Shown here piece by piece: positions 1 to 64,000 of a stretch of 64,000 bases of DNA. The DNA is from Amia ocellicauda (taxonomy: Eukaryota; Chordata; Actinopteri; Amiiformes; Amiidae): positions 1 through 64,000 of the forward strand of contig NW_027102714.1 in assembly GCF_036373705.1 (NCBI RefSeq), given 5' to 3'. Under the pieces are notes generated by a model. That model was not told where the DNA came from, searched no databases, and saw nothing but the letters and a program-made list of their open reading frames with translations. The translations under genes were made by a program, and so were the position numbers. The first letter of the stretch is position 1. Every line of letters begins with the position of its first letter.

Positions 1-354
1 CCCGGGACTTCCTGTTTCACAAACGTTTTCACGATCTGTTTAAATATTAAATACAATGAACACCTTCAAGCCTTTTCCTACAGCCACTTTAAAACAGAAG
101 TATAATTGCGGGAGATAAGCCAAACAACTTACTAAAACCTTTCGGACAGCTTTACTTCCTAACCAGACGGTCGGGCAATCGGTCATTTCTAAACACATGC
201 CCCAGAAACAAGCCTAGACCTGTCCGGACTTCTAAAGATCTTTCCCAGAACCCCCAAGACCTACAGGAAATGGACACCCCTCGCTTAAATATTAGCCCTC
301 AACGGGTAAACAAAACCCTTTTAAAAACATTAAAGTTTGAAAGATCTTACTTAC

Positions 355-1115
355 CTCCAAAGAATAATCGTTTCTTATGTTTTTCAGCTGATTTAGCTTT
401 TTGCACTTCTGTGAAGGTAAGAGACATGTTTAACCTTTAACCACCCCTCTTTATAAAAAGCTTTAACCTCTTACAAGCGGCAGATATATACTCACCGCTA
501 TCAGATACAGGGGCTGACGGCCTTTCAGATTCTTGAAAGGTTACGGTTCTCGAAGGTAAAACGAAACAATCCCTCGATGTGGAAGGCCTTTCGTTGTCTC
601 GAACCACGTTTCTTAATACTGTTAGAAAGGATATTTTTTTAAATTAACAAAACGGGCCTCAAACATCTTACCGAAACGTTATACAAACAAACAGGGGTTT
701 AGTTCTTACCCGGTCGGCAGACAGCCTGTCTAGGGACAACCACTTCTCTTGGTTGATCCTCGGAGACATTAATCACAGGCCTTTCGATAGTTTCTGTGTA
801 ATTAAAGAGACCGCCATTAATATATATTAAAACGTTTTCATAACTCTAATGAGCCGCTTCAAAACACAACCACACACCCATACATAAGAACCCTTGAGCG
901 CAAACACAAAAATCTTACCGTCGTTGTTCCAGATGATCTCCTCAGCGTTGGGAATTAACTCCTGTTGACTGGCTGAAAAATAATTTTACAGAACTTAAAA
1001 CAGATGTTATAACCTTATTTACAATACATGCCCACGCTCTGAGTCAATGAAAATAATCTGAAGACTTACCTAAAAACTCGTTTAAATCGAAGTCGTTGAT
1101 GTTGTTTCCGGACAT
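355..1115 (-). other. Exons 1-5 of the spliced right-end Polinton gene (first copy)
   Basis: This is the same exon set as at 53484-54244, shifted by 53,129 bp. The ATG is at 1115, and GT-AG bounded exons run leftward to the end of exon 5 at 355. The final exon would lie left of the window. Donors and acceptors read the same as in the complete copy. I do not recognise the product; see the entry at 52214-54244. Confidence 0.7.
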
Positions 1116-1937
1116 TGTTGATCTTTAGGCTTAAATCGAAAGGTCAGTATGAGTCTGTCGAGCTGAAGACCAGACCTTCATACTTATACTGATGGCCGGA
1201 TGCCGGATCTGCTTGTAAGGCATTGTTCTGGGCTGGCCTTTGTGCCGTCCTGTTATCAATTAACATATCAAAACCAACCAATAAAATGACCCTGCATCAA
1301 TTTCAAATAGAAACCAAGATGGCGACGATCTCTCTCCTCTCTACTCTAAACTTTTATTAGAACCTTTTGGTCTCTCAAAAAAACATTTTTAAGCATCAAG
1401 ACCTATAGTCAATAAACACTAAGAATATTTCAGGCCTTTATACGCGCTAAAAAACAACCTGAGCCAAGAAAATAACTATAAAGATCTAAAATAAGTAGCG
1501 CTTTTACAGTGATTTTTTTTTTTTTTTTTTTTTTTAATAGCGATGCTTTGTTTGGTATTAAACAAGTCACAAACTACTCAGAACAGCGTTTATCCCCACA
1601 AAAGAGATATTTGGGTTTATTTTACAAAGCTTATAAATTATATAGTTTAAAAGTATTCTGAATGTTTTGAGACCACACGCCATGCCTACGTTTGTCTGAG
1701 CCCACCCCCGTCCCCCGTGGTGTGAGTGATTTAGCCTTGAGTGTTGTGATCTATTTAGCATTGAGTGATCAGTTGTTTTTATTTTTTAAATGATTCCTTA
1801 TCATCAGGGATTGAGCCTGCTAAAATACCTTAAAAACATATCCTTATCTTAAGTCTAACTCTTATGAGCTTTAAGACCCTAGAATGTATTTAAGTAAAAC
1901 GAATGAACACATTATGTGTGAGATAAAATATAACCAC

Positions 1938-1977
<40 letters not shown>

Positions 1978-2109
1978 AATTAACCTATACCCACAAACAC
2001 CCACACACACACACACCCTCTTTTTTTTAATTTTATTTTTAATTAAATTTGAGGGGAGAGACAGAGCCATATACATTGGGGTTAACATAAGTACCCTATG
2101 CATAACAGG

Positions 2110-2385
2110 AATTGCTAGGACCTGTGACCATTACAGACAACAGAACTTGTTGATCTTATAAAATGATTGGGCGAGAGAGAGAGATATAGAGACAGACAGA
2201 GACAGAGCCAGTGTGAATATGATAAACGCACTATTCAAAATGGCATTGTTAAGACCTGGGACCATTACAGACAACAGAACTTGTTGATCTTATAAAATGC
2301 TTGGGCGAGAGAGACAGAGAGAGAGAGACAGACAGAGACAGAGACAGAGACAGTGTGAATATGATAAACGCACTATTCAAAATGG
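2110..2385. repeat. GA-rich tandem repeat near the Polinton right end (first copy)
   Basis: Two tandem units of about 133-143 bp start at 2110 and 2243, with a partial third at 2386. Each unit holds a TTATAAAATG stretch and a run of GAGA/GACA repeats. The same array is at 55247-55541 in the other copy. Confidence 0.75.
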
Positions 2386-2502
2386 CATTGTTAAGACCTG
2401 GGCCCCTTACATGTATATTTAAAAAAGACCCCCAACCGCTACAGGAAGAGCCGACCCATTCACACTCTACAGTTGACCAACAAGAACAACAAGAACAACC
2501 GG

Positions 2503-2683
2503 TTATGGGGGGCCTTGTTGTTCAGGGTTTTAGGGGTGTACACTTTCTGACGGATATGACGTAGGAATAATTAAGGAAATAACTCTAAAATCACGCCCCC
2601 CGATTATGACGTAGGAATATTAATAAGCTTAGGGCATACGTCATAACAAAATAGGCCGCGCCCAAAAAAACCTACTATCTACT
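2503..2683. repeat. Polinton right terminal inverted repeat (first copy)
   Basis: 181 bp that reads as the inverse of 39255-39435 with only a few differences. It ends in CTATCTACT, the inverse of the AGTAGATAG that starts the left end of the complete copy. Confidence 0.9.
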
Positions 2684-2689
2684 CACATC
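2684..2689. repeat. Target-site duplication copy (CACATC)
   Basis: CACATC directly follows the element end. The same six bases flank both ends of the complete copy (39249-39254 and 55821-55826) and stand undivided at empty sites 14082-14087, 23248-23253 and 32352-32357. Confidence 0.8.
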
Positions 2690-4511
2690 AGTCATTCCGC
2701 CCTGGGCCGGCCCTGACCAATTTGATGCCCTAGGCAAGATTTTAGCTGGTCCCCTTGCATCGCAGCCAATTCCACCACCGATCATTGTGTTCATACACTT
2801 ACACAGAAACTGCATAGCTTCATGTCTTAGATTTTCTTTATGTTTGAAACAAGAAAAAAACACACAAAATAAAAACAGTATGCAAGAAACAAGTGACAAA
2901 ACGAATTATGAATACAATATAAATAAGTATTGCACGAAAAAACTATATTACCGACACCATAGTGCAAGATGCATAATGTAGCAGTGTTCTACAGCCTTAC
3001 CGCCTTGCCTTTCTTGCAGCAAACAAGTGACATAAAACGAATTATAAATAAGTGGATGTTTCCTGCAGCACACTTGAAAGAAAAGGTATATTTCTCAGAA
3101 TTATGTTATAGGTAATGGAGGTTGATGAAAGAGTTAAATAGCTGATCGATCAAAAGGTGTGATCGTTGTGGGGCATCAGTAAGAATGCACAATTCTCATT
3201 CATTCCAAACAGTGTCCCTTTACTGCATCACTAGCATTTGGTATTTGTTTTGTGTGTTTTTGATTGCTTTTTGTTTTGTTTTATTAATTCACTTTAAACC
3301 TCTTATATTATCACATTATTCCCATTAAAATCACGTTTGTTTACTTTGAATGTCCCGCCCCACTTCACGGAAATGCACGAGTTTTATTTACGATTGATTG
3401 ATTTAAATATACACATGGCTAATCACGCATTCATGAGAGTACCCGCTTATTCGCCAGGTTCTACGAAATTCAATAATTGACCATGAGGAGCACCTGTTAG
3501 GCTGGAGATAAAATGCTCCCGGGGTGGAGCTGGGGGGGACGGGATTGCAGAGCAACGGGAACGAAACGTGGAGCCAAAGGCGAACGAAGGACTTGATGGA
3601 CAAGTAACGGAAAGGGCTAAGAGACCCAGAGGAGAGCTGAGGCGACCTCTGCAACGCTAGCGAGAGTATCCAGAGAAGGGATAGCGTACAGGCTTTTTGA
3701 ACTACAGTAGTGTTTCAAAGGATAACAACAAACAACCTGTTTTTTTTTTTTTTTACTCGGCCATTGTTTTCTTGGACTGTACATGGACATTGTAATTTCT
3801 TTGTATTGCCAAACCCGGACCAGAGCAGAAGCTGAATTTTTGTCGGAGCCCCTCATTACTTTGTACTAGGACACGTGGACTATTGCCTGCCCCATTCCAG
3901 CTCCTGGTGCTGCCGGAGGAGACCAACAGAACCCTCCACGAATGCATTTTTTAGTTTGAACTTTTGTCTTTTTAACATAAAGAGGAAGTCTGATGGATTT
4001 TATATTAGAGATTTGTAATCCAGTTAATTGTATACCTGTCTTGTGTGGTCTGTGGTGTGCTCCTGGCTTGAGATTCCCCAATTTAAATAACCTAAATCGA
4101 AGGGAGAATTGAGAGGTAGTAAATGCAAAATGGGCATATTTGGGCAATCGACAACCTCCCAATGGGTCCTAGCGGCTGTAGACAACCGCTAGGTGGTGTA
4201 GTCGTGCTTCCATAAGTTTTACCCCCCAGTGGTACTGTATAACTTCCACTCTGTGACACATCCTAGATTTTAATAGCAACAAGATGTGAAGTCATAGTGA
4301 AGAGCTTGGGAAGGTGCGGTCACGCCTGCTTCATCAATGACGGGAGCTTTTTTGGAGACGGGAGGCAGTCACATTACCTTCCTGAGAGCAGTAACTGCCG
4401 AACCAACACACATTACTTGTGTGTGCCAAATACTTCTGTTTTATTAGTACTTAATTTTTCAGCACCAGTATTTAACTTTTCAGATTGTTGGAAAAAAACT
4501 GTACAGGTATT

Positions 4512-4594
4512 CCCTGCTAACACACAACATTGCCAATAACATTGTAGCAATATAATTTATATTGCTACAGCATTGAGGCAATGTGCTAGCAGGG
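4512..4594. repeat. 83-bp foldback (palindromic) repeat
   Basis: The sequence begins CCCTGCTAACAC and ends GTGCTAGCAGGG. Both arms carry CATTGCC/GGCAATG and GTAGCAATATAA/TTATATTGCTAC motifs, so the strand can fold into one long hairpin. It resembles a tiny MITE, but I see no target duplication. Copies are at 34193-34275 and 57657-57739; units B and C lack it. Confidence 0.65.
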
Positions 4595-4845
4595 TTGTTG
4601 TACTTTGGAATCGATTCATGCTTCACGATTGGTTAATTGCCTATTTTTTTTTTGCCTTCATAAACAATTCGTGGATCGACTTTGCTCCCTTTTTCTTGGG
4701 ATTGTGCGTCTTGTAGGCAGTCCATAGGTTGTCCCTATATTAATTTATTCATGAAATTCCAACCGAAATAGCGACAGTTCTACAGCTATTTCAAACCGGA
4801 AGTTTGAATCGCTCCTGATTTCAGGAAAAAGTTCTTCATTTACAC

Positions 4846-5876
4846 CGTCTCGTTCTGTCCATCCCTCCCCTCCTCAGCCTTGGATCTCTTCTGTTCTCCG
4901 CTCAACCTGATCCAGTCTGCGCACCACTGAGCACAAGTGGAAGAGATCCAAACTCCCAGCGACCCTCGCACTCTACCACTCTCTACTGCCCACATTCCCC
5001 TCCTCGCTCACCTCAGTCTTACTTCCAGTCATTCTTTGAATCCACTGTCCACAACCCCTGCAAGCTTTACTCCACCTTCTCTCTCATCTCCCCCCTCCTC
5101 CCTCATCTCATCTCACCTCATCATTTTGCCTCATTCTTCTACAAGATCACAGACATCCACAAGCTCTTCAACAGTCTCCTCTCCACTCCCACCCTGCCCA
5201 AGTCTCCCACCGATCAAGCTTCCATTTCTTCATTCTCTCCTCTCTCAGACTCTGAACTTTCCTCTCTCCTCCTAGGTCACAAACCCATAATATGTCCCCT
5301 GGACCCTCTCTCTACTCGCCTCCTGCAAGCGTCTGCTCCATTTCAACTCCCCTTCTTCTCCTCCCTCCTCAACTCCTCACTCCTCTCTGGCTGTTTCCCC
5401 TCTTGCATTTAAACAAGCTGCGGTCATCCCACTCCTCAAGAAACCTACCCTTGACCCCACCTCTCCTCAGAGGCACCTGTCTCTGCCCTGTCGCCCTACT
5501 CCCCTTCCTCTCAAAGACCCTCGAGCGTGCGGTCCACTGTCAGCTCTCTGCATTCCTTTCCCATCTCTCACTTCTTGATCCTCTGCAATCTGCCTTCCAA
5601 ACACCGCTCACACCACTGAGACTGCTGTCCTGGCAGTCACTGACTCCCTCAACTGTGCTCGGGCAGCCTCCCTCTCCTCAATCCTCATCCTCCTTGGTCT
5701 CTCCGCAACATTTGACACCGTCGATCACTCCATCCTCCTCTCCTGCCTCGCTGACCTTGGAATCTCTGGGACTGCTCTCACTTGTTTCTCCTCCTACCTC
5801 AACGACCGGACCTATCAAGTGGCGAGCTTCCTCATCCATCCCTCAACCTCTCCTCACAGGCATAACCCCCGGGTTT
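4846..5876 (+). mobile_element. L2-type LINE reverse transcriptase remnant
   Basis: Conceptual translation in shifting frames gives L2/CR1-clade reverse transcriptase landmarks: a KWKRSKLPA-like start, AAVIPLLKKPTLDPTS, LSKTLERAVHCQLSAFLSH, AVTDSLNCARAASLSS and TFDTVDHSILLSCLADLGIS. The frame changes several times, there is no endonuclease domain, and the piece stops before the end of the reverse transcriptase, so it is a dead, double-truncated fragment. The serine/proline-rich open frames seen here are by-products of its CT-rich composition. Confidence 0.75.
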
Positions 5877-8168
5877 AGCTATCCTCCCGATGGGTCACAT
5901 TTCGGTAACTACCTTTTTTACTTTCATGGGGCCCTGAAATCCTCGCTGCGCCCCTGGTCATGAAAGCTGTAATGTCTGGTATCAAAATACATTACTGGCT
6001 TTCGGCTTACACACGTCATTTCAACCCACTTGCTCAAGCAGACCGAGTAAACGTTTACTCGAGGTATATGGTCACACAGAAGGAGCATCCCAAGAACACC
6101 AGTAAATGGCGTAGAAATTTTGAAAACATGCACAATTTTCCACGATCTAAGCCCACAGTTTACGTGCAAAATCTAATGTCTGAGATGATGGTATCCATGT
6201 AACATTCCCGAAATGGACGCATTTTAAAAGTGCAAGGTAACGGTCTGGTCCATTTATTGTGGGTTTCAAGGTAAAGTACATTGCTGATGGACGTTTCATG
6301 GTTAATGCGGATCAGTGGTTTCCTTTATCATTATGCTCTCTAAATTGTTGTGGGTCTGTTGTACACTGTTCAGTACTGTACATCGTGTTTTAATCCTAAC
6401 TTGATAAAACACTTCGATTCATGGCTTTGTAGCCCCACCAGTGACGTAAAAAACCACTCGGTAAGATCATTAAAACAAAGTATTAAACAAGGCGCAATGC
6501 ACAAGACAGTCCTTTGCCCTGTGCAGTGCTGCGGGTAAACAACTCGTCTCTAGTGCAATAAACTAAGACCATGTAAACCCGAGAGGGAGAGGGGCATTTA
6601 ATCTGTGACTCGAGCATATTGTCTCCAGTGAGGTCAATACACGCGTCAGGGATATGTATGCTAAATGTAATGTAAATATGATGGATATAATGTATATTGT
6701 GGTGGAGTTTATAAAGATAATGTCAGGGGAACTTTAGTGATGTTCTGTGTTTTCTAAATTCCAAGCAGTGGGACTTTAAGTCATAACTTTGTGAGGAATT
6801 TACATGTCTTTATAAATTATATATCATTATAAAGTAATAATCCAGCTCACTTTGCTAGCTAGCCTACTGCCAGTTGCCATCCAAATGATGATAATGATCA
6901 GCTAGTAGTTAAGTACTGCAGTAGTTTGCCAGTTGTCAGCTAATGATTTTTGATAGAATTGTATTATTTAAATTCAGTTTTTTGTGCACTATAGTATTTT
7001 CAGTATTGAGTATTTTTGGTGTGGATGTTATTTTACCTAAACAGTTTATTAGTTATTGCTCTGATTTCAATATGCATAGTGCACTATTTACATTTGTATT
7101 GATTATTACATCAATTTCTTCAACAAGTACAGTGTATGTTAAAGTGCAATACATGTTCTGTGATGTGCATTATTTAAATGTTTGTGTTTATTTTAGTTTT
7201 AACTAAACATTCTCTATACGCCATAAACATGGGCACCACTAAAATTTTTTTCATTGAGAGGGGGGATGGTTTTGGGGCTACTATCAAATCTCGCATATGG
7301 CCCCCAAATGGCTAGGGCCGGCTCTGGACATCACACATTACATAGGATGGGGCTGACGTTGGATGCGACTTTTCGTGACTTAAATCAAGTAACAAGTTAC
7401 TAGTACACACATAGCCTCTAAGTGTACTGAGTAATGATACTCTCTCTTTCGTTCATTCGTTCCTTAGTATAATTACCTTTAGTAGTAGTAGTACTGGCCA
7501 CTACTCGGAAGGTAGCGATGCGCACCAATAGATCACGAAAGCTTTCTCATAGTTTTGTGTTTTAGATAATGGTTCAATACGGACTCAATCCCCTTTCATG
7601 GACATGGCAGGGAACTTGCAGTTAGAACTAAGGAGTCTAATAAGACTTGGTGGTACGCAGAACTGAAGTGCCAAGTGACAGGCTATCACTTTCATTGCAC
7701 ACCGCATTGTCTTCTCACAGGGAGCGAATTGGGGAAATGTTGGATTTACGGCATCATGTAGAAAGACTGAATGGTTTAGTTACAGAAATAGATAAAAAAG
7801 ATAGTGACCTTTCTTACTAGCTGAACTAACCTGCATAAAATTAAGAAGATACAGACATTTTCATGCAATTATTTCAAGTTACAGTCTGCTGCTCAGACAC
7901 AGTTTGGCGCACAGATGCAACTATCATCAACTCAATTATAAACATATATCTAGACAGACAGAGAGACAGACATGGACTACATATCGTGCACATTGTATGA
8001 AATCATGCTGGTATATGTAGGCTTGTAGATGATTGTTAAGAGGCCTATTTGGAAACATACGAAATGAGATATTACCATAATGAAGTCATGATACATGAAG
8101 GAAATGTTTTTCATGTTGGCAAAAGTACCCTGTCAAAATGATAATGAATGAGAGAAGACTAAAACAAA
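5877..8168. other. Stretch without recognised genes (unit A)
   Basis: Non-coding repeat-unit DNA. The first ~1.45 kb lies within the inverted-terminal block; after 7326 it is plain AT-rich sequence with a short TAGTAGTAG run and a GACA-rich patch near 7955. Small open frames recur in all units but drift freely and show no coding signature. Confidence 0.6.
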
Positions 8169-8220
8169 GGGCTCGTCCGAGATTTGAACCCTTTGAATCA
8201 TACCCCTAGACCAACGAGCC
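8169..8220 (-). pseudogene. tRNA-Pro pseudogene lacking the anticodon arm
   Basis: Read on the minus strand it starts GGCTCGTTGGTCTAGGGGTA and ends in an intact T arm and acceptor stem of tRNA-Pro. The ~20 bases for the anticodon arm are missing, so only 52 bases remain. A run of four T on the minus strand lies just downstream (8161-8164). All five units share this deletion, so it predates amplification. It cannot make a working tRNA-Pro, though its A- and B-box regions remain. Confidence 0.85.
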
Positions 8221-8942
8221 ACATAGCACAGGTTTCTGTGAAAACTAGTTAACATCGGTGCCACGTAGAGAGTTGTGCGCTCCTCTATTTGAACACTTTC
8301 TCCTTCAAACATTGCATGAGTGTCTGACTGCCGCCATCTAGCGGTGCTGACTGACCGATGGCTCGGGTATCTTGGATGTTGTTAAATGACATAACTGTCC
8401 GCCCAAGACACTGATGACCAAGGGTCATAGTTTTCCCTTGTAATAATAACAACAATAGTAATTGGAGTGAATGGAAGTGGCATTTCTATTTCTCCTTACT
8501 TTAGCCGTCATCGTCGCCAACATTGTTGTTGGTGAGCATGGAGAGGAGTGTATTAGCTTTTAAAGTATATTCAAGCAATGAACACGTCAAATAAATGTAA
8601 TACCGAATACTTTTGCACGCAAGTGCACATGTATGTTACAGCGCTTCTGGGAGCACGGCCCACGTGAAGCAAGAGGGCGCAGTAAAGGTCTGCGAGTCAA
8701 GTGTGATGTGGGTATCCTGCAGCAGGGAGAGGAACCTTTGTTTTTCTACAGACGAAGCTGGTGCTGTGGGATACTAGTGTAAGGCCATTTATTCGTCATC
8801 TGTTCATGCGCAACGGTTCACCAGAAGTGTGTTAGTGAAAACAGCGGTAAGTGCAGGCTTAGTAGGGTCGCAATAGCTTGAATGGTGTCGAACTCCCCCG
8901 AAGCATCACAAGTGTGATGGCGTAAGCCTAGAAAGAAAACGT

Positions 8943-9014
8943 TGCGTTGGCCGGGAATTGAACCCGGGTCAACTGCTTGGAAGGCAGCTATGCTCACCAC
9001 TATACCACCAACGC
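8943..9014 (-). tRNA. trnG-UCC: tRNA-Gly (anticodon UCC)
   Basis: 72-base cloverleaf without CCA. The 5' end reads GCGTTGGTGGTATAGTGG, the anticodon loop holds TCC (8979-8981), and the acceptor stem pairs GCGTTGG with CCAACGC plus discriminator A. It matches the vertebrate tRNA-Gly(UCC) I know, except that this copy has TTCAATT where the others have TTCGATT in the T loop. A Pol III terminator (TTTT on the minus strand, 8936-8939) lies a few bases downstream. Its role is to deliver glycine to GGA codons (GGG by wobble). A 126-residue open frame covering this region is a by-product. Confidence 0.95.
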
Positions 9015-9904
9015 CCAGAAAGTCTCTCATTCCATGACTTTTGATGCATTTCAGATCATTCATCTGACTAGATACATGCGAATAATCACAGCCTACAGTG
9101 TAAAGCTTCTGATTACAGACAGGGCGTGTTGAGTGTGCTAAGTAACTTGCTAAATTCACTAACAAAAAGTCGCTGCTCTTACTACAAAACAAGTGCAAGA
9201 TATATCATTCTTAGCTAAACAAACCACGTAAACAATCAATGTAACTCTTAACTAAACTAGGAAACGCGAGAGAAAAAGGCGATACTTAGCTGCGGCGACT
9301 TGAGCGACTTCTCAGCTGGCTTGCCCGAGTGTCCAGATGCATATGTGGAAATACTTCTATACAAACCATGAACATAGATTCTCGATAGATGAATACTGTT
9401 TATTTAAAGGTCAGTTTTTATTTAGCGCAAAGTTTATTGAATTTACCCACCAAGGTGGAACACGGACAATGATGTATTTGATTGACAGTGTAACTTGGAC
9501 TGTTGGAGTAACTTGGACACCCATTGGAATGGAAAAACAAACTCGAGAGAAAAGTGTGTGTGTGTGTGTGTGTGTGTGTGTCACCTGCTGGTAGTGATGC
9601 ATTTACATAACCTACAGACTATTTGGGCTGATTGTTCCTGGTGTATTAATGAAACTTTTCAAAGCGGTGGCTTACGTAGATGACATCACAGTCATTGTTA
9701 AGAATGGCAAGGATGTACCTTACCTTAAATGACTGTCAGAAATGAATTGAGTTTCTTCAGTGGTTAATGGCTTTTACTGGGGGAACTAGGTAGAAAGCAA
9801 GCCACTGTCTCTAGCCACATTTTGGACAAATGGACAAAACTAGATGGATTTAAAAATAGACGGATAGACAGTCGGATGGCGTCTGTCTACAATATTTTAA
9901 ATGA
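9015..9904. other. Stretch without genes; GT microsatellite inside
   Basis: Repeat-unit DNA between tRNA-Gly and the L2 3' end. A (GT)n run of 28 bases lies at 9554-9581; its length varies between units (18726-18751, 27901-27928, 62698-62739). Nothing else is recognised. Confidence 0.7.
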
Positions 9905-9988
9905 TAATAGTATATGTAGTATATGCATGTGTATTATAAACTAATCTTTACAGAATAGGGGTAATACCATAATAAAATGCTGATGAGA
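9905..9988 (+). repeat. 84-bp direct repeat, left copy
   Basis: Begins TAATAGTATATGTAG and ends GCTGATGAGA. It recurs at 10269-10352, on the other side of the L2 3' end, with one visible difference. It could be an unusually long target duplication or a local duplication. Confidence 0.85.
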
Positions 9989-10262
9989 GGAGAAGAGATC
10001 TTATTCACTGGCCAAATACATGATTTCGACAATTGTCGTACATCTTGACGGCACTTAGCTTTACTTTTCACAATGTATGACTGCACTTACTGTACTTAAC
10101 TGTATACATTGGAAGTTGTAAAATGTATTATCTTGAATTGCTTTGTTTAATGTAAATTTGAATTTGTAATGTTTGATGCCTTGTACTTAACTGTATTCTT
10201 GCACTTATGTTGCAAGTCGCCCTGCATAAGGGCGTCTGCCAAGAAATAAAAATAATAATAAT
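9989..10262 (+). mobile_element. L2-type LINE 3' end
   Basis: Carries the tail motif AAGTCGCCCTGCATAAGGGC then GTCTGCCAAGAAATAAA and an AATAATAAT microsatellite. This is the usual 3' end of fish L2 elements and SINEs that borrow the L2 tail. No coding part. Copies: 19159-19432, 28336-28609 and 63147-63420. Confidence 0.75.
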
Positions 10263-10268
10263 GTTTAA

Positions 10269-10352
10269 TAATAGTATATGTAGTATATGCATGTGTATTA
10301 TAAACTAATCTTTACAGAAAAGGGGTAATACCATAATAAAATGCTGATGAGA
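10269..10352 (+). repeat. 84-bp direct repeat, right copy
   Basis: Second copy of the 9905-9988 repeat. Present in units A and B (19439-19522); units C and E have a short unrelated junction instead. Confidence 0.85.
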
Positions 10353-10385
10353 AATTAAGAAAACCGTAAAAGAAAGGCATTTTAA

Positions 10386-10430
10386 ACCAGGACCTCTCGC
10401 ACTCTAAGAGAGAATCATATCTCGAACAAA
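10386..10430 (-). pseudogene. Second tRNA-Pro remnant (anticodon arm kept)
   Basis: On the minus strand it shows a GATTC, then an anticodon stem-loop with loop TTAGAGT, then GCGAGAGGTCC as in tRNA-Pro. The acceptor and T arms are gone or decayed. Flanking sequence (GTGCCACGTAGAAAGC and TTTTCTACAGGCG) parallels that downstream of the first pseudogene (GTGCCACGTAGAGAG, TTTTCTACAGACG), so the two arose by an old duplication within the unit and decayed differently. Copies near 19557, 28662 and 63472. Confidence 0.65.
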
Positions 10431-11395
10431 CTTACATTAGTGACATCTTTACACTAGTGCCACGTAGAAAGCGGTGCGCTCCAACAGCCGGAAACTTTCT
10501 CAGTCTCAAGTTCAAGCACCTTGTGTGTGACTGCCATCTAATGTTGCTGACTAATAGCACTATTGGACTAGAGGAGCTGGGGCTGGCAGAAATTCAGCCA
10601 GGCTTTTCTACAGGCGCAAACTCAGGTGATGCTGTGTAGGCTACTCCGTGTACGTCAATGAAAGTCTAGTGACTTCAATATACACACCCCGATGCACCCA
10701 AAGAGTGATTGTCAAAGTATGAGTGACTCGCTCCACTAGCAGCACCGACCTGCATCTCTCTGTGACACCCGGCGCCTCCGTCTGGATAAGCTGCTGGTAA
10801 TGCCGAGCACGGCAGCAGATCTTGTACAGTGGAACCCTAATAATATTCCTAATAATATGGCAACATCCTGGGGGGTCGGTGTGCCGCGCCACAGTGCAGC
10901 GACCTTGGCGCATCACTAAAAGGCACCTTAGCGAGGCCTCGGAATCGCTCAAACATGAACCGAGAAATGAACATTGAATCCCATCTACTATTATTACCTA
11001 GTAGTGTTGATGTTATCTAAAGTATTTCTATACGTTTTTATTAGTGTATGAATTGTGTCGACCAGGGATCAGAAAGTGAGACAGTATAGGGTAGGCGGTA
11101 ATCGAAAGCACAAGAAATACATAAAAGGGAGCTATACAGCAGGTGAATAAAACACGGATTGTGACAGTCGACTGTTAATAGCCTATAACAAGGCAGATTA
11201 AAATATAACAAACGATACGGATTCTTAAAATCAAATATAATTTCAACGTGCAGGAGACCAGACTGACTTTTATGCATCCCCTCGGGTGTAGATGCATGTT
11301 ACTTAGACTAACAACGTTTGCATTCTAGGATATTAATAACACTCTCCAGAGCAGGAATTATTGAGTGATATTACAGGGAATGTTGAGTAAAAGAC
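10431..11395. other. Stretch without recognised genes (unit A)
   Basis: Includes the diverged duplicate of the 8220-8790 region up to about 10660, then unique unit DNA. Open frames here are under 110 codons and I see no RNA gene. Confidence 0.6.
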
Positions 11396-11467
11396 TGACC
11401 CCGACGTGATTTGAACACACAACCTTCTGATCTGGAGTCAGACGCGCTACCGTTGCGCCACGAGGTC
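11396..11467 (-). tRNA. trnW-CCA: tRNA-Trp (anticodon CCA)
   Basis: 72-base cloverleaf. The 5' end reads GACCTCGTGGCGCAACGG, the anticodon loop is ACTCCAGAT (CCA at 11433-11435), and the acceptor stem closes with CGGGGTC and discriminator A. A TTTT terminator lies just downstream on the minus strand (about 11389-11392). It matches vertebrate tRNA-Trp apart from one T-stem base that makes two adjacent wobble pairs, shared by all copies seen. It reads UGG codons. Confidence 0.95.
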
Positions 11468-11857
11468 CTTAAACTTCAGTTAACACAGGACGTCAAGGAA
11501 AAATATTGGGAACTATGGTGATGTTTTGCTAGTGACCATTAGGTTAATGAATGGGCAACTGAAGCATTGACGTGATGAAGAAGTTAAACAGAATGCTAAA
11601 GAGATAGTGACAGTGAGCATGACACAGAACACATGGCATGACGTGAATACCAAGTTAAACTTAAAGCAGAAATTACAGAAAGAAAGAAAACAAAGAAAAC
11701 CGGACACTGCACATATGTTTGGTCTTTCCTATATCTTTAATATGATATCTCAGTAGTTTAAATTTGATACAGAAATTATTCTGGAATCCCATGAAATGGA
11801 AAATACAGTGAATATAAAACTATATTTGCTGTATTTATAACAAATATATTCCGCTTA
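11468..11857. other. Stretch without recognised features
   Basis: AT-rich DNA between tRNA-Trp and the Tc1-like element; nothing recognised. Confidence 0.6.
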
Positions 11858-11859
11858 TA

Positions 11860-13081
11860 CACTCACCTAAAGGATTATTAGGAACACCATACTAATACTG
11901 TGTTTTACCCCCTTTCGCCTTCAGAACTGCCTTAATTCTACGTGGCATTGATTCAACAAGGTGCTGAAAGCATTCTTTAGAAATGTTGGCCCATATTGAT
12001 AGGATAGCATCTTGCAGTTGATCGAGATTTGCGGGATGCACATCCAGGGCACGAAGCTCCTGTTCCACCACATCCCAAAGATGCTCTATTGGGTTGAGAT
12101 CTGGTGACTGTGGGGGCCAGTTTAGTACAGTGAACTCATTGTCATGTTCAAGAAACAAAATTTGAAATGATTCGACCTTTGTGACATGGTGCATTATCCT
12201 GCTGGAAGTAGCCATCAGAGGATGGGTACATGGTGGTCATAAAGGGATGGACATGCTCAGAAACAATGCTCAGGTAGGCCGTGGCATTTAAACGATGCCC
12301 AATTGGCACTAAGGGGCCTAAAGTGTGCCAAGAAGACATCCCCCACACCATTACACCACCACAACCAGCCTGCACAGTGGTAACAAGGCATGATGGATCC
12401 ATGTTCTCATTCTGTTTACGCCAAATTCTGACTCTACCATCTGAATGTCTCAACAGAAATCGAGACTCATCAGACCAGGCAACATTTTTCCAGTCTTCAA
12501 CTGTCCAATTTTGGTGAGCTTGTGCAAATTGTAGCCTCTTTTTCCTATGTGTAGTGGACATGAGTGGTACCCGGTGGGGTCTTCTGCTGTTGTAGCCCAT
12601 CCGCCTCAAGGTTGTACGTGTTGTGGCTTCACAAATGCCTTGCTGCATACCTCGATTGTAACGAGTGTTTATTTCAGTCAAAGTTGCTCTTCTATCAGCT
12701 TGAAACAGTCGGCCCATTCTCCTCTGACCTCTAGCATCAACAAGGCATTTTCGCCCACAGGACTGCCGCATACTGGATGTTTTTCCCTTTTCACACCATT
12801 TTTTGTAAACCCTAGAAATGGTTGTGCGTGAAAATCCCAGTAACTGAGCAGATTGTGAAATACTCAGACGGGCCCGTCTGGCACCAACAACCATGCCACG
12901 CTCAAAATTGCTTAAATCACCTTTCTTTCCCATTCAGACATCCAGTTTGGAGTTCAGGAGATTGTCTTGACCAGGACCACACCCCTAAATGCATTGAAGC
13001 AACTGCCATGTGATTGGTTGGTTAGATAATTGCATTAATGAGAAATTGAACAGGTGTATCTAATAATCCTTTAGGTGAGTG
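11860..13081 (-). mobile_element. Tc1-like element, DD36E type (unit A)
   Basis: 1222 bp, bounded by ~29-bp imperfect inverted repeats starting CACTCACCTAAAGG and flanked by TA on each side (11858-11859, 13082-13083), the Tc1/mariner target duplication. It holds one transposase gene on the minus strand, broken in this copy. The same TA site is used in units B and C, so it inserted before the array amplified. Confidence 0.95.
11892..12933 (-). pseudogene. Tc1-like transposase, frameshifted copy
   Basis: Aligns along its whole length with the 346-residue enzymes of units B and C. A net one-base insertion near 12155, just after the QQDNAPCHKG motif, shifts the frame and separates the second catalytic D from the final E. 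Both halves are otherwise well kept, including the helix-turn-helix region and WSDESRF. It is a host-genome DNA transposon gene that is inactive here. Confidence 0.9.
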
Positions 13082-13083
13082 TA

Positions 13084-14087
13084 TTTGCCTTTACTAATAT
13101 TGTATTTTATTTTACAATAGGTTTAATATAATAAGGTCCAAATAATAAATGTACATATTTGCACATGCTTGCTTTTGGTGAACAGGTAGAATTGGCCATT
13201 GTCTGAAAAAACATGCACTCACCTAGTTATTCACAGTTTAAACAGCGCCAGTGAATATTGGGTTTTAATGTTACAAGAGTGACGATGAAGTTATTGCGTT
13301 TAGTTGCTTTAAATAACTACAGTGGTTTGTGGATAACAGGAATATGTGCACATACAGAAAAGTTAAAAGTAACGCTGGGTAAGTACATAATCAAATCAAG
13401 TTTCACGAAAGATGATATGCTTCAGATACAACTTAATAGTAAAAATGCATTATGGTAAAGAGTTAATAGCTTTGTTGATAACCTCAACGTATGCTAATCA
13501 GTCTCTGTTTCGTGTTTATTATCATAATAATTGTAATTATTATTATTAGTAGTAGTATTCTACAATAAAACTTGCACAAGTTCGAATTGTGCCGATATGT
13601 TTTCTGCACAAGGAAAAGTATATATATTATTAAGTTACACAAGCATTGTAAAGAAACCAACAACATATAGGCACCTGGGTGTGTTCTTCCTACTTGGATA
13701 AGTAGGTTAGCCGGCTAAGTTTCAGGATAACTTGGCATTAACTCGGGATTTTCCATTCTCCGTAGCGAGTTTAAAGTTCAGCCAGCTATGTTTCCAGAGC
13801 AGCATTTCCAGCATCTCAAACCTGCTCCCTGTCAGGTTAACTTGAAGTTAGATGGCTAACAATCTGACTGTATTTCATCTGCCCAGTTAAATGACAGCTG
13901 ACTGTGTCCCCCAACAATGACGGCGCCGTTCCTAACAGATCCAGTAGTGATCCAGACCCAGTAGCTTTTCTGCGAGGAATAATTCATAGAGATTATAGAT
14001 TTAAATTATACAGATTAATTATTTGAGCGTTACAGGTTCGGTCGGAAAGGAATGATTTACGTAGCCGATTAATTAGGACCGCACATC
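13084..14087. other. Stretch without recognised genes (unit A, right end)
   Basis: Non-coding unit DNA with AT-rich microsatellite-like runs near 13530. From about 13700 there are short inverted echoes of GTTAACTTGAAGTTAG and GGATAACTTGGCATTAA, possibly an old repeat I cannot place. The last bases (GGACCGCACATC) form the Polinton target used elsewhere in the array. Confidence 0.5.
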
Positions 14088-14710
14088 AGTCATTCCGCCC
14101 TGGGCCGGCCCTGACCAATTTGATGCCCTAGGCAAGATTTTAGCTGGTGCCCCTGGCATCGCAGCCAATTCCACCACCGATCATTGTGTTCATACACTCA
14201 CACAGAAACTGCATAGCTTCATGTCTTAGATTTTCTTTATTTTTGAAACAATAAAAAACCACACAAAATAAAAACAGTATGCAAGAAACAAGTGACAAAT
14301 CGAATTATGAATACAATATAAATTAGTATTGCACGAAAAAACTATATTACAGACACCATAGTGCAAGATGCATAATGTAGCAGTGTTCTACAGCCTTACC
14401 GCCTTGCCTTTCTTGCAGCAAACAAGTGACATAAAACGAATTATAAATAAGTGGATGTTTCCTGCAGCACACTTGAAAGAAAAAGTACATTTCTCAAAAT
14501 TATGTTATAGGTAATGGAGGTTGATGAAAGAGTTAAATAGCTGATCGATCAAAAGGTGTGATCGTTGTGGGGCATCGGTAAGAATGCACAATTCTCATTC
14601 ATTCCAAACAGTGTCCCTTTATTGCATCACTAGCAATGGGCGTTAGCCTATTTTGGTATTTGTTTTGTGTGTTTTTTATTGCTTCTTGTTTTGTTTTATT
14701 TATTCACTTT

Positions 14711-15049
14711 CCACTGTCAGCTCTCTGCATTCCTTTCCCATCTCTCACTTCTTGATCCTCTGCAATCCGCCTTCCAAACACCGCTCACACCACTGAGACT
14801 GCTCTCCTGGCAGTCACTGACTCCCTCAACTGTGCTCGGGCAGCCTCCCTCTCCTCAATCCTCATCCTCCTTGGTCTCTCCGCAACATTTGACACCGTCG
14901 ATCACTCCATCCTACTCTCCTGCCTCGCTGACCTTGGAATCTCTGGGACTGCTCTCACTTGTTTCTCCTCCTACCTCAACGACCTATCATGTGGCGAGCT
15001 TCCTCATCCACCCCTCAACCTCTCCTCACAGGAATAACCCCCGGGTTTA
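14711..15049 (+). mobile_element. L2 reverse transcriptase remnant (unit B)
   Basis: The right third of the unit A piece: it starts within CACTGTCAGCTCTCTGC and carries the DTVDHSILLS-type stretch. Frame shifts show it is dead. The cut at its left end is shared with unit C. Confidence 0.75.
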
Positions 15050-17340
15050 GCTATCCTCCCGATGGGTCACACTTCGGTAGCTACCTTTTTTACTTTCATG
15101 GGGCCCTGAAATCCTCGCTGCGCCCCTGGTCATGAAAGCTGTAATGTCTGGTATCAAAATACATTACTGGCTTTCGGCTTACACACGTCATTTCAACCCA
15201 CTTGCTCAAGCAGACCGAGTAAACGTTTACTCGAGGTATACGGTCACACAGAAGGAGCATCCCAAGAACACCAGTAAATGGCGTTGAAATTTTGAAAACA
15301 TGCACAATTTTCCACGATCTAAGCCCACAGTTTACGTGCAAAATCTAACGTCTGAGATGATGGTATCCATGTAACATTCCCGAAATGGACGCATTTTAAA
15401 AGTGCAAGGTAACGGTCTGGTCCATTTATTGTGGGTTTCAAGGTAAAGTACATTGCTGATGGACGTTTCATGGTTAATGCGGATCAGTGGTTTCCTTTAT
15501 CATTATGCTCTCTAAATTGTTGTGGGTCTGTTGTACACTGTTCAGTACTGTACATCGTGTTTTAATCCTAACTTGATAAAACACTTCGATTCATGGCTTT
15601 GTAGCCCCACCAGTGACGTAAAAAACCACTCGGTAAGATCATTAAAACAAAGTATTAAACAAGGCGCAATGCACAAGACAGTCCTTTGCCCTGTGCAGTG
15701 CTGCGGGTAAACAACTCGTCTCTAGTGCAATAAACTAAGACCATGTAAACCCGAGAGGGAGAGGGGCATTTAATCTGTGACTCGAGCATATTGTCTCCAG
15801 TGAGGTCAATACACGCGTCAGGGATATGTATGCTAAATGTAATGTAAATATGATGGATATAATGTATATTGTGGTGGAGTTTATAAAGATAATGTCAGGG
15901 GAACTTTAGTGATGTTCTGTGTTTTCTAAATTCCAAGCAGTGGGACTTTAAGTCATAACTTTGTGAGGAATTTACATGTCTTTATAAATTATATATCATT
16001 ATAAAGTAATAATCCAGCTCACTTTGCTAGCTAGCCTACTGCCAGTTGCCATCCAAATGATGATAATGATCAGCTAGTAGTTAAGTACTGCAGTAGTTTG
16101 CCAGTTGTCAGCTAATGATTTTTCATAGTATTGTATTATTTAAATTCAGTTTTTTGTGCACTATAGTATTTTCAGTATTGAGTATTTTTGGTGTGGATGT
16201 TATTTTACCTAAACAGTTTATTAGTTATTGCTCTGATTTCAATATGCATAGTGCACTATTTACATTTGTATTGATTATTACATCAATTTCTTCAACAAGT
16301 ACAGTGTATGTTAAAGTGCAATACATGTTCTGTGATGTGCATTATTTAAATGTTTGTGTTTATTTTAGTTTTAACTAAACATTCTCTATACGCCATAAAC
16401 ATGGGCACCACTAAAATGTTTTTCATCGAGAGGGGGGATGGTTTTGGGGCTACTATCAAATCTCGCATATGGCCCCCAAATGGCTAGGGCCGGCTCTGGA
16501 CATCACACATTACATAGGATGGGGCTGACGTTGGATGGTACTTTTCGTGACTTAAATCAAGTAACAAGTTACTAGTACACACATAGCCTCTAAGTGTACT
16601 GAGTAATGATACTCTCTCTTTCGTTCATTCGTTCCTTAGTATTTTTACCTTTAGTAGTAGTAGTACTGGCCACTACTCGGAAGGTAGCGTTGCGCACCAA
16701 TAGATCACGAAAGCTTTCTCATAGTTTTGTGTTTTAGATAATGGTTCAATACGGACTCAATCCCCTTTCATGGACATGGCAGGGAACTTGCAGTTAGAAC
16801 TAAGGAGTCTAATAAGACTTGGTGGTACGCAGAACTGAAGTGCCAAGTGACAGGCTATCACTTTCATTGCACACCGCATTGTCTTCTCGCAGGGAGCGAA
16901 TTGGGGAAATGTTGGATTTACGGCATCATGTAGAAAGACTGAATGGTTTAGTTACAGAAAAAGATAAAAAAGATAGTGACCTTTCTTACTAGCTGAACTA
17001 ACCTGCATAAAATTAAGAAGATACAGACATTTTCATGCAATTATTTCAAGTTACAGTCTGCTGCTCAGACACAGTTTGGCGCACAGATGCAACTATCATC
17101 AACTCAATTATAAACATATATCTAGAGAGACAGAGAGACAGACATGGACTACATATCGTGCACATTGTATGAAATCATGCTGGTATATGTAGGCTTGTAG
17201 ATGATTGTTAAGAGGCCTATTTGGAAACATACGAAATGAGATATTACCATAATGAAGTCATGATACATGAAGGAAATGTTTTTCATGTTGGCAAAAGTAC
17301 CCTGTCAAAATGAAAATGAATGAGAAAAGACTAAAACAAA

Positions 17341-17392
17341 GGGCTCGTCCGGGATTTGAACCCTTTGAATCATACCCCTAGACCAACGAGCC
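17341..17392 (-). pseudogene. tRNA-Pro pseudogene (unit B)
   Basis: Same 52-base deleted form as at 8169-8220. Here the T arm keeps the standard GGTTCAAATCCC, which unit A has altered by one base. Confidence 0.85.
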
Positions 17393-18114
17393 ACATAGCA
17401 CAGGTTTCTGTGAAAACTAGTTAACATCGGTGCCACGTAGAGAGTTGTGCGCTCCTCTATTTGAACACTTTCTCCTTCAAACATTGCATGAGTGTCTGAC
17501 TGCCGCCATCTAGCGGTGCTGACTGACCGATGGCTCGGGTATCTTGGATGTTGTTAAATGACATAACTGTCCGCCCAAGACACTGATGACCAAGGGTCAT
17601 AGTTTTCCCTTGTAATAATAACAACAATAGTAATTGGAGTGAATGGAAGTGGCATTTCTATTTCTCCTTACTTTAGCCGTCATCGTCGCCAACATTGTTG
17701 TTGGTGAGCATGGAGAGGAGTGTATTAGCTTTTAAAGTATATTCAAGCAATGAACACGTCAAATAAATGTAATACCGAATACTTTTGCACGCAAGTGCAC
17801 ATGTATGTTACAGCGCTTCTGGGAGCACGGCCCACGTGAAGCAAGAGGGCGCAGTAAAGGTCTGCGAGTCAAGTGTGATGTGGGTATCCTGCAGCAGGGA
17901 GAGGAACCTTTGTTTTTCTACAGACGAAGCTGGTGCTGTGGGATACTAGTGTAAGGCCATTTATTCGTCATCTGTTCATGCGCAACGGTTCACCAGAAGT
18001 GTGTTAGTGAAAACAGCGGTAAGTGCAGGCTTAGTAGGTTCGCAATAGCTTGAATGGTGTCGAACTCCCCCGAAGCATCACAAGTGTGATGGCGGAAGCC
18101 TAGAAAGAAAACGT

Positions 18115-18186
18115 TGCGTTGGCCGGGAATCGAACCCGGGTCAACTGCTTGGAAGGCAGCTATGCTCACCACTATACCACCAACGC
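18115..18186 (-). tRNA. trnG-UCC: tRNA-Gly (anticodon UCC), unit B
   Basis: Cloverleaf identical to the vertebrate consensus as I know it, with GGTTCGATTCC in the T arm and a fully paired acceptor stem. The TTTT terminator lies just downstream on the minus strand. Confidence 0.96.
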
Positions 18187-19158
18187 CCAGAAAGTCTCTC
18201 ATTCCATGACTTTTGATGCATTTCAGATCATTCATCTGACTAGATACATGCGAATAATCACAGCCTACAGTGTAAAGCTTCTGATTACAGACAGGGCGTG
18301 TTGAGTGTGCTAAGTAACTTGCTAAATTCACTAACAAACAGTCGCTGCTCTTACTACAAAACAGGTGCAAGATATATCATTCTTAGCTAAACAAACCACG
18401 TAAACAATCAATGTAACTCTTAACTAAACTAGGAAACGCGAGAGAAAAAGGCGATACTTAGCTGCGGCGACTTGAGCGACTTCTCAGCTGGCTTGCCCGA
18501 GTGTCCAGATGCATATGTGGAAATACTTCTATACAATCCATGAACATAGATTCTCGATAGATGAATACTGTTTATTTAAAGGCCAGTTTTTATTTAGCGC
18601 ATAGTTTATTGAATTTACCCACCAAGGTGGAACACGGACAATGATGTATTTGATTGACAGTGTAACTTGGACTGTTGGAGTAACTTGGACACCCATTGGA
18701 ATGGAAAAACAAACTCGAGAAAAAAGTGTGTGTGTGTGTGTGTGTGTGTGTCACCTGCTGGTAGTGATGCATTTACATAACCTACAGACTATTTGGGCTG
18801 ATTGTTCCTGGTGTATTAATGAAACTTTTCAAAGCGGTGGCTTACGTAGATGACATCACAGTCATTGTTAAGAATGGCAAGGATGTACCTTACCTTAAAT
18901 GACTGTCAGAAATGAATTGAGTTTCTTCAGTGGTTAATGGCTTTTACTGGGGGAACTAGGTAGAAAGCAAGCCACTGTCTCTAGCCACATTTTGGACAAA
19001 TGGACAAAACTAGATGGATTTAAAAATAGACGGATAGACAGTCGGATGGCGTCTGTCTACAATATTTTAAATGATAATAGTATATGTAGTATATGCATGT
19101 GTATTATAAACTAATCTTTACAGAAAAGGGGTAATACCATAATAAAATGCTGATGAGA

Positions 19159-19432
19159 GGAGAAGAGATCTTATTCACTGGCCAAATACATGATTTCGAC
19201 AATTGTCGTACATCTTGACGGCACTTAGCTTTACTTTTCACAATGTATGACTGCACTTACTGTACTTAACTGTATACATTGGAAGTTGTAAAATGTATTA
19301 TCTTGAATTGCTTTGTTTAATGTAAATTTGAATTTGTAATGTTTGATGCCTTGTACTTAACTGTATTCTTGCACTTATGTTGCAAGTCGCCCTGCATAAG
19401 GGCGTCTGCCAAGAAATAAAAATAATAATAAT
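19159..19432 (+). mobile_element. L2 3' end (unit B)
   Basis: Same tail as at 9989-10262, framed by the 84-bp direct repeats at 19075-19158 and 19439-19522. Confidence 0.75.
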
Positions 19433-19556
19433 GTTTAATAATAGTATATGTAGTATATGCATGTGTATTATAAACTAATCTTTACAGAAAAGGGGTAATA
19501 CCATAATAAAATGCTGATGAGAAATTAAGAAAACCGTAAAAGAAAGGCATTTTAAA

Positions 19557-19600
19557 CCAGGACCTCTCGCACTCTAAGAGAGAATCATATCTCGAACAAA
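19557..19600 (-). pseudogene. Second tRNA-Pro remnant (unit B)
   Basis: Same anticodon-arm remnant as at 10386-10430. Confidence 0.6.
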
Positions 19601-20565
19601 CTTACATTAGTGACATCTTTACACTAGTGCCACGTAGAAAGCGGTGCGCTCCAACAGCCGGAAACTTTCTCAGTCTCAAGTTCAAGCACCTTGTGTGTGA
19701 CTGCCATCTAATGTTGCTGACTAATAGCACTATTGGACTAGAGGAGCTGGGGCTGGCAGAAATTCAGCCAGGCTTTTCTACAGGCGCAAACTCAGCTGAT
19801 GCTGTGTAGGCTACTCCGTGTACGTCAATGAAAGTCTAGTGACTTCAATATACACACCCCGATGCACCCAAAGAGTGATTGTCAAAGTATGAGTGACTCG
19901 CTCCACTAGCAGCACCGACCTGCATCTCTCTGTGACACCCGGCGCCTCCGTCTGGATAAGCTGCTGGTAATGCCGAGCACGGCAGCAGATCTTGTACAGT
20001 GGAACCCTAATAATATTCCTAATAATATGGCAACATCCTGGGGGGTCGGTGTGCCGCGCCACAGTGCAGCGACCTTAGCGCATCACTAAAAGGCACCTTA
20101 GCGAGGCCTCGGAATCGCTCAAACATGAACCGAGAAATGAACATTGAATCCCATCTACTATTATTACCTAGTAGTGTTGATGTTATCTAAAGTATTTCTA
20201 TACGTTTTTATTAGTGTATGAATTGTGTCGACCAGGGATCAGAAAGTGAGACAGTATAGGGTAGGCGGTAATCGAAAGCACAAGAAATACATAAAAGGGA
20301 GCTATACAGCAGGTGAATAAAACACGGATTGTGACAGTCCACTGTTAATAGCCTATAACAAGGCAGATTAAAATATAACAAACGATACGGATTCTTAAAA
20401 TCAAATATAATTTCAACGTGCAGGAGACCAGACTGACTTTTATGCATCCCATCGGGTGTAGATGCATGTTACTTAGACTAACAACGTTTGCATTCTAGGA
20501 TATTAATAACACTCTCCAGAGCAGGAATTATTGAGTGATATTACAGGGAATGTTGAGTAAAAGAC

Positions 20566-20637
20566 TGACCCCGACGTGATTTGAACACACAACCTTCTGA
20601 TCTGGAGTCAGACGCGCTACCGTTGCGCCACGAGGTC
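20566..20637 (-). tRNA. trnW-CCA: tRNA-Trp (anticodon CCA), unit B
   Basis: Identical in sequence to the unit A gene, with the same terminator. Confidence 0.95.
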
Positions 20638-21025
20638 CTTAAACTTCAGTTAACACAGGACGTCAAGGAAAAATATTGGGAACTATGGTGATGTTTTGCT
20701 AGTGACCATTAGGTTAATGAATGGGCAACTGAAGCATTGACGTGATGAAGAAGTTAAACAGAATGCTAAAGAGATAGTGACAGTGAGCATGACACAGAAC
20801 ACATGGCATGACGTGAATACCAAGTTAAACTTAAAGCAGAAATTACAGAAAGAAAGAAAAAAAAAACGGATACTGCACATGTGTTTGGTCTTTCCTATAT
20901 CTTTAATATGATATCTCAGTAGTTTAAATTTGATACAGAAATTATTCTGGAATCCCATAAAATGGAAAATACAGTGAAAATAAAACTATATCTGTTATAT
21001 TTATAACAAATATATTCCGCTTATA

Positions 21026-22246
21026 CACTCACCTAAAGGATTATTAGGAACACCATACTAATACTGTGTTTTACCCCCTTTCGCCTTCAGAACTGCCTTA
21101 ATTCTACGTGGCATTGATTCAACAAGGTGCTGAAAGCATTCTTTAGAAATGTTGGCCCATATTGATAGGATAGCATCTTGCAGTTGATCGAGATTTGTGG
21201 GATGCACATCCAGGGCACGAAGCTCCCGTTCCACCACATCCCAAAGATGCTCTATTGGGTTGAGATGTGGTGACTGTGGGGGCCAGTTTAGTACAGTGAA
21301 CTCATTGTCATGTTCAAGAAACCAATTTGAAATGATTCGACCTTTGTGACATGGTGCATTATCCTGCTGGAAGTAGCCATCAGAGGATGGGTACATGGTG
21401 GTCATAAAGGGATGGACATGGTCAGAAACAATGCTCAGGTAGGCCGTGGCATTTAAACGATGCCCAATTGGCACTAAGGGGCCTAAAGTGTGCCAAGAAA
21501 ACATCCCCCACACCATTACACCACCACCACCAGCCTGCACAGTGGTAACAAGGCATGATGGATCCATGTTCTCATTCTGTTTACGCCAAATTCTGACTCT
21601 ACCATCTGAATGTCTCAACAGAAATCGAGACTCATCAGACCAGGCAACATTTTTCCAGTCTTCAACTGTCCAATTTTGGTGAGCTTGTGCAAATTGTAGC
21701 CTCTTTTTCCTATCTGTAGTGGAGATGAGTGGTACCCGGTGGGGTCTTCTGCTGTTGTAGCCCATCCGCCTCAAGGTTGTACGTGTTGTGGCTTCACAAA
21801 TGCCTTGCTGCATACCTCGGTTGTAACGAGTGGTTATTTCAGTCAAAGTTGCTCTTCTATCAGCTTGAATCAGTCGGCCCATTCTCCTCTGACCTCTAGC
21901 ATCAACAAGGCATTTTCGCCCACAGGACTGCCGCATACTGGATGTTTTTCCCTTTTCACACCATTTTTTGTAAACCCTAGAAATGGTTGTGCGTGAAAAT
22001 CCCAGTAACTGAGCAGATTGTGAAATACTCAGACCGGCCCGTCTGGCACCAACAACCATGCCACGCTCAAAATTGCTTAAATCACCTTTCTTTCCCATTC
22101 AGACATTCAGTTTGGAGTTCAGGAGATTGTCTTGACCAGGACCACACCCCTAAATGCATTGAAGCAACTGCCATGTGATTGGTTGGTTAGATAATTGCAT
22201 TAATGAGAAATTGAACAGGTGTATCTAATAATCCTTTAGGTGAGTG
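21026..22246 (-). mobile_element. Tc1-like element, DD36E type (unit B)
   Basis: 1221 bp between TA duplications (21024-21025, 22247-22248), with the same terminal repeats and an open transposase gene. It looks structurally complete. Confidence 0.95.
21058..22098 (-). CDS. Tc1/mariner transposase, DD36E, intact (unit B)
   Basis: 346 residues, typical for Tc1 transposases. Two N-terminal helix-turn-helix regions bind the terminal repeats (around residues 10-50, with LGFSRTTISRVYKKW, and around 70-120). The DDE nuclease domain has D155 in WSDESRF, D246 in QQDNAPCHKG and E283 in NPIEHLW. Thirty-six residues separate D246 and E283, where Sleeping Beauty-type Tc1 enzymes have 34; I recall DD36E enzymes being named Incomer. 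H278 replaces the usual D in SPDLNPIE, a non-catalytic position that might weaken activity. It cuts and pastes the surrounding 1.2-kb element at TA sites. The MGKKGDLSNF start is shared by all copies. Confidence 0.95.
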   Translation of the reverse strand: MGKKGDLSNFERGMVVGARRAGLSISQSAQLLGFSRTTISRVYKKWCEKGKTSSMRQSCGRKCLVDARGQRRMGRLIQADRRATLTEITTRYNRGMQQGICEATTRTTLRRMGYNSRRPHRVPLISTTDRKKRLQFAQAHQNWTVEDWKNVAWSDESRFLLRHSDGRVRIWRKQNENMDPSCLVTTVQAGGGGVMVWGMFSWHTLGPLVPIGHRLNATAYLSIVSDHVHPFMTTMYPSSDGYFQQDNAPCHKGRIISNWFLEHDNEFTVLNWPPQSPHLNPIEHLWDVVERELRALDVHPTNLDQLQDAILSIWANISKECFQHLVESMPRRIKAVLKAKGGKTQY

Positions 22247-23880
22247 TATTTGCCTTTACTAATATTGTATTTTATTTTACAATAGGTTTAATATAATAAG
22301 GTCCAAATAATAAATGTACATATTTGCACATGCTTGCTTTTGGTGAACAGGTAGAATTGGCCATTATCTGAAAAAAACATGCACTCACCTAGTTATTCAC
22401 AGTTTAAACAGCGCCAGTGAATATTGGGTTTTAATGTTACAGGAGTGACGATGAAGTTATTGCGTTTAGTTGCTTTAAATAACTACAGTGGTTTGTGGAT
22501 AACAGGAATATGTGCACATACAGAAAAGTTAAAAGTAACGCTGGGTAAGTACATAATCAAATCAAGTTTCACGAAAGATGATATGCTTCAGATACAACTT
22601 AATAGTAAAAATGCATTATGGTAAAGAGTTAATAGCTTTGTTGATAACCTCAACGTATGCTAATCAGTCTCTGTTTCGTGTTTATTATCATAATAATTGT
22701 AATTATTATTAGTAGTAGTAGTATTCTACAATAAAACTTGCATAAGTTCGAATTGTGCCGATATGTTTTCTGCACAAGGAAAAGTATATATATTATTAAG
22801 TTACACAAGCATTGTAAAGAAACCAACAACATATAGGCACCTGGGTGTGTTCTTCCTACTTGGATAAGTAGGTTAGCCGGCTAAGTTTCAGGATAACTTG
22901 GCATTAACTCGGGATTTTCCATTCTCCGTAGCGAGTTTAAAGTTCAGCCAGCTATGTTTCCAGAGCAGCATGTCCAGCATCTCAAACCTGCTCCCTGTCA
23001 GGTTAACTTGAAGTTAGATGGCTAACAATCTCACTGTATTTCATCTGCCCAGTTAAATGACAGCTGACTGTGTCCCCCAACAATGACGGCGGCGTTCCTA
23101 ACAGATCCAGTAGTGATCCAGACCCAGTAGCTTTTCTGCGAGGAATAATTCATAGAGATTATAGATTTAAATTATACAGATTAATTATTTGAGCGTTACA
23201 GGTTCGGTCGGAAAGGAATGATTTACGTAGCCGATTAATTAGGACCGCACATCAGTCATTCCGCCCTGGGCCGGCCCTGACCAATTTGATGCCCTAGGCA
23301 AGATTTTAGCTGGTGCCCAATTGGCATCGCAGCCAATTCCACCACCGATCATTGTGTTCATACACTCACACAGAAACTGCATAGCTTCATGTCTTAGATT
23401 TTCTTTATTTTTGAAACAATAAAAAACCACACAAAATAAAAACAGTATGCAAGAAACAAGTGACAAAACGAATTATGAATACAATATAAATTAGTATTGC
23501 ACGAAAAAACTATATTACCGACACCATAGTGCAAGATGCATAATGTAGCAGTGTTCTACAGCCTTACCGCCTTGCCTTTCTTGCAGCAAACAAGTGACAT
23601 AAAACGAATTATAAATAAGTGGATGTTTCCTGCAGCACACTTGAAAGAAAAAGTACATTTCTCAAAATTATGTTATAGGTAATGGAGGTTGATGAAAGAG
23701 TTAAATAGCTGATCGATCAAAAGGTGTGATCGTTGTGGGGCATCGGTAAGAATGCACAATTCTCATTCATTCCAAACAGTGTCCCTTTATTGCATCACTA
23801 GCAATGGGCGTTAGCCTATTTTGGTATTTGTTTTGTGTGTTTTTTATTGCTTCTTGTTTTGTTTTATTTATTCACTTTCC

Positions 23881-24222
23881 ACTGTCAGCTCTCTGCATTC
23901 CTTTCCCATCTCTCACTTCTTGATCCTCTGCAATCCGCCTTCCAAACACCGCTCACACCACTGAGACTGCTCTCCTGGCAGTCACTGACTCCCTCAACTG
24001 TGCTCGGGCAGCCTCCCTCTCCTCAATCCTCATCCTCCTTGGTCTCTCCGCAACATTTGACACCGTCGATCACTCCATCCTCCTCTCCTGCCTCGCTGAC
24101 CTTGGAATCTCTGGGACTGCTCTCACTTGTTTCTCCTCCTACCTCAACGACCGGACCTATCAAGTGGCGAGGTTCCTCATCCACCCCTCAACCTCTCCTC
24201 ACAGGCATAACCCCCGGGTTTA
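23881..24222 (+). mobile_element. L2 reverse transcriptase remnant (unit C)
   Basis: Same truncated piece as in unit B, with the same left junction. Confidence 0.75.
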
Positions 24223-26515
24223 GCTATCCTCCCGATGGTTCACACTTCGGTAGCTACCTTTTTTACTTTCATGGGGCCCTGAAATCCTCGCTGCGCCCCT
24301 GGTCATGAAAGCTGTAATGTCTGGTATCAAAATACATTACTGGCTTTCGGCTTACACACGTCATTTCAACCCACTTGCTCAAGCAGACCGAGTAAACGTT
24401 TACTCGAGGTATACGGTCACACAGAAGGAGCATCCCAAGAACACCAGTAAATGGCGTTGAAATTTTGAAAACATGCACAATTTTCCACGATCTAAGCCCA
24501 CAGTTTACGTGCAAAATCTAACGTCTGAGATGATGGTATCCATGTAACATTCCCGAAATGGACGCATTTTAAAAGTGCAAGGTAACGGTCTGGTCCATTT
24601 ATTGTGGGTTTCAAGGTAAAGTACATTGCTGATGGACGTTTCATGGTTAATGCGGATCAGTGGTTTCCTTTATCATTATGCTCTCTAAATTGTTGTGGGT
24701 CTGTTGTACACTGTTCAGTACTGTACATCGTGTTTTAATCCTAACTTGATAAAACACTTCGATTCATGGCTTTGTAGCCCCACCAGTGACGTAAAAAACC
24801 ACTCGGTAAGATCATTAAAACAAAGTATTAAACAAGGCGCAATGCACAAGACAGTCCTTTGCCCTGTGCAGTGCTGCGGGTAAACAACTCGTCTCTAGTG
24901 CAATAAACTAAGACCATGTAAACCCGAGAGGGAGAGGGGCATTTAATCTGTGACTCGAGCATATTGTCTCCAGTGAGGTCAATACACGCGTCAGGGATAT
25001 GTATGCTAAATGTAATGTAAATATGATGGATATAATGTATATTGTGGTGGAGTTTATAAAGATAATGTCAGGGGAACTTTAGTGATGTTCTGTGTTTTCT
25101 AAATTCCAAGCAGTGGGACTTTAAGTCATAACTTTGTGAGGAATTTACATGTCTTTATAAATTATATATCATTATAAAGTAATAATCCAGCTCACTTTGC
25201 TAGCTAGCCTACTGCCAGTTGCCATCCAAATGATGATAATGATCAGCTAGTAGTTAAGTACTGCAGTAGTTTGCCAGTTGTCAGCTAATGATTTTTGATA
25301 GAATTGTATTATTTAAATTCAGTTTTTTGTGCACTATAGTATTTTCAGTATTGAGTATTTTTGGTGTGGATGTTATTTTACCTAAACAGTTTATTAGTTA
25401 TTGCTCTGATTTCAATATGCATAGTGCACTATTTACATTTGTATTGATTATTACATCAATTTCTTCAACAAGTACAGTGTATGTTAAAGTGCAATACATG
25501 TTCTGTGATGTGCATTATTTAAATGTTTGTGTTTATTTTAGTTTTAACTAAACATTCTCTATACGCCATAAACATGGGCACCACTAAAATGTTTTTCATC
25601 GAGAGGGGGGATGGTTCTGGGGCTACTATCAAATCTCGCATATGGCCCCCAAATGGCTAGGGCCGGCTCTGGACATCACACATTACATAGGATGGGACTG
25701 ACGTTGGATGCGACTTTTCGTGACTTAAATCAAGTAACAAGTTACTAGTACACACATAGCCTCTAAGTGTACTGAGTAATGATACTCTCTCTTTCGTTCA
25801 TTCGTTCCTTAGTATAATTACCTTTAGTAGTATTAGTACTGGCCACTACTCGGAAGGTAGCGATGCGCACCAATAGATCACGAAAGCTTTCTCATAGTTT
25901 TGTGTTTTAGATAATGGTTCAATACGGACTCAATCCCCTTTCATGGACATGGCAGGGAACTTGCAGTTAGAACTAAGGAGTCTAATAAGACTTGGTGGTA
26001 CGCAGAACTGAAGTGCCAAGTGACAGGCTATCACTTTCATTGCACACCGCATTGTCTTCTCGCAGGGAGCGAATTGGGGAAATGTTGGATTTACGGCATC
26101 ATGTAGAAAGACTGAATGGTTTAGTTACAGAAAAAGATAAAAAAAAGATAGTGACCTTTCTTACTAGCTGAACTAACCTGCATAAAATTAAGAAGATACA
26201 GACATTTTCATGCAATTATTTCAAGTTACAGTCTGCTGCTCAGACACAGTTTGGCGCACAGATGCAACTATCATCAACTCAATTATAAACATATATCTAG
26301 AGAGACAGAGAGACAGACATGGACTACATATCGTGCACATTGTATGAAATCATGCTGGTATATGTAGGCTTGTAGATGATTGTTAAGAGGCCTATTTGGA
26401 AACATACGAAATGAGATATTACCATAATGAAGTCATGATACATGAAGGAAATGTTTTTCATGTTGGCAAAAGTACCCTGTCAAAATGAAAATGAATGAGA
26501 GAAGACTAAAACAAA

Positions 26516-26567
26516 GGGCTCGTCCGGGATTTGAACCCTTTGAATCATACCCCTAGACCAACGAGCC
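26516..26567 (-). pseudogene. tRNA-Pro pseudogene (unit C)
   Basis: Same anticodon-arm-less 52-base form. Confidence 0.85.
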
Positions 26568-27289
26568 ACATAGCACAGGTTTCTGTGAAAACTAGTTAAC
26601 ATCGGTGCCACGTAGAGAGTTGTGCGCTCCTCTATTTGAACACTTTCTCCTTCAAACATTGCATGAGTGTCTGACTGCCGCCATCTAGCGGTGCTGACTG
26701 ACCGATGGCTCGGGTATCTTGGATGTTGTTAAATGACATAACTGTCCGCCCAAGACACTGATGAACAAGGGTCATAGTTTTCCCTTGTAATAATAACAAC
26801 AATAGTAATTGGAGTGAATGGAAGTGGCATTTCTATTTCACTTTACTTTAACCGTCATCGTCGCCAACATTGTTGTTGGTGAGCATGGAGAGGAGTGTAT
26901 TAGCTTTTAAAGTATATTCAAGCAAAGAACACGTCAAATAAATGTAATACCGAATACTTTTGCACGCAAGTGCACATGTATGTTACAGCGCTACTGGGAG
27001 CACGGCCCACGTGAAGCAAGAGGGCGCAGTAAAGGTCTGCGAGTCAAGTGTGATGTGGGTATCCTGCAGCAGGGAGAGGAACCTTTGTTTTTCTACAGAC
27101 GAAGCTGGTGCTGTGGGATACTAGTGTAAGGCCATTTATTCGTCATCTGTTCATGCGCAACGGTTCACCAGAAGTGTGTTAGTGAAAACAGCGGTAAGTG
27201 CAGGCTTAGTAGGGTCGCAATAGCTTGAATGGTGTCGAACTCCCCCGAAGCATCACAAGTGTGATGGCGGAAGCCTAGAAAGAAAACGT

Positions 27290-27361
27290 TGCGTTGGCCG
27301 GGAATCGAACCCGGGTCAACTGCTTGGAAGGCAGCTATGCTCACCACTATACCACCAACGC
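27290..27361 (-). tRNA. trnG-UCC: tRNA-Gly (anticodon UCC), unit C
   Basis: Identical to the unit B gene; TTTT terminator downstream on the minus strand. Confidence 0.96.
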
Positions 27362-28335
27362 CCAGAAAGTCTCTCATTCCATGACTTTTGATGCATTTCA
27401 GATCATTCATCTGACTAGATACATGCGAATAATTACAGCCTACAGTGTAAAGCTTCTGATTACAGACAGGGCGTGTTGAGTGTGCTAAGTAACTTGCTAA
27501 ATTCACTAACAAACAGTCGCTGCTCTTACTACAAAACAGGTGCAAGATATATCATTCTTAGCTAAACAAACCACGTAAACAATCAATGTAACTCTTAACT
27601 AAACTAGGAAACGCGAGAGAAAAAGGCGATACTTAGCTGCGGCGACTTGAGCGACTTCTCAGCTGGCTTGCCCGAGTGTCCAGATGCATATGTGGAAATA
27701 CTTCTATACAATCCATGAACATAGATTCTCGATAGATGAATACTGTTTATTTAAAGGTCAGTTTTTATTTAGCGCATAGTTTATTGAATTTACCCACCAA
27801 GGTGGAACACGGACAATGATGTATTTGATTGACAGTGTAACTTGGACTGTTGGAGTAACTTGGACACCCATTGGAATGGAAAAACAAACTCGAGAGAAAA
27901 GTGTGTGTGTGTGTGTGTGTGTGTGTGTCACCTGCTGGTAGTGATGCATTTACATAACCTACAGACTATTTGGGCTGATTGTTCCTGGTGTATTAATGAA
28001 ACTTTTCAAAGCGGTGGCTTACGTAGATGACATCACAGTCATTGTTAAGAATGGCAAGGATGTACCTTACCTTAAATGACTGTCAGAAATGAATTGAGTT
28101 TCTTCAGTGGTTAATGGCTTTTACTGGGGGAACTAGGTAGAAAGCAAGCCACTGTCTCTAGCCACATTTTGGACAAATGGACAAAACTAGATGGATTTAA
28201 AAATAGACGGATAGACAGTCGGATGGCGTCTGTCTACAATATTTTAAATGATAATAGTATATGTAGTATATGCATGTGCATTATAAACTAATCTTTACAT
28301 AAAAGGGGTAATACCATAATAAAATGCTGATGAGA

Positions 28336-28609
28336 GGAGAAGAGATCTTATTCACTGGCCAAATACATGATTTCGACAATTGTCGTACATCTTGACGGCA
28401 CTTAGCTTTACTTTTCACAATGTATGACTGCACTTACTGTACTTAACTGTATACATTGGAAGTTGTAAAATGTATTATCTTGAATTGCTTTGTTTAATGT
28501 AAATTTGAATTTGTAATGTTTGATGCCTTGTACTTAACTGTATTCTTGCACTTATGTTGCAAGTCGCCCTGCATAAGGGCGTCTGCCAAGAAATAAAAAT
28601 AATAATAAT
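28336..28609 (+). mobile_element. L2 3' end (unit C)
   Basis: Same tail as in unit A, but without the right-hand 84-bp repeat. Confidence 0.75.
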
Positions 28610-28661
28610 GTGTTTTATACAATGAGAAATTAAGAAAACCGTAAAAGAAAGGCATTTTAAA

Positions 28662-28705
28662 CCAGGACCTCTCGCACTCTAAGAGAGAATCATATCTCGA
28701 ACAAA
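28662..28705 (-). pseudogene. Second tRNA-Pro remnant (unit C)
   Basis: Same anticodon-arm remnant as at 10386-10430. Confidence 0.6.
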
Positions 28706-29670
28706 CTTACATTAGTGACATCTTTACACTAGTGCCACGTAGAAAGCGGTGCGCTCCAACAGCTGGAAACTTTCTCAGTCTCAAGTTCAAGCACCTTGTG
28801 TGTGACTGCCATCTAATGTTGCTGACTAATAGCACTATTGGACTAGAGGAGCTGGGGCTGGCAGAAATTCAGCCAGGCTTTTCTACAGGCGCAAACTCAG
28901 CTGATGCTGTGTAGTCTACTCCGTGTACGTCAATGAAAGTCTAGTGACTTCAATATACACACCCCGATGCACCCAAAGAGTGATTGTCAAAGTATGAGTG
29001 ACTCGCTCCACTAGCAGCACCGACCTGCATCTCTCTGTGACACCCGGCGCCTCCGTCTGGATAAGCTGCTGGTAATGCCGAGCACGGCAGCAGATCTTGT
29101 ACAGTGGAACCCTAATAATATTCCTAATAATATGGCAACATCCTGGGGGGTCGGTGTGCCGCGCCACAGTGCAGCGACCTTAGCGCATCACTAAAAGGCA
29201 CCTTAGCGAGGCCTCGGAATCGCTCAAACATGAACCGAGAAATGAACATTGAATCCCATCTACTATTATTACCTAGTAGTGTTGATGTTATCTAAAGTAT
29301 TTCTATACGTTTTTATTAGTGTATGAATTGTGTCGACCAGGGATCAGAAAGTGAGACAGTATTGGGTAGGCGGTAATCGAAAGCACAAGAAATACATAAA
29401 AGGGAGCTATACAGCAGGTGAATAAAACACGGATTGTGACAGTCTACTGTTAATAGCCTATAACAAGGCAGATTAAAATATAACAAACGATACGGATTCT
29501 TAAAATCAAATATAATTTCAACGTGCAGGAGACCAGACTGACTTTTATGCATCCTCTCGGGTGTAGATGCATGTTACTTAGACTAACAACGTTTGCATTC
29601 TAGGATATTAATAACACTCTCCAGAGCAGGAATTATTGAGTGATATTACAGGGAATGTAGAGTAAAAGAC

Positions 29671-29742
29671 TGACCCCGACGTGATTTGAACACACAACCT
29701 TCTGATCTGGAGTCAGACGCGCTACCGTTGCGCCACGAGGTC
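29671..29742 (-). tRNA. trnW-CCA: tRNA-Trp (anticodon CCA), unit C
   Basis: Identical to the unit A and B genes. Confidence 0.95.
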
Positions 29743-30130
29743 CTTAAACTTCAGTTAACACAGGACGTCAAGGAAAAATATTGGGAACTATGGTGATGTT
29801 TTGCTAGTGACCATTTAGGTTAATGAATGGGCAACTGAAGCATTGACGTGATGAAGAAGTTAAACAGAATGCTAAAGAGATAGTGACAGTGAGCATGACA
29901 CAGAACACATGGCATGACGTGAATACCAAGTTAAACTTAAAGCAGAAATTACAGAAAGAAAGAAAAAAAAACGGATACTGCACATGTGTTTGGTCTTTCC
30001 TATATCTTTAATATGATATCTCAGTAGTTTAAATTTGATACAGAAATTATTCTGGAATCCCATGAAATGGAAAATACAGTGAATATAAAACTATATTTGC
30101 TGTATTTATAACAAATATATTCCGCTTATA

Positions 30131-31351
30131 CACTCACCTAAAGGATTATTAGGAACACCATACTAATACTGTGTTTTACCCCCTTTCGCCTTCAGAACTG
30201 CCTTAATTCTACGTGGCATTGATTCAACAAGGTGCTGAAAGCATTCTTTAGAAATGTTGGCCCATATTGATAGGATAGCATCTTGCAGTTGATCGAGATT
30301 TGTGGGATGCACATCCAGGGCACGAAGCTCCCGTTCCACCACATCCCAAAGATGCTCAATTGGGTCGAGATCTGGTGACTGTGGGGGCCAGTTTAGTACA
30401 GTGAACTCATTGTCATGTTCAAGAAACCAATTTGAAATGATTCGACCTTTGTGACATGGTGCATTATCCTGCTGGAAGTAGCCATCAGAGGATGGGTACA
30501 TGGTGGTCATAAAGGGATGGACATGGTCAGAAACAATGCTCAGGTAGGCCGTGGCATTTAAACGATGCCCAATTGGCACTAAGGGGCCTAAAGTGTGCCA
30601 AGAAAACATCCCCCACACCATTACACCACCACCACCAGCCTGCACAGTGGTAACAAGGCATGATGGATCCATGTTCTCATTCTGTTTACGCCAAATTCTG
30701 ACTCTACCATCTGAATGTCTCAACAGAAATCGAGACTCATCAGACCAGGCAACATTTTTCCAGTCTTCAACTGTCCAATTTTGGTGAGCTTGTGCAAATT
30801 GTAGCCTCTTTTTCCTATGTGTAGTGGACATGAGTGGTACCCGGTGGGGTCTTCTGCTGTTGTAGCCCATCCGCCTCAAGGTTGTACGTGTTGTGGCTTC
30901 ACAAATGCCTTGCTGCATACCTCGGTTGTAACGAGTGTTTATTTCAGTCAAAGTTGCTCTTCTATCAGCTTGAATCAGTCGGCCCATTCTCCTCTGACCT
31001 CTAGCATCAACAAGGCATTTTCGCCCACAGGACTGCTGCATACTGGATGTTTTTCCCTTTTCACACCATTTTTTGTAAACCCTAGAAATGGTTGTGCGTG
31101 AAAATCCCAGTAACTGAGCAGATTGTGAAATACTCAGACCGGCCCGTCTGGCACCAACAACCATGCCACGCTCAAAATTGCTTAAATCACCTTTCTTTCC
31201 CATTCAGACATCCAGTTTGGAGTTCAGGAGATTGTCTTGACCAGGACCACACCCCTAAATGCATTGAAGCAACTGCCATGTGATTGGTTGGTTAGATAAT
31301 TGCATTAATGAGAAATTGAACAGGTGTATCTAATAATCCTTTAGGTGAGTG
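30131..31351 (-). mobile_element. Tc1-like element, DD36E type (unit C)
   Basis: 1221 bp between TA duplications (30129-30130, 31352-31353), with matching terminal repeats and an open transposase gene. Structurally complete. Confidence 0.95.
30163..31203 (-). CDS. Tc1/mariner transposase, DD36E, intact (unit C)
   Basis: 346 residues, open from MGKKGDLSNF to the KAKGGKTQY end. It keeps the catalytic D155, D246 and E283 with 36-residue spacing, and keeps SPDL before the last motif, where unit B has SPHL. It has DPIEHLW in place of NPIEHLW and Q for R in the SSMQQSCGRK stretch. Of the three copies this one and unit B are candidates for an active enzyme; activity cannot be judged by eye. Confidence 0.95.
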   Translation of the reverse strand: MGKKGDLSNFERGMVVGARRAGLSISQSAQLLGFSRTTISRVYKKWCEKGKTSSMQQSCGRKCLVDARGQRRMGRLIQADRRATLTEINTRYNRGMQQGICEATTRTTLRRMGYNSRRPHRVPLMSTTHRKKRLQFAQAHQNWTVEDWKNVAWSDESRFLLRHSDGRVRIWRKQNENMDPSCLVTTVQAGGGGVMVWGMFSWHTLGPLVPIGHRLNATAYLSIVSDHVHPFMTTMYPSSDGYFQQDNAPCHKGRIISNWFLEHDNEFTVLNWPPQSPDLDPIEHLWDVVERELRALDVHPTNLDQLQDAILSIWANISKECFQHLVESMPRRIKAVLKAKGGKTQY

Positions 31352-34192
31352 TATTTGCCTTTACTAATATTGTATTTTATTTTACAATAGGTTTAATATA
31401 ATAAGGTCCAAATAATAAATGTACATATTTGCACATGCTTGCTTTTGGTGAACAGGTAGAATTGGCCATTGTCTGAAAAAACATGCACTCACCTAGTTAT
31501 TCACAGTTTAAACAGCGCCAGTGAATATTGGGTTTTAATGTTACAAGAGTGACGATGAAGTTATTGCGTTTAGTTGCTTTAAATAACTACAGTGGTTTGT
31601 GGATAACAGGAATATGTGCACATACAGAAAAGTTAAAAGTAACGCTGGGTAAGTACATAATCAAATCAAGTTTCACGAAAGATGATATGCTTCAGATACA
31701 ACTTAATAGTAAAAATGCATTATGGTAAAGAGTTAATAGCTTTGTTGATAACCTCAACGTATGCTAATCAGTCTCTGTTTCGTGTTTATTATCATAATAA
31801 TTGTAATTATTATTAGTAGTAGTAGTATTCTACAATAAAACTTGCATAAGTTCGAATTGTGCCGATATGTTTTCTGTACAAGGAAAAGTATATATATTAT
31901 TAAGTTACACAAGCATTGTAAAGAAACCAACAACATATAGGCACCTGGGTGTGTTCTTCCTACTTGGATAAGTAGGTTAGCCGGCTAAGTTTCAGGATAA
32001 CTTGGCATTAACTCGGGATTTTCCATTCTCCGTAGCGAGTTTAAAGTTCAGCCAGCTATGTTTCCAGAGCAGCATGTCCAGCATCTCAAACCTGCTCCCT
32101 GTCAGGTTAACTTGAAGTTAGATGGCTAACAATCTCACTGTATTTCATCTGCCCAGTTAAATGACAGCTGACTGTGTCCCCCAACAATGACGGCGCCGTT
32201 CCTAACAGATCCAGTAGTGATCCAGACCCAGTAGCTTTTCTGCGAGGAATAATTCATAGAGATTATAGATTTAAATTATACAGATTATTTATTTGAGCGT
32301 TACAGGTTCGGTCGGAAAGGAATGATTTACGTAGCCGATTAATTAGGACCGCACATCAGTCATTCCGCCCTGGGCCGGCCCTGACCAATTTGATGCCCTA
32401 GGCAAGATTTTAGCTGGTCCCCTTGCATCGCAGCCAATTCCACCACCGATCATTGTGTTCATACACTTACACAGAAACTGCATAGCTTCATGTCTTAGAT
32501 TTTCTTTATTTTTGAAACAAGAAAAAAACACACAAAATAAAAACAGTATGCAAGAAACAAGTGACAAAACGAATTATGAATACAATATAAATAAGTATTG
32601 CACGAAAAAACTATATTACCGACACCATAGTGCAAGATGCATAATGTAGCAGTGTTCTACAGCCTTACCGCCTTGCCTTTCTTGCAGCAAACAAGTGACA
32701 TAAAACGAATTATAAATAAGTGGATGTTTCCTGCAGCACACTTGAAAGAAAAGGTATATTTCTCAGAATTATGTTATAGGTAATGGAGGTTGATGAAAGA
32801 GTTAAATAGCTGATCGATCAAAAGGTGTGATCGTTGTGGGGCATCGGTAAGAATGCACAATTCTCATTCATTCCAAACAGTGTCCCTTTACTGCATCACT
32901 AGCAATGGGCGTTAGCCTATTTTGGTATTTGTTTTGTGTGTTTTTTATTGCTTTTTGTTTTGTTTTATTAATTCACTTTAAACCTCTTATATTATCACAT
33001 TATTCCCATTAAAATCACGTTTGTTTACTTTGAATGTCCCGCCCCACTTCACGGAAATGCACGAGTTTTATTTACGATTGATTGATTTAAATATACACAT
33101 GGCTAATCACGCATTCATGAGAGTACCCGCTTATTCGCCAGGTTCTACGAAATTCAATAATTGACCATGAGGAGCACCTGTTAGGCTGGAGATAAAATGC
33201 TCCCGGGGTGGAGCTGGGGGGGACGGGATTGCAGAGCAACGGGAACGAAACGTGGAGCCAAAGGCGAACGAAGGACTTGATGGACAAGTAACGGAAAGGG
33301 CTAAGAGACCCAGAGGAGAGCTGAGGCGACCTCTGCAACGCTAGCGAGAGTATCCAGAGAAGGGATAGCGTACAGGCTTTTTGAACTACAGTAGTGTTTC
33401 AAAGGATAACAACAAACAACCTGTTTTTTTTTTTTTTTACTCGGCCATTGTTTTCTTGGACTGTACATGGACATTGTAATTTCTTTGTATTGCCAAACCC
33501 GGACCAGAGCAGAAGCTGAATTTTTGTCGGAGCCCCTCATTAATTTGTACTAGGACACGTGGACTATTGCCTGCCCCATTCCAGCTCCTGGTGCTGCCGG
33601 AGGAGACCAACAGAACCCTCCACGAATGCATTTTTTAGTTTGAACTTTTGTCTTTTTAACATAAAGAGGAAGTCTGATGGATTTTATATTAGAGATTTGT
33701 AATCCAGTTAATTGTATACCTGTCTTGTGTGGTCTGTGGTGTGCTCCTGGCTTGAGATTCCCCAATTTAAATAACCTAAATCGAAGGGAGAATTGAGGTA
33801 GTAAATGCAAAATGGGCATATTTGGGCAATCGACAACCTCCCAATGGGTCCTAGCGGCTGTAGACAACCGCTAGGTGGTGTAGTCGTGCTTCCATAAGTT
33901 TTACCCCCCAGTGGTACTGTATAACTTCCACTCTGTGACACATCCTAGATTTTAATAGCGACAAGATGTGAAGTCATAGTGAAGAGCTTGGGAAGGTGCG
34001 GTCACGCCTGCTTCATCAATGACGGGAGCTTTGGGGAGACGGGAGGCAGTCACATTACCTTCCTGAGAGCAGTAACTGCCGAACCAACACACATTACTTG
34101 TGTGTGCCAAATACTTCTGTTTTATTAGTACCTAATTTTTCAGCACCAGTATTTAACTTTTCAGATTGTTGGAAAAAAACTGTACAGGTATT

Positions 34193-34275
34193 CCCTGCTA
34201 ACACACAACATTGCCAATAACATTGTAGCAATATAATTTATATTGCTACAGCATTGAGGCAATGTGCTAGCAGGG
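34193..34275. repeat. 83-bp foldback repeat (unit D)
   Basis: Same palindrome as at 4512-4594. Confidence 0.6.
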
Positions 34276-34529
34276 TTGTTGTACTTTGGAATCGGTTCAT
34301 GCTTCACGATTGGTTAATTGCCTATTTTTTTTTTTGCCTTCATAAACAATTCGTGTATCGACTTTGCTCCCTTTTTCTTGGGATTGTGCGTCTTGTAGGC
34401 AGTCCATAGGTTGTCCCTATATTAATTTATTCATGAAATTCCAACCGAAATAGCGACAGTTCTACAGCTATTTCAAACCAGAAGTTTGAATCGCTCCTGA
34501 TTTCAGGAAAAGGTGTAAATAAAGAACTG

Positions 34530-35554
34530 TCTCGTTCTGTCCGTCCCTCCCCTCCTCAGCCTTGGATCTCTTCTGTTCTCTGCTCAACCAGTCTGCGCAC
34601 CACTGAGCACAAGTGGAAGAGATCCAAACTCCCAGCTACCCTCGCACTCTACCACTCTCTACTGCCCACATTCCCCTCCTCGCTCACCTCAGTCTTACTT
34701 CCAGTCATTCTTTGAATCCACTGTCCACAACCCCCGCAAGCTTTACTCCACCTTCTCTCTCTTCTCCCCCCTCCTCCCTCATCTCATCTCACCTCATCAT
34801 TTTGCCTCATTCTTCTACAAGATCACAGACATCCACAAGCTCTTCAACAGTCTCCTCTCCACTCCCACCCTGCCCAAGTCTCCCACCGATCAAGCTTCCA
34901 TTTCTTCATTCTCTCCTCTCTCAGACTCTGAACTTTCCTCTCTCCTCCTAGGTCACAAACCCATAATATGTCCCCTGGACCCTCTCTCTACTCGCCTCCT
35001 GCAAGCGTCTGCTCCATTTCAACTCCCCTTCTTCTCCTCCCTCCTCAACTCCTCACTCCTCTCTGGCTGTTTCCCCTCTTGCATTTAAACAAGCTGCGGT
35101 CATCCCACTCCTCAAGAAACCTACCCTTGACCCCACCTCTCCTCAGAGGCACCTGTCTCTGCCCTGTCGCCCTACTCCCCTTCCTCTCAAAGACCCTCGA
35201 GCGTGCGGTCCACTGTCAGCTCTCTGCATTCCTTTCCCATCTCTCACTTCTTGATCCTCTGCAATCCGCCTTCCAAACACCGCTCACACCACTGAGACTG
35301 CTGTCCTGGCAGTCACTGACTCCCTCAACTGTGCTCGGGCAGCCTCCCTCTCCTCAATCCTCATCCTCCTTGGTCTCTCCGCAACATTTGACACCGTCGA
35401 TCACTCCATCCTCCTCTCCTGCCTCGCTGACCTTGGAATCTCTGGGACTGCTCTCACTTGTTTCTCCTCCTACCTCAACGACCGGACCTATCAAGTGGCG
35501 AGCTTCCTCATCCACCCCTCAACCTCTCCTCACAGGCATAACCCCCGGGTTTAG
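34530..35554 (+). mobile_element. L2 reverse transcriptase remnant (unit D)
   Basis: Long form, as at 4846-5876, with the same shifting frames. Confidence 0.75.
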
Positions 35555-37831
35555 CTATCCTCCCGATGGGTCACACTTCGGTAACTACCTTTTTTACTTT
35601 CATGGGGCCCTGAAATCCTCGCTGCGCCCCTGGTCATGAAAGCTGTAATGTCTGTTATCAAAATACATTACTGGCTTTCGGCTTACACACGTCATTTCAA
35701 CCCACTTGCTCAAGCAGACCGAGTAAACGTTTACTCGAGGTATACGGTCACACAGAAGGAGCATCCCAAGAACACCAGTAAATGGCGTAGAAATTTTGAA
35801 AACACGCACAATTTTCCACGATCTAAGCCCACAGTTTACGTGCAAATTCTAATGTCTGAGATGATGGTATCCATGTAACATTCCGGAAATGGACGCATTT
35901 TAAAAGTGCAAGGTAACGGTCTGGTCCATTTATTGTGGGTTTCAAGGTAAAGTACATTGCTGATGGACGTTTCATGGTTAATGCGGATCAGTGGTTTCCT
36001 TTATCATTATGCTCTCTAAATTGTTGTGGGTCTGTTGTACACTGTTCAGTTTTGTACATCGTGTTTTAATCCTAACTTGATAAAACACTTCGATTCATGG
36101 CTTTGTAGCCCCACCAGTGACGTAAAAAACCACTCGGTAAGATCATTAAAACAAAGTATTAAACAAGGCGCAATGCACAAGACAGTCCTTTGCCCTGTGC
36201 AGGGCTGCGGGTAAACAACTCGTCTCTAGTGCAATAAACTAAGACCATGTAAACCCGAGAGGGAGAGGGGCATTTAATCTGTGACTCGAGCATATTGTCT
36301 CCAGTGAGGTCAATACACGCGTCAGGGATATGTATGCTAAATGTAATGTAAATATGATGGATATAATGTATATTGTGGTGGAGTTTATAAAGATAATGTC
36401 AGGGGAACTTTAGTGATGTTCTGTGTTTTCTAAATTCCAAGCAGTGGGACTTTAAGTCATAACTTTGTGAGGAATTTACATGTCTTTATAAATTATATAT
36501 CATTATAAAGTAATAATCCAGCTCACTTTGCTAGCTAGCCTACTGCCAGTTGCCATCCAAATGATGATAATGATCAGCTAGTAGTTAAGTACTGCAGTAG
36601 TTTGCCAGTTGTCAGCTAATGATTTTTGATAGTATTGTATTATTTAAATTCAGTTTTTTGTGCACTACAGTATTTTCAATATTGAGTATTTTTGGTGTGG
36701 ATGTTATTTTACCTAAACAGTTTATTAGTTATTGCTCTGATTTCAATATGCATAGTGCACTATTTACATTTGTATTGATTATTACATCAATTTCTTCAAC
36801 AAGTACAGTGTATGTTAAAGTGCAATACATGTTCTGTGATGTGCATTATTTAAATGTTTGTGTTTATTTTAGTTTTAACTAAACATTCTCTATACGCCAT
36901 AAACATGGGCACCACTAAAATGTTTTTCATCGAGAGGGGGGATGGTTCTGGGGCTACTATCAAATCTCGCATATGGCCCCCAAATGGCTAGGGCCGGCTC
37001 TGGACATCACACATTACATAGGATGGGACTGACGTTGGATGCGACTTTTCGTGACTTAAATCAAGTAACAAGTTACTAGTACACACATAGCCTCTAAGTG
37101 TACTGAGTAATGATACTCTCTCTTTCGTTCATTCGTTCCTTAGTATAATTACCTTTAGTAGTAGTAGTACTGGCCACTACTCGGAAGGTAGCGATGCGCA
37201 CCAGCTTTCTCATAGTTTTGTGTTTTAGATAATGGTTCAATACGGACTCAATCCCCTTTCATGGACATGGCAGGGAACTTGCAGTTAGAACTAAGGAGTC
37301 TAATAAGACTTGGTGGTACGCAGAACTGAAGTGCCAAGTGACAGGCTATCACTTTCATTGCACACCGCATTGTCTTCTCGCAGGGAGCGAATTGGGGAAA
37401 TGTTGGATTTACGGCATCATGTAGAAAGACTGAATGGTTTAGTTACAGAAAAAGATAAAAAAGATAGTGACCTTTCTTACTAGCTGAACTAACCTGCATA
37501 AAATTAAGAAGATACAGACATTTTCATGCAATTATTTCAAGTTACAGTCTGCTGCTCAGACACAGTTTGGCGCACAGATGCAACTATCATCAACTCAATT
37601 ATAAACATATATCTAGAGAGACAGAGAGACAGACATGGACTACATATCGTGCACATTGTATGAAATCATGCTGGTATATGTAGGCTTGTAGATGATTGTT
37701 AAGAGGCCTATTTGGAAACATACGAAATGAGATATTACCATAATGAAGTCATGATACATGAAGGAAATGTTTTTCATGTTGGCAAAAGTACCCTGTCAAA
37801 ATGAAAATGAATGAGAGAAGACTAAAACAAA

Positions 37832-37883
37832 GGGCTCGTCCGGGATTTGAACCCTTTGAATCATACCCCTAGACCAACGAGCC
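37832..37883 (-). pseudogene. tRNA-Pro pseudogene (unit D)
   Basis: Same 52-base deleted form. Confidence 0.85.
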
Positions 37884-38605
37884 ACATAGCACAGGTTTCT
37901 GTGAAAACTAGTTAACATCGGTGCCACGTAGAGAGTTGTGCGCTCCTCTATTTGAACACTTTCTCCTTCAAACATTGCATGAGTGTCTGACTGCCGCCAT
38001 CTAGCGGTGCTGACTGACCGATGGCTCGGGTATCTTGGATGTTGTTAAATGACATAACTGTCCGCCCAAGACACTGATGACCAAGGGTCATAGTTTTCCC
38101 TTGTAATAATAACAACAATAGTAATTGGAGTGAATGGAAGTGGCATTTCTATTTCTCCTTACTTTAGCCGTCATCGTCGCCAACATTGTTGTTGGTGAGC
38201 ATGGAGAGGAGTGTATTAGCTTTTAAAGTATATTCAAGCAATGAACACGTCAAATAAATGTAATACCGAATACTTTTGCACGCAAGTGCACATGTATGTT
38301 ACAGCGCTTCTGGGAGCACGGCCCACGTCAAGCAAGAGGGCGCAGTAAAGGTCTGCGAGTCAAGTGTGATGTGGGTATCCTGCAGCAGGCAGAGGAACCT
38401 TTGTTTTTCTACAGACGAAGCTGGTGCTGTGGGATACTAGTGTAAGGCCATTTATTCGTCATCTGTTCATGCGCAACGGTTCACCAGAAGTGTGTTAGTG
38501 AAAACAGCGGTAAGTGCAGGCTTAGTAGGGTCGCAATAGCTTGAATGGTGTCGAACTCCCCCGAAGCATCACAAGTGTGATGGCGGAAGCCTAGAAAGAA
38601 AACGT

Positions 38606-38677
38606 TGCATTGGCCGGGAATCGAACCCGGGTCAACTGCTTGGAAGGCAGCTATGCTCACCACTATACCACCAACGC
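38606..38677 (-). tRNA. trnG-UCC: tRNA-Gly (UCC) variant with G3:U70 (unit D)
   Basis: Same cloverleaf as the other copies except for one change in the acceptor stem. Plus-strand base 38609 is A, where the others have G, so the tRNA has U at position 70 opposite G3. A G3:U70 wobble pair is the main identity element recognised by alanyl-tRNA synthetase. If transcribed, this UCC-anticodon tRNA could in principle be charged with alanine. The rest of the molecule, terminator included, is unchanged. It may also be simple decay in a damaged unit, or a sequencing error. Confidence 0.88.
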
Positions 38678-39248
38678 CCGGAAAGTCTCTCATTCCATGA
38701 CTTTTGATGCATTTCAGATCATTCATCTGACTAGATACATGCGAATAATCACAGCCTACAGTGTAAAGCTTCTGATTGAGTGTGCTAAGTAACTTGCTAA
38801 ATTCACTAACAAACAGTCGCTGCTCTTACTACAAAACAGGTGCAAGATATATCATTCTTAGCTAAACAAACCACGTAAACAATCAATGTAACTCTTAACT
38901 AAACTAGGAAACGCGAGAGAAAAAGGCGATACTTAGCTGCGGCGACTTGAGCGACTTCTCAGCTGGCTTGCCCGAGTGTCCAGATGCATATGTGGAAATA
39001 CTTCTATACAAACCATGAACATAGATTCTCGATAGATGAATACTGTTTATTTAAAGGTCAGTTTTTATTTAGCGCATAGTTTATTGAATTTACCCCCCGA
39101 GGTGGAACACGGACAAACAAAAATCAAACCTGCTCAGTGTCAGGTTAACTTGAAGTTAGATGGCTAAATAAATTATACAGATTATTTATTTGAGCGTTAC
39201 AGGTTCGGTCGGAAAGGAATGATTTACGTAGCCGATTAATTAGGACCG

Positions 39249-39254
39249 CACATC
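39249..39254. repeat. Target-site duplication, left (CACATC)
   Basis: The six bases before the element are repeated at 55821-55826. Six-base duplications are typical of Polinton integration. Confidence 0.92.
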
Positions 39255-39435
39255 AGTAGATAGTAGGGTTTTTTGGGCGCGGCCTATTTTGTTATGACGT
39301 ATGCCCTAAGCTTATTAATATTCCTACGTCATAATTGGGGGGCGTGATTTTAGAGTTATTTCCTTAATTATTCCTACGTCATATCCGTCAGAAAGTGTAC
39401 ACCCCTAAAACCCTGAACAACAAGGCCACCCATAA
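39255..39435. repeat. Polinton left terminal inverted repeat
   Basis: 181 bp starting AGTAGATAGTAGGG and matching the inverse of 55640-55820 except at two bases. It contains three TGACGTA motifs (39295-39301 forward; 39325-39331 and 39375-39381 reverse) and two GC-rich boxes, GGGCGCGGCC and GGGGGGCGTG. This motif mix recalls adenovirus terminal repeats with ATF and Sp1 sites. Confidence 0.95.
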
Positions 39436-39481
39436 AGACCCCCCCCCCCCTCTGAAGGCAACGCCCCGAAACTCTCCTCTC

Positions 39482-39488
39482 TATTTAA
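39482..39488 (+). promoter_or_regulatory. TATA-like box before the first left-end gene
   Basis: TATTTAA, 68 bp before the ATG at 39556 and just inside the terminal repeat with its TGACGTA motifs. A plausible early promoter. Confidence 0.5.
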
Positions 39489-39555
39489 GACCCCGCACTG
39501 CTTTTAGGCAATACCTCTTTAATTCTCAGCATCTGAAACATCCCGCTTCTTCAAC

Positions 39556-40266
39556 ATGTCCAGCGACATCAACATGAAACCCCGCAAGAAACAATCCCGG
39601 GCAAGGGTTCCTGTACTCACCAATTTGAAGATTGAACGCTCCTGGGTGTTGTTCTGGGGGGGTCGACGGGGTTACCGCTTTAAAAGGGATCCCAGCTATG
39701 TTGGAGTGGAGCTTTTTGCTTTGGGAGAGAAGGAGGGTACGTTGGAACCTTTTGAGACGGTGATTGAATACTCTTTTGAGGACTGGTTGAAGGTGATGGC
39801 ATGGAGAGACCTGGGGCTTGTGGATAAGACTCTAGAAGGCTTGCAAGAGGGTCCAAGAGAAGGCGAAACGGAGTCTCCGACTCAGAGTTTTGAAAGGTGT
39901 GAATGGGAAAGCTTGCAGAACTACGGTACAGTGGTGAAGAGTCTATCTCTAACTACTGATCGTAAGGTTTTGTTTAGCAGTACCCTGATTACAAACCCTA
40001 TTGAAGGGGTTGTGGAGGATCCAGAAAAACAGGTTACTGAAATTATGTTTGACGCCGTGGACTGGCCGTTCTTGAAAGAGGTCATAAACTGTATAAATGA
40101 TGGTTTTGACATCTTGACCAAATGTTCACAACTGGATTCTGTTAGAAGGAGAATATGCTGGATTATGGATTATATATCCCCCTTGAATGACGACGACGAT
40201 GATAAAACAGACGACCTGTGGGGGGTTGGAGGGGGGTCTGACGGCTCAGGGTCTACTCTCTTCTAA
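39556..40266 (+). CDS. Polinton accessory protein 1, not recognised
   Basis: 236 residues from the ATG in CAACATGTCC. I do not recognise it. The N terminus is basic (KPRKKQSRARVP) and could act as a nuclear signal. A compact region follows with RSWVLFWGGRRGYRFKRDP and YSFEDWLKVMAWRDLG, then a middle that looks folded. The tail is acidic and glycine-rich (NDDDDDKTDD onward). There is no signal peptide or membrane segment. It is the first gene inside the left terminal repeat, where small DNA viruses often place early regulatory genes; that role is inference from position only. Its own TATA-like box lies 68 bp upstream. Confidence 0.75.
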   Translation: MSSDINMKPRKKQSRARVPVLTNLKIERSWVLFWGGRRGYRFKRDPSYVGVELFALGEKEGTLEPFETVIEYSFEDWLKVMAWRDLGLVDKTLEGLQEGPREGETESPTQSFERCEWESLQNYGTVVKSLSLTTDRKVLFSSTLITNPIEGVVEDPEKQVTEIMFDAVDWPFLKEVINCINDGFDILTKCSQLDSVRRRICWIMDYISPLNDDDDDKTDDLWGVGGGSDGSGSTLF

Positions 40267-40281
40267 GAGGGCGGTGTGTCG

Positions 40282-40308
40282 TGACGTAGTGAAGAGATAG
40301 GATAAAAG
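40282..40308 (+). promoter_or_regulatory. TGACGTA motif plus TATA-like box
   Basis: TGACGTA at 40282-40288, the same motif found three times in each terminal repeat, is followed 13 bp later by ATAAAAG at 40302-40308. The next ATG is 37 bp further on. The pairing suggests an ATF/CREB-type promoter for the second gene. Confidence 0.5.
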
Positions 40309-40344
40309 GCGCAACAATTCATTCATGGTTTAAAATTAAAGAGA

Positions 40345-41193
40345 ATGTCTTACCCGAAAGCTGCGGACGTCGACAGGCTCTACAGGCCTCTTCAAACCCG
40401 GGATCACCCCTGGTTCTATTCCCCAGATTTTGTATACACTCCGGAACCCTCTGACTGCGGTTACCCTCCAAGACCTCAGACCCCGGTCCCTCAGGACGAA
40501 ACAACATGCGGAGCGATGGATGTCCAAATGAGTCTCGGGGATCCCCAGCCTCTGGAGCTCATGGAGGGCCTCGATTTTGCCGAACTGTCTACCGTCTGTG
40601 CGTCTCAGGAGGGGGTCAGTCCAATGGATGTAGAAACACCCCACAAACCACCAGGCGACCCAATGAGCATCGGACTGTCTCGGGGGCGTGATGAAGACGC
40701 AGGATTTATGCCCGGGGTAGGTGTCCAAGTAAGCAGAGTGGTTAAAAGCACCCTGGTGTATATTCTGAGTGCTCTCATCGACCGAGCTCTGAAAGAAGTC
40801 TGTCGGGGGTGTGAAGTGAATCACCCCAGTCAGTTGAGACACAGTTGTTTGTTTGAACCAGACCGTTACTATTTCCTGTTCTATTTCAACGTGTTTTACA
40901 GAAGACTGAACAAACCGTGGCTGAAACCGGCACTAATCAAGGCTCTGTCTTACTCCCACATACATGTCACTGCTGGACAAGTCCAGAAAATCATAGATGA
41001 GATTTTGCTGGAGCTGAAAAAGGAGCCGTTTATAATAGAGAAACTTGGGCAGCTGCTCAATGACCTGGATGAGCCAAGTAGAAAAACCGCTGGCAAGCTA
41101 AAAGCTTATTTCTTCCGTAAAGAAGTTAAAGCTGGGGGCAGCGACGAAGAATTCGACATCTACGCCACTGATTCAGACTCTGACCTGAACTAA
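40345..41193 (+). CDS. Polinton accessory protein 2, Cys/His motif, not recognised
   Basis: 282 residues. The first ~125 are proline-rich and probably disordered. A mostly helical domain follows (about 128-260), and the end is acidic (SDEEFDIYATDSDSD). C153 and C156, H160, then H166 and C168 form a CRGCEVNHPSQLRHSC motif that could bind zinc. I do not recognise the family and see no Rb-binding LxCxE motif. It sits between another unknown gene and a Bcl-2-like gene in the left accessory cluster, so a host-interaction or early regulatory role is plausible but unproven. TATA-like and TGACGTA motifs lie just upstream. Confidence 0.75.
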   Translation: MSYPKAADVDRLYRPLQTRDHPWFYSPDFVYTPEPSDCGYPPRPQTPVPQDETTCGAMDVQMSLGDPQPLELMEGLDFAELSTVCASQEGVSPMDVETPHKPPGDPMSIGLSRGRDEDAGFMPGVGVQVSRVVKSTLVYILSALIDRALKEVCRGCEVNHPSQLRHSCLFEPDRYYFLFYFNVFYRRLNKPWLKPALIKALSYSHIHVTAGQVQKIIDEILLELKKEPFIIEKLGQLLNDLDEPSRKTAGKLKAYFFRKEVKAGGSDEEFDIYATDSDSDLN

Positions 41194-41205
41194 GGGACTT
41201 TGAAC

Positions 41206-41712
41206 ATGGGGAATGTTCTGGACTGCTGCTGCAACTGGTTCTGTCATCAACACTCTGCAGCTAACCTGAGAGCGCTATTACACCATGTGCTTGACAGAAA
41301 AGTAGCCAACGCGAGCCTTTTCTCTACAGATTTAACCATCGATGAGGATCAACTTTCAAACCTGGAAAAGTTAATGGTTGCTGTAACAAAGACCGGGGGG
41401 TATGAACACTGGGATGAAGCGCTCAAGGGGGCCAAGAATGATATTAGGCCATTTCATCAACATCTGTATGACCTTTTACTGAGCATGTTTAATACCCCTC
41501 TGTTTACTTTTAAAATAGGTCATATTGTTGTTTTATTTACATATGTAACTGAGGTGTGTGCCTACAAGATAAAGAAACAGGTATTTGTTGATATAGATCA
41601 AGTAACCAATCATCTGATTTCTTTTTGTCTGGACCGTAGAAAAAATTGTTGTGTATGTTATACTTTTCTCAAATGTCTAAAAAGGGGTATCTGCTCTCCT
41701 GAAGTTGAATAA
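41206..41712 (+). CDS. Possible viral Bcl-2-like protein
   Basis: 168 residues from the ATG at 41206, 12 bp after the previous stop codon. The chain begins MGNVLDCCC: a Met-Gly start followed by cysteines suggests N-myristoylation and palmitoylation, hence membrane attachment. Around residues 95-125, KIGHIVVLFTYVTEVC resembles the BH1 helix of Bcl-2 proteins (NWGRIVAFFEFGGVMC in human BCL2). A preceding LYDLLLSMF segment and the helices after it line up in order with the Bcl-2 fold. No clear BH3 or C-terminal anchor is visible. If right, it would block apoptosis of the host cell. Similarity is weak; an unrelated helical protein is possible. Its stop codon overlaps an AATAAA signal (41708-41713). 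Confidence 0.55.
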   Translation: MGNVLDCCCNWFCHQHSAANLRALLHHVLDRKVANASLFSTDLTIDEDQLSNLEKLMVAVTKTGGYEHWDEALKGAKNDIRPFHQHLYDLLLSMFNTPLFTFKIGHIVVLFTYVTEVCAYKIKKQVFVDIDQVTNHLISFCLDRRKNCCVCYTFLKCLKRGICSPEVE

Positions 41713-41728
41713 AAAACCTTGTATAAAA
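41708..41728 (+). promoter_or_regulatory. Poly(A) signal and TATA box between accessory and late genes
   Basis: AATAAA at 41708-41713 overlaps the stop codon of the Bcl-2-like gene. TATAAAA follows at 41722-41728, 41 bp before the integrase ATG. This looks like the end of one transcript and the start of the next in almost no space. Confidence 0.55.
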
Positions 41729-41768
41729 ACTTTGCGCATAGTGTGGGTCTGTGTGTTTATTTGGCAGA

Positions 41769-42860
41769 ATGACTCGGCAAGCTCCCCAAATGCATGAACT
41801 ATACTACAACCCAGCCACGATTGGGGGTTTGGCGGGTAAGAAGGGTTTTCAAAGGGGACTCGCTGAGGCCGGTGTGAAGGTTAATGATGTGGTTGTTTCA
41901 GAATGGTTACGGGAACAAGACGCCTATACCTTACATAAACCTCTCAGGATTAACTTTAAAAGAAACCGTGTATATGCAACTGACATAGACTCACAATGGC
42001 AAATGGATCTAGTCGATATGTCAAATTTATCAAAACATAACAATGGTCACAAATTTATATTGATGTGTATCGATGTGTTATCAAAATATGCCTGGGCTCG
42101 CATTCTACATAATAAAACAGGTCGGGCGGTGACAAGGGCCTTTGAGGATATATTGTCCCAGGGACGATGTCCTAAAAAACTGCAGACTGATAAAGGAAAA
42201 GAGTTTCTCAACAGAGAATTTCAGAATCTACTGAAGAGACACAAAATACATCATTTCACCACCGGTAATGAGCTTAAGGCATCGGTGGTGGAGAGGTTTA
42301 ACCGCACCATAAAGACCAAAATGTGGAGATATTTTACAGCGGTCAACACGTTCAAGTATTTTGATAAAGTTCAGGATTTTATCGATGCTTACAACCAAGG
42401 GTATCACGCCAGTATTAAAATGAAGCCTATAGATGTTGATCAAAGTAATTCTTTTAAGGTCTATAAAAAATTATACGGCCCATTTATTAAGAAGGGGAAA
42501 ACTACTTATAAGTTCAACATCGGCGATGTGGTTCGCGTTTCAAAGCTAAGGAGTACTTTTGCCAAAGATTATGAACAAACATTTTCTGACGAATATTTTA
42601 CAGTTACCGAACAGGTGGCTAGAGACCCCCCCGTGTACCGGTTAAAAGACTATGACGGGGAGGATATAGAAGGAACGTTTTACGAAGCCGAGTTACAAAA
42701 AATTATTGTGGGTAAAGACATTGTATACAGAGTTGAAAAGATATTAGCTGAGAAAACCCAGAACCGGAAAAAATATGTGTTGGTGAAATGGCTTGGATGG
42801 CCTGAAAAGTTCAATAGTTGGGTCCCTGAACAACAGGTTTGTGATATTCAAGCCTTATAA
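41769..42860 (+). CDS. Polinton integrase with chromodomain
   Basis: 363 residues from the ATG at 41769 (a GTG a little upstream is in frame but less likely). The integrase core has D80 in WQMDLVD, D141 in LQTDKGKEF and E175 in KASVVERFNRT, the catalytic DDE triad. A C-terminal chromodomain (about 310-360) contains YRVEKILAEK and YVLVKWLGWPEKFNSWVP, which would bind methylated histone tails and guide insertion. The enzyme joins element ends to host DNA and makes the 6-bp duplication seen here. It opens the late, capsid-side gene cluster. It appears whole. Confidence 0.96.
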   Translation: MTRQAPQMHELYYNPATIGGLAGKKGFQRGLAEAGVKVNDVVVSEWLREQDAYTLHKPLRINFKRNRVYATDIDSQWQMDLVDMSNLSKHNNGHKFILMCIDVLSKYAWARILHNKTGRAVTRAFEDILSQGRCPKKLQTDKGKEFLNREFQNLLKRHKIHHFTTGNELKASVVERFNRTIKTKMWRYFTAVNTFKYFDKVQDFIDAYNQGYHASIKMKPIDVDQSNSFKVYKKLYGPFIKKGKTTYKFNIGDVVRVSKLRSTFAKDYEQTFSDEYFTVTEQVARDPPVYRLKDYDGEDIEGTFYEAELQKIIVGKDIVYRVEKILAEKTQNRKKYVLVKWLGWPEKFNSWVPEQQVCDIQAL

Positions 42861-42906
42861 CAACATGCCCGCCGGTGTGAGGGGGTCATTACATTCGATA
42901 CTCAAG

Positions 42907-43662
42907 ATGGAATCAGGAGGCTTCTACGTGACTCTACCCAGTAACGCCTCTCTCGATATATACCCTAAAAATGAAATATCCAGTTACACGGTACAATTTG
43001 GAAAATCTATAGATCTAAGGGGGTCGTGGGAAGTGGGGTTGGCGGAAATACAGTATCCTTACACTTGGGCTGTTTTACAAGATAAGGATGCCACCTTCGC
43101 CATTTTTGACGATGTTAAAAAGAGTCAATGGACATTCACGATGCAAGGAGGTTATTATGACAATGTGGATACAATATTAGATGAGATGCATAAACAGTTC
43201 TCAGAAGGCACCCCCAACATCAAGCTATATTACAACCCTATTAAAAACAGAGTGTACAAGGTGTCAAAACCTGGTATTAGCATTCAAACCAAAGGACAAC
43301 TGGGGCGTATATTAGGGTTCTATTCTGACACAGAGAGCAGGTTCTCAGAAGTGGTGGCCCCCTTCCCGGCTGACATCAGGGGCGGCTTTTACACTCTTTA
43401 TGTGTATACGGATATCATAACACACCAGAGGGTCGGGGATAGCTATGTCCCCCTTTTGAGAAATGTACTTATTAAAGGTAAAAGCAATGACATGGTCACA
43501 ATTACTTATGACAAGCCACACTACGTACCAGTCTCAAAGACCCACTTTGACAACATCACGATCGAAGTAAAATCGGATCAGAATATCAACGTACCCTTCC
43601 GCTTCGGTAAAGTTATTGTCAAACTACATTTTCGACCCCTGAAACAGTGTGTACATTATTAA
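42907..43662 (+). CDS. Penton-like minor capsid protein
   Basis: About 251 residues from MESGGFYVTLPSN; an in-frame ATG at 42865 would add 14. In Polintons the gene here encodes the single jelly-roll protein of capsid vertices. Opening residues ASLDIYPKNEISSYTVQF match what I recall of adintovirus minor capsid proteins, and the body is rich in beta-prone segments. It lies between integrase and the basic virion protein, with a one-base gap to the next ATG. It appears whole. Confidence 0.85.
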   Translation: MESGGFYVTLPSNASLDIYPKNEISSYTVQFGKSIDLRGSWEVGLAEIQYPYTWAVLQDKDATFAIFDDVKKSQWTFTMQGGYYDNVDTILDEMHKQFSEGTPNIKLYYNPIKNRVYKVSKPGISIQTKGQLGRILGFYSDTESRFSEVVAPFPADIRGGFYTLYVYTDIITHQRVGDSYVPLLRNVLIKGKSNDMVTITYDKPHYVPVSKTHFDNITIEVKSDQNINVPFRFGKVIVKLHFRPLKQCVHY

Positions 43663-43663
43663 A

Positions 43664-44152
43664 ATGGCTACCTCGAGGGGTTATGTAGATCCTAGCGCCT
43701 ATGTGGATTATTACAAGATGCAAGCCGGGAACGGCTTGCCCGGTTTTGTAGGAGCCCCCACAATGTATGGAGCCGGTCTAGGAGGACTCTTTCGTGGTCT
43801 CTTTAGAATGGCCGTACCCCTGCTTAAGAGAGGCTTTGCTATAGCCAGACCCCACTTGAAATCAGCGGCTAAAAATATTGTTAGTGACGTGTTCACCAAT
43901 GTTATGAACCGGGCAGCTAGCCATGAGCAGCAGGAGGGTTCGGGTCTCATGGTAATGGCGAGGAGGGGGGGTAAAAGAAGAAACAGTATGTGTCCACCAG
44001 GGCGACGAAGATCCGTGGCTAACAAAAAACGAAGAAGCTCTCATTCTCCAACATATCGTGGAAACACTCGGAGAAGGAAGCAGCACAAGAAAAAACCTGC
44101 AAAAAGAAAATCTCAAAGAAAGACAAATAGAGCCTCAGGATACATCTTTTAA
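43664..44152 (+). CDS. Basic virion protein, adenovirus pVI/pX-like
   Basis: 162 residues from MATSRGYVDPSAYVDYY. A glycine-rich, amphipathic or membrane-active middle (GAGLGGLFRGLFRMAVPLL, then KSAAKNIVSDVFTNVM) resembles adenovirus pVI and related core peptides. The last ~60 residues are packed with K and R (KKRRSSHS, TRRRKQHKKKPAKRK), fit for binding packaged DNA. The GLG and LVM-type sites are possible protease targets; that is inference. It is one base after the minor capsid stop and two before the major capsid ATG. It appears whole. Confidence 0.8.
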   Translation: MATSRGYVDPSAYVDYYKMQAGNGLPGFVGAPTMYGAGLGGLFRGLFRMAVPLLKRGFAIARPHLKSAAKNIVSDVFTNVMNRAASHEQQEGSGLMVMARRGGKRRNSMCPPGRRRSVANKKRRSSHSPTYRGNTRRRKQHKKKPAKRKSQRKTNRASGYIF

Positions 44153-44154
44153 AA

Positions 44155-45462
44155 ATGTCTTTTGTCCACAGTCTATCGGAAGAATGCGTCAAATCAGAAC
44201 TGGATCTGTTTACAGTTCCATACACTCAAACGAGTATAGATAAGAGCATATATGTAGAGATACCCCCTCTTTCCGCAATTTCAGATACGGCCCCTCTGGA
44301 GTTTTTTATAGCTGGCAATGGCGAGGATTATATTGATTTGAATAACACATTTATTTTAATGAACTGTAAAGTGACTGATGAGGATGGCGATGCAATCGAG
44401 AAGACGGCCAACGCTGGGGTCATCAATTACCCGGTGGCCACCATGTTTTCACAGGTGGATGTGACCCTGGGAGATCGGCTCATTAGTCAAAGCAGCAATA
44501 CTTACCCCTATAGGGCCATGATGGAGTGTATCCTTAATTATAGTGAGGAGACCCTAAGCAAACAGTTCAGCCCCGGCCTTTTCTTCAAAGACACCCCGGA
44601 AGCTATGGACGACCAGGATCCAGAGGGACTCAATAAGGGTTTGCAAAAAAGAACGGCCTTTTCAACAGAAGGGAGGACCTTTGAGCTAATGGGACATATT
44701 CATGCACACATATTTTTCCAAGAAAAACTCATGCTCAACGGGGTAGACATTAAAATTAAAATGATCCGTAGTAAAAGTGCTTTTTGTCTGATGACCCCTG
44801 ATACTGAAAAATATAAACTGACCATATTATCGGCCTCGCTGTTTGTGAAAAAAGTATCCGTCTCCCCGGCGGTTAAACTAGGACATGCGCAGGCTTTAAT
44901 GACGGCAAACGCCAAGTACCCGATCGAAAGAGTCTATATGAAAGTCCACAGTATCCCCGCAGGGACACGGGTGATGAACCAGGAAAATCTGTTTCTAGGC
45001 CAGCTCCCAAAACAGGTTATTATAGGTCTCGTGGATAATGATGCATTTACCGGGGTTTACAACAAGAACCCCTTTAACTTTAAACATTATAACGCGGAAT
45101 TTATAGCACTGTACGTCGATGGTGTGCAGGTTCCATCCAGACCTTTTCAACCTGACTTTGAAAACGGCAACGCGGTTCGTGAATATTACAGTCTAGTACT
45201 GGCTACGGGTCGCCATCTCAAGGATCAACCTCTGCTGATCGATCGCCGGGAATACTGCAGCGGTTACACCCTGTACGGTTTCAACCTGACCCCTGACGAA
45301 GAGTGTGGACAACATTTTTCACTGATGAAGACGGGCAATATGCGTTTGGAGATGCGTTTCAAGCAGCCTCTACCACGCACTGTAAATATGGTCGTGTATG
45401 CTGTGTTTGACAACATTATTGAGGTGAATCAGAGGAGAAACGTTCCGTATGATTATTATTAA
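44155..45462 (+). CDS. Major capsid protein (double jelly-roll, hexon-like)
   Basis: 435 residues from MSFVHSLSEECVKSELD. Size, position and conserved stretches (PFNFKHYNAEFIALYVDG, AVREYYSLVLATGR, NVPYDYY at the end) fit the Polinton/adintovirus double jelly-roll capsid protein. Trimers of this protein would form the faces of an icosahedral shell. The protease ATG follows its stop by one base. The gene appears whole, which supports a young age for the element. Confidence 0.93.
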   Translation: MSFVHSLSEECVKSELDLFTVPYTQTSIDKSIYVEIPPLSAISDTAPLEFFIAGNGEDYIDLNNTFILMNCKVTDEDGDAIEKTANAGVINYPVATMFSQVDVTLGDRLISQSSNTYPYRAMMECILNYSEETLSKQFSPGLFFKDTPEAMDDQDPEGLNKGLQKRTAFSTEGRTFELMGHIHAHIFFQEKLMLNGVDIKIKMIRSKSAFCLMTPDTEKYKLTILSASLFVKKVSVSPAVKLGHAQALMTANAKYPIERVYMKVHSIPAGTRVMNQENLFLGQLPKQVIIGLVDNDAFTGVYNKNPFNFKHYNAEFIALYVDGVQVPSRPFQPDFENGNAVREYYSLVLATGRHLKDQPLLIDRREYCSGYTLYGFNLTPDEECGQHFSLMKTGNMRLEMRFKQPLPRTVNMVVYAVFDNIIEVNQRRNVPYDYY

Positions 45463-45463
45463 A

Positions 45464-46021
45464 ATGAACACCAGAGAGCTCAACCACATCATGAATGCCC
45501 TGGACGGCTCACGGAAAGTGTTTCAAGGAGTCTACGCCTGCGACCAGCTGCCTAAATTTAAGATCAAGAATTTACCTGCAATGTACATAATCAACACACA
45601 CCCTAAAAATATGCCTGGAGAACATTGGCTGGCTATTTATCTAAGGGAGGACCGCCGTGGGGAATTTTTTGATTCCTATGGAAACCCCCCGGATTTCAGA
45701 CCTTTCCCTCGGAAGATCAATAACTTTCTGCTCAACAACTGTCAAGAAACCATTTACAGCGGTCGTCAAGTACAAAGTCTTCAGACCTTCACTTGTGGTC
45801 AACACTGTGTGTTTTTCTTATATCATAGATCTAAAGGAAGGTCATACCCCGATATTATGTCCTTGTACAGTGAGGATTTAGGCCAAAATGATAAAAAAGT
45901 GGCAGAGTTTGTCAGGACACTGTGGACCCCCCCTTATAACACAATTACTTACGACCCTAGCCAGCCATGTATACAGATGGGGTGTTCTTGTGAGGATTTT
46001 AAAAGATGTCATGCGTGTTAA
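45464..46021 (+). CDS. Adenain-like cysteine protease
   Basis: 185 residues from MNTRELNHIM. The C5/C48-type catalytic set is visible: H54 in GEHWLAIYL, D70 in FFDSYG, Q113 and C115 in TCGQHCVFF. In adenoviruses and Polintons this enzyme trims capsid and core proteins during maturation. Adenain has His54 too, with Glu71 and Cys122. The C terminus is cysteine-rich (MGCSCEDFKRCHAC), which may bind metal or a cofactor. It is the last rightward gene before the convergent poly(A) region. It appears whole. Confidence 0.95.
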   Translation: MNTRELNHIMNALDGSRKVFQGVYACDQLPKFKIKNLPAMYIINTHPKNMPGEHWLAIYLREDRRGEFFDSYGNPPDFRPFPRKINNFLLNNCQETIYSGRQVQSLQTFTCGQHCVFFLYHRSKGRSYPDIMSLYSEDLGQNDKKVAEFVRTLWTPPYNTITYDPSQPCIQMGCSCEDFKRCHAC

Positions 46022-46199
46022 AGTGAAAAAATAATGAAAACAGCCTTTGAATCATTAGTTTTGTTTTTATTCAGCACAAATCTTATACAAAGCAGGGTTA
46101 TGTTATAAATAAATGTACAACATTTGAAAATAAAAAATAAAAATAAAAAAATGGTTTGTCGGTTCCTTATTTACAGGGGAGACAAATAAAAACATGAGA
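46022..46199. terminator. Convergent poly(A) region between the two gene blocks
   Basis: AT-rich spacer with AATAAA on the plus strand (around 46108, and several in the A-rich run at 46128-46150) and its inverse TTTATT near 46065 for the minus strand. Both gene blocks end here, as expected for back-to-back 3' ends. Confidence 0.7.
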
Positions 46200-46943
46200 C
46201 TAATAAGCTTCCCAACGATGGATAGATCCTGAGGAGGGTTGCTCAACACGGTCAGAGTAATGAGATATCGGCGTCAGATCAGTCACCACCTCTTTACACA
46301 GACGGATTTTTTGTCGCGTTTCCTGGTTAGGGACTGTTGATTGGGGTATGTTCAGACAGGCCATCGCCTGTAGGAAAGCATTCCAGCCTACAGGTCGGCG
46401 ACTATCGGGTACCTTATTAGTGCTAGTGACACTCTTCAACAAATCAAACATGTGTGAACCTTTGAGCAGTTGTCCTTTAAAAACAAATTCACCCTGTTCA
46501 TTCCAAGTCGTTACCCGCGGTTTCTGAACCATTTTGTGCAGAATATATTCTGCATGTCTTTTGCTTCTGGCCGGCATGTTTCTCAAAACATCCGTTACAA
46601 CATCTCCCTCTGAACTCTCAACAGGTTCGGGCACCGCAACATCTTTATCAACCGTACCCCCCGCATCAGTCCCAGAACCATTTTCTTGAGAGGCCATGGT
46701 TAAAGTTAAAATGTTTTGATCTTTTTCACCCTGTCTAACCAGACGGAGGTAGAGCTGTAACGTGTTGCTATACATCTGGGCTTTGGAATACTGATTTAAA
46801 TCGGCCCTGGCCAGTATAGCTTTCATTTCAGAGTCCAGGTTGTTTTCGGCCGTTTGTCTAATGGGCTCTGGCCCGACAACATTTTTTCTCAGTTTCTCAA
46901 GCTGCTCCTGAGGGATCAAAAACATTTTCTGAGCATATTCCAT
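46200..46943 (-). CDS. Conserved Polinton protein of unknown role
   Basis: 247 residues from MEYAQKMFLIPQEQLEKL. I recall similar N termini (MEYA.KM.LVP) in vertebrate Polinton and adintovirus proteins, but know no function. A helical N-terminal part (1-80) is followed by an acidic, disordered linker (90-115). A C-terminal domain with GEFVFKGQLLKGSHMFDLL and PVGWNAFLQAMACLNIP comes last. It is first in the leftward block counted from the centre, two bases after the next gene's stop. A virion-associated role is a guess from its neighbours. It appears whole. Confidence 0.7.
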   Translation of the reverse strand: MEYAQKMFLIPQEQLEKLRKNVVGPEPIRQTAENNLDSEMKAILARADLNQYSKAQMYSNTLQLYLRLVRQGEKDQNILTLTMASQENGSGTDAGGTVDKDVAVPEPVESSEGDVVTDVLRNMPARSKRHAEYILHKMVQKPRVTTWNEQGEFVFKGQLLKGSHMFDLLKSVTSTNKVPDSRRPVGWNAFLQAMACLNIPQSTVPNQETRQKIRLCKEVVTDLTPISHYSDRVEQPSSGSIHRWEAY

Positions 46944-46945
46944 TA

Positions 46946-47281
46946 TTAACCCACTCTGGAAGCTAGAAGACTGGTTAGGAAAGGCACGGCTATGCTCAAC
47001 AGCGGTCCTATAAAACCTCCGGTTTGATTAATCTTCTTTCTTTTTCTTTTAATAGAATACTTCTTATTAGCGATGATCTTGATAACCGCTTTTTGTTTTT
47101 TGAGTTTAGAATGTTGAGAAGGGGTTAGGGGTATATTACCGCGTAAGATGTTAAAAGCTATTTTACACAGGGTCTCGATCAAATCCGAGGGGGCCCCTGC
47201 CAGCACAGCTTTCCTATGGCACGGGCTCCCCTCAAATAACATTTGCAAAAGCGGCAGATTTCTTTTAATCCGAACAGACAT
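46946..47281 (-). CDS. Small basic/hydrophobic Polinton virion-type protein
   Basis: 111 residues from MSVRIKRNLPLLQML. The first 70 residues look helical. They are followed by a strongly basic segment (NKKYSIKRKRKKINQ), then GGFIGPLLSIAVPFLTSLLA, a glycine-led hydrophobic tail. This basic-then-GGF-hydrophobic plan is common in small Polinton proteins between the ATPase and the element centre, compared by some to adenovirus core or membrane-lytic peptides. Exact function unknown to me. It is packed tightly between neighbours and appears whole. Confidence 0.7.
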   Translation of the reverse strand: MSVRIKRNLPLLQMLFEGSPCHRKAVLAGAPSDLIETLCKIAFNILRGNIPLTPSQHSKLKKQKAVIKIIANKKYSIKRKRKKINQTGGFIGPLLSIAVPFLTSLLASRVG

Positions 47282-47287
47282 TCTTAT

Positions 47288-47959
47288 TTATTTCCTTTTC
47301 TTTAGCACATACACTGCCGGCCAATCGGGCGGGCACAAACCTGTTCTGAGGCGAAAGTCTTCTGGGGTTTGTGCTTTTAAGTCCACAATCAAGTACCCGT
47401 AGGGTTTTTTGGTGGCATCCTCAAATGCCTCCAAAAAGAATTTGGTCTGGTTAGGGTACATTTGACGAGCCAAGACGGTGACCTGTAGTTTATCTCTGGG
47501 GTTTTTAAAAATAATTATATAATTGGCATTTAAATTAATAGTGCGGCTTTTTTTACCTTGAAAAAATAGATTTTGAACTAAATAAATAATACTTAAATTC
47601 CTATGATGAGTGTACTTTGTGAAAGCTTTTTCCACTTCACTGTTGTCACCGGCCTGCTCCATCAGGTCATCAAGGATCACTAGATTAGTTTGTCCGGGCG
47701 GGAACAGGTCATCGTCACACAACGAGGCGGGGAGACCTTGCACAAATTTCAGATTTTTTTTTTTTTATGCCAAATCATCGTAGAGAGGTTGCCAGCAAGA
47801 GTAACACCACACTATGTTGTCAAGAGCTTGGGACACGGTTGCGTCCACATCTTCTATGATGTTCTTTATAAGATAGCTCTTACCCGAATTGGAGGGACCG
47901 GCTATAATACAGGAGAAAGGGTGTTGAAGTCTGTTATCAAAACCACCGCTAATATCCAT
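47288..47959 (-). pseudogene. Packaging ATPase region (FtsK/HerA type)
   Basis: Polinton ATPases pump the genome into the capsid. The start codon region reads MDISGGFDNRLQHPF, the Walker A loop is AGPSNSGKSYL, and a Walker B-like LVILDDLMEQ follows further on. Its first bases overlap the end of the polymerase gene by 11 (ATGGATATTAG). The region seems to carry about one break, so this copy may be inactive; a sequencing error is also possible. Size and motif order fit the family. Confidence 0.85.
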
Positions 47960-50900
47960 AAGGCAGAGTGGTATAATCAGTCTTCAACACTCTTTTATTG
48001 TACACCACCCTGAACCGTTTGTTTAGTGATCTATTTTCCAATGTGTACCCCTTTTTATTGCGATAGATCTGATTTCCGGCTGTAATAATCTCGCGAGGAG
48101 GCGCGTCTTTCTCGGTTACAAAACTTTGTACCAGGGTCGTCAGAGACTTGATGTTAATGAGCTTGTTGTTACAATGGTTCAGAGTGAAACCCTTAACTTT
48201 CATACAGGTCTTACCCGCAGCCGTTCTGTATGCGTAAGTCTTAGGACCCCCTGAAACAAACTCAACTATGTGGTCCTGAGGATCTAGCTCACTCGTTAAC
48301 TCCCCAAGGTAGTCCCCGAGGGGAGGGACCCAATCCCCTGGCCTGGTGACAAAGATTACAGAGTCAGTATCATGATAGAGCGTGCGTTCCTGCAGCTGAT
48401 CCATTAAGTTGTACAGTTCAAGCCGGGCGTAAGCCGTGGTAAAAACCGCTATGAAAACATTAACGTTTCCCTGTTTGGTGGGGAAATCTTTAGGGGCCCT
48501 CCACTGGACCTGTGCCACGTGGTCATTTAAGAATTGAAAGTGTGATACTGCATGTTGTTTGGAAAACATAAATTCTATAAACTGTTCAGGGGTTTTAATC
48601 AAGGTTGTGTTTAGACGGTTATTTCTTTCCCCAAACTTACCCCACAGACTGTTTAAAATCAGTTTGGACATTTGTCTCTTGGCGGGGTTTACAGTTATGT
48701 TCCCCGGCTCTAGACGGATCCCTTCCTTTTCAAAATATTGCTGAACGTACCGCTCTTTGGCAGCGGAGTCAACACACCATGAGGGATAGCCCGATGCCTC
48801 CTGTTTCCCTTTCAGATGGGTCATAATGTACTCAGCAAAAAGAGTATCAGATTTTTCAGAAAAATGCCAAACCTCATACACCTTACCGACTCTGTAACCT
48901 TTCTCCACCGCCTTGTCAAGCTCAATGCTACACCAGACACCCGTCAGCGCTCTCTCGTCATCACTGTGCAGACAAGAGGTATTTTGATTTTCAGTTTCCA
49001 CACACGTTCTACACAGAGGGAACATCAATTTTCCCGAACACCTGTAAGGCAACACGGGTAAGAACAGCTCGCGAGGAGGGTACATGCTGACTTTGATCAA
49101 ACCAAAGTACTGTCCGATTTCGAGAAAGTCACGATAAACAATGGTTGGATGCCCCACCGGGTACATTTTGGTCTTGTTGACATAAGGGTACAGACTGGTG
49201 AAATCATAGTAATCTACTCTCTCACCCTCCTTTACCTCATAATGTAAACAGAGGGCGTTGGTACGACCCCCAAATAACGCACCCCTGGGCTCTAGACGTT
49301 CAGGAAAGTCCAAGGTTTCCATAAACCGTTGTACCCCCACATCCTGTTGCTTCAGGGTCGTCCACGCGTGTTCCCAAATCACCAGTACATTCAAACCATA
49401 GGTGTTTTTTAAAGTTTCAATTCGTTCCTGGAAATCATAGTACATATCACCGCAGAGTTTTTGTGTTACGGGGTTAAAGGTGTTTGGGTCGAAGCACTGA
49501 GGACAGCCCTGGTAAATACAACCAGCAAACTCATAAGCGGTACGCCGCCCGGACACGTCGCTAAAACCGTCTAAGTAGTAAGGACCCATTTTGACTTCCC
49601 CTTGATTTAAAGCATGTCTGATGAAGATGTTATCCCGGGCACTCAGATATTCCAGCCACTGTATGGAGACAGTCGAAAAGTTCTTTTGTCTAGCACGATA
49701 GTTGTCAGAAGTGGTGACCGCTATAGTGTTTTTCTGCAAGAAATTGGATCGATACATTTTCATGCAGAGAGACGCTATGGTCACACTTTGCAAAGGGTCG
49801 AGACCCGACGTGTTGATAACCTCGGCGCGGAAACGCAAACAGGCTTCTTTAAGGATCACCACATCATTTTTACAATAAGCGGCCATCTCTTCTCGGAAAT
49901 CAAAAACACCTCCCTTAACCGTATTGTACCATTTAAAGAATTCCTCCCTCTCATGAGACATCATAGTATCAACCCCATAATAAGAGGCGGGCGGGTAGGA
50001 CCCTCGATAATTTTGAGTGTCCTTAGTATTAAAAAAATGGCAGAACCAACCTTTCTTCTGAGCCTCAAAACCCAGAGCTTTAGGCAAAGCGCTCAATTTC
50101 ATGGGGAGGAAATTTAACGAGTCTATGTAACGTTGGTTGAAAGCCTCGTCGGTGAAACACATGATCTTGCTACCCTGAGCTATTATTTTTGGGGTCACCC
50201 CATTTTCCACCAGATACTTCATCAATATGTAAGAATCATAACCCTTAGCATTGTGGGCAATAAATGTGTAATTGAGGTATTTTGGACTAGCTAGCTGACC
50301 ACTCACAATCCAACATGTCAATACAGTGTATATAATTAGCAACATGGACCCCGTTTTCTTGCCGGCATTCAAAATCAAAAACGACATACCGGTTGTGCGG
50401 CGGCTCCTTTTTAACCGGCTGAATAAAGCACTGGTGTTCAGACCCCGGGGTTAAATCCGCATTACAGATCCTACATCTCGGTTCCAGACATTTGTGTGGT
50501 TTAACCTCATGAAAACGGTACTGGAGGCAACACTGTGGGCAATATTTAGTTTGATCACAATAACTCCGTTTTTTAACCCCCTCAGCAGCGGCCCTCTGCA
50601 CCTTATGTTCGGAAAAACAGAACGCGGAGAGACAAATCCTTAAGCAATCTTTACATCGAATGGTAGGGGCCAAACCCTTACGACATTGCGGATTGAAACA
50701 GACGTTACAGTAACCGTCACAGCGGTGCTTAAGCTTATCATTGAAGGCCTTATAACACCAATGACAAACATACGAACAACCCAAAAATGCCGTCAAACTC
50801 TTTATTCCAAAGTAATGACTATCACTTAGGAAGAGAAACAGTGTCTGTGTATGGGTTTCAGGATGTGTCTGAAATTTCACAAATACTTCCTTTACCTCAC

Positions 50901-52149
50901 AACGGTACCACACAACAATTTTTAAAGACAACAACTCCTCAAACATGGCAATGTCTGAAAAGGCAACCATCTGTTGAGAGTTTAAGCCGGCCCTCTGATG
51001 AAGCATTAAAGCCTCTTGCATAGCTTGGGGTTCAGGCATGTCGGGGGTGAGTAGTTTTATTAAACTGTAAGCAAAACAGAGCTTATTGTCACCATTGGAA
51101 CTCACCACTAATTGCCTGAGCTTGTTCCTAATTATGTCGTTCTTCAAGCATTTCGACAGTCTTCTAAGCGCCCCACCCTCAGGGTTACGAAACACATTCA
51201 TTACCAGAGACAGACTTTCATCAGCTAAGATGGATGCGTTACTTTGCAATAACGCTTCGATTTTAGCCAGAAATTCATCAACATCTAAATTATCTCCACT
51301 CAGCATTACAGATAGGTTGCTAAACAAATCATCCCCTCTGAGTTCTAACTGTACAACATCTCGAGGTCTGACCCTTTCAGCAACCTGTTCAAGCATGTTT
51401 TGCAAGGCCTCGTGTATGTTGACAAATATTTCTGCATAATTGTCACAATTTAAAAGTTCTGCAAAATTAAAACGCTGAATCATTTCAAAATTGTTATAGG
51501 CCGGTCTATCTATAATCACGGGATCACTGGTACTCTTGGACACATCATCATTTTGAACAAAGCCTTCAACCCCTACATTCTCACAGAGCATGTCATCCAC
51601 AGCCTTATCAGTCTCAGAACCCTCCACATTCCGAACACCCCCACCGCTGACATCTACAAAACCCCCTTTTTGAGGAGGCTCATTTAAAGCCTGTAAAAGT
51701 CCTTCAAAGATATCCACCCGGTTAATGTCAAGACCCTCCTCTATAGTGACGGCTGCTTCTGCCGCCGTACTGTGTTCTAATGGTCTCAAATCATTTATAA
51801 TAGGGGCAGAATTTGGTCGGGGTAGCGTCTCCAAAGCCTCCACCATTTCAAACAAATCGGGGTGAACTAGGGGTTGAACCTCTATAAGCGCTACCGTTGG
51901 GAGGTGGTTATTTAGATCATTGACCATCTGTAACAGGTCGGGGTTCACCGGTAAGTCTGGTAATTCACATTCTATCGGTGGTGATTGGGGGTTATTTAAA
52001 TCATTTATCATTTGTAATAGTTCCTGGTTCATTGGGACATCAGAGGAGTTCACAACAGGGCCGGGGGTGTTCTCTCGGGAAGGTCTTTTTGGGGCCCTAA
52101 CTTGTTCATAATCCTTTAGTTTGTGAGTTCTTTTACCAAGTCCGGACAT
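47949..52149 (-). pseudogene. Protein-primed family B DNA polymerase region
   Basis: The largest gene of the element, starting at ATG 52149 (MSGLGKRTHKLKDYEQ). The N-terminal part has three short repeats around LLQMINDLNN. Next comes the Polinton N-terminal domain with NKLCFAYSL and SHYFGIKSL, OTU-peptidase-like, then a cysteine-rich zinc-binding stretch. Exonuclease motifs DFE, NAKGYDSY and YCKNDVV and polymerase motifs DFTSLYP, NSLWGKFG and YHDTDS are all present. It would copy the linear genome from a protein primer. About one break is apparent, so this copy may not make a full enzyme; misassembly at that point is possible. Confidence 0.93.
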
Positions 52150-52170
52150 TTTTTTTTTTTTTTTTTTTTT
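52150..52170 (-). promoter_or_regulatory. 21-base A tract directly before the polymerase ATG
   Basis: On the minus strand an uninterrupted run of A leads straight into ATG at 52149. It could be a leader feature or a simple homopolymer. The 30-odd bases beyond it up to the next gene's stop hold nothing else. Confidence 0.4.
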
Positions 52171-52213
52171 CCAACAACCCACAATAGTAAGGCGTTTTGT
52201 ATCTATTAAAACA

Positions 52214-54244
52214 TTAAATACGGTACAATTCGTTAGTAAGGGTATTAATAAGGGTGTTTTGACTCTCTATCACAAGGTTTTGCCCCACTAACACAAGTCT
52301 TTGATTTAGTAACAAGGTATGTAGCAACTCATGCCGACCTTCAGGAAGTAGCTCCGGGGGATGGTGTCCTGGCTCAGCTGCAAAGGATGGTCGCTCCGGT
52401 AAATCTCGGTCGAAGGAGGCAGGGAGCGAGCGTATACTCACGGACGGAGACCAAGAAGGCCTTTGCGGTGACACCCTGGCCAATCGCGGTGTACTGTTCA
52501 GCGTTTCTGTAGCCAAGAAACGGGGCTGGGGGGACGATGTTGAAACCAGTCCGTCGTTGGGTGGTGTGTCAACCCTGACTGACGGCGACCCCTGAGGTTG
52601 TTGGTTGCCTGTATTTGTTCCGCCCGACAATGCGGCGGGCTGAATCTGGATTGTTGAATTACCCCCAGAAGGCTGTGGCCTGAGTAGATGTTGGGGGGTC
52701 TCCAAGACCACCGTGGGGGATCCTCTCGGTGATCTCTCCGGGGAAGATGTTTGATCCCACTTAGACGGGGTAATTGTCCTCAATAGCTCATCCACAGAAT
52801 GACTATCCCAAGAGTCTTGGGAAGAATAAAAATATACATTACATTTACATCTTTAAACGGCGACAGAAATCAAACTTAAAACAACATGTCCAGGACCTTC
52901 AAAACCTTTAGCTTTTTTAGACCTTTGAAAATAGGCTTAGACATTCACTACAACGCCTTATTATTTACAGACAATATATTTATTAGGACTTGATAATAAA
53001 TGTAAAACAGAGAAGCCTCTGTAAATAAACTGTTTCTTAAATGTAATATTGTTAATAAAACACTTTTTATACACACACACACCACATTTCATTTTTAAAC
53101 GAACCTTCCAAGTGTAAACGCTTCCTGATCCCGGGACTTCCTGTTTCACAAACGTTTTCACGATCTGTTTAAATATTAAATACAATGAACACCTTCAAGC
53201 CTTTTCCTACAGCCACTTTAAAACAGAAGTATAATTGCGGGAGATAAGCCAAACAACTTACTAAAACCTTTCGGACAGCTTTACTTCCTAACCAGACGGT
53301 CGGGCAATCGGTCATTTCTAAACACATGCCCCAGAAACAAGCCTAGACCTGTCCGGACTTCTAAAGATCTTTCCCAGAACCCCCAAGACCTACAGGAAAT
53401 GGACACCCCTCGCTTAAATATTAGCCCTCAACGGGCAAACAAAACCCTTTTAAAAACATTAAAGTTTGAAAGATCTTACTTACCTCCAAAGAATAATCGT
53501 TTCTTATGTTTTTCAGCTGATTTAGCTTTTTGCACTTCTGTGAAGGTAAGAGACATGTTTAACCTTTAACCACCCCTCTTTATAAAAAGCTTTAACCTCT
53601 TACAAGCGGCAGATATATACTCACCGCTATCAGATACAGGGGCTGACGGCCTTTCAGATTCTTGAAAGGTTACGGTTCTCGAAGGTAAAACGAAACAATC
53701 CCTCGATGTGGAAGGCCTTTCGTTGTCTCGAACCACGTTTCTTAATACTGTTAGAAAGGATATTTTTTTAAATTAACAAAACGGGCCTCAAACATCTTAC
53801 CGAAACGTTATACAAACAAACAGGGGTTTAGTTCTTACCCGGTCGGCAGACAGCCTGTCTAGGGACAACCACTTCTCTTGGTTGATCCTCGGAGACATTA
53901 ATCACAGGCCTTTCGATAGTTTCTGTGTAATTAAAGAGACCGCCATTAATATATATTAAAACGTTTTCATAACTCTAATGAGCCGCTTCAAAACACAACC
54001 ACACACCCATACATAAGAACCCTTGAGCGCAAACACAAAAATCTTACCGTCGTTGTTCCAGATGATCTCCTCAGCGTTGGGAATTAACTCCTGTTGACTG
54101 GCTGAAAAATAATTTTACAGAACTTAAAACAGATGTTATAACCTTATTTACAATACATGCCCACGCTCTGAGTCAATGAAAATAATCTGAAGACTTACCT
54201 AAAAACTCGTTTAAATCGAAGTCGTTGATGTTGTTTCCGGACAT
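52214..54244 (-). CDS. Six-exon spliced Polinton gene, not recognised
   Basis: Exons: 54199-54244 (ATG), 54048-54101, 53839-53922, 53625-53747, 53484-53537 and 52214-52815 (stop). Each intron starts GTAAG or GTGAG and ends AG after a pyrimidine run; every intron is phase 1, so internal exons are whole multiples of three. Introns are 87-125 bases except the last (668). Total coding length is divisible by three, about 320 codons. Product, by exon: an acidic/hydrophobic start (DFDLNEFL), two ERP-bearing exons, a lysine-rich exon (KSAEKHKKR), then a long Ser/Pro-rich exon ending in leucine-rich helices. This suggests a regulator, but I recognise no family. A TATA-like box lies 68 bp upstream. Confidence 0.72.
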
Positions 54245-54311
54245 TGTTGATCTTTAGGCTTAAATCGAAAGGTCAGTATGAGTCTGTCGAGCTGAAGACC
54301 AGACCTTCATA

Positions 54312-54318
54312 CTTATAC
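54312..54318 (-). promoter_or_regulatory. TATA-like box of the spliced right-end gene
   Basis: TATAAGT on the minus strand, 68 bp before the ATG at 54244, the same distance as the TATA-like box of the first left-end gene. Confidence 0.5.
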
Positions 54319-55246
54319 TGATGGCCGGATGCCGGATCTGCTTGTAAGGCATTGTTCTGGGCTGGCCTTTGTGCCGTCCTGTTATCAATTAACATATCAA
54401 AACCAACCAATAAAATGACCCTGCATCAATTTCAAATAGAAACCAAGATGGCGACGATCTCTCTCCTCTCTACTCTAAACTTTTATTAGAACCTTTTGGT
54501 CTCTCAAAAAAACATTTTTAAGCATCAAGACCTATAGTCAATAAACACTAAGAATATTTCAGGCCTTTATACGCGCTAAAAAACAACCTAAGCCAAGAAA
54601 ATAACTATAAAGATCTAAAATAAGTAGCGCTTTTACAGTGATTTTTTTTTTTTTTTTTTTTTTTTAATAGCGATGCTTTGTTTGGTATTAAACAAGTCAC
54701 AAACTACTCAGAACAGCATTTATCCCCACAAAAGAGATATTTGGGTTTATTTTACAAAGCTTATAAATTATATAGTTTAAAAGTATTCTGAATGTTTTGA
54801 GACCACACGCCATGCCTACGTTTGTCTGAGCCCACCCCCGTCCCCCGTGGTGTGAGTGATTTAGCCTTGAGTGTTGTGATCTATTTAGCATTGAGTGATC
54901 AGTTGTTTTTATTTTTTAAATGATTCCTTATCATCAGGGATTGAGCCTGCTAAAATACCTTAAAAACATATCCTTATCTTAAGTCTAACTCTTATGAGCT
55001 TTAAGACCCTAGAATGTATTTAAGTAAAACGAATGAACACATTATGTGTGAGATAAAATATAACCACAGCTTTTATTTTTTTTATTTTTTATTTATTTTT
55101 TTATATACAAATACAATTAACCTATACCCACAAACACCCACACACACACACACCCTCTTTTTTTTAATTTTATTTTTAATTAAATTTGAGGGGAGAGACA
55201 GAGCCATATACATTGGGGTTAACATAAGTACCCTATGCAAAACAGG
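54319..55246. other. Polinton right-end non-coding stretch
   Basis: No gene recognised. Contains a long T tract (about 54642-54665), an AT-rich low-complexity run near 55072-55110, and a CACA run near 55140. The first copy (1190-2109) has the same content with different T-tract lengths. Confidence 0.6.
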
Positions 55247-55541
55247 CATTGTTAGGACCTGTGACCATTACAGACAACAGAACTTGTTGATCTTATAAAA
55301 TGATTGGGCGAGAGAGAGAGATATAGAGACAGACAGAGACAGAGCCAGTGTGAATATGATAAACGCACTATTCAAAATGGCATTGTTAAGACCTGGGACC
55401 ATTACAGACAACAGAACTTGTTGATCTTATAAAATGCTTGGGCGAGAGAGACAGAGAGAGAGAGACAGACAGTGACAGAGACAGAGACAGTGTGAATATG
55501 ATAAACGCACTATTCAAAATGGCATTGTTAAGACCTGGGCC
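55247..55541. repeat. GA-rich tandem repeat near the right end
   Basis: Units start at 55247 (134 bp), 55381 (142 bp) and a partial at 55523. Each begins CATTGTTA(A/G)GACCTG and holds TTATAAAATG and GAGA/GACA runs. Its position next to the terminal repeat may matter for replication or transcription; that is a guess. Confidence 0.75.
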
Positions 55542-55639
55542 CCTTACATGTATATTTAAAAAAGACCCCCAACCGCTACAGGAAGAGCCGACCCATTCAC
55601 ACTCTACAGTTGACCAACAAGAACAACAAGAACAACCGG

Positions 55640-55820
55640 TTATGGGGGGCCTTGTTGTTCAGGGTTTTAGGGGTGTACACTTTCTGGCGGATATGACGTA
55701 GGAATAATTAAGGAAATAACTCTAAAATCACGCCCCCCAATTATGACGTAGGAATATTAATAAGCTTAGGGCATACGTCATAACAAAATAGGCCGCGCCC
55801 AAAAAACCCTACTATCTACT
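55640..55820. repeat. Polinton right terminal inverted repeat
   Basis: Inverse of 39255-39435 with two mismatches. Ends CTATCTACT followed by the CACATC duplication. Same three TGACGTA motifs and GC boxes. Confidence 0.95.
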
Positions 55821-55826
55821 CACATC
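55821..55826. repeat. Target-site duplication, right (CACATC)
   Basis: Repeats 39249-39254; the unit sequence AGTCATTCCGCC resumes directly after it. Confidence 0.92.
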
Positions 55827-57656
55827 AGTCATTCCGCCCTGGGCCGGCCCTGACCAATTTGATGCCCTAGGCAAGATTTTAGCTGGTCCCCTTGCATCGC
55901 AGCCAATTCCACCACCGATCATTGTGTTCATACACTTACACAGAAACTGCATAGCTTCATGTCTTAGATTTTCTTTATGTTTGAAACAAGAAAAAAACAC
56001 ACAAAATAAAAACAGTATGCAAGAAACAAGTGACAAAACGAATTATGAATACAATATAAATAAGTATTGCACGAAAAAACTATATTACCGACACCATAGT
56101 GCAAGATGCATAATGTAGCAGTGTTCTACAGCCTTACCGCCTTGCCTTTCTTGCAGCAAACAAGTGACATAAAACGAATTATAAATAAGTGGATGTTTCC
56201 TGCAGCACACTTGAAAGAAAAGGTATATTTCTCAGAATTATGTTATAGGTAATGGAGGTTGATGAAAGAGTTAAATAGCTGATCGATCAAAAGGTGTGAT
56301 CGTTGTGGGGCATCGGTAAGAATGCACAATTCTCATTCATTCCAAACAGTGTCCCTTTACTGCATCACTAGCAATGGTATTTTGGTATTTGTTTTGTGTG
56401 TTTTTTATTGCTTTTTGTTTTGTTTTATTAATTCACTTTAAACCTCTTATATTATCACATTATTCCCATTAAAATCACGTTTGTTTACTTTGAATGTCCC
56501 GCCCCACTTCACGGAAATGCACGAGTTTTATTTACGATTGATTGATTTAAATATACACATGGCTAATCACGCATTCATGAGAGTACCCGCTTATTCGCCA
56601 GGTTCTACGAAATTCAATAATTGACCATGAGGAGCACCTGTTAGGCTGGAGATAAAATGCTCCCGGGGTGGAGCTGGGGGGGACGGGATTGCAGAGCAAC
56701 GGGAACGAAACGTGGAGCCAAAGGCGAACGAAGGACTTGATGGACAAGTAACGGAAAGGGCTAAGAGACCCAGAGGAGAGCTGAGGCGACCTCTGCAACG
56801 CTAGCGAGAGTATCCAGAGAAGGGATAGCGTACAGGCTTTTTGAACTACAGTAGTGTTTCAAAGGATAACAACAAACAACCTGTTTTTTTTTTTTTTTTT
56901 ACTCGGCCATTGTTTTCTTGGACTGTACATGGACATTGTAATTTCTTTGTATTGCCAAACCCGGACCAGAGCAGAAGCTGAATTTTTGTCGGAGCCCCTC
57001 ATTAATTTGTACTAGGACACGTGGACTATTGCCTGCCCCATTCCAGCTCCTGGTGCTGCCGGAGGAGACCAACAGAACCCTCCACGAATGCATTTTTTAG
57101 TTTGAACTTTTGTCTTTTTAACATAAAGAGGAAGTCTGATGGATTTTATATTAGAGATTTGTAATCCAGTTAATTGTATACCTGTCTTGTGTGGTCTGTG
57201 GTGTGCTCCTGGCTTGAGATTCCCCAATTTAAATAACCTAAATCGAAGGGAGAATTGAGAGGTAGTAAATGCAAAATGGGCATATTTGGGCAATCGACAA
57301 CCTCCCAATGGGTCCTAGCGGCTGTAGACAACCGCTAGGTGGTGTAGTCGTGCTTCCATAAGTTTTACCCCCCAGTGGTACTGTATAACTTCCACTCTGT
57401 GACACATCCTAGATTTTAATAGCGACAAGATGTGAAGTCATAGTGAAGAGCTTGGGAAGGTGCGGTCATGCCTGCTTCATCAATGACGGGAGCTTTGGGG
57501 AGACGGGAGGCAGTCACATTACCTTCCTGAGAGCAGTAACTGCCGAACCAACACACATTACTTGTGTGTGCCAAATACTTCTGTTTTATTAGTACCTAAT
57601 TTTTCAGCACCAGTATTTAACTTTGCAGATTGTTGGAAAAAAACTGTACAGGTATT

Positions 57657-57739
57657 CCCTGCTAACACACAACATTGCCAATAACATTGTAGCAATATCA
57701 TTTATATTGCTACAGCATTGAGGCAATGTGCTAGCAGGG
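57657..57739. repeat. 83-bp foldback repeat (unit E)
   Basis: Same palindrome as at 4512-4594. Confidence 0.6.
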
Positions 57740-57990
57740 TTGTTGTACTTTGGAATCGGTTCATGCTTCACGATTGGTTAATTGCCTATTTTTTTTTTGC
57801 CTTCATAAACAATTCGTGGATCGACTTTGCTCCCTTTTTCTTGGGATTGTGCGTCTTGTAGGCAGTCCATAGGTTGTCCCTATATTAATTTATTCATGAA
57901 ATTCCAACTGAAATAGCGACAGTTCTACAGCTATTTCAAACCGGAAGTTTGAATCGCTCCTGATTCAGGAAAAAGTTCTTCATTTACACC

Positions 57991-59022
57991 GTCTCGTTCT
58001 GTCCGTCCCTCCCCTCCTCAGCCTTGGATCTCTTCTGTTCTCCGCTCGACCTGATCCAGTCTGCGCACCACTGAGCACAAGTGGAAGAGATCCAAACTCC
58101 CAACGACCCTCGCACTCTACCACTCTCTACTGCCCACATTCCCCTCCTCGCTCACCTCAGTCTTACTTCCAGTCATTCTTTGAATCCACTGTCCACAACC
58201 CCTGCAAGCTTTACTCCACCTTCTCTCTCATCTCCCCCCTCCTCCCTCATCTCATCTCACCTCATCATTTTGCCTCATTCTTCTACAAGATCACAGACAT
58301 CCACAAGCTCTTCAACAGTCTCCTCTCCACTCCCACCCTGCCCAAGTCTCCCACCGATCAAGCTTCCATTTCTTCATTCTCTCCTCTCTCAGACTCTGAA
58401 CTTTCCTCTCTCCTCCTAGGTCACAAACCCATAATATGTCCCCTGGACCCTCTCTCTACTCGCCTCCTGCAAACGTCTGCTCCATTTCAACTCCCCTTCT
58501 TCACCTCCCTCCTCAACTCCTCACTCCTCTCTGGCTGTTTCCCCTCTTGCATTTAAACAAGCTGCGGTCATCCCACTCCTCAAGAAACCTACCCTTGACC
58601 CCACCTCTCCTCAGAGGCACCTGTCTCTGCCCTGTCGCCCTACTCCCCTTCCTCTCAAAGACCCTCGAGCGTGCGGTCCACTGTCAGCTCTCTGCATTCC
58701 TTTCCCATCTCTCACTTCTTGATCCTCTGCAATCCGCCTTCCAAACACCGCTCACACCACTGAGACTGCTGTCCTGGCAGTCACTGACTCCCTCAACTGT
58801 GCTCGGGCAGCCTCCCTCTCCTCAATCCTCATCCTCCTTGGTCTCTCTGCAACATTTGACACCGTCGATCACTCCATCCTCCTCTCCTGCCTCGCTGACC
58901 TTGGAATCTCTGGGACTGCTCTCACTTGCTTCTCCTCCTACCTCAACGACCGGACCTATCAAGTGGCGAGCTTCCTCATCCACCCCTCAACCTCTCCTCA
59001 CAGGCATAACCCCCGGGTTTAG
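57991..59022 (+). mobile_element. L2 reverse transcriptase remnant (unit E)
   Basis: Long form as in units A and D; frames shift as there. Confidence 0.75.
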
Positions 59023-61312
59023 CTATCCTCCCGATGGGTCACACTTCGGTAACTACCTTTTTTACTTTCATGGGGCCCTGAAATCCTGGCTGCGCCCCTG
59101 GTCATGAAAGCTGTAATGTCTGGTATCAAAATACATTACTGGCTTTCGGCTTACACACGTCATTTCAACCCACTTGCTCAAGCAGACCGAGTAAACGTTT
59201 ACTCGAGGTATACGGTCACACAGAAGGAGCATCCCAAGAACACCAGTAAATGGCGTAGAAATTTTGAAAACATGCACAATTTTCCACGATCTAAGCCCAC
59301 AGTTTACATGCAAAATCTAATGTCTGAGATGATGGTATCCATGTAACATTCCCGAAATGGACGCATTTTAAAAGTGCAAGGTAACGGTCTGGTCCATTTA
59401 TTGTGGGTTTCAAGGTAAAGTACATTGCTGATGGACGTTTCATGGATAATGCGGATCAGTGGTTTCCTTTATCATTATGCTCTCTAAATTGTTGTGGGTC
59501 TGTTGTACACTGTTCAGTACTGTACATCGTGTTTTAATCCTAACTTGATAAAACACTTCGATTCATGGCTTTGTAGCCCCACCAGTGATGTAAAAAAACA
59601 CTCGGTAAGATCATTAAAACAAAGTATTAAACAAGGCGCAATGCACAAGACAGTCCTTTGCCCTGTGCAGTGCTGCGGGTAAACAACTCGTCTCTAGTGC
59701 AATAAACTAAGACCATGTAAACCCGAGAGGGAGAGGGGCATTTAATCTGTGACTCGAGCATATTGTCTCCAGTGAGGTCAATACATGCGTCAGGGATATG
59801 TATGCTAAATGTAATGTAAATATGATGGATATAATGTATATTGTGGTGGAGTTTATAAAGATAATGTCAGGGGAACTTTAGTGATGTTCTGTGTTTTCTA
59901 AATTCCAAGCAGTGGGACTTTAAGTCATAACTTTGTGAGGAATTTACATGTCTTTATAAATTATATATCATTATAAAGTAATAATCCAGCTCACTTTGCT
60001 AGCTAGCCTACTGCCAGTTGCCATCCAAATGATGATAATGATCAGCTAGTAGTTAAGTACTGCAGTAGTTTGCCAGTTGTCAGCTAATGATTTTTCATAG
60101 TATTGTATTATTTAAATTCAGTTTCTTGTGCACTATAGTATTTTCAGTATTGAGTATTTTTGGTGTGGATGTTATTTTACCTAAACAGTTTATTAGTTAT
60201 TGCTCTGATTTCAATATGCATAGTGCACTATTTACATTTGTATTGATTATTACATCAATTTCTTCAACAAGTACAGTGAATGTTAAAGTGCAATACATGT
60301 TCTGTGATGTGCATTATTTAATTGTTTGTGTTTATTTTAGTTTTAACTAAACATTCTCTATACGCCATAAACATGGGCACCACTAAAATGTTTTTCATCG
60401 AGAGGGGGGATGGTTCTGGGGCTACTATCAAATCTCGCATATGGCCCCCAAATGGCTAGGGCCGGCTCTGGACATCACACATTACATAGGATGGGACTGA
60501 CGTTGGATGGGACTTTTCGTGACTTAAATCAAGTAACAAGTTACTAGTACACACATAGCCTCTAAGTGTACTGAGTAATGATACTCTCTCTTTCGTTCAT
60601 TCGTTCCTTAGTATAATTACCTTTAGTAGTAGTAGTACTGGCCACTACTCGGAAGGCAGCGATGCGCACCAATAGATCACGAAAGCTTTCTCATAGTTTT
60701 GTGTTTTAGATAATGGTTCAATACGGACTCAATCCCCTTTCATGGACATGGCAGGGAACTTGCAGTTAGAACTAAGGAGTCTAATAAGACTTGGTGGTAC
60801 GCAGAACTGAAGTGCCAAGTGACAGGCTATTACTTTCATTGCACATCGCATTGTCTTCTCGCAGGGAGCGAATTGGGGAAATGTTGGATTCACGGCATCA
60901 TGTAGAAAGACTGAATGGTTTAGTTACAGAAAAAGATAAAAAAGATAGTGACCTTTCTTACTAGCTGAACTAACCTGCATAAAATTAAGAAGATACAGAC
61001 ATTTTCATGCAATTATTTCAAGTTACAGTCTGCTGCTCAGACACAGTTTGGCGCACAGATGCAACTATCATCAACTCAATTATAAACATATATCTAGACA
61101 GACAGAGAGACAGACATGGACTACATATCGTGCACATAGTATGAAATCATGCTGGTATATGTAGGCTTGTAGATGATTGTTAAGAGGCCTATTTGGAAAC
61201 ATACGAAATGAGATATTACCATAATGAAGTCATGATACATGAAGGAAATGTTTTTCATGTTGGCAAAAGTACCCTGTCAAAATGAAAATGAATGAGAGAA
61301 TACTAAAACAAA

Positions 61313-61364
61313 GGGCTCGTCCGGGATTTGAACCCTTTGAATCATACCCCTAGACCAACGAGCC
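61313..61364 (-). pseudogene. tRNA-Pro pseudogene (unit E)
   Basis: Same 52-base form lacking the anticodon arm. Confidence 0.85.
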
Positions 61365-62086
61365 ACATAGCACAGGTTTCTGTGAAAACTAGTTAACATC
61401 GGTGCCACGTAGAGAGTTGTGCGCTCCTCTATTTGAACACTTCCTTCTTCAAACATTGCATGAGTGTCTGACTGCCGCCATCTAGCGGTGCTGACTGACC
61501 GATGGCTCGGGTATCTTGGATGTTGTTAAATGACATAACTGTCCGCCCAAGACACTGATGACCAAGGGTCATAGTTTTCCCCTGTAATAATAACAACAAT
61601 AGTAATTGGAGTGAATGGAAGTGGCATTTCTATTTCTCCTTACTTTAGCCGTCATCGTCGCCAACATTGTTGTTGGTGAGCATGGAGAGGAGTGTATTAG
61701 CTTTTAAAGTATATTCAAGCAATGAACACGTCAAATAAATGTAATACCGAATACTTTTGCACGCAAGTGCACATGTATGTTACAGCGCTTCTGGGAGCAC
61801 GGCCCACGTGAAGCAAGAGGGCGCAGTAAAGGTCTGCGAGTCAAGTGTGATGTGGGTATCCTGCAGCAGGGAGAGGAACCTTTGTTTTTCTACAGACGAA
61901 GCTGGTGCTGTGGGATACTAGTGTAAGGCCATTTATTCGTCATCTGTTCATGCGCAACGGTTCACCAGAAGTGTGTTAGTGAAAACAGCGGTAAGTGCAG
62001 GCTTAGTAGGGTCGCAATAGCTTGAATGGTGTCGAACTCCCCCGAAGCATCACAAATGTGATGGCGGAAGCCTAGAAAGAAAACGT

Positions 62087-62158
62087 TGCGTTGGCCGGGA
62101 ATCGAACCCGGGTCAACTGCTTGGAAGGCAGCTATGCTCACCACTATACCACCAACGC
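62087..62158 (-). tRNA. trnG-UCC: tRNA-Gly (anticodon UCC), unit E
   Basis: Identical to the unit B and C genes, with the TTTT terminator downstream. Confidence 0.96.
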
Positions 62159-62695
62159 CCAAAAAGTCTCTCATTCCATGACTTTTGATGCATTTCAGAT
62201 CATTCATCTGACTAGATACATGCGAATAATCACAGCCTACAGTGTAAAGCTTCTGATTACAGACAGGGCGTGTTAAGTGTGCTAAGTAACTTGCTAAATT
62301 CACTAACAAACAGTCGCTGCTCTTACTACAAAACAGGTGCAAGATATATCATTCTTAGCTAAACAAACCACGTAAACAATCAATGTAACTCTTAACTAAA
62401 CTAGGAAACGCGAGAGAAAAAGGCGATACTTAGCTGCGGCGACTTGAGCGACTTCTCAGCTGGCTTGCCCGAGTGTCCAGATGCATATGTGGAAATACTT
62501 CTATACAAACCATGAACATAGATTCTCGATAGATGAATACTGTTTATTTAAAGGTCAGTTTTTATTTAGCGCATAGTTTATTGAATTTACCCACCAAGGT
62601 GGAACACGGACAATGATGTATTTGATTGACAGTGTAACTTGGACTGTTGGAGTAACTTGGACACCCATTGGAATGGAAAAACAAACTCGAGAAAA

Positions 62696-62697
<2 letters not shown>

Positions 62698-62739
<42 letters not shown>
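62698..62739. repeat. GT microsatellite, longest copy
   Basis: (GT)n of 42 bases, against 26-28 in units A, B and C. Confidence 0.9.
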
Positions 62740-62740
<1 letters not shown>

Positions 62741-63146
62741 ACCTGCTGGTAGTGATGCATTTACATAACCTACAGACTATTTGGGCTGATTGTTCCTGGT
62801 GTATTAATGAAACTTTTCAAAGCGGTGGCTTACGTAGATGACATCACAGTCATTGTTAAGAATGGCAAGGATGTACCTTACCTTAAATGACTGTCAGAAA
62901 TGAATTGAGTTTCTTCAGTGGTTAATGGCTTTTACTGGGGGAACTAGGTAGAAAGCAAGCCACTGTCTCTAGCCACATTTTGGACAAATGGACAAAACTA
63001 GATGGATTTAAAAATAGACGGATAGACAGTCGGATGGCGTCTGTCTACAATATTTTAAATGATAATAGTATATGTAGTATATGCATGTGTATTATCAACT
63101 AATCTTTACAGAAAAGGGGTAATACCATAATAAAATGCTGATGAGA

Positions 63147-63420
63147 GGAGAAGAGATCTTATTCACTGGACAAATACATGATTTCGACAATTGTCGTACA
63201 TCTTGACGGCACTTAGCTTTACTTTTCACAATGTATGACTGCACTTACTGTACTTAACTGTATACATTGGAAGTTGTAAAATGTATTATCTTGAATTGCT
63301 TTGTTTAATGTAAATTTGAATTTGTAATGTTTGATGCCTTGTACTTAACTGTATTCTTGCACTTATGTTGCAAGTCGCCCTGCATAAGGGCGTCTGCCAA
63401 GAAATAAAAATAATAATAAT
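63147..63420 (+). mobile_element. L2 3' end (unit E)
   Basis: Same tail as in unit C, with only the left 84-bp repeat (63063-63146). Confidence 0.75.
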
Positions 63421-63471
63421 GTGTTTTATACAATGAGAAATTAAGAAAACCGTAAAAGAAAGGCATTTTAA

Positions 63472-63515
63472 ACCAGGACCTCTCGCACTCTAAGAGAGAA
63501 TCATATCTCGAACAA
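63472..63515 (-). pseudogene. Second tRNA-Pro remnant (unit E)
   Basis: Same anticodon-arm remnant as at 10386-10430. Confidence 0.6.
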
Positions 63516-64000
63516 ACTTACATTAGTGACATCTTTACACTAGTGCCACGTAGAAAGCGGTGCGCTCCAACAACTGGAAACTTTCTCAGTCTCAAGTTCA
63601 AGCACCTTGTGTGTGACTGCCATCTAATGTTGCTGACTAATAGCACTATTGGACTAGAGGAGCTGGGGCTGGCAGAAATTCAGCCAGGCTTTTCTACAGG
63701 CGCAAACTCAGCTGATGCTGTGTAGGCTACTCCGTGTACGTCAATGAAAGTCTAGTGACTTCAATATACACACCCCGATGCACCCAAAGAGTGATTGTCA
63801 AAGTATGAGTGACTCGCTCCACTAGCAGCACCGACCTGCATCTCTCTGTGACACCCGGCGCCTCCGTCTGGATAAGCTGCTGGTAATGCCGAGCACGGCA
63901 GCAGATCTTGTACAGTGGAACCCTAATAATATTCCTAATAATATGGCAACATCCTGGGGGGTCGGTGTGCCGCGCCACAGTGCAGCGACCTTAGCGCATC

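Follow-up and report, generated by a model that had tools for sequence, protein, structure and literature searches.

A predicted seven-exon accessory gene with phase-1 introns in a Polinton of Amia ocellicauda

Can a Polinton of a vertebrate carry a gene that is read only through splicing? The question is raised by a leftward split gene near the right end of an element from Amia ocellicauda, located within a 64,000-nucleotide stretch of DNA (positions 1 to 64,000 of contig NW_027102714.1, assembly GCF_036373705.1) that was analysed as a whole and is hereafter called the window. A survey of 134 intact vertebrate Mavericks reports, in its passages on gene structure, genes without introns, says that this agrees with Kapitonov and Jurka 2006, and describes intact elements by eight conserved intronless ORFs (PMC8097293); a first-pass annotation of the window had likewise held that Polintons mostly carry intronless genes, a view with which these passages agree. 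The reading that we prefer, and to which we give a probability of about 0.8 on the sequence evidence laid out below, is that the locus is a genuine seven-exon accessory gene of the Polinton, transcribed and spliced by the host.

The element (Table 1) is bounded by terminal inverted repeats (TIRs) at 39255-39435 and 55640-55820, which are 181 nt long, 99% alike and 16.2 kb apart, and is flanked by a target-site duplication. Its Pfam matches comprise a family B DNA polymerase (DNA_pol_B_2, E 2.1e-47), whose frame is split in this copy, a retroviral-type integrase (rve, E 1.1e-12) joined to a chromo domain (E 1.1e-09), and an adenovirus-type cysteine protease (Peptidase_C5, E 3.2e-05; 24.1 bits, above the cutoff of 21.3). 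Further ORFs, without a Pfam match above cutoff, have the size and order of the major and minor capsid proteins and of a packaging ATPase, the last being named from what we take to be a Walker-type motif. The repeats, the duplication and the core genes bear out the initial placement of the split gene within a Polinton. Shared with the vertebrate Mavericks, as far as the survey's account of element architecture goes, are two gene modules on opposite strands that point towards the centre, TIRs, a 6-bp duplication, a size near the mean of 16.9 kb and the presence of extra genes outside the core (PMC8097293). The terminal motifs (AGT)2 and (AG)3 are absent, both ends of the element starting AGTAGATAGTAGGG; the corresponding passage of the survey gives these as common Maverick forms and names a further one, so that they are not strictly defining (PMC8097293).

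The polymerase is spread over two ORFs (50287-52182 and 47949-50387) that overlap and differ in frame, for which a broken gene, a frameshifted gene and an assembly error are candidate readings, and the ATPase candidate (47288-47959) contains a stop in its reading frame near 47765, adjacent to an A run. The element thus looks damaged and this copy may be inactive; alternatively, the assembly may err at homopolymers. Unlike these two damaged genes, the split gene is open throughout; the other genes found in the element are open ORFs without evident introns. At 52147-52170, a run of 21 A directly precedes the ATG (52149) of the polymerase-side ORF, which, like the split gene, begins MSG; that polymerase-side ORF also has three similar short leucine/asparagine-rich motifs near its start. 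Upstream of the integrase, 39556-41712 holds three rightward accessory ORFs (236, 282 and 168 aa from the first ATG), all without a Pfam match above cutoff. The third (41206-41712) is predicted to be all-helical, at low confidence (model pLDDT 42.6); a Bcl-2-like guess for it was dropped, as its 30 weak matches among solved structures, the best to an annexin at E 0.29, included no Bcl-2. A PHROGs search with nine ORFs of the element gave a single match (E 0.048, function unknown), and an Rfam search of 39000-56000 gave none.

Table 1. Positions, in window coordinates, of the element, the predicted exons and candidate signals of the split gene, and the duplicated right end
Feature	Positions	Strand	Remarks
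Polinton/Maverick element	39255-55820	.	16.6 kb; TIRs with PolB, integrase plus chromo and adenovirus-type protease domains
Target-site duplication CACATC, left copy	39249-39254	.	6 bp abutting the element
Target-site duplication CACATC, right copy	55821-55826	.	6 bp abutting the element
ATTGG (inverted CCAAT) box, candidate	54407-54411	-	consensus match only
TATA-like box TATAAG	54312-54317	-	73 nt upstream of the ATG; candidate promoter, consensus match only
Exon 1	54244-54199	-	46 nt; ATG; only Met of the product
Exon 2	54101-54048	-	54 nt; phase 1-1
Exon 3	53922-53839	-	84 nt; phase 1-1
Exon 4	53747-53625	-	123 nt; phase 1-1; residues present in P0001 and P0002
Exon 5	53537-53484	-	54 nt; phase 1-1; lysine-rich, KKRLF; residues present in P0001 and P0002
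Exon 5b	53164-53105	-	60 nt; phase 1-1; residues present in P0001 and P0002, continuous with exons 5 and 6
Last exon (exon 6)	52815-52214	-	602 nt; TAA; residues present in P0001, and in P0002 minus the last six
AATAGA, weak candidate polyadenylation signal	52202-52207	-	just past the stop; consensus match only
Partial second copy of the element's right end (53130-55820)	1-2683	.	99.2% identical; same right flank

The split gene runs leftward from 54244 to 52214 in the accessory region, outside the core modules. Five GT-AG introns, all in phase 1, between open exons whose total length is a multiple of three had been described at first reading, and all of this is confirmed: the donors are GTAAGT, GTAAGA, GTAAGA, GTGAGT and GTAAGT, and the six exons sum to 963 nt, for a product of 320 aa. 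The six exons themselves stand, yet their number is probably one short, since both homologous Amia proteins (see below) contain the 20 residues of a further exon, 5b, that lies inside what had been read as a fifth intron of 668 nt and has the donor GTTCGT. With exon 5b included, the gene has seven exons, a product of 340 aa and six introns of 87-319 nt, all of them GT-AG and phase 1.

Because no exon after the first contains an in-frame Met, translation that starts at an ATG can reach the last exon only through splicing. In addition, the length of each of the five middle exons is divisible by three, and G is the final base of every exon but the last, so that skipping would be harmless to the frame: all 32 combinations of the middle exons stay open, giving 215 to 340 residues. 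The suggestion that symmetric phase-1 exons permit skipping without loss of frame thus held for every combination, and several isoforms are allowed by the sequence. Downstream of the gene, the first AATAAA or ATTAAA is found at 51061. Compared pairwise as mutual copies, the introns gave one pair of 15 below 0.05 (introns 1 and 5, 0.025), taken as chance, and the exons, compared as protein-level duplicates, gave none of 21.

Splice sites were scored with a simple matrix. The five best donors of 52600-54320 are exactly the five originally reported ones; the acceptor of exon 4 is weak (-0.6 bits), and so are the donor (5.1 bits) and acceptor (1.9 bits) of exon 5b. An anchored chain search admitted chains that start at an ATG, keep every exon open, use introns of 70-700 nt and join the last exon in its own frame; its top chain of five introns, at 74.5 bits, is the one originally proposed. 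The thresholds of this search had been reset post hoc so that the exon 4 acceptor passed, and the null sets were run under identical thresholds; with the initial ones, which shut out the acceptors of exons 4 and 5b, no chain was returned at all. Chains of five introns occurred in 51 of 1000 dinucleotide shuffles and in 6 of 280 pieces of host flank, which overlap, are partly tandem copies and are not independent, with maxima of 57.8 and 55.5 bits, respectively, and the best such chain kept to a single phase once among the shuffles and never among the host pieces. As none of the 1000 shuffles and none of the 280 host pieces reached the anchored score, the judgement that this combination is unlikely to arise by chance is upheld.

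The best anchored chains of six and seven introns pick sites other than those of exon 5b. A scan without anchoring, at an acceptor threshold of 0 that shut out exon 4, is less telling, because long open frames yield chains too: the strand of the polymerase gene scored 53.4 bits against 52.8 for the strand of the split gene with three introns, 63.0 against 67.2 with four and 72.7 against 79.4 with five, and host sequence reached up to 68.1 bits with five. Moreover, the 79.4-bit chain at the split gene is not the proposed one, having an extra intron within the last exon. The case is carried by the anchored test, together with the shared phase and the two homologous proteins.

These proteins were the only homologues (2 of 2100 scored candidates) returned by a search of 5.8 billion proteins. 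Both are uncharacterized NCBI proteins of Amia ocellicauda, P0001 (LOC136721633, 295 aa) and P0002 (LOC136717369, 305 aa), and one of the two loci sits on a 23.6-Mb contig; a profile search found the same pair and nothing beyond Amia among the 8000 scored candidates with the most shared words. Both match the product from the first residue of exon 4 through exons 4, 5, 5b and 6 with no internal gap, and differ from it at 13 of 279 (P0001) and 36 of 273 residues (P0002). As P0001 and P0002 differ from each other at 39 of 273, the three copies diverge by up to 14% in protein. Scans of viral contigs with the PolB ORF, the alignment of the product, the major and minor capsid candidates, the integrase and the protease gave no confirmed locus.

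The likeness of both proteins to the product starts exactly at the border between exons 3 and 4. Ahead of this point, P0001 is similar to intron 3 translated in a frame that meets a stop in the window; the first stretch of P0002 is unrelated. A gene predictor that missed exon 1 must seek a start elsewhere, because the later exons lack a Met, and the gene models behind P0001 and P0002 may be predictions without reads. Exons 4 to 6 are therefore backed by homologues that are known here as proteins only, and a copy that had lost its introns via mRNA would present an identical picture at the protein level. Exons 1 to 3 are not so backed and are read only from the window, in the split gene and its near-identical duplicate; searched on their own, their 64 residues gave two candidates among proteins, none at E <= 1.

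Variable residues in the comparison of the three proteins number 41 of 272: 32 of the 127 at positions 167-293, a range delimited after inspection, and 9 of the other 145. Scan statistics give a milder result: the longest invariant run, of 41 residues (126-166), spans the junction of exons 5b and 6 and is reached by 159 of 5000 shuffles; together with the clustering of the differences, it suggests constraint on the protein. Codon use pooled over exons 1 to 5b is best in the proposed frame (0.056 vs -0.066 and -0.122), a result reached by 17 of 2000 host samples. Exon by exon the signal is weak, with values below zero for exons 4, 5b and 6 and higher ones in another frame for exons 5, 5b and 6. 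The partial second copy at the start of the window carries exons 1 to 5 and 35 nt of exon 5b with zero differences; since the mismatches amount to none over 396 exon bases and one over 719 intron bases, it is uninformative on selection. Over a longer stretch, 1-10264 matches 53130-63422 at 98.9%, and the shared right flank points to a segmental duplication that carried the Polinton insertion along. The host sequence also contains tandem units about 9.2 kb apart and 98-99% alike (5533-39116 and 58677-64000), and the window has Tc1-type transposase ORFs of 346 aa (21058-22098 and 30163-31203) and 261 aa (12148-12933).

The encoded protein starts with an acidic stretch (7 acidic and 0 basic residues in the 33 of exons 1 and 2). 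Its KKRLF motif, which we liken to cyclin-docking motifs, is reached by 0 of 5000 shuffles, whereas RTVTF, likened by us to phosphatase-docking motifs, is at chance level (0.128 of shuffles); S/T-P sites number 12 against a shuffle mean of 6.2 (P ~0.01), and LxCxE is absent. All of these motifs were picked after seeing the sequence. Consistent with the first impression that the product resembles no known family, Pfam returned no family for it at E up to 1, NCBIfam none for P0001, and the solved structures only four matches, all to ETV6 fragments (E 0.14 to 0.83), which fall in the Ser/Pro-rich part and were taken as chance. A Pfam match of P0002 to Arteri_env (15.7 bits, below the cutoff of 27) was likewise taken as chance. 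The structural model of P0001, with a mean pLDDT of 41.4, is of low confidence save for a C-terminal helix (residues 254-294), from which we infer a product that is probably mostly disordered and has one C-terminal helix. A heptad (coiled-coil) test of this helix failed, its score being reached by 2093 of 10000 shuffles. An imperfect 21-nt tandem repeat at 52256-52304 (2.3 copies, 75% matches) encodes seven-residue units in the helix. Judging from the absence of a Pfam match, the acidic start, KKRLF, the S/T-P sites and the modelled helix, the protein could tentatively be seen, at somewhat less than even odds, as a nuclear regulator, acting early, that prepares host transcription or the cell cycle for replication of the element.

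Read as a genuine accessory gene, the locus would be transcribed leftward by host RNA polymerase II, starting from a TATA promoter that precedes the ATG by about 70 nt, and the host spliceosome would remove its six short introns. The resulting mRNA would encode a mostly disordered protein of 340 aa, acidic at its beginning, with a lysine-rich exon and a single C-terminal helix, and any subset of exons 2 to 5b could be skipped without a stop or an altered junction codon. Splicing would tie expression to the nucleus and allow isoforms, and the product might work like those of the spliced early genes of adenoviruses, with no kinship implied. Adenovirus early transcription units are spliced and nuclear, and encode disordered early regulators near the genome end that act through short interaction motifs; the same combination is suggested for the split gene, but its exon number and phase pattern differ, and its product has no Pfam match, a comparison that covers Pfam only and involves disordered proteins, which diverge fast. 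A broader possibility, which we consider rather unlikely, is that some vertebrate Polintons carry a combinatorial exon-cassette regulator, in which the host spliceosome joins symmetric phase-1 mini-exons in varying sets, so that one nuclear early protein exists as a family of isoforms. Genes of this type may have escaped notice, given the tendency of surveys of integrated viruses to presuppose that genes lack introns; in protist-integrated viruses, for example, gene calls presume the absence of introns, as put in the part of that study concerned with gene calling (PMC10120064).

Could the exon structure have another origin? Polintons replicate as DNA, which would let captured introns persist, so that a host cellular gene might have been taken up, introns included, as DNA cargo of the element. 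Diverse ORFs do occupy accessory regions at this position in most vertebrate Mavericks, according to the relevant section of the survey (PMC8097293), and a eukaryotic multi-exon structure is retained by KDM4-like genes within the endogenized giant viruses of Amoebidium, as summarised in the account of these insertions (PMC11244446). The searches described above speak against such a capture, which we regard as possible but doubtful: no cellular homologue and no Pfam or NCBIfam family emerged, only the two Amia proteins among the 2100 and 8000 scored candidates. An old capture may nevertheless have diverged past the reach of word-sharing searches, or one of the Amia proteins may itself be cellular. 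Retention of the gene by the host after insertion, with the host rather than the element maintaining the reading frames, would agree with the existence of two annotated loci, one of them on the 23.6-Mb contig, and with the different first stretch of P0002, such as a chimeric host transcript could have. This origin is improbable, as the gene still lies within TIRs and a target duplication, the 99% likeness of the repeats leaves little time, and the three gap-free copies differ by up to 14% in protein.

Two further explanations are both very improbable. A decayed ORF might mimic introns through insertions; large insertions in degraded Mavericks were indeed read as introns by Genewise, as noted in the methodological remarks of the survey (PMC8097293), and this element has two damaged core genes, but GT-AG at every border, the coincidence with the five best donors, the single phase and the 0 of 1000 shuffles are difficult to reconcile with decay, as are two homologous proteins that are gap-free over exons 4 to 6. 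Alternatively, the introns might serve less to produce isoforms than to shield the element from HUSH; in human cells, according to the sections of the work bearing on introns, HUSH represses long transcription units that lack introns, and introns give protection from it (PMC8770142). The same sections report that a short ACTB intron (0.4 kb) and a very short artificial one (0.13 kb) protected little or not at all, and state that evasion would need long non-coding introns (PMC8770142); those of the split gene are 87-319 nt long, and the remaining genes found in the element have no evident introns. An accessory gene of the Polinton that is spliced by the host remains the reading that we prefer.

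How does such a gene compare with other cases? It differs from the intact Mavericks surveyed, for which the passages on gene structure report no introns (PMC8097293), in having six predicted GT-AG introns. With the KDM4-like genes of Amoebidium it shares a multi-exon structure within an otherwise intron-poor integrated virus, but those genes, as described there, belong to an obvious cellular family (PMC11244446), and none was found for the split gene. Polinton-like viruses of protists also have introns inside a gene, which the passages on these elements identify as self-splicing group I introns (PMC12220804); those of the split gene are GT-AG, and 39000-56000 is free of Rfam matches. The Oncoid class of a survey of animal DNA viruses is, by its description there, defined solely by short linear motifs of interest (PMC11071296). 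Compared with that description only, the product resembles the class in its candidate motifs KKRLF and RTVTF, and differs in that LxCxE is absent, RTVTF is at chance level and the motifs were chosen post hoc. Among the titles and abstract openings of the literature matches listed, a scope outside which Starrett et al. 2021 and Kapitonov and Jurka 2006 fall, no spliced vertebrate Polinton gene was recognised. What would be new is thus a Polinton with a multi-intron accessory gene, multi-exon genes and self-splicing introns being already known from other integrated viruses.

In summary, if the gene is transcribed as read, a vertebrate Polinton would depend on the host spliceosome for one of its genes; this would place expression in the nucleus and be in keeping with introns surviving through a life cycle that involves DNA only. 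It would also expose a blind spot, as gene calling that excludes introns in integrated viruses would fragment or discard genes of this kind. The question is open to a direct test, since the accessory regions of further Polintons from fish can be annotated anew in a way that permits splicing.
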